The notes under the pieces: model-generated
What the model was told of the DNA's origin: nothing
Seen by the model: the letters and a program-made list of their open reading frames with translations, nothing else
Database searches by the model: none
In this document: positions 1 through 64,000 of the stretch, in pieces
Layout: each line of letters begins with the position of its first letter
Position numbering within the stretch: position 1 is the first letter of the stretch
Translations under genes and position numbers: made by a program
Assembly (NCBI GenBank): GCA_964036045.1
Contig: OZ038381.1
Span: 64,294,242 to 64,358,241, forward strand
Direction: 5' to 3'
Origin: Eutreptiella sp. 'Long Island Sound 2002'
Lineage: Eukaryota; Euglenozoa; Euglenophyceae; Eutreptiales; Eutreptiaceae
Length of the DNA: 64,000 nt

Positions 1-37
1 ATGTGGGCAAATCTAATTCCACAGAGAAAGACGCAAA

Positions 38-2035
38 ATGCCACTTCGATCCAGAAAATCCTTAACCGATCGAATGATAGCAGAAGTAAGCAAAGGAGCA
101 GCAGCACTACGAGAGGTATGCGCGGCAGAACCAGCATACCAAACAGCAGACGACCTGTGGAAAGTAATCAAACGAAACGACCTGGCAGCGCAAATATTTT
201 GAACATTTGCACAGCGACTCAGATTCAACAAAAGAACGTGCCACAGTTTACCAGCAGCTAAAAGGCAGGAGGACAAGCGCTGGGTGCGCATTTTGCGACA
301 GGAGGGCTGGAACCTGTACCTGTTGATGCGTCAACGGGCAGTACCAAACAGGAAAAAACCGGGAAACAAAACAGGGTACCTAACGCAAACAGAAAGACGA
401 ACAAAAGTACGACTTGGGCAAGCAGACGCTGCCGCAGATACAGTGGACGAACAGGCAGCAGCAGCACTTAAAGCAACGTGGTCACTGGTGCTTTCGTCGT
501 GTTGCGTGCTGTGGATAGACAACTGGTACCGGGCACAATACACGACACACCCAGACAAAAGTGACCGATCACAAAACTGTACTGCAATGGCAGTACTTCA
601 ACTGAAGCAGAGGCCCATGTATTGGGCAGGACATCCAGCCATTGAGGACCTGGCAGCACGGATAACGACAGTCGCAAGGGCTCTGCAACAGCGTGAACAA
701 AGAATCCCCCAGATTTTGCGTGACATGGGGTATGCAGATGGGTGTGCACCAGACACCGGAAACCTGAGAGCACCGTTGGATGTGAGGAGGGATGCAAGGA
801 CTGTGCAGGCACCGGTGTGGCGCCCGTTTGCCCTGTCAAAAGAAAAGGTAACTGGTGGTGTTGGTCTGTTAAACTTGTTCCACTTTGCAAAGGACGTAGC
901 CCAAAAGACAAAAAGAGTTTTACCGCTGTTGGTTGACGAAAACATACACTACAGGATACTAAAGTTGTTGTACGGTGCCAAGAACCAACGATGGAACATG
1001 CGTGCGTACCTGCGTTACGTGCCTGTAGTTTACGGTGTCTGGCATGCGTACAAGTTCGTTGTTAGTCATACTTTTCGGGTGTTCTGGCCTATTCTAACCT
1101 ATCTACGGAAAGGTCTGCTACGACCTGGTTCCACCATACTATCATACCCCAAACTGATAGTTATGGAAAAAACTATTGCTGCGCTGATGCTTGCCACACC
1201 CCGAATACTACGCCCGTATTGGCGCAAGGCACAAGCTGCAACCGCGATCAGTGGTCGTGACACTGCGCATGCCAACAGGGCAGCAGTGGCAAACGCAGTT
1301 CTGCATTTGTTGTCGGAATGGTGCCCGTTGTTGTTGTACTTGGGCCACGCGGTACGGGAATGCAACTGGTCAGGGGAAAACAACGGTACAGGGTCACGAG
1401 CTCAGGAGGTGTTGCAGTTGAGTTTGTGTCTGTTGAGGAGGCTGCGTCGAGGACTGTGTGAGACCGTACTGAAGTGCGAGCGCACGATCATGTGCACATT
1501 GTTGTACAACAGCAAGTGGCACCAGGACCTGCCCGGTCAGGCACACTCAGAGGAGTTTGGAGAACGGATGTTGAGCAAGTTGGTGCGGGACAAGGCGAGA
1601 AACACGGGCCCTGTTACTGTTGAGCAGGTGGAATACCATTACTTGTTACGAAAGGTTGGTCCTGGTGGCAATTGCTCGGGGGTACAAAACAATCCCAAGA
1701 AACTGGTACACAGAATGCGACAACGACTGACAAGATTTTTGGCGACAGACCAGATTTGCATGGCCTATGTGGAATGGGAATCGGACAGAGTCAGCAGGGT
1801 TGCAACTTCGTGGCCGCGGAGGTTACCGAGATTTCCACCCTCACCTACACGACCCCCTAGTTGCGACCACTACCGGCTACTTGGTCACAGCGTACTGAAT
1901 GCCCTCATTGACCACAAAACAAATCCCACCAACCAACTGAAACGGAAACTGGATGCTGTTGTGGGGCGGAGAACAGATATGGATGCCGATAGACAGGAAG
2001 CAACAACACGCAACGTGCGGCAACGCTTGCGGTAA
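38..2035 (+). CDS. ORF1: transposase-like protein of unknown family, broken by one in-frame TGA
   Basis: About 665 codons are open from the ATG at 38 to TAA at 2033-2035, except for a TGA at 200-202. The downstream ATG at 284 lies in the same frame, so a 583-residue product could also start there. Counting from 38, visible motifs are WIDNWYR (Asp about 161), PLLVDENIHYR (Asp about 300) and GVWHAYK (333-339). A D, then D-x-N/L, then W/L-H-x-x-K order is seen in several DDE transposase groups, and the protein lies inside a TIR element. A transposase role is therefore inferred, not proven. The C-terminus is basic (KRKLD, RQRLR). The stop codon overlaps a GTAACT that could be a splice donor: a GT-AG segment 2032-2086 contains the element's palindrome. 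If that is spliced, the true C-terminus lies further on. The TGA may mark decay or an unrecognised intron. Confidence 0.55.
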
Positions 2036-2046
2036 CTGACGCCCGC

Positions 2047-2068
2047 AGTGCGCGAGGCCTCGCGCACT
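2047..2068. repeat. Transposon palindrome, copy after ORF1
   Basis: Perfect 22-bp palindrome just after the ORF1 stop codon, inside a possible 55-bp GT-AG segment (2032-2086). Confidence 0.8.
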
Positions 2069-2103
2069 AAACGTTACGAAAAACAGGTATGCAATGCGAT
2101 GTC

Positions 2104-2125
2104 AGTGCGCGAGGCCTCAGGCACT
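2104..2125. repeat. Transposon palindrome, variant copy
   Basis: Same palindrome with two changes in the right arm (CCTCAGGCACTG). It follows directly on a second GTATGC donor-like sequence at 2087. Confidence 0.75.
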
Positions 2126-2284
2126 GAGTAGTTTGCCAAGTGCCGTAGATTAAGTCACAACAAAGACAGTTGTGGGACAGATTTGCGAAAACGACCTGCA
2201 AAATACCGTTTCGACTGATTTCAGAGTTCAAATGACCGTGTTTCATGTCATGCAATTTGCCCTTTTGATGTATTCTTTGGCATC

Positions 2285-5047
2285 ATGAGTGAACCAGGGT
2301 CGCCAGAACGTCCAGCACCAGACGCAGAGGCCATGGAGTCGTCACCAGGGACCGACCAAGTGGACACGCCGAAGAAAGGACGCAAGAAGAAGGGTGTGAA
2401 GAAGCCAATACCGGAGATGAAACTCACAGTCGACGTGCAAGAGTGGCTGCGGCAGGAGAATGGTAAAGCCGTGAAGGTAAAGATTGCTGAATTGAGGATG
2501 GACAAGACCGAGGAGCGCGGACAGATCAGATCCATCAACTATGACGACGTTGCCAGGAAAGTGACGGGATACCAAGCACTGCCACCAGCTGGCCCGTTGC
2601 GCATAACGGTGTGGGAGGATAGTGGTATGACTCGCTTCGCGTTCGATCGAAGACGTTTCTTCTCTTTGCTCCGGTACATGATTTGCTTTGCAGATGGCTC
2701 ACTTTACGTTCTGAATGGTCAGCATGGCACAGAAACATGCAGAAAGATTCAGGAACTGCGTCTCGGAGAAGGCAAAGGATTTGGTGACGGGCAGGAGTTT
2801 TGCTACTTTGACATTCTGAAGTACGAAACGCCTTGGAGGATCGGGGCCAAGGTTGCAGGATTGCAACAAGCTGGCAGCCAGTCTGTGACGTGGATTCCGC
2901 TATTCGAGGCGCTGGACAACATGTTGTTGTACATTGAGGACCAGAAGCGGGAAAAAGAGCGACAAGATTTCAAGCGGTTCAAGCTTGCTGTTGTCCAGGC
3001 TGCCGTCAACTCTGCGTTTCTTGCACCCGAGGTTTTGGAGGAAGCAGGACACACAGTATGTATTCGTGTATCGCACAGCTACAGTGCGCGAGGCCTCGCG
3101 CACTCCATGACACTGTTTTCTCTCGCAGGAGTCGACATCCAAGAACTGGAGGGACATCTTCTCCCTGGCGTATTACTGCGGTCGTGAGGCGGTTACTGGC
3201 ATGAAGAACCTCGAGAATAAGGGCAGGAAAGAGGAAGTTACAAGGAATGCCTTCAAGAAGCTGGAGGGGCTGCATCTACCGAGCTTTTTGCAGAAGGTCT
3301 GTGCGCACATGAACCTGAAGGCCTCGACCTTAGGCACCACCCAGAACTACATTGACGCGCAGATTACGGATCAATGGGTTATTTTCCATCTTGACCATCC
3401 GGACAATAAGCAGTATGTCAACAAGACCGCAGGTATGCGTCAGTGTCGCAGCTCCAGTGCGCCAGGGCTCGCGCACTCAACCACTGTTTTCACATCTGTA
3501 CAGCTGCCGATGCGAAGATCCGAGCAGAAGTCGCAGCACTGGGCACGCCGCAACTGAAATATGGTCTGGGAAATTGGGGTTACTGGCCGGACGCAACAAG
3601 TACGAAGTACCGGTCACCGTGGCCAAAATGGAAGACGTTGACCAAGGCACCTCTGTGGCGGACTGGGGACAAGGGCGCACCTCCATTACCGCAGACGCTG
3701 GCCGTGCGGAAACAACTGCAAAGGAAGACTGAGGCAGCATCATTGGAACCGTCACAGACACAGCTGAGTACTGGCGATGTGATCAATGTCTCTAAGCAGG
3801 ACGAGCAAGGGAGCAAATTCTCTTTGACGGCCTGCCCTATTGAGGATATCCAAGAGACACCGCCAGCCCGTTCCCAGGATCTACAGTGCCCGTTGTGGGT
3901 CATCAACGCTGGTCTTTTCGTTGAATATGACACTGCAGGATTTGTTCCGAAGTGGCTTTTCGATGTGATGATGCTGGGGAAAGACGTCATTTTCTATGGC
4001 GAGGCTGATGTTGTGTGGTGTATTGGCCGCGACATACAGAGGCTCTGGTGTATGGAAAAGGACAAGGATCCAACCACAGTGCCCCTCTACCATGTTCGGT
4101 TGCCGGTATACTCTTGGTTATCGGGTCCCGTGACCAGCAGTACGTATCAGTTCGACGAGCACTGTATGTGGATCGGAACAACGAGTCGCTGGGATGAGCA
4201 GGTATATCTGCTTCTTTCGCCTGTTACGATGCCGTTGTGTGCGCGAGGCCTCGCGCACTGCTGCCTCCGTTATTCGTCTTTATACATCACATTTACAGTT
4301 TCCGAACTATGTGTCGTATTCCGCTGGACATTTCGAAGAGATGCAGACCAAGAACCTTGGTGGTTTCATGCCTCTGATTCACGTGCTGTGGTACCTGGAC
4401 AAATATCTTTTGGGCAGTGGGTATTCTGATGCAGTGGTTGTTGTGGACGACACGCCTGCCATGGCCGCAAAGATTGCGATGTCCGACCTCCATACTAAAG
4501 TGGCGTTTCTGGCTGTGTCAGCGATCAAGCAAAAGGACCTTGGAAATGCCGTTGGAGGTGCTCTGCAGTATGCAATCATCATGCCGTACATGTTGGAGGC
4601 TGATCAGACGGAGCAGGGAGCAACAGCCGGACAGCTGCAACTTTGGATACTCAAGAAGAGTGGCTTCAGCGTGGCATTCCACTGTGGGTTTTGGACAGCA
4701 AGAAGCAGGCAAAAGGAAAAGAGAAGGAATCGGACAAGCCCGCGGATTCAGACGACGACGATGCCGCCGAGGAGGAGGAAGAAGACGATTCAGAGCAAGT
4801 ACTGGAGACCCAGCAGAAGCGCAAGCGGGCACCCGCCGGTCACTTCGATGCAAGCCCCGAATCTGGTAAGGAACAGCCGAAGAAGAAAGCGAAGACTGCT
4901 GCCACCGCTAGTGCAGAGTTCAAGCTGCCCTCGCATTCTGGTGCCCAGCCGTCTTGTGGTACCGTTGCCTCTCCAAGTGGGACAAGTGCGGTGGCAAGAG
5001 GCCTGGGTTCCAGGTTGGCCAAGGTTGCGGGACCGAAGAAAAAATAA
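2285..5047 (+). CDS. ORF2: multi-exon transposon protein with NGQH motif and acidic/basic tail
   Basis: Exons are 2285-3055, 3129-3432, 3504-4201 and 4299 to about 4642. The tail 4643-5047 is in another frame, so one base is missing near 4600-4645 or a further splice is unseen. The three introns are GT-AG and the reading frame is kept across each junction, which is strong evidence that the gene is real. The product would be about 840 residues. It has a basic N-terminus (KKGRKKKGVKK, residues 30-40, nuclear-signal-like), then LYVLNGQHG (about 140-148), which recalls the D/NGQHR loop of ParB- and DGQHR-type domains. A central WGYWP / SPWPKW region follows, and the tail has a run of Asp/Glu followed by KKKAK and PKKK. 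I do not recognise the family. It starts 249 bp after ORF1 on the same strand and is probably the partner protein of the transposase. Confidence 0.6.
3056..3128 (+). other. Intron 1 of ORF2 (73 bp) with palindrome
   Basis: GTATGT donor and CTCGCAG acceptor; removal joins two open exons in phase 0. A perfect copy of the palindrome (core GTGCGCGAGGCCTCGCGCAC) occupies 3083-3104, 24 nt before the acceptor, directly ahead of the pyrimidine tract. Confidence 0.82.
3433..3503 (+). other. Intron 2 of ORF2 (71 bp) with palindrome
   Basis: GTATGC donor and TGTACAG acceptor; the codon is split after its first base and the frame is restored exactly. A slightly changed palindrome (GTGCGCCAGGGCTCGCGCAC) is at 3457-3476, 26-27 nt before the acceptor. 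Confidence 0.82.
4202..4298 (+). other. Intron 3 of ORF2 (97 bp) with palindrome
   Basis: GTATAT donor and TTTACAG acceptor, phase 0. The palindrome core is intact at 4239-4258. Reading through instead gives a Cys/Arg-rich stretch unlike the flanks. Confidence 0.8.
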
Positions 5048-5090
5048 GTCACCATTAACCCAAGTGTTTCGCCTCTTTTTGCAGTCATGT

Positions 5091-5110
5091 GTGCGCAAGG
5101 CCTCGCGCAC
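5091..5110. repeat. Transposon palindrome downstream of ORF2
   Basis: GTGCGCAAGGCCTCGCGCAC, one change from the core, 43 bp after the ORF2 stop and just after a TTTTTGCAG acceptor-like run. Confidence 0.8.
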
Positions 5111-5247
5111 TCGCCTTCGACGCGAATGCAATTATATGCCCTTAAGGGCTTGTACATTTTTGCCGAGCTTTTGTTTCAGCGTTTGTATGTTGTGCACTTC
5201 CTGTCCTGTTTTTTTTTGCCTTCTGTACACAATTGCTTCCATGACCT

Positions 5248-5273
5248 TGAGTGCGCGAGGCCTCGCGCCCTCA
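5248..5273. repeat. Transposon palindrome in 3' region
   Basis: The 26-bp form flanked by TGA...TCA, with one change in the right arm (CGCGCCC). Confidence 0.8.
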
Positions 5274-5584
5274 GGGACATAAAAAAGCAATTTATTTCGC
5301 AGGACAAACATAGGTGCAACTGGAGACCCGCAGAATGTCGTTTTTGAAAATGAGCTCCCGAACAGGCACGCACCAGTTGGGTTTTGAAATACAAAAATGA
5401 CAAGATTGGTAAAACACACCCTTCAGTTCAGACAAAATAAGAGTTTACTTTAATAAACAAAAAGTGAAAAAAAACAGCAAATTGGGTAAAATTGTATTTT
5501 TTTGGTAGTATCTGAGTCATGTGTGCTGCAAATGTCCAAACAAAATAGTTTTTCGGGCGGTCATTTTTTAGGTCCTTCTCTTCC

Positions 5585-5613
5585 AAAAGGGGGTGCAGTT
5601 TGCCCGGGCTAAT
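5585..5613. repeat. Right terminal inverted repeat of the two-gene transposon
   Basis: AAAAGGGGGTGCAGTTTGC... ending GGGCTAA matches the right TIR of the 1.2-kb relative (AAAGGGGTTGCAGTTTGC...GGGCTAAG). A further TTTTTTAGGT motif precedes both at a similar place. Confidence 0.7.
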
Positions 5614-7690
5614 TTCTACACCAAAATCTGGATTCAAACCAAACCAACTGAGACACTCCCACCGAGCACCAAAGCCCAAAGTCCCCAACCCACCAAGCCT
5701 CGGGACACTAACCAGAAACTAAACTTGAACCCAAACCACCAACCAAAACCAAAAACCACCACCAGGCGCAGGCAAAACAACAGAACACACAACAAAAGCA
5801 AAAACTGACCACCTGACGTTGCACCTGAGAGAAGAGAGAAGCGGCATGGATGGAGGGAGACACTGGGACAGACACAGATGCAAATGACAGGCACAGAAGC
5901 AAATGACAGCCACAGATGAAAATGACACAGACACATCAGAACGATCGCAAATGACAGCCACAGATGGAAATGACACAGACACATCAGAACGATCGCGAAT
6001 GACAGCCACAGATGCAAATGACACAGACACATCAGAACGATCGCACTAGACAAACACCTATGCACTCGTAACTCACCCACAGACACATTCGTAGCACAAA
6101 CACACTTGAACTGACTCACAAGCACATTCTCAACACAAGCACGCTCGTGTCTCACCCAGAGGCACATTGGTAACACAACCACACTCGTAACTCACCCAGA
6201 GGAACATTCGTAGCACCAACACACTCGTCACTCACCCACAGGCACATTGGTAGCACCAATACACTCATAACTCACCCACAGGCACAATCGTAACACAGGC
6301 ACACTCGTAACTCACCCACGAGCACATTCGTAACACAAGCACGCTCGCAACTCACCCAGAGGCACATTGGTAACACAAGCACACGCGTAACTCACCCACA
6401 GGCACCATCGCAAGACAAACACACTCAGAACTCACCCACAAGCACATTCGTGACACAAGCACACGCGTAACTCACCCACAGGCACAATCGTAACGCCCAC
6501 ACACTGGTAACCCACCCACAGGCACATTTGTGACACAAGCACACGCGTAACTCACCTACAGGCACATTCGTAACACAAGCACACTCGTAATTCACCCAAA
6601 GGCACAATCGTAACGCCCACACACTTGTAAATCACCCACAGGCAGATTCGTAACACCATCAAACTCGTAACTCACCCACAGGCACATTCGTAACACCATC
6701 AGCCTCGTAACTCACCCACAAGCACAATCGTGGCACCCACACACTCGTAACTCACCCACAGGCAGATTCGTAACACCATCACACTGGTAACTCACCCACC
6801 AGCACATCCGCAACACAAGCACACTCGTAACTCACCTACAAGCACATTCGTAACACACACACACAAACACACACACACTCTCTCGTAACTCACCCTGAAC
6901 CAGAACTCAATCTCCAACCTGAAACCTCAAACCTGAACCAGACACAGCATCACCTACCCACCGCGCGGCAAACACACTAACAATTTGCGCGGTGCACTGA
7001 CACACACACAGTGCCCTGACACACAGATCACACCCACACCGCGCCAACACACCAATGACACACACCCAGCGCGCGCCGGACACACAGGGACACACCCAGC
7101 GCGCGCCCAACACACAATCACACACCCAGCGCGCGCCAGACACAGCATCACACACCCAGCGCCCGCCGGACACACAATGACACAGTCCGACCTAGGACAA
7201 CCAAAATGGAAAGTCACCTACCAAACCCAATCTGGAAACCCAAAGGTTCAAAATGCAAAGCACCAACCATTGACATACTGGGACCAATCTCCTTCAGCGA
7301 TCAGACTTCCGGTTCTGCAATGTGTCGATATCGTGCTTCATACTTGACTCCAACAACAGGAAGTGGAATATATGGCAACGGTAAGCAAGTCTCGTTCTAA
7401 AGTCGAATTCTGTGGTGAACCAGGAACGGTAGATTAAACTGTAGTGTGTGATACTTCCGTAGATGCTACTATGTGCAAATCAAACATATGATAATATTAT
7501 GCGCTACGCGGGCCTGCGGGTCTCACCTTTTTCCCTCATTACCTGGATCCTCACGGAAAAGCCCCGGAATTACCAGGAATGGATCCACATCCACAGAGTT
7601 TGACCTGCTGGACACGATTCGGCAGGCAGAATCTCGATTTGAGGCGATTTTCACTGACACATCGGGATTTCTGCATGCGATTGGGGCTGG
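5614..7690. repeat. Macrosatellite block A, copy A1
   Basis: Layered tandem repeats. An AC-rich spacer (5614-5815) is followed by a 48-bp unit (GATCGCAAATGACAGCC then ACAGATGGAAATGACACAG) at about 5890-6050, and a 40-bp unit (ACTCGTAACTCACCCACAGG then CACATTCGTAACACAAGCAC) at about 6050-6850. A CA-run (6850-6885), an about 30-bp unit with CCCAGCGCGCGCC (6950-7190) and a single-copy-like linker (7190-7690) complete the block. The same order recurs in A2, A3 and A4. Apparent reading frames here follow the repeats and are not genes. Confidence 0.85.
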
Positions 7691-8035
7691 GAGTGAGTTT
7701 GCCTTCATCTCCAGCTCGATGCAAGCAAATCCAGGGGCGGAAGGGTCGGTTTGTTCGGAGAAAAGGGGGGGTCGTTCAAAAAATGTCGGCGCCGGACAAA
7801 CTAGGTTGGAGTTTTACAGACGTCGGCGCCCGCTCGGGTCCCTCCCTGCAGCTGCCGTTCCACACATCTGTCGCCCGTCGGCGACTTGAACAAGCGGGGG
7901 AAGGTTGCACGAGGTGGGGTCGCACGGGTGTTCAGATGAGAACGGGGAGGACAAGGAAGACAAAGGCAAAAAGACCATTCAAAGGCGGAGAAGGTGAAAA
8001 CCATGAAAACACGGGATCAACGGCGCCGGCGCCGG

Positions 8036-8087
8036 CCGCTAGGCTCCGTTTTTGTGCGCCAAGCCTGACAAAAACGGAGCCTAGCGG
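8036..8087. repeat. Long hairpin of B unit
   Basis: Arms based on CGCTAGGCTCCGTTTTTGTG and its complement around a short loop; a few mismatches near the loop. Confidence 0.85.
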
Positions 8088-8769
8088 GTGCTGCCTCCTG
8101 CCTTTTGCCCAATATGGTTGTCCCATTGGCGGAAAAGGCTTGCCAGATGGGCACCAAGTATACATGCCAAATATGGCGAAAATTATGGCAAAAAACTGCG
8201 AAGAAACGCACAAAATTGACCGTAAATCTTCAAAACGGCACCGGATTTGGCCAATGAGGTTGCCTTTCTGACGTTTTGGCCCGAGCCGGTCGTTTCAAGG
8301 GGCAACCACATGGTGTAACTTTGCAAGCAAGAGCCAATACCAAATTCAGCCCTAAATATCCGGAGACTGCCCGAAAAACCACTTAAAATGGTCCTAATTC
8401 ACCTAACCGACCGTCATCGCCCAAAATGGAGAAAAGCCGCATTCTTAGAATTCGATTGCAATCATTTTAAGGGGCTGCATCGAAGGGTTTTGAGAAGGGC
8501 TGTTTTCCAGGGGGGGGGGGGTGGCGTAACGTAGTAGTTGGTCACTGCTTCTGGCGCGGGGTCAAGGGCCCTCAACACCCCGACCCCCACAGAAGCCAAC
8601 CCCCTGCGGGGGTGAATTGAACAAGCTGGGGAAATTTGCACGAGGTGGGGTCGCAGGGCAACGGTTTGCATGACAACGGAGGACCAAGAACACAAAGGCA
8701 AAAGGAACCATGCAGAAGCAGAGAAGAAGATAACCATGAGAAAACTCGGCTCAACGGCGCAAGCGCCGG

Positions 8770-8821
8770 CCGCTAGGCTCCGTTTTTGTGGGCCCAGCCC
8801 CACAAAAACGGAGCCTAGCGG
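8770..8821. repeat. Long hairpin of B unit (perfect copy)
   Basis: Arms of 23 bp pair perfectly around a 6-nt loop, the best preserved of the seven copies. Confidence 0.9.
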
Positions 8822-10383
8822 ATTCTGCCTAATGCTTCTTGCCAACTATGGTTGCCCCATTGGCGAAAAAGCCTTGTCAGATGGGGAGCAAGTATACATG
8901 CCAAGAAATGCACAAAATTGGCCGTAAATCATCAAAGCGGTACCCATTCTGGCCAACAGGAGTGTTCTTCTGACGTTTTGGCACGAGCTGGTCATTTTCA
9001 GGGGCTGCAACATTGCCCAATTTTGCAATCAGCAGCCAGGATAAAATTCCATCCCAAATGTCCGGAGACTGCCCGAAAAACCGCTTAAAACGCTGCTAAC
9101 TCACCAAAACAACCATCGTGGGCGAGTAAAGGGAAAGGTCGCATTCTCGAAGTTTCGAACATTTTAAGGGGTAACATGGTAGCACTTTGGAGGCCTCCGG
9201 ATTTTACTCTGGGGGTCGCGTAACGTACGGTATGGACCTTGTTTTCGATGGGGCGTCAGGGGCCCCACACCCGACGCCCACCAGAAAACAGCCCCCAGGG
9301 GGGGGGAGGGAACAAGCGGGAGGGCAGGATTCGAGGACGGGCAAGCAGACTCTCAAGTGTTAAGTAGTCCAAGTTGCATCAAGGAGTTGGGGTCAGGGCT
9401 TGTGTTTGACTTGAGATTAAGACTTGGCAAGTTGGAAAGTTCTTTTTATCTCTCCCTTTCCCCGAACTCTGTGGATCTACATGTTGTTTTCTTCTCTGAT
9501 TGGCTAGTGATCTTTGCCTGAGCAAACGCTTTTGGTCATTACAACCTCCTAACATTGCGGGTTGAAAGATGACAATGGCTTGTCTGCCGATAATGCGGAC
9601 TACGGTGTTTGGCCAAAAAACACGCGTAGTGGTGAAGGCACAAAGGTTGGGGGCTGGTCATTGGTCATAAAGACGGAAACAGTGCTCTTTTGGAGCACAG
9701 AATTGCCATCTCGAGTGAAGACAAGCTGTTACAATGTGCTAAATGAACACCCTTTTCGGACAAAAAAAGCCAGTCTCCAGAGCAAGTAAACATGTTGTTA
9801 CAATCTGTAGGACATTTGGCTACCCAAAAATCAGTGCATTTGGATCTAGCATGCCAAAAGTGGGGGAGCCCATGGCAACATATTGCAAATGGTTAAAAAA
9901 AAGTTCGAACATTCTCTAATTTACCAAGTTTTTATGCTATTTGTTTCTTCTACCAAAAAGCTACATGTGGCCTTCCCAATGTAAATCCATTCGGAAACCC
10001 GACAAACTGGACGAAAAGGCACACATTTGGAATAGCGCAGATGGAATTGGCACGGTAGAACAATATATGCATCTAGCTACCGATGGCCCTAAAAAGTGGC
10101 GGGAGCGGTGAGGTGAACTCATCCGCAAAATCAAAAAGATCCCGATAGGGTACCACTAAGTGGTTGATCGAGGTCACGGATCTGCACTGCCACAAAATTG
10201 CCATTGGGTGGGCCAATGCATGTTGTTTTGCAGCTGCCCATCTCCAAATTACAAACAAAAAGGCAAACAAGATGGTTATGAGACAGTTTCTCCCGCTCCA
10301 TCCACTCAACTCCCCACCAACCCCACACGCAATGTCCCAAAAAAAAAGAAATCCTTCATGATTTCCCGTTTGCTAGCGCCACA

Positions 10384-10424
10384 GGCTTGGATGGGATGGT
10401 GCTACGCACCATCCCATCCAAGCC
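10384..10424. repeat. Block C hairpin (19-bp arms, 3-nt loop)
   Basis: GGCTTGGATGGGATGGTGC, TAC, then the exact complement. The C3 copy (24124-24164) has two mismatches; the C2 copy is cut at its centre. Confidence 0.88.
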
Positions 10425-10479
10425 ACAATAGTCCTTGGTGCCTTCGGTAAAAAGGTTTAGTGTTGAGTGCCGGAAAAGG

Positions 10480-11060
10480 GGCATGGCTTATCCTGGGAGG
10501 GCTTGGGGTAACTTACATTGGATTGCGGTACCATGTGTACCGTTGGGGGTTAGGTTTGGCACCATGGGGGGGCTTCGGGTAACATCGGATTGCTTCGGGT
10601 ACCCTCGGGAGGCTTACGGTACCATTGTTCTGGTTAAACACCCTGAGAGAGTGCCTGGGTCCCAGGGGTTTGGTTGGGGGACCGCGTAGAAACTAGATTT
10701 ACTATGGGTTGGGTTCGGGTACATGGGTATAGGTGGCCTTCAGGCTGTGTACCAACGGAAAGGGGGGGGGGGGTAAGGGCACATTCGGGTACCACACATG
10801 GGGTTGGGGTAGCTTAGGGCACCATGGGTACCCGGGTTGTGCGGGGCAACATCAAGGTATCATGTGGCAGGGTGAGGGTACCATGGGTTGGATTGTGCTA
10901 CCTTGGGGTGGTTGGCGGTCCATGGGTCGGCTTGCGGCACGTTGTGGTGGCATGGGGTACCATGCATGGAGTTGGGGTATCTTGCGGGGGCTAGTGGTAA
11001 CATGAGTGAGGGTACCTTGGGGCATGATGGGTTGGGTGGGGTAACTTGCAGGGGGGCCGA
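10480..11060. repeat. G-rich GGTACC-type degenerate minisatellite
   Basis: Dozens of GGTACC / GGTAACAT / CATGGG motifs spaced irregularly with GGGG runs, strongly G-skewed on the + strand. A second copy is at about 24210-24800. Confidence 0.75.
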
Positions 11061-11866
11061 GACCTAATTAAGTTGGAAGAATCACCTTGGATGGGGCTTG
11101 GGGTTCTTTGCGTTCGATGGCGTACCTTTCGGGGCCTTGCAGCAGCGTAGGATGGCTTGGAGAACCGAACATATCCTAAGCAACCCAAATGCTACCCCAA
11201 GCATCACCCACCTTCCCCAACCTCCCCCCATTGACCCGAAGCTACTAGACACATCCTCAACCCCATCCATGCAACATCTATGCATGCTTCCAATGTGTGT
11301 CCCCTTTAATTGTGTGTGAAAAATGAATGCGGAACATTTTTTTGGGCTCTCCTTATTTTCCCTTGTTTGCAATACTTCTTCGTGGCCACCAAAAATCACT
11401 TCACAATGCATTGCACCCGGTGCCTACTCATACTCGGTTTCCTTGGCATGTTTGTACTACTTCATTTCCACTTAGAAAACCATTGCAATCAGTCACTCTC
11501 TCTGTCCAAAATGAAATTTTCTACAACTGTGTGCACCTGTGCATGACCATGTGTGGGCAGGTGGGTATGGGCGGGTCACACGGGGGCAAAGAAAAAAATA
11601 AAACCATCACAACCGAAACCAAATGAGCCAAACTGCAAACCAATTTGCCTGAAAACATTTCGGATCAAAAAACATTTCATCGAGCACTTTGTGGTCCAAA
11701 ATATTCCAAGAAACTTTTTCCCTGGAAAACAGATTTTTGTTGCGTTCACCGGTCATTTTTTTGTCCAAAAGCCTTCCTTGAAGTGGTGTCTTGCAAAAGG
11801 ATTATTGTTACAACCCAGGAGGGCCTCTCTCTGAAATCCCAAGCCCACCAAACCCCCAGGTCCAAG

Positions 11867-14170
11867 TCACCAACCTACCCACAAAGCCAGCAAGCACCCA
11901 CATCCCTGACCCGCTTACCTTCTACACCAAACTCCCAATTCAAACCAAACAAACGAAGACACTCCCGGCGAGCACCAGAGCTTAAAGTCCCCAACCAACC
12001 AACCCTCGGGACACTAACCAGAAACTAAACTTGAACCCAAACCACCAACCAAAACCAAAAGCCACCACCAGGCGCAGGCAAAACAACAAAAAACACAAGA
12101 AAAAGCAAAAACTGACAACCTGACTTCACACCTTACGTTGCACCTGAGAGAAGAGAGAAAGGGCATGGATGGAGGGAGACACTGGGACAGACACAGATGC
12201 AAATGACAGGCACAGAGGCAAATAACAGCCACAGATGGAAATGACACAGACACATCAGAACGATCGCAAATGACACCCACAGATGGAAATGACACAAACA
12301 CATCAGAACGATCGCAAATGACAGCCACAGATGCAAATGACACAGACACATCAGAAAAATCTCACTAGACAAACACCTATGCACTCGTAACTCACCCACA
12401 GGCACATTCGTAGCACAAACACACTCGAACTGACTCACAAGCACATTCCTAACACAAGCACGCTCGTGTCTCACCCAGAGGCAGATTGGTAACACAACCA
12501 CACTCGGGACTCACCCACAGGAACATTCGTAGCACCAGCACACTCGTCACTCACCCACAGGCACATTCGTAGCACCAATACACTCGTAACTCGCCCAGAG
12601 GCACAATACTAACACAAGCACACTCGTAACACACCCACAGGCACATTCGTAACACAAGCACGCTCGTAACTCACCCAGAGGCACATTGGTAACACAAGCG
12701 CGCTCGTAACTCACCCACAGGCACCATCGTAACACAAACACACTCGGAAACCACCAACAGGCACATTCGTAACACAAGCACACGCGTAACTCACCCACAG
12801 GCACACTCGTAACACAAGCACACTCGTAACTCACCCACAGGCACCATCCTAACACAAACACACTTGGAACTCACCCACAAACACATTCGTGACACAAGCA
12901 CACGCGTAACTCACCCACAGGCACATTCGTAACGCCCACAAACTCGTAACTCACCCACAGTCACATTGGTGACACAAGAACACACGGAACTCACCTACAG
13001 GCACATTCGTAACACGAGCACCCTCGGAACTCACCCACAGGCACAATCGTAACGCCCACACACTCGTAACTCACCCACAGGCACAATCGTGGCACCCACA
13101 AACTCGTAACTCACCCACAGGCACATTCGTAACACCATCAGCCTCGTAGCTCACCCACAAGCACAATCGTGGCACCCACACACTCGTAACTCACCCACAG
13201 GCAGATTCGTAACACCATCACCCTCGTAACTCACCCACCAGCACATCCGCAACACAAGCACACTCGTAACTCACCTACAAGCACATTCGTAACACACACA
13301 CACAGACACACACACACTCTCTCGTAACTCACCCTGAACGGGAACTCAATCTCGGACCTGAAACCTCAAACCTGAACCAGACACAGCATCACACACCCAG
13401 CGCGCGGCAAACACACTGACACTTTGCGCGGCGCACTGACACACACACAGTGCCCTGACACACAGATCACATACACAGCGCGCTGACATACCAATGACAC
13501 ACACACACCGCGCCAACACAGCAATGACACACACCCAGCGCGCGCCGGACACACAAAGACACACCCAGCGCGCGCCCAACATACAATCACACAGCCAGCG
13601 CGCGCCAGACACAGCATCACACACCCAGCGCCCGCCAGACACACAATGACACAGTCCGCCCTAGGACAACCAAAATGGAAAGTCACCTACCAAACCCAAT
13701 CCGGAAACCCAAAGGTTCAAAATGCAAAGCACCAACCATTGACATACTGGCACCAATCTCCTTCAGCGATCTGACTTCCGGTTCTGCAATGTGTCGATAT
13801 CGTGCTTCATACTTGACTCCAACAACAGGAAGTGGAATATATGGCAACGGTAAGCAAGTCTCATTCTAAACTCGAATTCTGTGGTGAACCAGGAACGGTA
13901 GGTTATACTGTAGTGTGTGATACTTCCGTAGATGCTACTATGTGCAAATCAAAGATATGATAATATTATGCGCTACGCGGGCCTGCGGGTCTCACCTCTT
14001 TCCCTCATTACCTGGATCCTCACGAAAAAGCCCCAAAATTACCAGGAATGGATCCACATCCACAGAGTTTGACCTGCGGAACACGATTCGGCAGGCAGAA
14101 TCTCGATTTGAGGCGATTTTCACTGACACATCGGGATTTCCGCATGCGATTGGGGCTGGGAGTGAATTTT
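11867..14170. repeat. Macrosatellite block A, copy A2
   Basis: Same layering as A1: spacer 11867-12120, 48-bp unit 12190-12365, 40-bp unit 12370-13290, CA-run 13291-13322, ~30-bp GCGCGC unit 13380-13650 and linker 13655-14160. Block B is missing after it; A2 passes into C2 within about 200 bp. Confidence 0.83.
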
Positions 14171-14349
14171 CCTTCATCTCCTGCTCAATGCAAGCAAGTT
14201 CAGGGGCGGAAGTGTCGGTTTGTTCGGCGAGAAGGGGGGGGTCGTTCACAAAATGTCGGCGCCTGACAAACTGGGTTGGAGTTTTACAGACGTTGGCGCC
14301 CGCGCGGGTCCCTCCCGGCAGCGGCCGTTCCACACATCTGTCGCCCGTG

Positions 14350-15461
14350 GGCGACTTGAACAAGCGGGAGGGCAGGATTCGAGGACGGGCAAGCAGACTC
14401 GCAAGCGGTAAGTAGTCCAAGCTGCATCAAGGAGTTAGGGTCAGGTCTTGGGTGAGAGTTTGGATTCAGACTTGGCCAGTTGGAAAGTTCTTTTTATCTC
14501 TCCCTTTTTCTCAATTCTGTGGATCTACATGTTGTTTTCTTCTCTGAGTGGCTAGTGATCTTTGCCTGAGCAAAAGCTTATGGTCATTACAGCCTCCTAA
14601 CATTGCGGGTTGAAAGACACCAATGGCTTGTCTGCCGATACTGCGGACTACGGTGTTCGGCCAAAAAAACACTCGTAGTGGTGAAGTCACAAAGGTGGGG
14701 GGCTGGTCATTGGTCATAAAGACGAGAACGGTGCTCTTTTGAAGCACAGAGTTGCCATCTCGACCGAAGACAAGGTGTTATAATGTGCTGAATGAACACC
14801 GTTTTCGGACAAAAGATGCCAGTCTCCAGAGCAAGTAAACATGTTGCTACAATCTGTAGGACATTTGGCTACCCAAACATTAGTGCATTTGGATCTAGCA
14901 TGCCAAACGTGGGGGAGCCCATGGCAACATATTGCAAATGGGTAAAAAAGAAGTTCGAACATTCTCTAATTTACCAAGTCTTTTTGCTATTTTTTTCTTC
15001 TACCAATAAGCTACATGTGGCCTTCCCAATGTAAATCCATTCGGACACCCGACAAACTGGACAAAGACGCACACATTTGGAATAGCGCACATGGAAATGG
15101 CACGCTAGAACAATATATGCATCTAGCTACCGATGGCCCTAAAAAGTGGCGGGCGCGGTGAGGTGAACTCATCCGCAAAATCAAAAAGAACCCGATAGGG
15201 TACCACTAAGTGGTTGATGGAGGTCAGGGATCTGCACTGCCACCCAAATGTCATTGGGTGGGCCAATGCATGTTGTATGGCAGCTGCCCATCTCCAAATT
15301 ACAAACAAAAAGGCAATCAAGATTTGGTTATGAGACACTTTCTCCCGCTCCATCCACTCCACTCCACACCCACCCGACACGCAATGTCCCAAATAGAAAA
15401 AGAAAAAAAAAATCCTTCATGATTTCCCATTTGCTAGCGCCACGGGCTTCGATGGGATGGT
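14350..15461. repeat. Macrosatellite block C, truncated copy C2
   Basis: Matches the first 1.1 kb of C1 and stops in the middle of the C hairpin (left arm to 15461), where block A sequence (TCACCAACATACCC) follows at once. About 1.47 kb present in C1 is absent. Confidence 0.82.
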
Positions 15462-17660
15462 TCACCAACATACCCACAAAGCCAGCAAGCACCAACATCG
15501 CTGACCCCCTTACCTTCTACACCAAACTCCGAATTCAAACCAAACCAACGAAGACACTCCCACCGAGCACTAAAGCCCAAAGTCCCCGACCCATCAAGCC
15601 TCGGGACACTAACCAGAAACTAAACTCCAACCGAAACCACCAACCAGGACCAAAAACCACCAGCAGGCGCAGGCAAAAAAACAAACCACACAAGAAGAAG
15701 CAAAATCTGACAACCTGACTTCACACCTTACATTGCACCTGAGAGAAGAGAGAAAGGGCATGGATCAGACAGAGATGCAAATGACAGGCACAGAGGCAAA
15801 TGACAGCCACAGATGGAAGTGACACAGACACATCAGAACGATCGCAAATGACAGCCACAGATGGAAATGACACAGACACATCAGAAGGATCGCAAATGAC
15901 AGCCACAGATGCAAATGACACAGACACATCAGAACGATCGCACTAGACAAACAGCTATGCACTCGTAACTCACCCACAGGCACATTCGTAGCACAAACAC
16001 ACTCGAACTGACTCACAAGCACATTCCTAACACAAGCACGCTCGTGTCTCACCCAGAGGCAAATTGGTAACACAACCACACTCGTAACTCACCCAGAGGA
16101 ACATTCGTAGCACCAACACACTCGTCACTCACCCACAGGCACATTGGTAGCACCAATACACTCGTAACTCGCCCACAGGCGCAATACTAACACAAGCACA
16201 CTCGTAACACACCCACAGACACATTCGTAACACAAGCACGCTCGTAACTCACCTAGAGGCACATTGGTAACACAAGCACGCTCCTAACTCACCCACAGGA
16301 ACATTGGTAGCACGCTCGTAACTCACCCACAGGCACCATCACAACACAAACACACTCGGGACTCACGCACAAGCACATTCGTAACACAAGCACACGCGTA
16401 ACTTACCTACAGGCACACTTGTAACACAAGCACACTCGTAACTCACCCACAGGCACAATCGTAACGCCCACACACTCGTAACTCACCCACAGGCACAATG
16501 GTGGCACCCACACACTTGTAACTCACCCAGGGGCAGATTTGTAACACCATCACACTCGTAACTGACCCAAAAGCACAATCGTGGCACCCATACACTCGTA
16601 ACTCACCCACAGGCAGACTCGTAACACCATCACACTGGTAACTCACCCACCAGCACATCCGCAACACAAGCACACTCGTAACTCACCTACAAGCACATTC
16701 GTAACACACACACACACACACACACACACGAACACTCGTAACTCACCCTGAACCGGAACTGAATCTCCAACCTGAAACCTCAAACCTGAACCAGACACAG
16801 CATCACACACCCAGCGCGCGGCAAACACACTAACAGTTTGCGCGGCGCGCTGACACACACACAGTGCCCTGACACACAGATCACACACACACCGCGCCAA
16901 CACACCAAAGACACACACCAAGCGCGCCAGACACACAACGACACACCCAGCGCGCGCCCAACACACAAAGACACACCCAGCGCGCGCCAGACACAGCAGC
17001 ACACACCCAGCGCCCGCCGGACACACAATGACACACCCAGCGCGCAGCAAACACACTATCACACACCCAGCGCGCGCGAGACACACAACCACACACCGAG
17101 GGCGCGGCAAACACACTAACACATTGCGCGCTGACACACACACAGTGCCCTGACACACAGATCACACACACAGGGCGCTGACACAGGAATGATACACACA
17201 CACCGTGCCAAAACACCAAAGACACACACCCAGCGCTCGCCAGACACACGATCACACAACCAGCGCGCGCCGGACACACAATCACACACCCAGCGCGCTG
17301 CAAACACACTACCACACACCCAGCATGCGCCCCTCACACTATCACACACGCAGCGCGCGCCGGACACACAATCACACACCCAGCGTGCGGCACGAACTCC
17401 AGCGCAAAAGCAAACCTCAACCGGGCACAAAGTAGTTGCTGAAGTGGCTCCTTTGAATGCTGTCCGACCTAGGACAACCAAAATGGAAAGTCACCTACCA
17501 AACCAAATCTGGAAACCCATAGGTTCAAATTGCAAAGCACCAACCATGGACATACTGGGAACAATCTCCATCAGCGATCTCACTCTCCATCAGCGATCTG
17601 ACTTCCGGTTCTGATTTGTCTCTATATCGTGCTTCATACTTGACTCCAGCAACAGGAAGT
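15462..17660. repeat. Macrosatellite block A, copy A3
   Basis: Spacer 15462-15725, 48-bp unit 15770-15950, 40-bp unit 15955-16695, CA-run 16700-16735, an expanded ~30-bp GCGCGC unit (16800-17400, about twice as long as in A1) and a shorter, diverged linker (17460-17660). Confidence 0.82.
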
Positions 17661-17940
17661 GGGAAACATGGCAAGAATCGCAAGAATGAAAGAAACAATT
17701 AAAGAAACACGGTAAAACACGGTAACACAGATCCGGCACTCAAGTTTCCACATCTCACTGCGGGACGAACGCTTCTGCCTCGGCTGGGTGGGAGCGGGTC
17801 CTCTTCTTGTTAACAATACCTGGATCCTGCGAAAGTGCACGGAAATCGTGCAGGACGGAGGGGGATCCCACGGATTGGGGGGCGCTGGACCCGATTTCCA
17901 ACTGCGATTCACGAAATTTGGCCGATTTGGGCGGGCCGCT
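17661..17940. other. Short unassigned stretch between A3 and B3
   Basis: About 280 bp not seen in the other junctions. It contains TACCTGGATCCTGCG, resembling the end of the linker. No gene visible. Confidence 0.5.
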
Positions 17941-20900
17941 TAAAACGCTGCAAGCTCACCAAAACGACCATCGTGGGCGAAAGAAGGGAAAAGTCGCATT
18001 CTTAGAATCCAATTTCGAACATTTTAAGGGGTAACATGGTAGGACTTTGGAGGCCTCTGGATTTACCCCCGGGGGTGGCATAACGTACCATATGGACCTT
18101 GTTTTCGATGGGGCGTCAGGGGCCCCACACCCCGACGCCAACCGGAAAACAAACCCCAGGGGGGGGGATTGAACAAGCTGGGGAGAGTTGCAAGAGGTGG
18201 GGTCGCACGGGAACGGTTTGCATGACAACGGAGGACAAAGAACACAAACGCAAAACGAACCATGCAGAAGCGGAGAAGAAGACAACCATGAAAAAAGGGG
18301 TTCAACGGCGCAAGTGCCGGCCGCTAGGCTCTGTTTTTGTGGGCCAAGCCCCACAAAAATGGAGCCTAGCGGATTCTGCCTCCTGCCTCTTGCCCACTAT
18401 GGCTGCCCCATGGGCCAAAAAGCCTTGTCAGATTGGCAGCAAGCATACATGCCAAATATGGCAAAAGTATGGCAAAAAACTGCCTAAAAGTGAATAAAAA
18501 AAGCCCGTAAATCATCAAAACAGCACCAATTTTGGCAAACGAGATTGATTTCCTGACGTTTTGGCCCAACCCCGTCATTTTAAGGGGCTGTAAAAAAGCC
18601 CAACTTTGCAAGCAGGAGCCAATACAAAATCTAGCCCAAAATGTCCGGAGACTGCCCGAAAAACCACTTATAACGCTGCTAACTCACCAAAACAACCATC
18701 GTCGGCAGAAAATGTCAAACGTCGCGTTCTTAGAATTCGAACTGGAACAGTTTAAGGGGTAACATGATAGGTTTTTGAAGGCCTCTGGATTTTACCCCAG
18801 GGGTCGCATAACGTACGGTATGGACCTTGTTTTCGATGGGGCGTCCGGGGCCCCACACCCCGACGCCCAGCAGAAAACAACCCCAAGGGGGGGGATTTGA
18901 ACAAATGGGGGAAGGTTGCACGAGGTGGGGTCGCACGGGTGCTCAGATGAGAACGGGGAGGACAAGGAGCACAAAGGCAAGAAGACCATTCAAAGGCGGA
19001 GAAGGAGAAAACCATGAAAACACGGGAGCAACAGCGCCAGCGCCGGCCGCTAGGCTCCGTTTTTGTGGGCCAAGCCCCACAAAAACGGTGCCTAGCAGGT
19101 GCTGCCTCCTGCCTCTTGCACAATATGGTTGCCCCATTGGCAGAAAAGGCTCCCCAGATGGGCAGCAAGTATACATGCCAAATATGGCGAAAAGAACGGC
19201 AACAAACTGCCAAAAAACGCACAAAATTGACCTAAAATCATCGAAACGGCATCCGATTTGGCCAATGAGGTTGCTTTTCTGATGTTTTTGCCCGAGCCAG
19301 TCATTTTAAGGGGCTGAAACATGGTGCAATTTTGCAAGCAGGAGTCAATACCAAATTCAGCCCTAAATTTCTGAGACTGCCCAAAAAACTGCTTAAAACG
19401 GTCCTAATTCACCAAAACGACCATCATCGGCCAAAAGAGAGAGAAGTCGCATTCTTAGAATTCGATTGGGATCATTTTAAGGGGCTGCATGGAAGGAGTT
19501 GGAGAAGGGCTGTCTTCCAGGGGGGGGGGGTCGCGTAACGTAGTAGTTGGTCACTGCTTCTGGCGCGGGGTCAGGGGCCCCCAGCACCCCGACCCCCACA
19601 GAAGCCAGCCATCTGGGGGGGGGAATTGAACAAGCTGGAGAAAGTTGCACGAGGTGGGTTCGCACGGCAACAGTTCGGATGACAACGGGGAGGACAAAGA
19701 ACACAAAGGCAAAAAGAACGCTTCGGAAGCGGAGAAGGAGAAAACCATGAAACACGGGATCAACGGCGCAAGCGCCGGCCGCTAGGCTCCGTTTTTATGG
19801 GCCAAGCCCCTGAAAAACGGAGCCTAGCGGATTCTGCCTAATGCCTTTTGCCCACTATGGTTGCCTCATTTGCGAAAAAGGCTTGTCAGATGGGCAGACA
19901 GCCAGTATACATGCCAAATATGGCAAAAATATGGCAAAAAACTGCCAAAAAGTGCACCAAATTAGCCCTAAATTTTCAAACCGGCACTAATCTTGGCAAA
20001 TGAGGTTGATTTTCTAACGTTTTGGCCCGAGCTGGTCATTTTAAGGGGCTGTAATATGTGATAACTTCGCACCCAGGAGCCAATACAAAATTCAGCCCCA
20101 AATGTCCGGAGACTGCCCGAAAAAACGCTTAAAACGCTGCTAACGCACCAAAACGACCATCATCGGCGAAAAAGGGGAAACGTCCCGTTCTTAGAATTCA
20201 ATTTCGATCATTTTAAGGGGCAGCATAGTAGGTTTTTGGAGGCCTCTGAATTTTACCCCGGGGGTCGCGTAACATACGGTATGGACCTTGTTTTCGATGG
20301 AGCGTCAGGGGCCCCACACCCCGACGCCCACCAGAAAACAACCCCCAGGGGGGGGGATCGAACAGGTGGGGAACGTTGCACGAGGTGGGGTTGCACGGAT
20401 GTTCGGATGAGAACGGGGAGGGCAAGAAACACAAAGGCAAAAAGACCATACAAAGGCGGAGAAGGTGAAAACCATGAAAACACAGGACAACGGCGCCAGC
20501 GCCGGCCGCTAGGCTCCGTTTTTGTGGGCCAAGCCCCACAAAAACGGAGACTAGAGGGTGGTGCCTCCTGCCTCTTGCCCAATATGGTTCCCTCATTGGC
20601 GGAACAGCCTTGTCAAATGGGCAGCAAGTATACATGCCAAATATGCCGAAAAATATGGCAAAAAACTGCCAAAAATTGCTCAAAACTGACCGTAAATCAT
20701 CAAAACAGCACCAGACTTGGCCGATGAGGTTGCTTTTTGGACGTTTTGGCCCGAGCAGGTCATTTTAAGGGGTTACAACATGGTGCAACTTCGCAAGCAA
20801 GAGCCAATACCAAATTCAGCCCTAAATTTCCGATACTGCCCAAAAAACGGCTTAAAACAGTCCCAATTCACCGAACTGACCATCATTGGCCAAAAAGGTG

Positions 20901-21824
20901 AAAAGTTGCATTCTGAAAATTCGATTGCGATCATTTTAAGGCGCTGCATGGAAGGGTTTTGAGAAGGGCTGTCTTCCACGGGGGGGGGGGGGTTGTGTAA
21001 CGTAGTAGTTGGTCACTGCTTCTGGCGCAGGGTCAGGGGCCCCCAACACCCCGACCCCCACAGAAGCCAGCCCCCTGCAGGGGGGATTTGAACAAGCGGG
21101 GGAAGGTTGCACGAGGTGGGGTCGCACCGGTGTTCAGATGAGAACGGGGAGGACAAGGAACACAAAGGCAAAAAGACCATACAAAGGCGGAGAAGGAGAA
21201 AATCACGAAAACAGGATCAACGGCGTCGGCGCCGGCCGCTAGGCTCCGTTTTTGTGGGCCAAGCCCCACAAAAACAGAGTTTAGCGGGTGCTGCCTCCTG
21301 GCTCTTGCACAATATGGTTGCCCTATTGGCGGAAAAGTCCTGCCAGATGGGCAGCAAGTATACATGCCAAATATGGCGAAAGATATGGCAAAAAACTGCC
21401 AAAAAAAGCACAAATTTGACCGTAAATCTTCAAAATGGCAACAAATTTGGCCAATGAGGTTGCTCTTCTGACGTTTTGGCCCGAGCCAGTCATTTTAGGG
21501 GCTATAACATGGTGCAACTTCGCAAGAAGGAGCCAATACCAAATTCAGCCCCAAATTTCCAAAGACTGCCCGAAAGACCACTTAAAACCGTCCTAATTCA
21601 CGGAAACAACCATCATCGGCCAGAAAAGAGAAAAGTCGCATTCTTAGAATTGGATTGCGATCATTTGAAGGGGCTGCATGGCAGGGTTTTGAGAAGGGCT
21701 GTCTTCCAGGGGGGGGGGGGTGGCGTAACGTAGTAGTTGGTCACTGCTTCTGGCGCGGGGTGGGGGGCCCTTCACACCCTGACCCCCACAGAAGCCAGCC
21801 CCCTGCGGGGGGGATTTGAACAAG
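17941..21824. repeat. Macrosatellite block B3: array of five ~730-bp hairpin units
   Basis: Long hairpins start at 18321, 19047, 19779, 20506 and 21236, spaced 726, 732, 727 and 730 bp, so this is a regular tandem array. Two subtypes follow the hairpins, distinguished by GGTATGGACCTTG (near 18090, 18815, 20280) and TAGTTGGTCACTGC (near 19545, 21005, 21735). G-runs of 10 or more precede the second subtype. Arm mutations are mostly uncompensated, so pairing is decaying, not maintained. Confidence 0.85.
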
Positions 21825-22084
21825 CAGGAGGGCAGGATTCGAGGACGGGCAAGCAGACTCTCAAGTGGTAAGTAGTCCAAGTTGCATCAAGGATTTATGG
21901 TCAGGGCTTGGGTTTGACTTGGGATTAAGACTTGGCAAGTTGGAAAGTTCTTTTTATCTCTCCCTTTCCCAGAATTCTGTGGATCTACATGTTGCTTTCT
22001 TCTCTGAGTGGCTAGTGATCTTTGCCTGAGCAAAAGCCTTTGGTCATTACAGCCTCCTAACATTGCGGGTTGAAGGACAACAAT
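21825..22084. repeat. Macrosatellite block C3, left piece
   Basis: Start of block C (GGCAGGATTCGAGGACGGGC...), interrupted at 22085 by the small transposon; it resumes at 23297. Confidence 0.82.
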
Positions 22085-22118
22085 CTTAGCCCATGCAAAC
22101 TGCACCCTGTTTTTCACC
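22085..22118. repeat. Left TIR of small transposon
   Basis: Starts CTTAGCCCATGCAAACTGCA and ends TTTTTCACC; inverted match to 23261-23296 with few differences. Confidence 0.85.
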
Positions 22119-22280
22119 TCAAGGGCGGCATTTGTGTGCAAAAAAAAGACGCGCAGTTTCCGCGCGTTTCCACCTGAAAACTGAGAATTAAAAAACGGAG
22201 GAATCTCAAATATATTTTTTTAGGCTATCAGCGGAATGCAAGTAGTCAGAGGTATGAAAAAAAGGTTTTTTCTGGCATGT

Positions 22281-22306
22281 TGAGTGCGCAAGGCCTCGCG
22301 CACTCA
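22281..22306. repeat. Transposon palindrome
   Basis: 26-bp form flanked TGA...TCA with one central change (GCAAGGCC). Confidence 0.82.
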
Positions 22307-22771
22307 ATTATGCAGAATGTGTATTTCCCAATGGTCCTGAAAAAACAGTATTCCATGCCAAATGAGGCTCTGATGTCTTCATGGGTGCCTCATGGTGTAC
22401 CGTTTGGGTCACGTCAGCAGCAAGAGTGGTCAATTAATGGACGTTTTGTACACGCCATGCACCATGTAAGGTGTAATAGATCTAAAAACGCGGGTTGCCC
22501 TCAGTGTTGCTAGACACACGATTTTCAGCCAGTTTACCTGCAAATGAGGTGCGCAGCCTCCCATCTTTTGGGGCTGTACAACAGTTTGTCAGAAGCGCTA
22601 GGGCACAGGACCTATCAAGCAAGTGCTCTAGAGGAGGATAGTGTAATCGCTACTCTTGAGCTCACTGTTTTCACAGGATTCCAAAAGGGAGGAATCTCAA
22701 AAAGCCTTTTGAACGCTATCGGCACAATGCAAGTAGTCAGGGCTATTCAAAAACCCATGCTTCTAGCATGT

Positions 22772-22797
22772 TGAGTGCGCGAGCCCTCGCGCACTGA
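22772..22797. repeat. Transposon palindrome
   Basis: 26-bp form; changes at the centre (GAGCCCTC) and outer right arm (CACTGA). Confidence 0.8.
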
Positions 22798-22927
22798 GTG
22801 TTCCGCTGTGCAAGTCTTTAACCCATATTGAATCTTGCAGTTTTGCTTTTGCTCCATCCTTGCTTCATGCCACTTTCGATGTCAAAAAGTCATCTCAAAA
22901 AAGCCAGGAAATCTCACTCCAGCTGGC

Positions 22928-22953
22928 TGAGTGCGCGAGGCCCCGAGCACTCA
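22928..22953. repeat. Transposon palindrome
   Basis: 26-bp form with changes in the right arm (GGCCCCGAGCAC); flanks still pair (TGA...TCA). Confidence 0.78.
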
Positions 22954-23260
22954 GCCTCCCATAATAAGTATTTTTTCATGTAAACATGTACAGGATGTGT
23001 GAACAGCGCCCATCTTTAATATTTTTCCAGGCGATCCAAAAATTGGTATTCTTCAAATTAGCCAACAAAATTCTTTTTCGGGGAAAATGACCGGTAAACC
23101 CTCTGATTCTGGACTAAAGAATGGTTACTTGACCCCCCTAAATACAGGAAAAAAATGGGCAAAACTGATGAGAAATGCATTTTTCGGGAGGGTTTGAAAA
23201 ACACTATTTTCAAGATGGCAAAAAAAACTATTTTTTTAGGTGACAAAATCTAGGTGCTTA

Positions 23261-23296
23261 GGTGAAAAAAAGGGGTTGCAGTTTGCGTGGGCTAAG
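23261..23296. repeat. Right TIR of small transposon
   Basis: GGTGAAAAAAAGGGGTTGCA then GTTTGCGTGGGCTAAG (adjacent bases overlap the first string's end), inverse of the left end. Confidence 0.85.
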
Positions 23297-25560
23297 ACAA
23301 TGGCTTGTCTGCCGATACTGCGGACTACGGTGTTTGGCCAAAAAACACTAGTAGTGGTGGAGTCACAAAGGTGGGGGGCTGGTCATTGGTCATAAAGACG
23401 AGAACGGTGCTCTTTTGGAGCACAGAATTGCCATCTCGAGTGAAGACGAGCTGTCTTAATGTGCTGAATGAACACCGTTTTCGGACAAAAAAAGCCAGTC
23501 TCAAGAGCAAGTAAACATGTTGTTACAATCTGTAGGACATTTGGCTACCCGAAAGTTAAGGCATTTGGATCTAGCATGCCAAAAGTGGGGGAGCCCATGG
23601 CAACATATTGCAAATGGTTAGAAACAAATTCGAACATTCTCTAATTTACCAAGTTTTTTTGCTATTTCTTTCTTCTACCAAAAAGCTACATGTGGCCTTC
23701 CCAAAGTAAATCCATTCGGACACCCGAAAAATTGGACGAAAACGCACACATTTGGAATAGCGCAGATGGAAATGGCATGGTAGAACAGTATATGCATCTA
23801 GCTACCGATGGCCCTAAAAAGTGGCGGGCGCGGTGAGGTGAACTCATCCGCAAAAACAAAAAGAACCCGATAGGGTACCACTAAGTGGTTGATGGAGGTC
23901 ACGGATCTGCACTGCCACAAAGTTGTCATTGGGTGGGCGAATGCATGTTGTATTGCCGCTGCCCATCTCCAAATTACAAACAAAAAGGCAATCAAGATTT
24001 GGTTATGAGACCCTTTCTCTCGCTCCATCTACTCCACTCCCCACCCACCCCACACGCAATGTCCGGAAAAAAAAAAGAAAAGAGAAAGAAATCCTCCATG
24101 ATTTCCCGTTTGCTAGCGCCACGGGCTTGAATGGGATGGTGCTACGCACCATCCCATCCACGCCACAATAGTCCTTGGTGCCTTTGATAAAAGGGTTGAG
24201 TCTTGAGTGCCCAAAAGGGGCATGGCTTATCTTGGGAGGGCTTGGGGTAACTTACATTGGACTGCGGTACCATGTGTACCGTTGGGGGTTAGGTTGTGCA
24301 CCATGGGGGGGCTTTGGGTAACATCGGATTGCTTGGGGTACCTTCTGGAAGCTTACGGTACCATTGTTCGGGTTAAACACCCTGAAAGAGTGCCTGGGTC
24401 CCAGGGGTTTGGTTGGGGGACCGCGTAGAAACTAAATTTACTATGGGTTGGGTTCAAGTACATGGGTATAGGTGGCCTTCAGGCTGTGTACCAACGGAAA
24501 GGGGGGGGGGGGTAAGGGCACATTCGGGTACCACACATGGGGTTGGGGTAGCTTAGGGCACCATGGGTACCCGGGTTGCGCGGGGCAACATCAAGGTATC
24601 ATGTGGCAGCGTGAGGGTACCATGGGTTGGATGGTGGTACCTTGGGGAGGTTGGCGGTCCATGGGTCGGGTTGCGGCACGTTGTGGTGGCATGGGGTACC
24701 ATGCATGGAGTTGGGGTATCTTGCGGGGGCTAGTGGTAACATGGGTCAGGGTACCTTGGGGCATGATGTGTTAGCTGGGGTACCTTGGAGGGGGGCCGAG
24801 ACGTAATTAAGTTGCAAGAATCACCTTGGAGGGGGCTTGGGGTTCCTTGCGTTCAGATGGGGTACCTTGCGGGGCCTTGCGGCACTGTGGGTTGGGCTGG
24901 AGTACCCAACATATCCTAGGTAACCCAAATGCTACCCCAAGCATCACCCACCTTCCCCAAACTCCCGTTATTAGCCCGAAGCTACTAGACACACCCTCAA
25001 CCCCATCCATGCAACATCTATGCATGCTTCGAATGTGTGTCCCCTTTAATTGTGTTTGAAAAATGAATGCGGAACATTTTTTTTGGGTCTCCTTATTTTC
25101 CCTTGTTTGCAATACTTCTTCGTGGCCACCAAAAATCACTGCACAATGCATTGCACCCGGTGCCTACTCATACTCGGTTTCCTTGCCATGTTTTTACTAC
25201 TTCATTTCCACTTGGAAATCCATTGCAATCAGTCACTCTCTCTGTCCAAAATGAAATTTTCTACAACTGTGTGCACCTGTGCATGACCATGTGTGGGCAG
25301 GTGGGTAAGGGCGGGTCACACGGGGGCAAAGACAAAAATAAAACCATCACAACCGCAACCAAATGAGCCACTCTGCAAACCTATTTGCCTGAAAACATTT
25401 TGGATCAAAAAACATTTCATCGAGCACTTTGTGGTCCAAAAGAGTCCAAGAGACCTTTTCCCTGGAAAACAGATTTTTGTTGCGTTCACAGGTCATTTTT
25501 TTGTCGAAAAGCTTTCCTTGAAGTGGTGTCTTGCAGAAACAATATTTGTTACAACCCAGC
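23297..25560. repeat. Macrosatellite block C3, right piece
   Basis: Near copy of about 9580-11830, including the hairpin (24124-24164), the G-rich GGTACC repeat and the conserved AT-rich segments. No gene. Confidence 0.82.
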
Positions 25561-25998
25561 AGAGCCTCGTTCTGAACTCAAAGCCCACCAAACCCCTGGG
25601 CCCAAGTCAACAACATACCCACAAAGCAAGCAAGCACCCACATCCCTGACCCGCTTACCTTCTACACCAAACTCCCAGTTCAAACCCAACCACCGAAGAC
25701 ACTCCCAGCGAGCACCAAAGCCCATAGTCCCCAACCCACCAAGCCTGGGGACACTAACCAAAAACTAAACTTGAACCCAAACCACCAACCAAAACCAAAA
25801 GCCACCACCAGGCGCAGGCAAAACAACAAAACACACAAGAAAAAGCAAAAACTGACAACCTGACTTCACACCTTACGTTGCACCTGAGAGAAGAGAGAAA
25901 GGGCAGGGATGGAGGGAGACACTGGGACGGACACAGATGCAAATGACAGGCACAGAGGCAAATGACAGCCACAGATGGAAATGACACAGACACATCAG
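25561..25998. repeat. Macrosatellite block A4, left piece
   Basis: Spacer and first 48-bp repeat unit of block A, broken at ...GACACATCAG by the GC-rich segment; block A resumes at about 28744 and repeats some 60 bp of the broken unit. Confidence 0.8.
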
Positions 25999-27198
25999 AG
26001 GTTTGAGGTTTGAGGTTTGATTTTGCGGGTACTAGACGCCTTTCGGCCCCGGGGGGCCACCTGGTCGGGCCAGGTGATATCCTCCCCACCGGGTCCTAGT
26101 GAGGGGCCCTCCCAGACGCACCCCCTGCCTGGTGGCGGAGTCCCCCGGGTTCACAGGGCTCGGAGCCCCGTCCCTCCCGGCCTTCCCCGTTTCGCCACTC
26201 TGCGATCAGTGCATCAATTCGCAGCCGTGGCTGCGGGCGCTTACCCACTGCGTTGCCCCCCTAATGCGTGGTGGCCCGGGGCGCCGGCGCCGCCTGGCCC
26301 GTCCTACTGACTTGTCGCCAGTGGGACCCCCTTGGGCTGGCGCGGAGGCTGCCTAGCCTAGGGGTTGGGGCGTGGCGCAGTGCGCCACTACTGCCTTGGC
26401 GGGTGCAGTGCCCCGTCCGTGTGTGCGCGGCGCTCGCGGCCGGTTTGGGGGGCTCGGGCCGGTACCTGGTGTTGTGTCACTCCCATTTCCCCCTTCCCGC
26501 CCCGCGTGTCCCTCGCTGCGTGTCGCGGGCCGTCTCGTCCGGGTGTCCCTTACCCTCGCTCGCTGGTACGCCATTCCACGCGGTCTGTGCGTTCCGCGAG
26601 CTCGGTTCGTTTGCTCTTCGTGTGTGTGTGCTCGCGCTCCCGCGGCGTCCGCTCCCCCCCCCCCTGGGTGGTGTGGTGTGCGCACCTCACGTGGTCCCGG
26701 CACTGGGCGCTGGTAGGGCCGTTCCACGTGGTCCGTGCCCCTCCGCTTGTCCTGCCCCGGTTCCTTTTTTTTGAGGCATGGCGGTCCCCCGCCGAAGAAA
26801 CACAAAACATTGCTCCCATGCGAGGTTCACCGACGGACAGCCGCATATGTACAAAAAGAAGTTTAAACCTGCCCAAGGTGCTAAGCACTTTCATAACTGA
26901 AACCATGGGCTAGAAGCAGGCTTTCCTAAATTTGCAATATGTGGACCTGGTGAGTGGCAATGTGGTTTTGTGCCGGATGGTCACTGAAGTTGTCTCAGTG
27001 AGAGGGAAGAGACAGTTGAGTGTGCAGTTTTTTTGCAGGATTTTGGCGATTATTGGTGGTCAGAGGCGATGAAAAAATCGGTGGCTAAAATCAAAAACAG
27101 GAATGTGAAAACACAAGAGAACCTGCAGTCGCCCTGTCCCTTGCGTAGCAACACTGGGCCAATCTGTGTGAGAATTAGTGAAGACCGACAGTGAACAA

Positions 27199-27783
27199 TT
27201 ATCCAATCAAATGGGGTTCTGTTCGGCGTAACTGTTCATATTCTCGAACCAGTTGGATGGCCATCCAGGCTTTGTATTTCACATTTGTTCGACAGCTGAT
27301 GTTGTTCTCGTGAACCACGTTTACCCAAACTTTAGCCATCAAGCGAGAGTATGTAGGGCGGTCGTGAAGTAGTTGCCAAAGTCTTGACTTCAGACGTTTG
27401 TCATCGACTTGAAATTGATCACTGAGAGGAAGGGTGGATCCAGTATTATCTGTTCCAACGTTGCTTGGAGACTCAGGAGCGGTGATAGGATTTGCTTAAT
27501 CATGAGGGAGTGCTAGATCGTGTTCGTCTGCGCCCGAGTTGCTGGACGACTCCAGAGCAGGGAGGGAGTCTGATGCAGAGTGCAGCGATGCGTCTTCAAA
27601 GAGTTGGCATTGTTCGTTGGGACTGTCGTATATGGCCATTGTTCTTGATGTCCAATACGTTGGTGGCGCTGATGCCGCGGATGGCACAGATTCAGGCTCA
27701 TTGTTGGTTGACGAGCTGTCCCAAAAAACGCCCTTTTGGTTCAGAAGCAGCGCAGAACTCGTCACTGTTGTCCCATGATTCAT
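27199..27783 (-). pseudogene. Decayed coding stretch of unknown family
   Basis: From an ATG at 27783 the minus strand reads 95 codons to a TAA at 27496-27498 and then stays open in the same frame for 98 more codons to TAA at 27199-27201. The first half is Ser/Asn/acidic-rich and low in complexity. The second half looks like a folded helical domain (RLKSRLWQLLHD, LMAKVWVNVVHENN, AWMAIQLVREYEQLRR). Two balanced halves in one frame around a single ochre codon suggest a broken gene. Upstream, the open frame runs into GC-rich repeat DNA and is not credible there. Function unknown. Confidence 0.4.
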
Positions 27784-27889
27784 GAAAATCAAGTCTGGCT
27801 TTTTCCTCTGCTGGAGTAGGACCGATGTCGTCCTGAATGGGTTCAGGGGGCACGCGAGGCTCGCTCCTCTTTTCCTTGGATTCGCCGAC

Positions 27890-28743
27890 AGCTCTCGTGT
27901 TGAGGGCCTGCCCCGGTCCCTTGCTCCGTCTGGCGTGCTTGGGGGGGGGCAGTCCGGTCCCAGTTCCCCCCTACCTGGCTTGGGGCTGTGCGCCCCCCGT
28001 GGGGCGGGTCCGTGGCGTATGCCCTGTGTGGGCTGCGTGCCGCGGGGGTGGCGGGGGGCCTTCCCCGGGGGGGTCGCCTGCCACCGTTGCGAGGGGCGTC
28101 TGGTGTCAGGCACTGTCCCTCCCCCCTGCCGCCCGTCCTCTGGGGCGGGCGGCCGGGGTCCCGCGACCCGTGTGTCCCGGGTGCGGTCGGTGCGGGCATG
28201 GGGAGCCAGCAGCGGCCCCACAGCGTGCGCCCTTGCGGGCCGGCATTGCTCGCTGTGGGGGTGGCGGAAGGGCGTCACCGGGGGGGGTGCCTTCCACCGT
28301 TGCGAGGGACGTCTGAGGTCAGGCGCTCCCCCTCCCCCGACTGCCCGCCCACTTGGCGGGCTGTTGGGGTCCGCTACCCACATGCTGTGGGCGCGGGCGT
28401 GTGGATGTGGGGGCTCAACACTGTCCCCTTGGCCTGCACGCCCTGTGGGGGCTGCATGCCGTGGGGGTGGTGGGGGGCCGTCCCCGGGGGGCGGGTGGCC
28501 TGCCACTGTTGTGAGGGGCGTCTGGTGTCAGGCCCTGTCCCTCCCCCGGCCGCCCGTCCTCTAGGGCGGGCAGCCGGGGTTCCGCGACCCGTGTGTCCCG
28601 GGTGCGGTCGCTGCGGGCGTGGGGACCCAGCACCGGCCCCACAGCATGCGCCCTTGCGGGCCGGCGTTGCTCGCTGTGGGGGTGGCGAAAAGGCGTCCCC
28701 GGGGGGGGTGCCTTCCACCGTTGTGAGGGGCGTCTGAGGTCAG
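27890..28743. repeat. 211-bp GC-rich tandem repeat in A-B-A-B dimers
   Basis: The mark GTTGYGAGGGRCGTCTG recurs at about 28084, 28297, 28508 and 28719 (spacing 213, 211, 211). Alternate units share GTGTCAGG or AGGTCAGG endings, so the higher-order unit is about 422 bp. Confidence 0.78.
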
Positions 28744-30690
28744 GCGCAAATGACAGGCCCAGAGGCAAATGACAGCCACAGATGGAAATGACACAGACAC
28801 ATCAGAACGATCGCAAATGACAGCCACAGATGGAAATGACAGAGACACATCAGAACGATTGCAAATGACAGCCACAGATGCAAATGACACAGACACATCA
28901 GAAAAATCTCACTAGACAAACACCTATGCACTCGTAACTCACCCACAGGCACATTCGTAGCACAAACACACTCGAAATGACTCACAAGCACATTCCTAAC
29001 ACAAGCACGCTGGTGTCTCACCCAGAGGCAAATTGGTAACACAACCACACTCGTAACTCACCCACAAGAACATTCATAGCACCAACACACTCGTCACTCA
29101 CCCACAGGCACATTTGTAGCACTAATACACTCGTAACTCGCCGACAGGCACAATCGTAACACAGGCACACTCGTAACTCACCCACAGGCACATTCCTAAC
29201 ACAAGCACGCTCATAACTCACCCAGCAGCACATTGGTAACACAAGCGCGCTCGTAACTCACCCACAGGCACCATCGTAACACAAACACACTTGGAACTCA
29301 CCCACAGGCACATCCGTAACACAAGCACACGCGTAACTCACCCACAGGCGGACTCGTAACACAAGCACACTTGGAACTCACCCACAGGCACCATCGTAAC
29401 ACAAACACACTCGTAACTCACCCACAAGCACATTCGTGACACAGGCACACACGTAACTCACCCACAGGCACCCTCGTAACGCCCACAAACTCGTAACTCA
29501 CCCACAGGCACATTCCTGACACAAGCACACGCGTAACTCACCTACAGGCAGATTCACAACACAAGCACAATCGTAACTCACTCACAGGCACAATCGTAAA
29601 GCCCACACACTCGTAACTCACCCACAGGCACAATCGTGGCACCCACACACTCGTAACTCACCCACAGGCAGATTCGTAACACCATCACCCTCGTGACTCA
29701 CCCACAAGCACAATCGTGGCACCCACACACTCGTAACTCACCCACAGGCAGATTCGTAACACCATCACACTGGTAACTCACCCACCAGCACATCCGCAAC
29801 ACAAGCACACTCGTAACTCACCTACAAGCACATTTGTAACACACACACACACAAACACACACACACTCTCTCGTAACTTACCCTGAACCGGAACTCAATC
29901 TCCAACCTGAAACCTCAAACCTGAACCAGACACAGCATCACACACCGAGGGCGCGGCAAACACACTAACACTTTGCGCGGCGCGCTGACACACACACAGT
30001 GCCCTGACACACAGATCACACACACAGCGCGCTGACATACGAATGACACACACACACCGCGCCAACACACCAAAGACACACACCCAGCGCGCGCCGGACA
30101 CACAAAGACACACCCAGCGCACGCCCAACACACAATCACACACCCAGCACGCGCCAGGCACAGCATCACACACCCAGCGCCCGCCGGACACACAATGTTA
30201 CACAGTCCGACCTAGGACAACCAAAAAAAAAAGCCACCTACCAAACCCAATCTGGAAACCCAAAGGTTCAAAATGCAAAGCACCAACCATTGACATACTG
30301 GGACCAACCTCCTTCAGCGATCTGACTTCCGGTTCTGCAATGTGTCGATATCTTGCTTCATACTTGACTCCAACAACAGGAAGTGGAAAACATGGCAACG
30401 GTAAGCAAGTCTCATTCTAAACTCGAATTCTGTGGTGAACCAGGAGCGGTAGGTTATACTGTAGTGTGTGATACTTCCATAGATGCTATTATGTGCAAAT
30501 CAAAGATATGATAATATTATGCTCTACGCGGGCCTGTGGGTCTCACTTTTTTCCCTCATTACCTGGATCCTCAAGAGAAAGCCCCGAAATTACCAGGAAT
30601 GGATCCACATCCACAGGGTTTGACCTGCGGGACACAATTCGGCAGGCAGAATCTCGATTTGAGGCGATTTTCACTGACACATCGGGAGTT
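28744..30690. repeat. Macrosatellite block A4, right piece
   Basis: 48-bp unit 28744-28915, 40-bp unit 28916-29830, CA-run 29835-29872, ~30-bp GCGCGC unit 29935-30200 and linker 30205-30690. Its end from 29716 is also the start of tandem unit X1. Confidence 0.82.
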
Positions 30691-32401
30691 TTGCTGAAGC
30701 GGTACCCAGAACCTATGGTCCATGGCCCCGAGGCCTGTGAGCCGTCACACCCATGCGGAAGCTGTTGACACCAGCTGTCAGCGGGATATCCCTGTTCTCT
30801 AATCCGCGAGATCTGCAACCCGATCCCTAACCATTAAATCGATGTAGAATTACCATGATTTTACTGTCTTGGTCGATTTTTGGTTAGAGATCGGTGAAAT
30901 ACCCGATTTCTACCGCGATTTCTGATTGTCATGAAATCCCCGCCTGTTGTCGCCTGCTCGCACGCTTTCGTCGCTTCTCCGTGGCAATCTCTACCTCTGG
31001 CTGGTCCGGACGAGGGGTCAATTTTTGAGTTTTTCGAGCTAATATCAGTTTTGGCTGAAACAGCCCATTTTCAGCTACCAACTCCTAGGGGATAATGGCG
31101 GGGCCTTATCTCTGACTCAAAAAGGAGGTTGGAACCAGCCGTTAAGGGAGCATAGGGAGCCACTGTCAGTTGGCCTTGGAGCCCCTTGGTTCCCAGGAAC
31201 TCGCCTGTGGCTCGGCGGGACACCCTCCCCTATGGGCAGAGTTTCAGGGTCCGGACTGAGCAGGGCATGGGTTGTGTTTGAGCCCCCGCCCCAGCCAAGC
31301 ACTGGGAGGGTCCAACCTGGGATTGGGATATGAGTTGGGACTGAGTATCTATTGTCCTGTGATGCCCTTACCCCAGTCCAGTCTTAACCCCATGTGTACA
31401 TATCCTGATGTGTTTCTGTACATACTTTTGTTCCCTTGTTTCAGAGTGGCAAGGATCCTGAAACGCTTTGTCACATGACATGAGCATGAGGATGCCCCTA
31501 TGAGCGCAGTGCTTTGCCTGCCTGCTTGCTTGTGCGTGTCCGCCGCAGCGTCCCGTGGCCAGGCCCCCCACAGGAACGAGTCAAAAGCGTCCCACCGCCG
31601 CGGGGTTACCCATCCCTCGCGTGCCACTTGGGGCCACCTGAACCCCGAGCACCACGGGCTTCGCAGCGCCGCCAGGAGCAACGTCCCGAGCGTCAGCGAC
31701 AGCACCGAGTCCATGAAGGAGGTGTAGCGACCGGAACTCTGACGTCAGCGAGTTCCCTCGGCCGACCAGTACCGGCCGCACTCCCAGCTGCATCACCCAC
31801 CTCCACAACCACCATTGGGCGTCTGGGTCCCAGCCCTGTAGATAGAGTGGACCGCAACAACCGCTTCAACAGCCACCCCCAGGACTAGTCCATCGAGGCA
31901 CACGAGCGTCGATGGTGAACTGGCAGGAGGCAGGCAAGACGTGGCCGCTGCCCCACCCCCATGCTGTGTACCTACTGCGTGGGTTGGTGTGGGGGCAGCA
32001 CTACTGCCACAGCAACCCTCAGTGCGAAGGCGGCATGCCCAGGAGCTTCGAGCTCCGCGAGGATATGGGCGCCGACCGCCTGCAGGCAGTGGAAGACTGG
32101 CTGCGGGTAGAAGGATACGCCTCCCGCTTCCGCCAGAAGCGCTAGAGGGGCTGGACCCGCCCGGACAGGCCCGGCGAAAGGCTGCGCCCCGACGGGATTG
32201 AGGATGACGAGGACCCCAACGAGTACCCGTCGGGCGCTACGATGAACGTCTCTATATGGGACATGATCGAAAAGAAGTTCCGAGAACCGGGGGACGAGTG
32301 TATGCTGCAGGGCAGCAACAGCAGCGCGTCCCCTGGGAAGGAGAAGCGATCTGCCGGGGACAAGAAGCGGAACAAGAAATGGCGGGAGTACCAGGAATCC
32401 C
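29716..32401. repeat. Tandem unit X1 (2,686 bp)
   Basis: End of the 40-bp minisatellite, GCGCGC repeat, linker, a 300-bp spacer (30691-30987) and the first about 1.4 kb of retroelement E2 (30988-32401). The right junction fuses E2 (GGAATCCC) to the minisatellite (GTGGCACCC). In the intact E2 copy the sequence after GGAATCCC is TGGCCGCC (50800-50810). Confidence 0.87.
31912..32145 (+). pseudogene. Copy of E2 leader frame in unit X1
   Basis: 77-codon frame (MVNWQEAGKTW... RFRQKR) ending in TAG, nearly identical to 45309-45542 and 50316-50549. It is followed in frame by the start of the E2 gag-like frame, which is cut at the unit junction. Confidence 0.5.
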
Positions 32402-33337
32402 GTGGCACCCACACATTCGTAACTCACCCACAGGCAGATTCGTAACACCATCACACTGGTAACTCACCCACCAGCACATCCGCAACACAAGCACACTGGT
32501 AACTCACCTACAAGCACATTTGTAACACACACACACACAAACACACACACACTCTCTCGTAACTTACCCCGAACCGGAACTCAATCTCCAACCTGAAACC
32601 TCAAACCTGAACCAGACACAGCATCACACACCGAGGGCGCGGCAAACACAATAACACTTTGCGCGGCGCGCTGACACACACACAGTGCCCTGACACACAG
32701 ATCACACACACAGCGCGCTGACATACGAATGACACACATACACACCGCCAACACAGCAAAGACACACACCCAGCGCACGCCGGACACACAAAGACACACC
32801 CAGCGCGCGCCCAACACACAGTCACACACCCAGCGCGCGCCAGACACAGCATCACACACCCAGCGCCCGCCGGACACACAATGACACAGTCCGACCTAGG
32901 ACAACCAAAAAAAAAAGCCACCTACCAAACCCAATCTGGAAACCCAAAGGTTCAAAATGCAAAGCACCAACCATTGACATACTGGGACCAACCTCCTTCA
33001 GCGATCTGACTTCCGGTTCTGCAATGTGTCGATATCTTGCTTCATACTTGACTCCAACAACAGGAAGTGGAAAACATGGCAACGGTAAGCAAGTCTCATT
33101 CTAAACTCGAATTCTGTGGTGAACCAGGAGCGGTAGGTTATACTGTAGTGTGTGATACTTCCGTAGATGCTACTATGTGCAAATCAAAGATATGATAATA
33201 TTATGCTCTACGCGGGCCTGTGGGTCTCACTTTTTTCCCTCATTACCTGGATCCTCACGAGAAAGCCCCAAAATTACCAGGAATGGATCCACATCCACAG
33301 GGTTTGACCTGCGGGACACAATTCGGCGGGCAGAATC

Positions 33338-33342
33338 TCGAT
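33338..33342. other. Target site duplication of E1 (left)
   Basis: TCGAT; the empty site CTCGATTTGAGG is seen in units X1 and X3 (near 30655 and 46737). Confidence 0.92.
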
Positions 33343-33876
33343 GAAAGTGCTGCCCTAGGTCGTGGATGGTGCCGGAGGGCTCAGGGCCGGCAAGACCAGG
33401 GGGGCAGGCACGCGAGGAGTCGACCTGAACGCTGCTGTTGGGGGCAGAACCGGATACACGGACACCAACGGAGGCAAGAGCGGCGACAACGGAGGCAAGA
33501 TCCATGCTGATTGTTATCCGGCAAAAAATCCCAGTCTATGAAGAAAATTGATGCGGATATTCCTAAGTACATCTGAGTGTCCATATCTATCTGAAAAGAT
33601 TTATATAAATCCGATTGTGAAAAAATGTTTGGCCGATCTGGCTCGCGCACGCGCGTCAGCGGCAATGGGCGATTCCGGGTAAATGATCGGAACGCGGCGG
33701 ATTTACGATGAATGGACCGCGGAATCAGATCCGGCACATCAGAAAAGTATAGGTCTGATCCTGAGACTGAGCTTCGGGGCGGCGATTCCGCCGAAGCAGA
33801 GAAAATGACCAAAATGTAGCCAATCTGGGGCAGATCTGCGAAAATCTGAGCAGATGGGGGTTAGCCGCACTTACAC
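33343..33876 (-). repeat. 3' LTR of E1
   Basis: 534 bp, 98% identical to the 5' LTR. The gag start inside it (33505 downward) runs into host linker sequence and is not a gene. Confidence 0.93.
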
Positions 33877-33890
33877 TCCCCCTCCAAAAA
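33877..33890 (-). promoter_or_regulatory. Polypurine tract of E1
   Basis: TTTTTGGAGGGGGA on the minus strand directly before the 3' LTR; the usual primer for plus-strand synthesis. Confidence 0.85.
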
Positions 33891-35461
33891 CACACTGGGG
33901 TGTGTCTCCACGTCAACGAAGAACGTAGTGCGGGTAAGTCCCAGAAAAAAATAGAAATGTAGCCTCGATGGGGCGAAATCTGCTTGATCTGACCTGATTT
34001 GGGCTGAATTGGCACTGAATCAGGATGGATGAACCTGAAATGAGACAGAATGAGGAGTGACGAACAGTCCTCCGGGCAGTAAAACAGAAGGTTAAGAGGT
34101 AAAAAGCATGTAAACGTATCGAGAATCGATACCAAACCATGCCCTGGTTGAGAATGAGGTAGATTATTGGTGGATTGAGTGGGAGAATCAAGAAATGGAG
34201 TGACATCTCGGCGCCCTGGCACAGTTTAGCTGTCGCGGGCACGCTACGGTGTCCTCCACGTACTCTACATCGTGTTACTCCCGCTTTTCTCGTTCTGAAA
34301 AGTGCAGCATGTGCCTCGGATTTGGCGCATCTGGTGGATGATCACAAGATTCAGCAAGATTGAGAATCAATTTGAGCAGAGATGAAGGAGATGAAACAAT
34401 CACAGAGAGGGAAAACAAATACAAATGTAGTCTGCAGGCCCTAAGTGAACAGAAAAACATCAGCGTCAACGAAGTTAGGCAAAGCCGTAAACAGATCTTC
34501 GAGGAATGAGTGGAGATGACAAGGAAATCAACCTAAACCGTCCTAAAATGAGGGAATTTGCTCATTTTCCTAAGATGAAGGTGAAATGAAGCGGAATGTC
34601 TAGAACTGAAACTACTAACACCTTCGTTTAGACTAGAGTTAATATATATTGTCGTTTATTCAGCTGAATTATGCTTTCCGGCACGTTGGTTCGCGAGCAT
34701 CCAACAGATTCTATGAAAATGTGGATCATGTGATGATGCATCATGATGGGACATGATGGCCCTGGATCCTTGGCATGTAACGCGCCGAAGGTTCGCTGAA
34801 GGCGCTTTACTGACAGTATGTAACTGAGAGACACCGAATAGTCCTTTATTTACAGTGGCGGCGGTGTCAATCGACTTGGACAAGGCCGATCTTTCGATTG
34901 AGTCCCACAAGACACTTGGATTCACCATTTTCGACAGTTTCAGGTCGGATTGAGCTCACATTGGCGTGTGCCAAAAATACACCGAAGCTTACGGAAGCTC
35001 TGAGGTCCGAGAGGTTGCTGTTAGAAGTCCCTAGAGCTCCTAGTGCAGCCAGTACTACAGGGGGTGCCTGTAGGGGTGAATGTCGCTGGCCAGCGTTTTT
35101 ACTATGTACATTTGCTTCCATCTGCACGAGTAGCCCAATTCCAAAGATGCACAGACCAACAGAGACAAGATTACCCCGGATCTGCCTGAATTAAGCCTGA
35201 GTTTGGTTTTTTCTGGACACGGCAGCACACTCCGTGGCTTTCGGCAGCGTATCTACGCCTTGTCTGCCGAACGGAGACCGAAGAAAAGTTGATTGACGTC
35301 AAATTATCAAACATTCGCAGTTCTCCACATCATGTCATAATCAGGAAGAATGAACAGTGGATTGAGCAGAATGTGGTTTTTTCAAGTCGTCAGAACACTC
35401 ACATTGGAATAAGTGGTCGACGAGGCGAGGCGTCGGCGACTCAAGTCACGACGGGTCTCCC
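33891..35461 (-). other. Non-coding 3' region of E1
   Basis: About 1.6 kb between the chromodomain stop and the PPT. AT-rich with no long frame on the element's strand; unusually long for a 3' untranslated region of this group. Confidence 0.65.
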
Positions 35462-35950
35462 TCAATTCGGCCAAGCAGGAATACATGTGACCACCAACCT
35501 GTCTGGTGGGGCCCTCGTACGGTTCGGGCGCTGTAAATCAGCGGCCGAACTCGAAGCTTGTTCCTCATTTGGCTCCTGGGCTGGCCTGACCGCAGGAGGG
35601 GAGATCGACGGATCAGCCCTGGAAGGTGGCTGCTGAGGGCCGTAAAAGGCTGGATCTCGATTCACCACAGGTCTTTTTCCGTCGCTCTCCACCTGTCTGT
35701 CGGGTTTCGACAGACAGTCTGTCAGGAGTACGCCAATTTCGGGGTGCTTCTTGAGGAAGTCGATGAACCCCTTGGTGTACCCATGGACAAAAGAATGGGC
35801 TGGTTCCCAGTTGTTGTGACTCGAATCAAAGCCCCTCCACTCACATAGAAATTCCCATTCGCCCTTTTCGTCACGTCTTGCTTCTAAAATCCTCTTGAGT
35901 TCGTACTTCCCCCCTTCGATGACCCGATCGAACAAAATTTCGAAGTCCAA
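35462..35950 (-). CDS. E1 chromodomain tail
   Basis: YELKRILEARR, FLCEWRGF and NNWEPAHSF match the chromodomain pattern (Y-x-V/L-x-x-IL, x-V-K-W-x-G, W-E-P). In chromoviruses this domain directs integration to chromatin marked by histone methylation. It is read in a frame one base off the integrase. The last 80 residues are polar and unrecognised. Confidence 0.82.
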   Translation of the reverse strand: MDFEILFDRVIEGGKYELKRILEARRDEKGEWEFLCEWRGFDSSHNNWEPAHSFVHGYTKGFIDFLKKHPEIGVLLTDCLSKPDRQVESDGKRPVVNRDPAFYGPQQPPSRADPSISPPAVRPAQEPNEEQASSSAADLQRPNRTRAPPDRLVVTCIPAWPN

Positions 35951-37020
35951 AAAAGGGGTTTAACCCGATCCTTGGGGGAGGGGATCTCTCTCTTGAGGCG
36001 ATCGCCCGAAACTTCAATTTCCCTGCTGACATCCACACGAATCCTCCACCTGTTCTCACCTAGACGCGCTGTAACAGCGAATGGCCCCTCCCACAAGGGA
36101 AGAAGCTTATCATCTCCGTCCAGGGTGGTTTCGGATTTTCGAAGCCAAACTCGATCATCGACTTCAAAATTGTGCGGGTTTTTTCGGCCTTGATTCTGGA
36201 CCCAAAGCCAGTCAGCTTGATGCTTATCGATTAATTTCGGGACAGTTTTTTCTGCTCGTTGGATTTCGTCCAAAAACAACGAAGCATCTTTACAAGGGCG
36301 AGGATTATTCAACGGCATGTTCCACCAACACTTCTTTCGTCCAAAGACAATTTCATTTGGAGAAAGGCCATGGTACAATGGCGTGTTGTGGTAACGGCGA
36401 AGCAATGCGAAGAGAACTTCAAGCCAATGGAAGTCCTTCTCACTGGCGAGCTCCTTACGAAGCATATTTATAACAGAGCGGCCGGCTTCTTCGCCAGGCA
36501 ACGCCCGATGTGAGTGGATTTCACATCTCAGGTGGTGGATTCCAAGGCGAGCACATAATTCCTTCCACCATTCGGAGGTGTACTCTTTGCCTGAGTCCGT
36601 AACCACCTCGGATGGGACGTCCCAACCTCCCATCCAGGTCTGCGCGCACCATTTGGCGGCAGCCTTGCCAGTCATTGACTCGACGTTGCAAGGCAACACC
36701 TGAATGTAGCCAGAATGACGGCATTGTATAAGGAGCACTCCATTGACCTTTTTGTTGGTCCAATGGCACTCTTCGTCGTCGAGTTCACCAAGATGGAAAA
36801 AATCACTGGTGACTCTGTTAAAGAGGCGCTCCGGAATAGGGTGTGGCCTCAGATGGCCGTGCTTCTTCGCGCTGGGGGGCGTCGAGACAGCACATTGGGC
36901 ACATCCGGCGGCTACTTTCATACAATGAGTATATAGCCGTGAGCCGAACAACCTATGTTCAATCATCGACCATAATCTACGGCCATGTGCGTGGGGGGAC
37001 TCCCATTTGTGCCACCAGTT
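35884..37020 (-). CDS. pol: E1 pol part 3: integrase
   Basis: Open frame from 37020; the ATG at 36966 is inside the domain. A His/Cys zinc-binding region (HAHG then CMKVAAGCAQC) is followed by the DDE core: Asp in TSDFFHL, Asp in VVTDSGKEY and Glu in LPGEEAGR. The end has a GPY/F-type module (LWEGPFAVTARLG). The frame then shifts by one at an A/G-run near 35945-35960, into the chromodomain frame. Confidence 0.85.
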   Translation of the reverse strand, partial: NWWHKWESPHAHGRRLWSMIEHRLFGSRLYTHCMKVAAGCAQCAVSTPPSAKKHGHLRPHPIPERLFNRVTSDFFHLGELDDEECHWTNKKVNGVLLIQCRHSGYIQVLPCNVESMTGKAAAKWCAQTWMGGWDVPSEVVTDSGKEYTSEWWKELCARLGIHHLRCEIHSHRALPGEEAGRSVINMLRKELASEKDFHWLEVLFALLRRYHNTPLYHGLSPNEIVFGRKKCWWNMPLNNPRPCKDASLFLDEIQRAEKTVPKLIDKHQADWLWVQNQGRKNPHNFEVDDRVWLRKSETTLDGDDKLLPLWEGPFAVTARLGENRWRIRVDVSREIEVSGDRLKREIPSPKDRVKPLFWTSKFCSIGSSKGGSTNSRGF

Positions 37021-37962
37021 TTACACTCGGGGGGCCAGGGCGTCTGGTACGCAGAATTTACCCTCCATCCACAGCTTCCCCCCGTCCAACGAATATTCAG
37101 AATAAATTCCATCCTTGTGAGCATTTTTGGATTTGAGATTCTCAAAGACCTCTTTAAACATGGAATCATGCAGATAATCATTCGTCCAGTCACGGATGAT
37201 AAGGGAATCTTTCGGCAGGGGTGGAGTTTTGGCCGGATCTCGACGCTTAATGCCCTGAATCAACCGAAATCCACTTACAGGTCGGGTATACTCGAACCGT
37301 TTCACACTCCCTGAGGAGGGATCGGTGACTTTCTCCACGACTTTCAGTGATTTCGTTATAATCTCATGGGCATGCGCCGGATCTGAGAAGGCCGTGATGT
37401 CATGGCACGGTAATGCATGCTGTTTAACAGAGCATTGCATGCATTCACGTCGAATGAGCTTTTTTTCTTCTTGATCCCACTCGATTACGACGTGGCGGTC
37501 GTGCTCCGTACCATGGATGTTGGTACTTTGCAGCCCCTCTGAAGCGGGGTAAGCCCATCGGCTCAGAGCATCCGCTACCGTGTTGTGTTTTCCAGGCAAA
37601 TACGACACATGGAGGTCAAACAGACTGAGAAATTCGTGCCATCTGGCCCGTCGACCAGCTGGGCTCGCGAGAGTATCAATGTGTTCGGTGGCCCAATACT
37701 CCAGAGATCGATGATCCGTTAGGACCTCGACTCGATTGGTGCCAACCCACGATTGGTACTTCTTCAGAGCGCAGATTATGGCATAAGTCGCTTGCTCATT
37801 GGGTGACCATTGCATCTGGCGTGGAGCTAGCTTCCGAGACCAAAATGCAAGAGGGTAATGATCACCTGTGGCTTCATCAACCTGTTCAAGGACAGCTCCG
37901 ATCGCGTACCTAGAAGCGTCGGTTCTTATGTAGAAGGGTCGGTCGAATTTCGGTACATGCAA
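37021..37962 (-). CDS. pol: E1 pol part 2: RNase H and connection to integrase
   Basis: In frame with part 1 after the UAG. The RNase H signature is complete: IRTDASRYAIGAVLEQ, a Glu in the NEQATYAIICAL helix, LTDHRSLEYW and the GKHNTVADALSR end. It stops at TAA 37021-37023; the integrase follows in the same frame (NWWHKWESPHAHGRR). An ochre codon between RNase H and integrase is not a normal boundary in Ty3/gypsy elements and is probably decay. Confidence 0.87.
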   Translation of the reverse strand: MHVPKFDRPFYIRTDASRYAIGAVLEQVDEATGDHYPLAFWSRKLAPRQMQWSPNEQATYAIICALKKYQSWVGTNRVEVLTDHRSLEYWATEHIDTLASPAGRRARWHEFLSLFDLHVSYLPGKHNTVADALSRWAYPASEGLQSTNIHGTEHDRHVVIEWDQEEKKLIRRECMQCSVKQHALPCHDITAFSDPAHAHEIITKSLKVVEKVTDPSSGSVKRFEYTRPVSGFRLIQGIKRRDPAKTPPLPKDSLIIRDWTNDYLHDSMFKEVFENLKSKNAHKDGIYSEYSLDGGKLWMEGKFCVPDALAPRV

Positions 37963-37986
37963 CGTGGCGACTTCGCAGAGGGCCGC

Positions 37987-40515
37987 CTACAAGTGATGGA
38001 AGGCCTCCTCGCACTCGTCAGTCCACTTGACACGAACCTTGGAACCTGCCCTGCCCGCATCTCTCCCTACCTTCAATAGTTCGGTGAGGGGGGCAGCAAA
38101 TTTGGCATAATTCGGCACAAAAGTGTGGTAAAAATTGCAACAACCCAGGAATCCTCTCAATTCCGTGATCGTCTCAGGGCGCTTCCACTTCTGAATAGCG
38201 ACGAGCTTCCCTGGACTGGGTCGTCGGGTGCCATTCTCAAGGAGAGAAGCACAAAATTCGACTGATTTTAAAAATAGTTTTCCCTTCTTTTGCCCACAAA
38301 TCAGCTGATTGGCATCAAGAATGTCCAAAACCTGGTTCAGCTGCTTTTCATGTAGGGCCACCAGCTCGGCTCCGGTCAGTCCCTCCCCCTCTGTCGCGAT
38401 GATTATGTCATCTGTGTACACACTCACGAAGGCACGAAGCTCAGGATGAGCTGTAAAAAGCACATCCTCCATCATTCTTTGAAAAAACGAAGGGGCGTTC
38501 TTCAGGCCCATGGGCATGACCGTCCACTGGACTGGGCCACATGGCGTGCACATACAGGTGAGAGGTCGGCTGTCCTTCCTCAACGGCATTTGGTGAAAGC
38601 CGTGACGGAGATCCAGCACAGAAAACAAACGACCTCTTGCCCTCTTGGCGATTTCCTCCTCAATGAGGGGCAGGGGGTGTGAATCCGCCTTGCTTTCGGC
38701 GTTGAGGTTGCGAAAATCAACAACCATTCGCCAACCATCAATAGTATTCTGGTCTCCAGGCGGCGGCTTCGGGACTGTGAAGGGTGCACAGCACCACTCG
38801 CTGGTCATACAACCCTCAAGCCAACCAAATTCCCTGAGATTTCTCTCGATTATTTTTCTGAGTATCTCATGTTTCTGTCCATGGTTCTCATAAGGACGCT
38901 GTTTCTTCGCCTTGTACCCTTCACGAAGCTCGATGAAGGCTTCACCGAACTGCCCACGGACAGGGGGGTTTTTGATCAACTTCCCCGAAAGGGTTGTGTC
39001 CTTCCGTTCCTCAAAAATCTTGTCTCTTTTCTTGGAACACAACTCAGTGTCCACCTGATCGCCAGGAATTACTGTCGAAAAAACTTTGGCGATTTCTTCG
39101 GCCTTGGCAGGAAGAATCTTCTTGCGGATGTCCCTAAAAAGGTCAGTATCAACTGCCTCTTGAAGATAGGTGGGTCGAGTGTCAACATTCCAGAGATTCC
39201 CTTCGTGATCCAGCTCCTCGAAAGGATCTATGAAAGCTTCCACACGGGGTTTTTCATAAAAAACTCTGAATTTGCGGCGCGAAGAAAATTTTTTTGTCGT
39301 CCGTGCGCCGTAGATTCTTTTGGATGTAGATCGTATTGGGGAAGGGGGAGACGAGGCGGATCCATTTGACGTTGGATCACCTTGGGCATCTGACGGACAA
39401 AAATCAGAAAAAATGGATTCATCATCAGTACCACGCTCAACCTCAGATTCAGACCCAACACAGGAATCAGTACTAGAATCAGCAGAATCAGAGTCAGAAA
39501 GCTTTCCATCCACCAGGAATGCAAGCGAACTCCAGGGCCGCTGTGGCAGGGGACCTGTGTCGTCCCTGGCATACAGCTTAATCTTCCTGGGAAGTTCGAT
39601 GTAATCTACACAAATGTCTTGCAATTCCTGAAACCAACGCTTGTCGTCCCACAAGTGCACAACTAAAATCGCCTGGGTTTTATCTTGCTTGAATTTGTGG
39701 ATGACCTGCTGGATTAAGTGAAACGGAGGATTAATCCATAACTTCTTGTCCCATTTATGGGTCCAAGCGCCGCGAAAGTGCTTGTCAAAGCGCTTGTTCT
39801 CGCGGTTAGCAAAGGCTTCACACTGTGGCCAAAAGGAATGGTGTTCATAAAAATATTCACAAATTGTATCGCGCCATTTGGCGACAACTCGGTAGGATGA
39901 AGAGTGCCAGCGCGAAGGGCGTCGTGGCTGGGAGTCCCTACAAAGACATTCTAACTCTCGGGAGTAATCCGCACTCCCATTCACCTCTGCAATGGTGACA
40001 TCTTCGCCAAACTTTGGTGTAACCTTTTGCTTCAAAAATTCTTCTGCACTTTTAAACCCTGCGTGCAAAAAACGAAATTCAGGACGCTCCAAGGGACCTG
40101 ACTCCAGCAAAAAACAACGCCGATGACCTACGGGCGCCACCCTGTTCTTGCGAAGCCAAGGATGGCCCAAGTAAAGGTCATACTTTATGTCGGCACGATA
40201 GAAGTAGTCATCCTTAAGGATAACTTCCTCCACATTGCCATCTTCCCAAAGGTCTTGAGCGACCAAATGAGTTGATATATAACAACCGCGTTGCCCACCT
40301 GCGAGAGAATGTCCAGAAACTCCCTCGAGGGTAACAGGATGAGGCGAATCAAACACGCAGTCGTCAGGCAAAAAAGAATTGGATTGGAGATTTACCTCCG
40401 ATCCATTGTCACACAAACAAGTGGCGAGGTGGAAATTGCCCTTGCAATCAGAGACCCACAGCTTTGTGACAAACTGACGGGCCCTGTGCTTGGACTGTAC
40501 ACCAACCTCGTCCAC
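37987..40515 (-). CDS. pol: E1 pol part 1: protease, Dam-like domain, reverse transcriptase
   Basis: Same frame as the gag C-terminus; open from after the gag UAG (40644). Counting from the ATG at 40515, the protease has CDNGSEVNL with Asp about 36, in place of the usual DTG. A Dam-methyltransferase-like domain covers about 215-300 (EAFANRENKRF, LWINPPF at 259-265, AILVVHLW). RT covers about 540-740 (MVVDFRNLN, VLDLRHGFHQMPL, YTDD at 700-703). It ends at TAG 37987-37989, after which RNase H continues in the same frame, so the stop is a nonsense mutation or a readthrough site. All RT catalytic residues visible here are kept. Confidence 0.88.
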   Translation of the reverse strand: MDEVGVQSKHRARQFVTKLWVSDCKGNFHLATCLCDNGSEVNLQSNSFLPDDCVFDSPHPVTLEGVSGHSLAGGQRGCYISTHLVAQDLWEDGNVEEVILKDDYFYRADIKYDLYLGHPWLRKNRVAPVGHRRCFLLESGPLERPEFRFLHAGFKSAEEFLKQKVTPKFGEDVTIAEVNGSADYSRELECLCRDSQPRRPSRWHSSSYRVVAKWRDTICEYFYEHHSFWPQCEAFANRENKRFDKHFRGAWTHKWDKKLWINPPFHLIQQVIHKFKQDKTQAILVVHLWDDKRWFQELQDICVDYIELPRKIKLYARDDTGPLPQRPWSSLAFLVDGKLSDSDSADSSTDSCVGSESEVERGTDDESIFSDFCPSDAQGDPTSNGSASSPPSPIRSTSKRIYGARTTKKFSSRRKFRVFYEKPRVEAFIDPFEELDHEGNLWNVDTRPTYLQEAVDTDLFRDIRKKILPAKAEEIAKVFSTVIPGDQVDTELCSKKRDKIFEERKDTTLSGKLIKNPPVRGQFGEAFIELREGYKAKKQRPYENHGQKHEILRKIIERNLREFGWLEGCMTSEWCCAPFTVPKPPPGDQNTIDGWRMVVDFRNLNAESKADSHPLPLIEEEIAKRARGRLFSVLDLRHGFHQMPLRKDSRPLTCMCTPCGPVQWTVMPMGLKNAPSFFQRMMEDVLFTAHPELRAFVSVYTDDIIIATEGEGLTGAELVALHEKQLNQVLDILDANQLICGQKKGKLFLKSVEFCASLLENGTRRPSPGKLVAIQKWKRPETITELRGFLGCCNFYHTFVPNYAKFAAPLTELLKVGRDAGRAGSKVRVKWTDECEEAFHHL

Positions 40516-40644
40516 TACAACAGAAGGATCCGTTGCCGGATCCAGGGGAGAGGAGACAAGCGACCCTACATCAAGTAATGGTCGAGAAGGAATCTGGGGA
40601 TCATGCCTGAAATCGCCTGGGGAGGGGCGATTTTTGTGGCTCCC

Positions 40645-43600
40645 CTAGGCGTTCTGATCTCCAGTGGCTGCGTTAACATTATGGACACACCCTGATTCGT
40701 CGACCCACTCATCTTGGAGCGGATCATCTGCTGGATTCAAGGCATTTAATTCATAATCTCGGTCCGCATCGGACACCTGATCTGCACCTGAGAACTGATC
40801 CACACGATGGTTGCCCTTTCCACGTCCACGGCCACGGCCGCCGGATGATGGACCTCCACCCTCGCCACGCCCTCTGCCCTTACCAGAGGAAGGGGTTCCC
40901 GAAGGATTTCCCTTACCTTTACCCTGGAATCCTAGAGCATTTCCCTTGTTTGCACCGGATTGAGGGGGTTGGCCTGGATTTCGATTTCCGCCTCCGGCGT
41001 TGCTATTGGGATTTTTCTGGCCGTTCGGCTGCCAACCGGAGCCGGATGGAGTCCGATTTCCTGTGCCTTGGGACCCGCCAGGGCCTCCAGGATTTTTGTT
41101 TCCACCAGAGGGGGTCGGATTCCCTTTTCCAGCCTTCCCACCGTGCACCTGTCTGTCATTCCTGTCTGAATTCTGCGAATTACTGATATTCTCACCAATC
41201 ACCTTGTGATCGTAAGGAGACCATCGGTGATTATCAGTAGAATGCGACTTAGCTCGGTTCGTAGAACCTAAAAGAAGGCAGATGCTACAGTGCTGCTGAA
41301 CATTCCGGGTGTCATTCACCTTTTTGTTGCCCTTTTGGGCCCCATTTTTGGTGTTTTGCTGGGTATTCTTGTTTCCCCCAAGACCCTCATGGAAATTCTG
41401 GTTGGCGGCGTCGGCGAGCCGCTCAACCTCCTCCCAGAGTTCCTTCGGGGTGTACGAAAACACCAAGTTTTTGGCCTTCTGGCGATGGCCATGGAAGCTG
41501 ACTCCCCTGTTGAGGACCTGGACAAACAGGTCCCGATCCTCGTGCTCATGAAACTTTATTTTCCACGTCTCTTCGGTGAATTTCACCTTAGAAAAGGACG
41601 TGGGGGGGCACTTTTGAAGTGCCTCCCTGACAGAAAAACTTGTTGGCAGAGGCATCGAAGCCTTCCACCTCCGCCCACCAGGTCTTGACCTTTTCTTCGG
41701 ACTGTTTGTTCCGAAGGGTGGCGGCAGTTTCTGAGGGGATCTTGTCAAAAATCAGACTTTTCAGCTCGGCACTAGAAAATTTTTCGCCTGAATGTTCAGC
41801 TTCTTCCACTAAATTCCAGAAGCGCTGTTTTTTGTCTTGCACTTCGTGCAAAATTAATCGCGAGAATGAAGGAAAATTCTTCAACATTTGGTGGTAGTGG
41901 TCCTCTGGCAGCCGGGATCCACGTACCTCCAACTGTTCCCACACCTCATCAAAGGTAAGGGGGGAACTTGTATCCTCGCGATCACTCCAAGTCCTGAGCC
42001 AAGTGTTGGCCGGCGGTCCCTCAAGGCAATCCAAGAGGGCCATCAGGAACTGATCATCTTGGAGTTTTTTGAGTCTTAACCCACAGTTTGAATTCCCGTT
42101 GGAACTGAGGCCAACGTCGGGGGTTCCTATTATACTTCGGTTGCTTGGCAACCTGACGAAGTCGCAAGGAAGTAGGGTTAAGAAGCGAATCAAGCCCAAC
42201 ACCGGCCGTAATGGCAGACACCTTGGCGGCATCATTCGCCACACCAGCTCCGGCGAGGGTCTGGGCGAGCAACAGCTGGGCTAAGGTATTGGAATCAGCA
42301 GCAGGAGGGGCAGTACGGGAGGCAGTTCGCTTGGCATTCTGAGCCTCAGTCCTAGCCTTCGCCGTCCTACTCTCAGAACGAGAGATTTTAACCCTTTCCT
42401 TTAGCTTGGTCCTGCTGATCCTTGCATCGGTGGTCCTGGAGTCCACCGAAGGAGCAATTGAAAAAGTTTCTGTCGCCTCCTCCGATGGCTCTGTTGCTTG
42501 TCCCACCGATGAGGCGCCCTCAGACCGCATGTGCGTCTTGAAGAGATTTTTTATTCCCAGCGTTTGAATGATGAGGTGCATTTGATCTTTGAGCTGTTGG
42601 AGCTCAGCATCTCGCTGGAATCTGCAGGAGCAGTCGGCAGGACAGTACATGCCGTGTCCTGAAGGGCCTGAGCAGGCTGTCGGACCGCTGATCTCGGTGG
42701 TCCGCAGCCAGGAGTCCACTTGGGGAGCTCCTTCAGCCCTGATTTCCAGGCTTGCCTGCCTGGCCGCCTCTAAAATTTCCTCCTCAACCGCGGCGGCTAG
42801 ATCGTCGCGGATGGAAACAGGGGGATGAGGGGCGGAGGGCCCGGGAACAGGTGCCCGGACCTTCTCCTTCGGGAAGGGGCATGCCTCCCAGATCTGCAAA
42901 AAAATGGCAAAAGAGATATCTCCTTGAGAACGCCACCACATCCTGGTATTATTTTCGTCCTGAAGGAGGAAAAAATATTCCGTTAAAAAATCAGAGGCGA
43001 TTCTTTCTTGTTCGATCAGCTTAGACGAGGCTAAGTAACAAAGGGCCTCAAGGGCCTCAAGGTTACGGGTCACTTCTGGGGACAAATGGTCGCCCCAGTG
43101 TGCCCAAGAGGCTGGTCGATTATAGCTAGGTACCTCACGTGGACCGCCCATCTCAATGTCGTTCAGATCGGCGTCAATGGTCTCAAATGTTGGACATCCG
43201 TAAGGAAGGTTGGTACCTGCCAGCTCCGTAAGCTCCACCAGAGCATTGCCATCGTCGTAGGCCGGCGGATTCCAGCTGCTCGATGGCCAGTTTCGACTGG
43301 GATGATGGTAATCTGGGTCCCCACAGCTGCTGATGTGCGCCCTTCTTGGGCAGCTTGGACTTGCGCAAGGCATTTCTCTCAAGGCCTCGTTCGCACAGCA
43401 CCAAGGCAGTGTAATCGTTACTTCTCCAGAAGCGGCGGGGTCTACGGGGCCGTACTGGGGAGCGGGCTGTGGATGGGATGCCAATGAAGCAACATTCAGG
43501 TAGCCTCTGCTACCATGAAAGTGCTGCCCTAGGTCGTGGATGGTGCCGGAGGGCTCAGGGCCGGCAAGACCAGGGGGGCAGGCACGCGAGGAGTCGACCT

Positions 43601-43679
43601 GAACGCTGCTGTTGGGGGCAGAACCGGATACACGGACACCAACGGAGGCAAGAGCGGCGACAACGGAGGCAAGATCCAT
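40645..43679 (-). pseudogene. gag: E1 gag (two frameshifts), ending in UAG
   Basis: The frame starts at 43679 inside the 5' LTR and is open for 541 codons to 42054. The sense frame then moves near 42060-42240 and again near 41590-41750, ending at TAG 40645-40647. The gag-type core spans the first shift: PKYNRNPRRWPQF, then LLDCLEGPPANTW and YHQMLKNFPSFS. A zinc-binding-like CSICLLLG...H...H segment and a long Gly/Asn/Pro/Arg-rich nucleic-acid-binding tail follow. The N-terminal 300 residues are Pro/Ser-rich and unlike other gags I know. The third frame is the same as pol, separated only by the UAG. Confidence 0.8.
43504..43515 (-). promoter_or_regulatory. Primer-binding site of E1
   Basis: TGGTAGCAGAGG on the minus strand, one base after the LTR, is close to the TGGTATCAGAGC site of plant elements primed by initiator Met-tRNA. 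The gag frame reads straight through it (His-Gly-Ser-Arg-Gly). Confidence 0.82.
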
Positions 43680-44050
43680 GCTGATTGTTATCCGGCAAAA
43701 AATCCCAGTCTATGAAGAAAATTGATGCGGATATTCCTAAGTACATCTGAGTGTCCATATCTATCTGAAAAGATTTATATAAATCCGATTGTGAAAAAAT
43801 ATTTGGCCGATCTGGCTCGCGCACGCGCGTCAGCGGCAATTGGCGATTCTGGGTAAATGATCGGAACGCGGCGGATTTACAATGAATGGACCGCGGAATC
43901 AGATCCGGCACATCAGAAATATATAGGTCTCATCCTGAGACTGAGCTGCGGGGCGGCGATTCCGCCGAAGCAGAGAAAATGACCAAAATGTAGCCAATCT
44001 GGGGCAGTTCTGCGAAAATCTGAGCACATGGGGGTTAGCCGCACTTACAC
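43517..44050 (-). repeat. 5' LTR of E1
   Basis: 534 bp. Read on the minus strand it has a TATA-like TTTATATAAA at 43774-43783 and, about 95 bp further on, the gag ATG at 43679. The LTR therefore contains the first 54 codons of gag. Confidence 0.93.
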
Positions 44051-44055
44051 TCGAT
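44051..44055. other. Target site duplication of E1 (right)
   Basis: TCGAT followed by TTGAGGCG, the continuation of the empty site. Confidence 0.92.
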
Positions 44056-45308
44056 TTGAGGCGATTTTCACTGACACATCGGGAGTTTTGCTGAAGCGGT
44101 ACCCAGAACCTATGGCCCATGGCCCCGAGGCCTGTGAGCCATCACACCCATGCGGAAGCTGTTGACACCGGCTGTCAGCGGGATATCCCTGTTCTCTAAT
44201 CCGCGAGATCTGGAACCCGATCCCTAACCATTAAATCGATGTAGAATTACCATGATTCTACTGTCTATGTCGATTTTTGGTTAGAGATCGGTGAAATACC
44301 CGATTTCTACCGCGATTTCTGATTGTCGTGAAATCCCCGCCTGTTGTCGCCTGCTCGCACGCTTTCGTCGCTTCTCCGTGGCGATCTCTACCTCTGGCTG
44401 GTCCGGACGAGGGGTCAATTTTGGAGTTTTTCGAGCTAATATCAGTTTTGGCTGAAACAGCCCATTTTCAGCTACCAACTCCTAGGGGATAATGGCGGGG
44501 CCTTATCTCTGACTCAAAAAGGAGGTTGGAACCCGCCGTTAAGGGAGCATAGGGAGCTACTGTCGGTTGGCCTTGGAGCCCCTTGGTTCCCAGGAACTCG
44601 CCTGTGGCTGGGCGGGACACCCTCCCCTATGGGCAGAGTTTCAGGGTCCGGACTGAGCAGGGCATGGGTTGTGTTTGAGCCCCCGCCCCAGCCAAGCACT
44701 GAGAGGGTCGAACCTGGAATTGGGATATGAGTTGGGACTGAGTATCTATTGTCCTGTGATGCCCTTACCCCAGTCCAGTCTTAACCCCACGTGTACATAT
44801 CCTGATTTTTTTCTGTACATGCTTTTGTTCCCTTGTTTCAGAGTGGCAAGGATCCTGAAACGCTTTGTCACATGACATGAGCATGAGGATGCCCCTATGA
44901 GCGCAGTGCTTTGCCTGCCTGCTTGCTTGTGCGTGTCCGCCGCAGCATCCCGTGGCCAGGCCCCCCACAGGAACGCGTCAAAAGCGTCCCACCGCCGCGG
45001 GGTTACCCATCCCTCGCGTGCCACTTGGGGCCACCTGAACCCCGAGCACCACGGGCTTCGCAGCGCCGCCAGGAGCATTGTCCCGAGCGTCAGCGACAGC
45101 ACCGATTCCATGAAGGAGGTGTGGCGACCGGAACTCTGACGTCAGCGAGTTCCCTCGGCCGACCAGTACCGGCCGCACTCCCAGCTGCATCACCCACCTC
45201 CACAACCACCATTGGGCGTCTGGGTCCCAGCCCTGTAGATAGAGTGGACCGCAACAACCGCTTCAACAGCCACCCCCAGGACTAGTCCATCGAGGGACAC
45301 GAGCGTCG

Positions 45309-45542
45309 ATGGTGAACTGGCAGGAGGCAGGCAAGACGTGGCCGCTGCCCCACCCCCATGCTGTGTACCTACTGCGTGGGTTGGTGTGGGGGCAGCACTA
45401 CTGCCACAGCAACCCTCAGTGCGAAGGCGGCATGCCCGGGAGCTTCGAGCTCCGCGAGGATATGGGCGCCGACCGCCTGCAGGCAGTGGAAGACTGGCTG
45501 CGGGTAGAAGGATACGCCTCCCGCTTCCGCCAGAGGCGCTAG
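45309..45542 (+). pseudogene. Copy of E2 leader frame in unit X2
   Basis: Same 77-codon frame as in X1 and E2 with a few substitutions; the downstream gag-like frame is lost at 45798. Confidence 0.5.
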
Positions 45543-45798
45543 AGGGTCTGGACCCGCCCGGACAGGCCCGGCGAAAGGCTGCGCCCTGACGGGATTGAGG
45601 ATGACGAGGACCCCAACGAGTACCCGTCGGGCGCTACGATGAACGTCTCTATATGGGACATGATCGAAAAGAAGTTCCGAGAACCGGGGGACGAGCGTAT
45701 GCTGCAGGGCAGCAACAGCAGCGCGTCCCCTGGGAAGGAGAAGCGATCTGCCGGGGACAAGAAGCGGAACAAGAAATGGCGGGAGTACCAGGAATCCC

Positions 45799-47068
45799 GT
45801 GGCATCCACACATTCGTAACTCACCCACAGGCAGATTCGTAACACCATCACACTGGTAACTCACCCACCAGCACATCCGCAACACAAGCACACTCGTAAC
45901 TCAGCTACAAGCACATTTGTAACACACACACACACAAACACACACACACTCTCTCGTAACTTACCCCGAACCGGAACTCAATCTCCAACCTGAAACCTCA
46001 AACCTGAACCAGACACAGCATCACACACCGAGGGCGCGGCAAACACACTAACACTTTGCGCGGCGCGCTGACACACACACAGTGCCCTGACACACAGATC
46101 ACACACACAGCGCGCTGACATACGAATGACACACACACACACCGCCAACACACCAAAGACACACACCCAGCGCGCGCCGGACACACAAAGACACACCCAG
46201 CGCGCGCCCAACACACAGTCACACACCCAGCGCGCGCCAGACACAGCATCACACACCCAGCGCCCGCCGGACACACAATGACACAGTCCGACCTAGGACA
46301 ACCAAAAAAAAAAGCCACCTACCAAACCCAATCTGGAAACCCAAAGGTTCAAAATGCAAAGCACCAACCATTGACATACTGGGACCAACCTCCTTCAGCG
46401 ATCTGACTTCCGGTTCTGCAATGTGTCGATATCTTGCTTCATACTTGACTCCAACAACAGGAAGTGGAAAACATGGCAACGGTAAGCAAGTCTCATTCTA
46501 AACTCGAATTCTGTGGTGAACCAGGAGCGGTAGGTTATACTGTAGTGTGTGATACTTCCGTAGATGCTACTATGTGCAAATCAAAGATATGATAATATTA
46601 TGCTCTACGCGGGCCTGTGGGTCTCACTTTTTTCCCTCATTACCTGGATCCTCACGAGAAAGCCCCACAATTACCAGGAATGGATCCACATCCACAGGGT
46701 TTGACCTGCGGGACACAATTCGGCAGGCAGAATCTCGATTTGAGGCGATTTTCACTGACACATCGGGAGTTTTGCTGAAGCGGTACCCAGAACCTATGGC
46801 CCATGGCCCCGAGGCCTGTGAGCCGTCACACCCATGCGGAAGCTGTTGACACCGGCTGTCAGCGGGATATCCCTGTTCTCTAATCCGCGAGATCTGGAAC
46901 CCGATCCCTAACCATTAAATCGATGTAGAATTACCATGATTTTACTGTCTTGGTCGATTTTTGGTTAGAGATCGGTGAAATACCCGATTTCTACCGCGAT
47001 TTCTGATTGTCGTGAAATCGCCGTCTGTTGTCGCCTGCTCGCACGCTTTCGTCGCTTCTCTGTGGCGA
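45799..47068. repeat. Tandem unit X3, left part
   Basis: Minisatellite end, GCGCGC repeat, linker and spacer as in X1 and X2 up to GTGGCGA (47068). The continuation TCTCTACC appears at 49392 and leads into the longer E2. Confidence 0.85.
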
Positions 47069-49391
47069 GTTTTGTGATGGACTTTTCTCGAGTACCTTTG
47101 AGGTTCTAAAGGAACTTAAGTGCTGGATCTAGAGGGTTTTTCTTGTACTTTCATCTGGTGTGTTCACCAGAATTTTTTGCCGTTGCGTCTGAGAGAAAAT
47201 CAGCGCGCAAGCTTTTCCGTCGATTGCTCGAACTCATGGTTCTCATGGACCATGGGTTCGGACGGAACCCTACATTCCCCCCCTATGCCTTTCATCCATG
47301 CCCCTTTCACGTGGGCATATCACTTTGTATAGGGAAGCGGGCAATAGGGATGTTTTAGGCAGCATATGGGTGTTGTAAACCCAAGTCGTTTGCGTGCGCA
47401 AACGCTAACTTTGTGGCCTTGTGTGCATGCACGTTAATAACCGAACACAATGCTCACAAGACCAAGAGCCCTAAGCCATTTTCGTTTTTTTGAGCCAACT
47501 CAACGATGGCTCCACGCAATTCAATGCGTACCAAAACTCATTTTTCGAAAGGGGGCATTTTTGGTCGAAAATTAGGCCAAAATGGCCAATCCCCCGAGGC
47601 TGGTACTCGAAGCCTATGCATAGTTCAGCCTTGAACTAAGGTAATATGTAACGTAGAGACCACGAGAAACATCGTGGATGGCTTGGTTGATTTTTGCAAC
47701 CTTGTCTTCCAATATATTTGATGTCGCCTTGTGAGCACGCGTGCCAAACTGCCTCTTTGCACACGCGCTCATATGCAAACACCAATGACATGAGTGGGCG
47801 GAGACAATCTAAACATAGTGTGCATATTTGAGGGCCCTACTATGGGCCTACTCCAGAAATGTTTACTCATACTTTTGTTCTTCAATGACCCAAAGATATG
47901 TACATACCAATATCGCCGATATATGCAATTTTTCCCATAAATAGAGTGCTTCAGGGTTGGGGTGTCAAAAATGCTTCCATTATGCTTTGAACCTCAACCC
48001 CCGTTGCAAAAGGGAAGCAAAGCTCCGATTTGTATCCATGCAAAAGCGCGGGGCTCATATCTCTTGTGATACGGAGATACGATTTTTCGACTGACTACTT
48101 TTGGGTGAATTTTGGCTGTTTTGCCCAGAATGGCCACAAACCCCGTCTCCCCCTTAATGTTCGGCCCGAGGTTGCGTGCGCCACTTGACCAAGGGTAAGG
48201 GCGAATCGGAGAGGGCACATAAACCCGCATCGAATGGGGTGTTTCCCCATGTGGCCTCTCCTCTTGAAGGGAGAGTTGTGAGTCACCCAATTTCGGGTAT
48301 GTTGCCATTCTGCCCCATTTGTGTGTCATTTTCCCTCCAATGCAGAAAATAGCTAGAGGCAACCATGAGGGTTGGCAAGTGGCATATATAGGGACCTGAG
48401 TCCCATGTGTCTTTAGCATCTTTGGTTGGAAGGTTCCTCGCCGTGGCCATGGACATATGGAATCATGAGTGCGGGCCATTTTGGCCAAATTTTGCTGTTT
48501 TTGCCATTATATGCCATATTGGAACTACCATATCCCGATGGGGTAGGGGACCTAGCCAGATAAAAGTGGCAATTATTGTAGCATTTGCTCAGGGGTTGAA
48601 CACCATTGAGTTTCGTATTTGCTCCTCTGGCTCATCCAGAGTTATTCAACTTTTGATGCGATCCATGATCCCCCCCTTGCACCGCATGCTGCTTTCTGCC
48701 CCATCTGTGTGGTCATCCCCTCGGTGAACAGTAAGCAGCCAGTGTGACAGCAAGCTAAATCCCACGGCAGGGGACCAAAGGGGATATCAAGGATTGTGAA
48801 TCAAGGCTTGGCGCGACAAGATCGCCAAGGTTTTCATACCCTGGCCGGTCGCCCGAGACGGCCTATTTTGCCATTTTGGCACTTGTGGATCCAGTTTGGA
48901 CTGTCACCACGCCGAGTGGCATAGAGATCTTTGAGAACCAAGTGGACGGGGGTCTGCATTAGACTCCTGGTGGATGGTATGTGGAGGGACGGATCCAATC
49001 CCCAGGCCGGCGTGGAGATATACCATTGGGGATCCTTTCAATTTTGGCTCATTTTGGGTAACTAAAATGACCCCCCTTTGGGACCCCAATTTCACCCCCC
49101 CCGTGTTGTCCGTTGGCGGTCCCATCTCTCTCTGCTTTTGAGGAGCCCGAACCTAATTGCAAGTCGTGCACTTAGATAGAGGTCCTAGGTCCCGCCTCCT
49201 ATCCTGTGTGCCATTGGCGATGCCCTGGCGGAGTGAGCCGCCCGACGGAATGACTTTGACTTTGGTGATTTTGGCATCATCACCCCATATCTCGAATCCG
49301 TGGCGCCCTGATGCCGGGACCTCAGAGGGAGCCAGATTAAGTGAAGGGTCCAGGGAGTTTCTACTTCAAGGGCATAGGGTCAAGTGCCTCG
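47069..49391. other. 2.3-kb insertion of unknown type in unit X3
   Basis: Present between GTGGCGA and TCTCTACC, which are adjacent in X2. I see no TIR, clear target duplication, long reading frame or recognised domain. Composition is ordinary and many short A/T runs are present. Confidence 0.6.
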
Positions 49392-50315
49392 TCTCTACCT
49401 CTGGCTGGTGCGGACGAGGGGTCAATTTTGGAGTTTTTCGAGCTAATATCAGTTTGGGCTGAAACAGCCCATTTTCAGCTACCAACTCCTAGGGGATAAT
49501 GGCGGAGCCTTATCTCTGACTCAAAAAGGAGGTTGGAACCCGCCGTTAAGGGAGCATAGGGAGCCACTGTCGGTTGGCCTTGGAGCACCTTGGTCCCCAG
49601 GAACTCGCCTGTTGCTGGGCGGGACACCCTCCCCTATGGGCAGAGTTTCAGGGTCCGGACTGAGCAGGGCATGGGTTGTGTTTGAGCCCCCGCCCCAGCC
49701 AGCCACTGAGAGGGTCGAACCTGGGATTGGGATATGAGTTGGGACTGAGTATCTATTGTCTTGTGATGCCCTTACCCCAGTCCAGTCTTAACCCCATGTG
49801 TACATATTCTGATGTGTTTCTGTACATACTTTTGTTCCCTTGTTTCAGAGTGGCAAGGATCCTGAAACGCTTTGTCACATAACATGAGCATGAGGATGCC
49901 CCTATGAGCGCAGTGCTTTGCCTGCCTGCTTGCTTGTATGTGTCTGCCGCAGCGTCCCGTGGCCAGGCCCCCCACAGGAACGCGTCAAAAGCGTCCCACC
50001 GCCGCGGGGTTACCCATCCCTCGCGTGCCACTTGGGGCCACCTGAACCCCGAGCACCACGGGCTTCGCAGCGCCGCCAGGAGCATCGTGCCGAGCGTCAG
50101 CGACAGCACCGAGTCCATGAAGGAGGTGTAGCGACCGGAACTCTGACGTCAGCGAGTTCCCTCGGCCGACCAGTACCGGCCGCACTCCCAGCTGCATCAC
50201 CCACCTCCACAACCACCATTGGGCGTCTGGGTCCCAGCCCTGTAGATAGAGTGGACCGCAACAACCGCTTCAACAGCCACCCCCAGGACTAGTCCATCGA
50301 GGGACACGAGCGTCG

Positions 50316-52871
50316 ATGGTGAACTGGCAGGAGGCAGGCAAGACGTGGCCGCTGCCCCACCCCCATGCTGTGTACCTACTGCGTGGGTTGGTGTGGGGGC
50401 AGCACTACCGCCACAGCAACCCTCAGTGCGAAGGCGGCATGCCCGGGAGCTTCGAGCTCCGCGAGGATATGGGCGCCGACCGCCTGCAGGCAGTGGAAGA
50501 CTGGCTGCGGGTAGAAGGATACGCCTCCCGCTTCCGCCAGAAGCGCTAGAGGGTCTTGACCCGCCCGGACAGGCCCGGCGAAAGGCTGCGCCCCGACGGG
50601 ATTGAGGATGACGAGGACCCCAACGAGTACCCGTCGGGCGCTACGATGAACGTCTCTATATGGGACATGATCGAAAAGAAGTTCCGAGAACCTGGGGACG
50701 AGCGTATGCTGCAGGGCAGCAACAGCAGCGCGTCCCCTGGGAAGGAGAAGCGATCTGCCGGGGACAGGAAGCGGAACAAGAAATGGCGGGAGTACCAGGA
50801 ATCCCTGGCCGCCAAAGCCGCCCAAGCCGCGGAGAACGAGACAGAGGGCGGAACCCCAGCCCCCAGCCCCCAACAGGCCAGTGGCGGTCACCACCCCGGC
50901 CACATCACCCTTGGCGACTTCTTTGAAGTCGCCAAGAAGGCCAAGGCCAAGCCCCGTCAGCTGCACCTGAGGAAGTCAGGCCCCAGCAGCGACGTGGAGT
51001 CGGCCCACCGTGGGAGGGGGCCGGCCGACGAGGCCAGCTCCAGCAGCAGCGTTGCCCCCCACCAGAGGGACGTGGCCCGCGCCTGCGAGCGTGCCTGCGG
51101 GGTGCCCTGCAACCTTCGGGTTGCCCAGCAACGGGCCAAGCAGCAGAACGCTGCCGTGAAGGGTGCCGTCCGCATCGCCCAGCAGGAGGCTGCAGAGTGG
51201 GGCAGAGGCATGGCCTTCCATGCCTCGACCGTGGCGGCCATTGCGGCCGGAGTCACGGCTGCAGCTGCACAGGAAGCAGCGGCTGCCCGGGTCAGGAGTG
51301 AGGTTGCGGCAGCCGCGCAGGAGACGGCGGCCGCCTAGGAAGCCTGCTTGGCCCAGGAGGCCATTGCCCGTAAGGAGGCCGAGGTGAAAGCGTTGGAGGA
51401 GGCGCTTGCCCAAGAGAGGGCAAGGAAGGAGGCGGAGTAAAGGGCTCACGCCGAAGCGACGGCCAAGGCCCAAGCGGACGCAGCCAGGAAGGACGCCTTT
51501 GAAGCCGCAGGACAGAAGGTCGCTGAGGAGAGGGCCAAGACAGAGGCGAAGCTGGCAGCGTTAGAAGCTGAGAGGGCGCGGCTGCGGCGGGCTCGGGAAG
51601 CCGAGGCTGCCCTTGCCCGGGATAAGGCCGAAGGGCGAGCTGCCGCAGCCACAGCCGCCGGAATGGAGGAGGCGGAGGCCAAGCTTCAGCGGGAGACACC
51701 CCCGGGAGGATCCAGAGTGGAGACCCTTCGAAAGCTCTTCGAAGGAGACGCCTCCTCCAAGATGAAGCTGGACCTGGAGGAGGACGACACTGCCAAGAGG
51801 GCACGGAGGCCAGCGGGCAGACATACCCACGACTCCGACCCCTTCTTTATGGCCAGCGATGGGGACGAACGAGACCGCCGACATCGCCGGAGAATGGCTG
51901 GCGGAGGAGGCGGAGACGTCCCCATGGACCCGGAGGGTGAGGGTGAGGATCTCCCTCCTCCCTACCGGAGCTCGGAGTCCACTGCGTGGGAGACCGAGAC
52001 AGCCAGGTGGGGCAACATGGACGAGGATGATGACATGGACTTCGACTACACGGAGAAGCCCCCATCCTCGGACCCACCAAGGCAACCCAGCTGAGACCCG
52101 CCAGGACCCCCTGGCTGAGGACCATCAGGACCCCCTGGAGGACGTCCACCAGGTGGACACCCCAGAGGCGGGCCTCCTGGTGGCAGAGGACCCCCTGGAC
52201 CAGGTGGGCCCAGCAGGGGGCCTCCTGGAGGACCCCCTGCGGACCCCGAGGGCCCACCGGAAGATGGTGACCCGGAAGCCACCTGGCGGTGGATTGTCCA
52301 CCTCCGCAGGAGGGTCCAGGCCCTCGAGCGAGAGGTAGACACGGGCAAAAGCGAAATGATACGCTTTGCCAGGGTCGCTGCGAGCGCACAGAAGGAGCTG
52401 GACATCGCCAAGACGGAGATGGTCAAGATCGCCAAGGTCGCCATCGCCGCCCAGAGGGAGCTGGACATCGCCAGGGGCGAGACCAGGCTGCTGAACAAGG
52501 TCATCAATAGCCTGCAGCAGAGGTTGGACAGGCTGGAAGGCTGTTGGAGCGTCAGCAGCGACCACCCACCCCTGGAATCCAGCTTGTCGGACAACGGCTG
52601 GGGACCGGGACCAGGTCCGGGCAGAGCCCACGCCCCCGGCGGAGCCCCGCGGAATCGCCACAGCGCTAGCGCCCCCTCTCATCATAGCGTGGGCCGCCGT
52701 AACGAGCGTGTGCCGCCCGGCAGTGGCAGTGAGGAGTGGCGTGACGAGTGGCTCAGTGCGGAGTACCACAACCGCCGTGCTCCAATGCGGACACCGGTAC
52801 GCCCACCACGCCCCGCACCAGTCCCAGAGCCAGTCCCGATGGCTGGGGGGCTACGGTGGATTCAGAGATGA
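50316..52871 (+). pseudogene. E2 N-terminal gag-like frame: Ala-rich coiled coil and collagen-like region
   Basis: One frame from the ATG at 50316 is interrupted by TAG 50547, TAG 51336, TAA 51438, TGA 52092 and a TGA near 52116, yet keeps protein character throughout. A basic leader is followed by an IWDMIEKKFREPGD region, a long Ala/Glu/Arg heptad-like stretch (about 51100-51670, coiled coil), an acidic DMDFDYTEKP segment, a Gly-Pro-Pro-rich collagen-like run (about 52095-52280) and a second coiled coil (ALEREVDTGK... LQQRLDRLEG). I know no gag with this layout. It may be a structural extension of gag, or a captured gene. Confidence 0.55.
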
Positions 52872-52926
52872 GGTCCCCAGAGGGGACGTGGGATGGGATG
52901 TCGGCGGAGGCGAGGAAGACCTGTAG

Positions 52927-53838
52927 CAGTTCGGCATTACCCTGCCGCGTGGTGTACAACGGAAGGCCGCTGAACGCAGCCGCCAGCGCCATGATGAGGA
53001 GGTATACATGGAAGGAGTACGGCGTGAACATCTAGGTTCGGCGTGCATTGGGGAACCACGGCGTAGCGACATGGATACCGCGGAGGAGATGGAAGTGGCA
53101 GCCGTGGGAGTCCGTGGGGGACGCCGATGGGAACCTCGGTCGACCTCGCGGCCGGCGTTCATGGTCTCTAAGGCCTCGGATGCCGCCGTGTGGGAAGACC
53201 TGAAGGACACCAAGCCCCCCACGTACGATGGCAACCCCCTCAACCTTGACCGCTTCTTGGAGAAGCTGGACGATTGGGGGATGACCGTCACTGAAGACAT
53301 GGATCTCGCAAAGGCGGAGAAATATGTCTTCAAACGATTCAGGTGGCGCCTGCTGGAGGTGCTCCAAGAGCTATACTTCGTGGCGACCAAGGAGGGGAAA
53401 ATCAAGACCCTCAAGGAAGCCAAGAAGTGGCTCAACAAGCAGGAGCGGGTGGACGCTCTGCAGGTGGCTGCCAAGCGGTGGAGGGCCGTCAAGCTTCAGC
53501 ATGATGGTCAGGAGATCCGCCTACGGGACTGGCGGGACTTCCGGGGGCAATACACCCTCTTCCGCCGCAACGTGGAGGACTGGAATGAGGTTGACGAGCA
53601 GGCCCGCCTGCTCTCCATGCTGCCGGAAGCATGGATCAAGAGAGTCACCAAGGAGGAAGCCAAGAGAGCCAAGTTCAACCACACGTTCAAGATGATGCTC
53701 CCCAGGGAGTATCATCCAAACGTGTTGGCTTGGACAAAGAAGCATGTGGCGCGGGATGTCAAGCGGCGAGAGCTGCGGAACTCCCTCCTCATCACCGTCA
53801 CAGGGCGATCGCGGGAAGACCGCGATGTTGCGCCTTGA
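52927..53838 (+). CDS. gag: E2 gag core
   Basis: Open from after TAG 52924-52926; the ATG at 53008 gives 276 residues. PPTYDGNPLNLDRFLEKLDDW is the hallmark start of the Ty3/gypsy gag domain, written here only as an example of the P-x-Y-D/N-G-x pattern. W-x-x-F, LLSMLPEAW and the helical remainder fit too. The frame ends artificially at TGA 53836 through a one-base shift near 53810; the sense continues in the next frame. Confidence 0.8.
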   Translation, partial: QFGITLPRGVQRKAAERSRQRHDEEVYMEGVRREHLGSACIGEPRRSDMDTAEEMEVAAVGVRGGRRWEPRSTSRPAFMVSKASDAAVWEDLKDTKPPTYDGNPLNLDRFLEKLDDWGMTVTEDMDLAKAEKYVFKRFRWRLLEVLQELYFVATKEGKIKTLKEAKKWLNKQERVDALQVAAKRWRAVKLQHDGQEIRLRDWRDFRGQYTLFRRNVEDWNEVDEQARLLSMLPEAWIKRVTKEEAKRAKFNHTFKMMLPREYHPNVLAWTKKHVARDVKRRELRNSLLITVTGRSREDRDVAP

Positions 53839-54613
53839 CGAGTGTGCTATGGGCGGCCAGACCCTCTGTCTGCAGGCCATCCCGGTGCGAATGACCTGCG
53901 ACGAGGTCTTGGAGTGGGTCGGGGAGGAGGTACCCAAAGAGTACAGGAATCTCCACCACACCCGGGGCTTGAAGGCTGGCGACCGTGACGTCAACTATGT
54001 TGGCAAAGGGTCGGGCGGGAAATCTGCCATGGACCCAGTGGGAACCGAAGCCGGTGAGGACCTCAACGATGAAGACGACGACGATGAGCCCGCCGAGACA
54101 GCCGTCTGTGCCTTTGTAGCCAACACCCCGAACGCGGGGAGCAACCGGGGAAGCTGGAAGCCCCTGCAGAAGGGTGGGAAGAAGAAGGAGAAGAAGGAGC
54201 CACGCCGCATGGGCGACCCTCCGCTGTCCTTTGGGGAGTTCCTACGAGCTCACCCTCAGGGCTGTTTCGTGTGTTATGGAAGGAACAAAGGGTTCAACCA
54301 TGACCACCGAGCGTGTCCCATCCACAAGGCCGACACGGAGGCTTACAAGAAGGTGCACGGGTCGAAAAAGCGTGCAGCCGTGGGTATCCGGGAGAACAAG
54401 GTGGAGGTCACCAAGGACGAGCTCTCTAAGCTGATGTCGGTGAGGACCGAGTTGGCCAAGGAGATCCAGGAGATCAAGAGGTCCTGGCTTCCCAAGTCGG
54501 ACGACAAGGACAAGTACAAGGACAAGGAGGGTAAGAAAGGGGGAAAGAAGAAGAGTGTCAAGGAGGTTGATGCGGAGGAGAGTACCCCTGCTACCACAAG
54601 CGACGCCCCTTAG
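53810..54613 (+). CDS. gag: E2 gag C-terminus: zinc-binding and basic region, ending in UAG
   Basis: Continues the gag core in the neighbouring frame (TAMLRLDECAMGGQTL). It has an acidic stretch (DLNDEDDDDEP), a Cys/His cluster CFVCYGRNKGFNHDHRACPIH (spacing C-x2-C, H-x-H, C-x2-H, not a plain CCHC knuckle) and a Lys-rich end. TAG 54611-54613 lies in the same frame as the protease and is followed by CGG. Confidence 0.75.
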   Translation, partial: RGKTAMLRLDECAMGGQTLCLQAIPVRMTCDEVLEWVGEEVPKEYRNLHHTRGLKAGDRDVNYVGKGSGGKSAMDPVGTEAGEDLNDEDDDDEPAETAVCAFVANTPNAGSNRGSWKPLQKGGKKKEKKEPRRMGDPPLSFGEFLRAHPQGCFVCYGRNKGFNHDHRACPIHKADTEAYKKVHGSKKRAAVGIRENKVEVTKDELSKLMSVRTELAKEIQEIKRSWLPKSDDKDKYKDKEGKKGGKKKSVKEVDAEESTPATTSDAP

Positions 54614-55364
54614 CGGAGCCCCTGCAGCCAAGGGCCCCAGCTAGGGCGGTTGCAGGATGGTGTTGCGGGAGACGCCACACCATCCCATTCGGGAGACAAT
54701 GAGCACAAAGGGATTGCCGCGGGCAGAAGGCCCGGTCTGGCACCCAAGACGAAAGACAGTCGCAGTGGCAGGGTGGGGGCAAGTGAAGGCACGAACCCTT
54801 GCACCTGTCCATCCTTCGCGACCAATAACGTGTTTGATGTGCTTCAAGATCTTTCCGAGAGTTTCGGAGGATCACCCAGTGCGCAGCTGGATGCTGCAGA
54901 TGGGCAGCCTGAGCCAATTGTCCACGACCTGCACCAGTCGCTTTTTGAGCTTCTGGAGCGGCCGGAGATCCTGAGCTTGCACGCCGTGCGCCGTGTTGGG
55001 CGTGAGCGGCAGTTGCACCTTAAGGTCTGTCCCTTATGCGGGGAAGTGGAGAAGGTCTTCGACGTGTTGGTTGACACGGGAGCTCAAGTCAGCCTGGTCA
55101 AGGCTGGCCCACTTCCGCCAGAGTGCTTGACAAAAAATTCGGAGGCCTGTCAGGCTGAAGGTGGCGAACGGCCAGTACATGGTGGGAGGCACGAGGGAAG
55201 CGGCCATTGGGCTGCAGTTTCTGAACCTCCGTGAGCTGAGCCGCCCTGACCTCGGCAAGGAAATCCTCCTGCAAGGTCGCTTCTACGAGGCCCAGATGGA
55301 CTGGGACATGATCGTTGGGTACGACTTTATGATGGAGACGGACTCCGGCGTTCTCCCGGCCTAG
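54614..55364 (+). pseudogene. E2 aspartic protease (frameshifted)
   Basis: After the gag UAG the frame stays open. The domain has FDVLVDTGAQVSLV (catalytic DTG), then a one-base shift near 55140 and the second half (LKVANGQYMVGG, DWDMIVGYDFM) to TAG 55362-55364. E3 carries the same protease near 63.65-64.0 kb (DTGAQVSLV, DMIMGYDFM). Confidence 0.78.
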
Positions 55365-56036
55365 GCGTCCATGACCCTGTACCAGGACAACCAGCTCTTG
55401 TGGCTCTTGTCATCTGAGCACCAGGTGGAGTGTCAATGGATCCACCCAGAACGCAATCAGCTCAAAATAGCCGCGCTGGGGACTGAGCCAGTTGGGGCAG
55501 CAAACCAGGAGTACGGCGTAATGCCGGAAGTGGCGAGCCGAGTGGTTGGGGACCTGGGAGCTTCGGATCTGGCCGTGGATGCGTTCTCTTCAGAAACCTC
55601 CACCCATCTTCGGGTTTGTGAGAAGTACTGGAGCGCCCAGGACTCCGCGTGGAAGAAGCACTGGGGTCCGCATCAGGGTTTGATGTGGATCCATTGCCCC
55701 CCATGCGACATTCCAAGGGCGGTAGCGAAGATTCGCAATGACCGCTCCAAGGCAGTGCTGGTTGTTCCTATGGGATGCACCGAGGAGGAAGGCACACCAG
55801 ATTTGGTGGTCTCACTGACCAACATGACCTTAAACAAGGTCGCCCTACGAGCTGGAGAGAGCGTCTATCAAGACGCTAAGGGACAGCCCAAGCCACCCCA
55901 GAGATGGCCAACGGAATTCCACTATGTGGATGGGGGCCTTGAGCAGGCCGACATCACCGACTTCGTGTGTGTCAACCGCATCATAGCGGAGCCCTGGAGG
56001 CAATGCTTTGCGGTTTCCCCTGTTGACATCGGATAA
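55365..56036 (+). CDS. E2 Dam-like domain with lost catalytic motif
   Basis: Same frame as the protease end, after UAG. LAVDAFSSETSTHLR, KYWSAQDSAW, LMWIHCPPCD, RSKAVLVVPM align by pattern with the E1 domain (EAFANRENKRF, LWINPPF, AILVVHLW). The family's methyltransferase motif N-P-P-F/Y reads H-C-P-P here, so catalysis is doubtful. It ends at TAA 56034-56036. Confidence 0.62.
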   Translation, partial: ASMTLYQDNQLLWLLSSEHQVECQWIHPERNQLKIAALGTEPVGAANQEYGVMPEVASRVVGDLGASDLAVDAFSSETSTHLRVCEKYWSAQDSAWKKHWGPHQGLMWIHCPPCDIPRAVAKIRNDRSKAVLVVPMGCTEEEGTPDLVVSLTNMTLNKVALRAGESVYQDAKGQPKPPQRWPTEFHYVDGGLEQADITDFVCVNRIIAEPWRQCFAVSPVDIG

Positions 56037-56435
56037 TCAGAAGACCTCCTAACCGAAGAGGAGCTGGACCTGGTTCGGGGGTATATGGATCAGCCCTTTC
56101 ACGACTGGGGAAGCCAGCGTGAAGGCAAGAGCCAGGACAAAGCCTGGTGGGAAGTGGACTCCATTGTCTCTGGTTCCTATGATGGGGATACCTTCGTAAG
56201 GAGGGTGCTGGACCACATGTCCAGCCAGGATGAGCCAATTGGCGGGAACCCACCCACCTACGGTGACTTGTTCCGAGGCAAGACCAGAGATGGCCGTTTG
56301 GGCCACCTGGGGAGACCACCGGAGCCAAAACCATGCGGCGGTACCCCGCAAGTAAGCTCAGTGGTTCGGGTGCCCGGAAAGGCCAAGGCGGAGTCCGATG
56401 AGTGCCCCAAGATCCAGGCATTGAGGGCCAGGTAA
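56037..56435 (+). pseudogene. E2 pre-RT segment, truncated
   Basis: Same frame: DGDTFVRRVLDHM...GNPPTYGDL matches E3 TDEFVARVMDHI...GSDPPTWDF. The E2 frame stops at TAA/AG 56433-56435 (ARTAA context), where E3 goes on with LKERLINAYPRLFSG and RT. Confidence 0.65.
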
Positions 56436-59268
56436 AGAAGGTCCCTACCAGGACCGTCCCCTACTGTACGCCCTCCACCATTTCCTGTCACTTCTATGGT
56501 CTTGCTTCTCACCAGGTTCTGCATGATCTTGCCCTATCCTGCACATTTTCCCACAAAAACCAGTATAATATGGCTCCTTCACACAAATCCTGATCCCTTG
56601 CAATAACCAACTCCCAAGTACAATAGCTCCAATCCAAATATTCCACACTGAGGGCTTCGAAGGGTGTTTGAGGTCCCGCTTTGACACTCAACAACTCCTC
56701 TCAACACGCCGGTCGTCTCACGGTGCACACGGAGACACGGGCGTTGGGCATGTACATAGAATTGCACCAATAGAATAATTGAAAAAGCCCTGAAATTGGC
56801 ATATAAACACAAATCAAGCAAAATTGGGGAAAGATGGAAACATACACAATCACAGTTATAGACCCTTCATTCCCTGGACTCAGGACCTTCCCTTGACTCA
56901 CCAACATGATGCCCTGAACCATGTCAAATAAGATGACTAAATGCCATGTGCCAAAAGTCACTACAGAAACCCCAAAAATGTGTTCACTCACAAGCCTCTA
57001 AATCCTAGCCCAAAGAGGCAGGTGGCTTGTCATGGCCTAGAGTGGCACTCAGGACCATGCCCTACACTGACATAATCTTGGTTGGACTTGGAGCTGATTG
57101 GGCCTGGAGAATTGCCCCATGAAGATGACCTCACAACCTAGCAAAATTAGGCAAATCACATCATAATGCTGAAAATTCAATTATATACTCAAAGGTAACT
57201 ACGGCAAATGTTCAAATGCTCCATGCATGTGTCAAACCGGATAGTAAAATACAGGGGTGATATAGACCAAAGGTCCATGCCCAAGAATATCCCAAAATAG
57301 GCTCTCAAACCCCTCCGGATATATACATGCCATGCTTCACAAGTCAACTCACGAATTTGAGATCTAATTTTGTGAGGCCTCGTGTGCCACGCCAAAGTGA
57401 CCACGTGATCCGGCATATGGTGAGGTGCCGCACCGAAGCATATGCCAACATATAAGCAACATACCATAGTTCACGGATCTCTAGGCACTTTACTGTTAGC
57501 CGGCCAGTTGAGCACATAAAATACAAAAAAGAGCATAAAATGAGGTCAAAAACATGCAAATAATGCCAAATTCAAAGTAATCACAATAGTATATAACTTC
57601 GCTCACCCATGGTATCAACATATGGTTCAAAACACAATTGCTTGGGACAATTTGCAAATAACCCCCCCACTTGGATCCCCACATGGACGCATAGGGACAC
57701 CTCCGAACCTCCTCACGATACGCACGATGAAAATGGGAAAATTGATAGTGGCGCTTGTGGGTCGCTCCGTAAGCCCTCCCACATTCACTATATGTGCGGT
57801 AGACTTAGTCTAGCGCTATGGAGCTCACCATTCGGACATGGGCAAAGCCCTTGCCACGTATTACTCCACATATCCTCCTACAAACGGAGATATATAACAT
57901 GGGCGTGAGCATAGCGAAGCACATACCATGCATATAACACATACCCTTAAAAAGTGGCTCCCACCATGGTATGCCATGCCCCTCCATGGACATAACTTCA
58001 CGTTAAAAATACATAGGAACCCAAAGAAAATTTCTATGCAACACCAACACTCATGAGGTACACTCGAAAGTCGCATTAAAATATTCGGTTGCATGGTCCA
58101 AGAGTTATATATCACTTTCTACCCTCGTGACCATTATCCCTTGCTACACCAAGCATGTGTACACATCAAGGGCGTTTGACGCTTCCCAGATTAAGTTGAG
58201 ACCAAGGCAATTCTAGCCGATATCTCAAAATTGTAAGTCCTCGCCGTGAGTCGGAGATATGACCTTTCAAAGTGGCCTCACGAATCAATTTTGTTTCGCC
58301 TATATCCCCAAGAAAAATGAAGGAGACAACAAAAGGAAGGTTGATTCGTGATCGGGGAAAAATGTAGGACCACCCAAAATTCATCATATCCAGTGCGGCG
58401 ACCTCGAAGTCGAATATCAGGTTCTGAATGTCTGAAAAATCGGATTAATTTTGCGAGGGTATAACATGGAAAATGCGGAAGCAACCAACCCTTTTCTGAT
58501 GAAATCTGACCCTTCATCGGGGTTTCCGCTAAAATATCTGGAAATAACAGTTGACCAATCGGTTACCGCAAAATCGCGAGCCAACTGACAGTCGCCGATA
58601 CATTGACAATCAGAACGGGTAGCTGAAAATTTACGGAAGCATTATGATAAAAAAACCCTGTTGATTCCTGATATTCTGATATAAAAATCTCAGCCGGCGG
58701 CGCCTCGGTATTGAATATGCCCGCTCATAGCTGGAATGCCCAAACCTATCACACTATCACATCAGATTAGGTCAGGTGGATGGAAGAGTATGATATCAGC
58801 CAATGGCGGCTTGCCGGCCCATAGATACACACCCCAAGTGACCCAAAGATTGCCATGGGGGTCCGAACCGGCTTCACCCCCCTTCTCAGAGCGTTGTATC
58901 CGCTCGGAAGTCATTGATAAGAGGATGGGAGGACTCCAATGGGCTCAAACCCCCCCCCCATGTCCCAAGGACACATGGAGGCCCCACATACAGCGTAGGC
59001 GTCCCCCATGCCCCAAGGGAGGGGTGAGGACACTCATAGTCGGTGCCCTCCGCCATATCCGGTGTCCTCTTGATCTACAACATGGACCAAGGGGATCAAA
59101 GATAGAGAAACGTCGTCGGTCGACCTAAATAAGTATACCACAATGAAATATATATGTGGAGACCGAGTGAAGGGGGTATATGCCCAATCAAGGCCCAAAA
59201 ATCCCCGGATGAACGCCCCCACCCGTCTCCCAAGCACAAAAACAAACAAAAATGCCAAGGTGGATCCA
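56436..59268. other. Intergenic region between E2 and E3
   Basis: 2.8 kb, AT-richer than its flanks, only short chance frames. The last few hundred bases must include the E3 3' region on the minus strand. I see no LTR pair, tRNA or gene. Confidence 0.6.
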
Positions 59269-60543
59269 TCACGGTGCTGCTGCAGCCACCAAATGGACCA
59301 ACACGTCCTTGACATCCAAGGAAATGTTCTTTCTTCTTAGATAATCCATCCAGACCGTGGTATATCTCGGCACAAAGCTGCTCCGAGGCTGCCACGAATC
59401 CCTGGATGCGGCGAATCCCTTCCAACGGACTTTATATAGCCTCCCCCCAGGCGTCCCCGGGTCCGGCATGTCCATCAGGATCCTCTTGGCAGTGAAGTCG
59501 TCGTCCTGACCCTCGTCATCCGAGTCCACATCGCCGGCTGTGAACTCGAAGGTGACGGGGCGTCCGCTGGGGTCTGGTGCTCGGGGACGGAGCTGGGTAT
59601 GGTCGCGGTCCAGGATCTCGGTATCCCCCACACGAACCGCATACACATCCTGCCCGACCTTCCGAACGATTACCCCCGGAACATACCAAGACGCCTGCCG
59701 ATGCCTGGACAGGACAGCCTTGTGGTGCCGCTCCACCCATACGGTGTCTCTGAGAGCATATTTCTGGACTTTTCCCTGCTTGAAGTACTTGGCCGTCTTC
59801 TCATGCTCGTCCTGAAGTGCCTTGGACACCTTGGCCGCCGTGTCGTCCGCCTCAGCCATCATAGCACTCGCATCCCGGGCCACTTTGCCACGGTTCAACC
59901 ACGGGAGAGTGCGTGACACTCGAATCCGTAGGAACAGGATACGGTGGGGCGACAGTCCAGTGGGCCCTGGAAGGTCGTGGTACGCCTGGAGAACTCTCCA
60001 CAGCGAATTGTACCGATTCCGGCCCGGTTCGTCAATGTGCAGCTGGCGGAACTTTTTGAACATCTGCCGCCCGGCCACCTCAGCCCGGCCATTCGACTGG
60101 CTGTGGTACGCCACGGTCTTGGCATGCCGAATCCCCATGTGCGTGCACATTGTCTTGATCCACGTCCCCACAAATTGACTGCCCCGATCGCTGCAGATGA
60201 CAGCTGGGACATCAAAAATCGTCAGCGAATGCCTGATCATGGCATTAGCGACGGTCTTGGCCTGCAGACACACTCCATGCTTGTCCTTCCTGTCTTTCTT
60301 CTTGAAATTCTTGCGGGGGACCACCACGATATACCCGCTGTGCCTATCCACCGCCAGGATGACACAGTCGTAGGTCTCTCCTTCCATGGTGACTTCAGGC
60401 ATGGCGAATACATCCATGGCCACGGACCGCATAGGGGCCTCCGATATAGCTGTATACACCGGGTTGCCCGCTGTGGAATGGTTGGGGCTCTTCGTAGCCC
60501 GACACACGGCGCAGTTGCTGCAGTACATGTCCAGGATGGCGTA
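59269..60543 (-). CDS. pol: E3 integrase and chromodomain
   Basis: Continues in frame after TAA: ILDMYCSNCAVC completes the HHCC site. The DDE core is Asp in VAMDVFAMPE, Asp in VICSDRGSQFVG and Glu in SNGRAEVAGR. A Trp-containing C-terminal module (WVERHHKAVL, ASWYVPGVIVRKVG) is followed by an acidic hinge and a chromodomain (TAKRILMD, YKVRWKGF, DSWQPRSSF). The best preserved part of E3. Confidence 0.87.
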   Translation of the reverse strand, partial: YAILDMYCSNCAVCRATKSPNHSTAGNPVYTAISEAPMRSVAMDVFAMPEVTMEGETYDCVILAVDRHSGYIVVVPRKNFKKKDRKDKHGVCLQAKTVANAMIRHSLTIFDVPAVICSDRGSQFVGTWIKTMCTHMGIRHAKTVAYHSQSNGRAEVAGRQMFKKFRQLHIDEPGRNRYNSLWRVLQAYHDLPGPTGLSPHRILFLRIRVSRTLPWLNRGKVARDASAMMAEADDTAAKVSKALQDEHEKTAKYFKQGKVQKYALRDTVWVERHHKAVLSRHRQASWYVPGVIVRKVGQDVYAVRVGDTEILDRDHTQLRPRAPDPSGRPVTFEFTAGDVDSDDEGQDDDFTAKRILMDMPDPGTPGGRLYKVRWKGFAASRDSWQPRSSFVPRYTTVWMDYLRRKNISLDVKDVLVHLVAAAAP

Positions 60544-61793
60544 TTACCCCGCTGGGAACTTGAAGCGCCACTCCAGGTCCTGCTGCATCTTGTCCCGACC
60601 AGCATGCATGAGCTGGGCGTTATGCCAGTGGTCAATGAGCTCCTCCATTCGGTTCTCAGGGACCAATAGCCTGTCCTTGAGGAATAATTCATCCCCATCC
60701 TCGGTCAAGCCCTCAGGCCATTCGTCGTCCGACGGGGCGCTCATGGCATTCCAGTACCTGCTCCAGTGGTCGGATGCCGCATAGTCATCCGACCAGTCCT
60801 CTGTCAGCACCGACCTGACTAGCTCTACTGGGGCCACCATCCATTGCTCGAGGGTTTCCTCTCGAATAGCTTGGACTCGGGGGCCCCAGAAATTGGCCAG
60901 GTCTGTACGATTTGCAATCACCACAAAGCACTTGACCCCCTCTTGCTCTATGGCCTTCTCCATCTCGATGATGCGCTTGGCCTCCTTGGTCTCCTTGGCG
61001 TCCCCATGGCTGGATATGTCCATCCATGCCTTGCCTGCGGGGTAGGCCCATCGACTGAGGCAGTCTGCCACAGTGTTGTCCTTCCCCAGGACATACACGA
61101 CGCTGAGGTCAAACTTGGCGAACGTCTCATGCCATCGGGCCCTCCTTGCTGCCGGTCCCGAGGGGGTGTCGACATGCTCCTAGGAGAATTGTGCCAGCTC
61201 TGTAAGGACTGATGGTCCGTACAAACCACCACCGGTTGTAATCCGATGTGGCCAGACCACTTCCTCAGCGCACAAACAATGGCGTGCGTCTCCTTCTCCC
61301 TCGCGGTCCAGGTTCGAAATTGGCCCTCGGCCAGGATCCGGCTCCAAAACGCCACGGGTACGTGCGACCCGTCGTCCCGGACCTGCTCCAGGACTACCCC
61401 TACAGCATAGTCCGAGGCGTCTGTCCGTAGCACGAATCCCTTGTCCGGGTCCAACAGGAATAGCCCCAGCTGCCCCAGGAGTCGCTCTTTCAGGCGGCTG
61501 ACCGCATCCTCGGCCTCAGGGGCCCAGGCAAGCGTCTTCTTGCTCCCCTTCCGGCCATCGAACTTGCCCACAGTTTGTGCAGCGGCCCTGACAGTTCTGC
61601 ATACATCTGGACATAGCCCGAATAGTAATTGCGAAACCCCATGAAGGATCGGAGTTCGCTGATGGTCTGGGGCTTCTCCCAGTGGTGCAGGGATGCCAGC
61701 TTCCCGGGCATGGGACGGCATTGCCCGTGACCAACCACGTGACCCGCGAACTCCACTTCCTTCACGAAGAGTGAGACTTTGGTGGGCTTGCAC
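60544..61793 (-). pseudogene. pol: E3 RNase H and linker (frameshifted)
   Basis: AWAPEAEDAVSRLKERL, VLRTDASDYAVGVVLEQ, EKETHAIVCAL, VVCTDHQSLQSW, then a shift near 61180 and LGKDNTVADCLSRWAYP. The zinc-binding histidines of the integrase (DHWHNAQLMHAG) come before TAA at 60544-60546. Confidence 0.83.
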
Positions 61794-63063
61794 ACCATGT
61801 TGTGCTTGTCCAGCTCGCTGAGCACTTGGCGCAGATCCTTCTCATGCGCTTCGATGAGCTCGTCCTCAGTCATGTCCTCCGTCCCGGACCCGATGATGAT
61901 GTCATCCACAAAGGGGTCGGCACAGTCCCGCGTAAGTCCTCCATCATGCGCTGCAAAGCGGCGTTGCCATTCTTGGCGCCCATAGGCACCACTTTCCACT
62001 GCATGGGCCCGAGCGGCGTCGACATCGCTGTACAGGGCCTGGAGTCCGGGTGTAGCGGCATCTGGTGATAGCCGTGTTTCAGGTCTAACACCGTGAAGAT
62101 CCGCTTATTTTGGTGTTTTCAGAGGATGGTGTAGATCAGAGGAAGCGAGTACGAGTTGCGCTCGGTTTGCTCGTTCAAATCCCTGTAATCAACCACCAAC
62201 CTCCACTCGCCCTTCTCCTTCTTGGGCACGGTAGAGGCTGGGCTCTCCCACTCACTGTCGGAGGGTTCGATCCAGCCCCGCTCAATAAACTCGGCCAACA
62301 ACTTCTGCATGGCCTCGGCCCGATCGGCCTGAAGTTGGTACTCCTGATGACGATAGATCTTGGGGTTCGGCTTCAGCTTGATCCTGGCTGTGCCAAACCT
62401 CCCACGATCTGGAGGGTTCTTGTTGGCGACGCCACTGAATAGCCGCGGATAGGCATTTATCAGCCTCTCCTTCAGCTCGGCGACCTTCGGGTTCTCCTGG
62501 GCCTCTTCAGCCGCTTGCTTCAGTATCGATACAACCGACCGCACTGCGGTATAGGCCTCTTCCGGGTCCGAGTCCGACTTCTCTTCGTCCGATATGCCGT
62601 CCTCATCGTCGTGGGGCGCGCTTCCGACCGATAATCTTCGGAAATTTGCGGCATTAGTTGAGTTCTTGTCGCTACCGGCCCCCATTCTTGGAAAATCCCA
62701 CGTCGGCGGGTCCGAGCCAACCGGACCATCATATTGGTCCGCGATGTGATCCATGACCCTCGCCACAAACTCATCCGTCTCGTACTTGCCGGTGACCAAC
62801 ATCTTGTCATCCCACCAATGCCGAGATGTGACCATGGCCCGCCCCTTCTTGGCTGCCACACAGTCGTGCATCCGAATCCGCATGTAGTTGACGACGTGGT
62901 CGATCTCCGCGTGGGACAGAACGTCAATGCCATCCATTGGCTGATCCGTCCGCTCCTTGGGCTCAAACATGACCCGCATGGGCACCGCCTCAACCCTGCG
63001 GATGAATGCTTCATCACCCGTGGGCAGGGCTTGCGCCCCATCCACCAAGAAAGCCTTGGTACC
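61490..63063 (-). pseudogene. pol: E3 reverse transcriptase (TGA and frameshift)
   Basis: LKERLINAYPRLFSG, the DRGRFGTARIKL lead, RLVVDYRDLNEQT, then TGA at 62119-62121 and on in the same frame with FTVLDLKHGYHQMPL. A one-base shift near 61930-61945 leads to the catalytic PFVDDIIIG and FAGHVVG, SFMGFRNYY. The catalytic DD is kept. Confidence 0.83.
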
Positions 63064-63440
63064 CTATGCTTGAACCGGGGAGGGCATTGATAAACACTTG
63101 GCGTCGATGAACAACTCCTCCTCTGGCCCAAGTGACATCTCGTTCAGGGTGATGGAATCCAGCTTCGATTTGAGACCTTCCAGCGGACATGGGGTGGATC
63201 CTATGCCGGTTATGACCAGGATCCCCTTCGCCCTATCCGCGACGATCTTCTCCACCGTACATCTGGTATTTTCCAGGGAGCCATGCCAATACATGGGCCC
63301 CCACTCCTTCAAACCCCAATGCCTGTGCCAGGCTCAGTCTCCTCGATGCCAATGCCTCCTACACTTCCTCAAAAGTGGGGCATCCTGGTAAGCGAAGACG
63401 TCCGTCTCGGGCGCTTCGGCTCCCAGCGTCTGAATCATCC
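63064..63440 (-). pseudogene. E3 Dam-like domain, catalytic motif absent
   Basis: Reads TDVFAYQDAPLLRKC, RRHWHRGD, an in-frame TGA, AWHRHWGLKEWGPMYWHGSL, then AKGILVITG. It aligns block by block with E2 (VDAFSS, KYWSAQDSAW, LMWIHCPP, AVLVVPM), but the N-P-P position reads H-G-S. It ends in TAG; the next part continues in frame (GTKAFLVDGAQ). Confidence 0.6.
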
Positions 63441-63468
63441 TGGCATACACCTGCAGCGCCATTCCATA

Positions 63469-64000
63469 CTACGTGAGCTGAACTCCGCGGTCTCCTCTGG
63501 ACTTGGCACCCACAGGTTGCACCGCTTGGATGATCCGATCCTCTTCGTCAGCATTCCATTGGGATGATCTGCATGCATAGTCCGTGGACAGCCATGTAAG
63601 GCATTCATCATCCTCCCGGACCAGCGTTGCACGATGGGGAAGGGCTCCAATGGCATTCCCCACCATGAAGTCATACCCCATGATCATATCTGAATCTGTA
63701 ATGTCGGCCACATAGAAATTCCCGGATAGAGTGCTTCTCTTCGCCAAATCAGGGGGATCAAGCGCTCATGCTCCCAGAATTCCATACTGATAGTGGCCTC
63801 ATGGGTGCGACCAGCCATAATCTCTCCATTGGGCACCTTCAGGCGTACCGGTCTACGGCTGGCATGCTAGGATTCCTCCTTGAACAACCCTCTCAGGACC
63901 AGGCTCACCTGGGCACCCGTATCCAACAAAACATCCACCAGGCATTTCTTTTGTCCGCACCGTACACGCACCTTCAAGTGCAACTGCCGCTCGTCACCCT
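63469..64000 (-). pseudogene. E3 aspartic protease, broken
   Basis: Starts off-window. ERQLHLKVRVRCGQKK and LLDTGAQVSLV (catalytic DTG at about 63930) lead into a stop near 63868; RLKVPNGEIMAG, then ADITDSDMIMGYDFM and CLTWLSTDYACRSSQW follow. Every block has a counterpart in E2. Confidence 0.75.

Follow-up and report, generated by a model that had tools for sequence, protein, structure and literature searches.

Elements of the hAT superfamily and P elements both generate 8-bp target site duplications, and Transib elements generate 5-bp duplications and have termini beginning CAC. To our knowledge, no palindromic array is known for the P element. In En/Spm, a CACTA transposon, subterminal repeats are described as cis-determinants alongside the protein TNPA, and CACTA subfamilies of one genome are reported to differ in their motifs, with co-evolution of motif and binder raised as a possibility, in the portion consulted of PMC2613891. 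Sola1-1 of the brown alga Ectocarpus carries an accessory protein with ParB-like and methyltransferase parts, and ParB-like accessory proteins are cited in the same account as occurring also in green and red algal transposons (consulted sections of PMC12477816). Introners, as introduced in the consulted part of PMC9860276, are repeated DNA associated with introns.

The 64-kb stretch of Eutreptiella DNA analysed here (the window) contains at its left edge most of a two-gene DNA transposon. Like En/Spm, as far as the consulted portion of that account goes, the element pairs a predicted transposase with a second protein and carries many short repeated motifs that probably act in cis (PMC2613891). 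It differs from En/Spm in its termini, which are CTTAG and not CACTA, in its duplication of 5 bp and not 3 bp, in a motif that is a long palindrome found also between the genes and inside the introns of the second gene, and in the predicted structure of its first protein, which among the chains compared was nearest to P element and Hermes. The 5-bp duplication likewise separates it from Ac/Ds and other hAT elements (Hermes) and from the P element, with their 8 bp; family searches returned neither a hAT nor a P-type match, and, as a further difference from hAT elements, the second gene here has four inferred introns. Transib shares the duplication length but not the termini. The resemblance to Sola1-1 lies in a protein beside the transposase that is proposed to bind its own element, according to the sections consulted (PMC12477816), although ORF2 gave no ParB match in the sequence tests run, among which the one with SopB was weak. 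Introners offer a likeness in that repeated DNA is tied to introns (PMC9860276, consulted part). Here, however, the introns are common to diverged families, with and without the palindrome, and the repeat lies within introns and also outside genes, and is not itself an intron made by insertion.

On the evidence below, we regard the palindrome as probably a site on the DNA to which the transposon's own machinery binds, and not as a splicing signal or a source of introns.

Palindrome copies in the window

The 22-mer AGTGCGCGAGGCCTCGCGCACT matched the window ten times at up to three mismatches, compared with a mean and a maximum of 0 in 100 dinucleotide shuffles. Seven matches fall in the large left-edge element (starts 2047, 2104, 3083, 3456, 4238, 5090 and 5250) and three in a 1,212-bp short relative (22283, 22774 and 22930); at the same threshold the rest of the window contains no further match. 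The original prediction had placed a palindrome in all three ORF2 introns it reported, with extra copies outside introns and in the short relative and none elsewhere in the window, and this distribution was borne out: each intron (3056-3128, 3433-3503 and 4202-4298) holds one copy, the additional copies occupy the places it gave, and the total is exactly ten. Its description of the palindrome as perfect applies to two full 22-mers (2047 and 3083) and to one 20-mer (4239-4258), but the other eight 22-mers carry one or two mismatches, with two in the copy at 3456, inside the second intron reported.

Outside the introns, two window sites lie in the gap between ORF1 and ORF2, at 2047..2068 and 2104..2125, 57 bp from each other (55 bp in family B, described below). 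Two more lie 3' of ORF2, at 5090..5111 and 5250..5271, about 512 and 353 bp from the right end of the element.

Family A and its copies

The large element, termed family A, occupies 1..5613 on the plus strand and represents the right 5,613 bp of a 6,757-bp copy, flanked by the target site duplication TTCTA. The first 1,144 bp of this copy, from L009:7099 on, lie outside the window on its left side and contain three more palindromes. Better kept copies are about 6,860 bp long, with the terminal inverted repeat CTTAGCCCACGCAAACTGCACCC and 5-bp target site duplications, and the family layout comprises ten sites: three upstream, two in the ORF1-ORF2 gap, three in ORF2 introns and two downstream.

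A DNA search for family A found at least 40 places, and the 19 best were fetched besides the window copy. Both ends were recognised in ten of these 20 copies, nine of them with ten sites and one (L020) with nine; the ten copies that are cut or have no recognisable end were left out of this count. In the flanks of the ten both-ended loci, the 16-bp core had no match with two or fewer mismatches. At the other ten loci, the extra copies seen occur in nested or neighbouring B-type stretches (L014, L022 and L024) or, in L024, look like a second A fragment. The divergence of sites relative to their flanks within family A was measured and proved little informative. L014 and L024 also show gene-less 1.7-kb family B elements inserted in family A copies, at positions equivalent to 1048-1053 and 3168-3173 of the window, in which one palindrome forms the tip of a longer, near-perfect hairpin.

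Families B and C carry their own versions of the site

Two diverged relatives in the same genome repeat this organization. Family B was recognised through P0051, 45% identical to ORF1, in an element at L077 whose ORF1 and spliced ORF2 are both open. Its terminal repeats are CTTAGGCGGCTCAAG, its duplication measures 5 bp, and the core TGCGCGAGGCCTCGCGCA recurs at ten sites when up to two mismatches are allowed. Three of these sites precede ORF1, two occupy the gap before ORF2, three fall in introns of ORF2 and two follow it; a second copy shows eight sites within the fetched stretch, at identical positions. The core of these sites is as in A and the outer bases differ, so that A and B have an 18-bp core in common although their terminal repeats differ. 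Family C was reached through P0097, 37% identical over half of ORF1, which led to the element at L078 and L079. All eleven of its sites carry a shorter palindrome, TGCGAGGCCTCGCA, at no more than one mismatch (nine exactly), with three upstream, three between the genes, two in ORF2 introns and three downstream. A second C copy also has eleven sites, with four in the gap between the genes; its intron 4 site has been lost to a deletion. Within the C gap (L078 and L082) the palindromes, numbering three or four according to the copy, are spaced 56-61 bp apart, which looks like duplication of the unit. All three families end in CTTAG...CTAAG, and their target site duplications are of 5 bp, for example AACTT, AATAT, ATATT, GTTCA, TCACA and TTGTT.

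These distributions bear on whether the element has instead collected sites for a host factor acting in chromatin, replication or transcription, with no element protein reading them. The 18-bp core that A and B retain in spite of different terminal repeats is compatible with such a factor, and ORF1 and ORF2 are putative binders. Against it stand the lack of any match in the remainder of the window or in the flanks of the ten loci, and the different palindrome of family C, since within one genome a host factor would need different sites for each family. We consider a host-protein site unlikely.

ORF1 is a transposase by predicted fold

ORF1 (38..2035, plus strand) needs no intron and is classed as a transposase by its predicted fold; in the window copy it is broken by an in-frame stop, at 200-202, and a relative (P0003) is open without an intron over 665 aa. 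Foldseek returned no match to the ORF1 model at E <= 0.001 among PDB structures or viral models. A second look with VIA-align separated transposases, and the model resembles those of the P element and Hermes, with a predicted RNase H-like transposase fold and a helical insertion, a hAT feature.

No ORF1 relatives were found in the viral contigs searched, and the 16-bp core occurred in 28 viral stretches at one place each, which we took as background. Six further relatives of ORF1 (P0076, P0081, P0083, P0098, P0103 and P0104) align with window positions 203-2032 at 32-43% identity. The contigs that carry these six are short and of other origin (jgi, lgn), and the group therefore probably extends beyond the present genome.

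Predicted ORF2 introns persist with and without the palindrome

ORF2 (2285..5047, plus strand) is modelled with five inferred exons, at 2285-2624, 2694-3055, 3129-3432, 3504-4201 and 4299-5047. About 195 bp of coding sequence is missing from the window copy near 4699, where the frame is broken, and is present in all 14 fetched copies that cover the place (the letters were viewed in one). The protein has a charged tail, and part of its N-terminus is vaguely reminiscent of a ParB/Srx pattern. No ParB match was obtained in Pfam, NCBIfam or PDB sequences, or by hhalign to SopB of phage N15, a weak test with a single SopB. Searches for ORF2 relatives among 8,000 candidates each yielded five and four relatives, one of the four already known; several of these hold intron letters read by gene prediction and therefore give no evidence on splicing.

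Besides the three introns first reported, a fourth was inferred at 2625..2693 (intron 1, 69 nt). It has no palindrome in A, where at most 9 of 18 letters agree with the core and both splice signals are kept in seven of the eight copies viewed, and has one in B. Intron 2 (3056..3128, 73 nt, palindrome at 3083-3104) and intron 4 (4202..4298, 97 nt, palindrome at 4238-4259) carry the palindrome in A, B and C; in intron 3 (3433..3503, 71 nt, palindrome at 3456-3477) it is shrunken in B and absent in C. The palindrome-bearing introns are thus 2, 3 and 4 in A, 1, 2 and 4 in B, and 2 and 4 in C. In both B copies, intron 3 holds AGTGCGCCGCACT, which reads like the A palindrome minus its middle.

The spliced ORF2 proteins are strongly diverged, with 35% identity between A and B over 673 residues and 24% between A and C over 617. 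The four introns nevertheless occupy homologous alignment columns in all three families, one being off by one column in C, and their phases agree. We infer splicing of the four from these shared positions and phases and from the homology that continues across them. Because the introns are shared at the same columns and phases and the palindrome varies, they evidently persist without it and are likely to be older than the present palindrome pattern.

The original prediction had also suggested that the palindrome could act as a hairpin in RNA and so link splicing to the activity of the element, in which case it would fold in the pre-mRNA and control splicing or processing of ORF2 transcripts. 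Its folding gives a 9-bp stem closed by a 4-base loop (-14.8 kcal/mol); in A the palindromes end 24, 26 and 39 nt before the acceptor end, matching the 24-39 nt originally claimed, and introns 2 and 4 carry the palindrome in every family. The palindrome is lacking, however, from intron 1 in A and C and from intron 3 in C, and intron 3 of B has only the shrunken form, which speaks against a general role of this kind. Most sites also lie outside ORF2 introns (seven of ten in A, seven of ten in B and nine of eleven in C), gene-less elements keep the palindrome, and a hairpin would require pairing but not the same letters at ten places. We judge a splicing hairpin quite unlikely, with an added effect of the palindrome on introns 2 and 4 conceivable.

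Intron birth, in which the palindrome would be a small introner-like mobile unit that inserted into the elements and created the introns, had been mentioned as a resemblance as well. One observation points that way: the left flanks of the intron 2 and intron 3 sites of A are alike, the best of 90 comparisons (z 3.9; none of 300 shuffles as good), although part of this likeness may be splice signals. The shared columns and equal phases of the four introns, with or without a palindrome that comes and goes, and a site order that is similar between families whose ORF2 proteins are only 35% identical make this origin barely credible. Intron birth and a general splicing hairpin were rejected on this comparison of ORF2 introns across A, B and C. 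Finding a repeat in several introns does not by itself identify it as a maker of introns.

The second gap palindrome of A (window 2087-2150) is preceded by ACAG/GTATGC, and that of B by ACAG/GTTAGT. This ACAG/GT suggests that ORF2 may have a 5' leader intron in which the site lies.

Site positions relative to the element ends

The short A relative (22085..23296, plus strand, 1,212 bp) is gene-less, with a near-identical terminal repeat and the duplication ACAAT. Measured at the centre, its first palindrome is 209 bp away from the left end, and the other two are 512 and 356 bp away from the right end. Distances from the last site centre to the right end are 353 bp in A, 356 in A short, 358 in B, 352 in C and 385 in B short, and thus fall within 352-358 bp in four of the five elements compared. 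The next-to-last site lies 512, 512, 466, 490 and 491 bp from the right end and the first site 207, 209, 206, 278 and 216 bp from the left end, in the same order of elements; the short B element (two copies) was turned round for this comparison.

In blastn, the likeness between short and full A elements was restricted to the terminal repeats and to the palindromes together with at most about 15 bases beside them. In a more sensitive comparison, the stretch between terminal repeat and site stood at the level of dinucleotide shuffles in seven of ten pairs on each side. The values above that level were A against A short (z 3.6 left, 4.1 right), A against C (2.7 and 2.6), A against B for the left side (3.3) and the two short elements against each other for the right side (2.3). 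In a cruder global comparison, z reached 5.4, for A against A short. Some shared descent of the ends is therefore likely.

Genome-wide distribution

In the 2.28-Gb genome, exact copies numbered 3,608 for the A 20-mer, 3,979 for one B 20-mer and 564 for one C 18-mer, with 0 for each pattern read backwards. The question raised by the original prediction, whether the 20-bp core is confined to this transposon family, was pursued in part: among the first 50 A 20-mer places listed, which share one contig, 46 lie within 7 kb of another copy and four are isolated. The null for the count of A-like spacings was loose (0.42), so clustering alone was used.

A putative binding site read by the element

Of the options first put forward, binding of the element's proteins to the palindrome as a DNA site is the best supported, given the positions near the ends and between the genes, retention in gene-less elements, near-constant end distances and concerted change between families. 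Ten alike but scattered sites, a switch of the whole set, gene-less retention and dispensability in introns look like what is expected if a single protein reads the site on the DNA. The likeness of the sites could also be maintained by gene conversion, but most flanks beside the 18-22 bp show no likeness, which we counted against it. Protein binding itself, a need for the sites in transposition, regulation through them and a binder encoded by the element are what we infer.

We propose that each autonomous element carries about ten binding sites in its non-coding DNA. The end-proximal sites would act in cis in assembling the transposition complex. Their distances are mostly about 207 bp on the left side and about 355 and 466-512 bp on the right side, and the cis role would explain why gene-less elements keep sites near those distances. 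The internal sites, in the gap and in ORF2 introns, would have been placed where the long coding region leaves no other room; they would lengthen the array, and through them the binding protein would probably influence expression of the element itself. All sites of an element would switch together because one protein reads them all. As binder we favour ORF2 over ORF1, by analogy with TNPA of En/Spm and on account of the charged tail.

A broader interpretation is offered tentatively and with more doubt than confidence. The introns of the element's own second gene may be shelters for binding sites, an element-encoded reader may co-evolve with some ten sites, and the elements may form a superfamily of their own, with CTTAG ends, a 5-bp duplication and a transposase accompanied by a four-intron accessory gene. 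If so, binding at sites in the promoter-like gap and in the element's own introns would couple copy number or transposition to ORF2 expression. Repeated motifs near transposon ends were already known; what appears to be new is the extension of the repeated cis-motifs of a two-gene DNA transposon into introns, and a literature search confined to titles and the beginnings of abstracts, with most subscription journals outside it, found no palindromic arrays like these in transposon introns. The placement suggests how a selfish element can keep DNA signals within a long gene. The three families of one genome constitute a natural experiment: gene order is the same, the introns are homologous, the layout is similar and the site sequence differs, so that co-evolution of the binder with its ten sites is directly testable.

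Other features of the window

Elsewhere in the window, seven inverted repeats built on CCGCTAGGCTCCGTTTTTGTGGG occur at 8036-21287, several of them about 730 bp apart, which suggests a tandem family of hairpin-bearing units. Long open frames were seen on the minus strand at 35887-43709 and 59272-61179, and the starts of their peptides, judged by eye, look like LTR retrotransposon pol genes.
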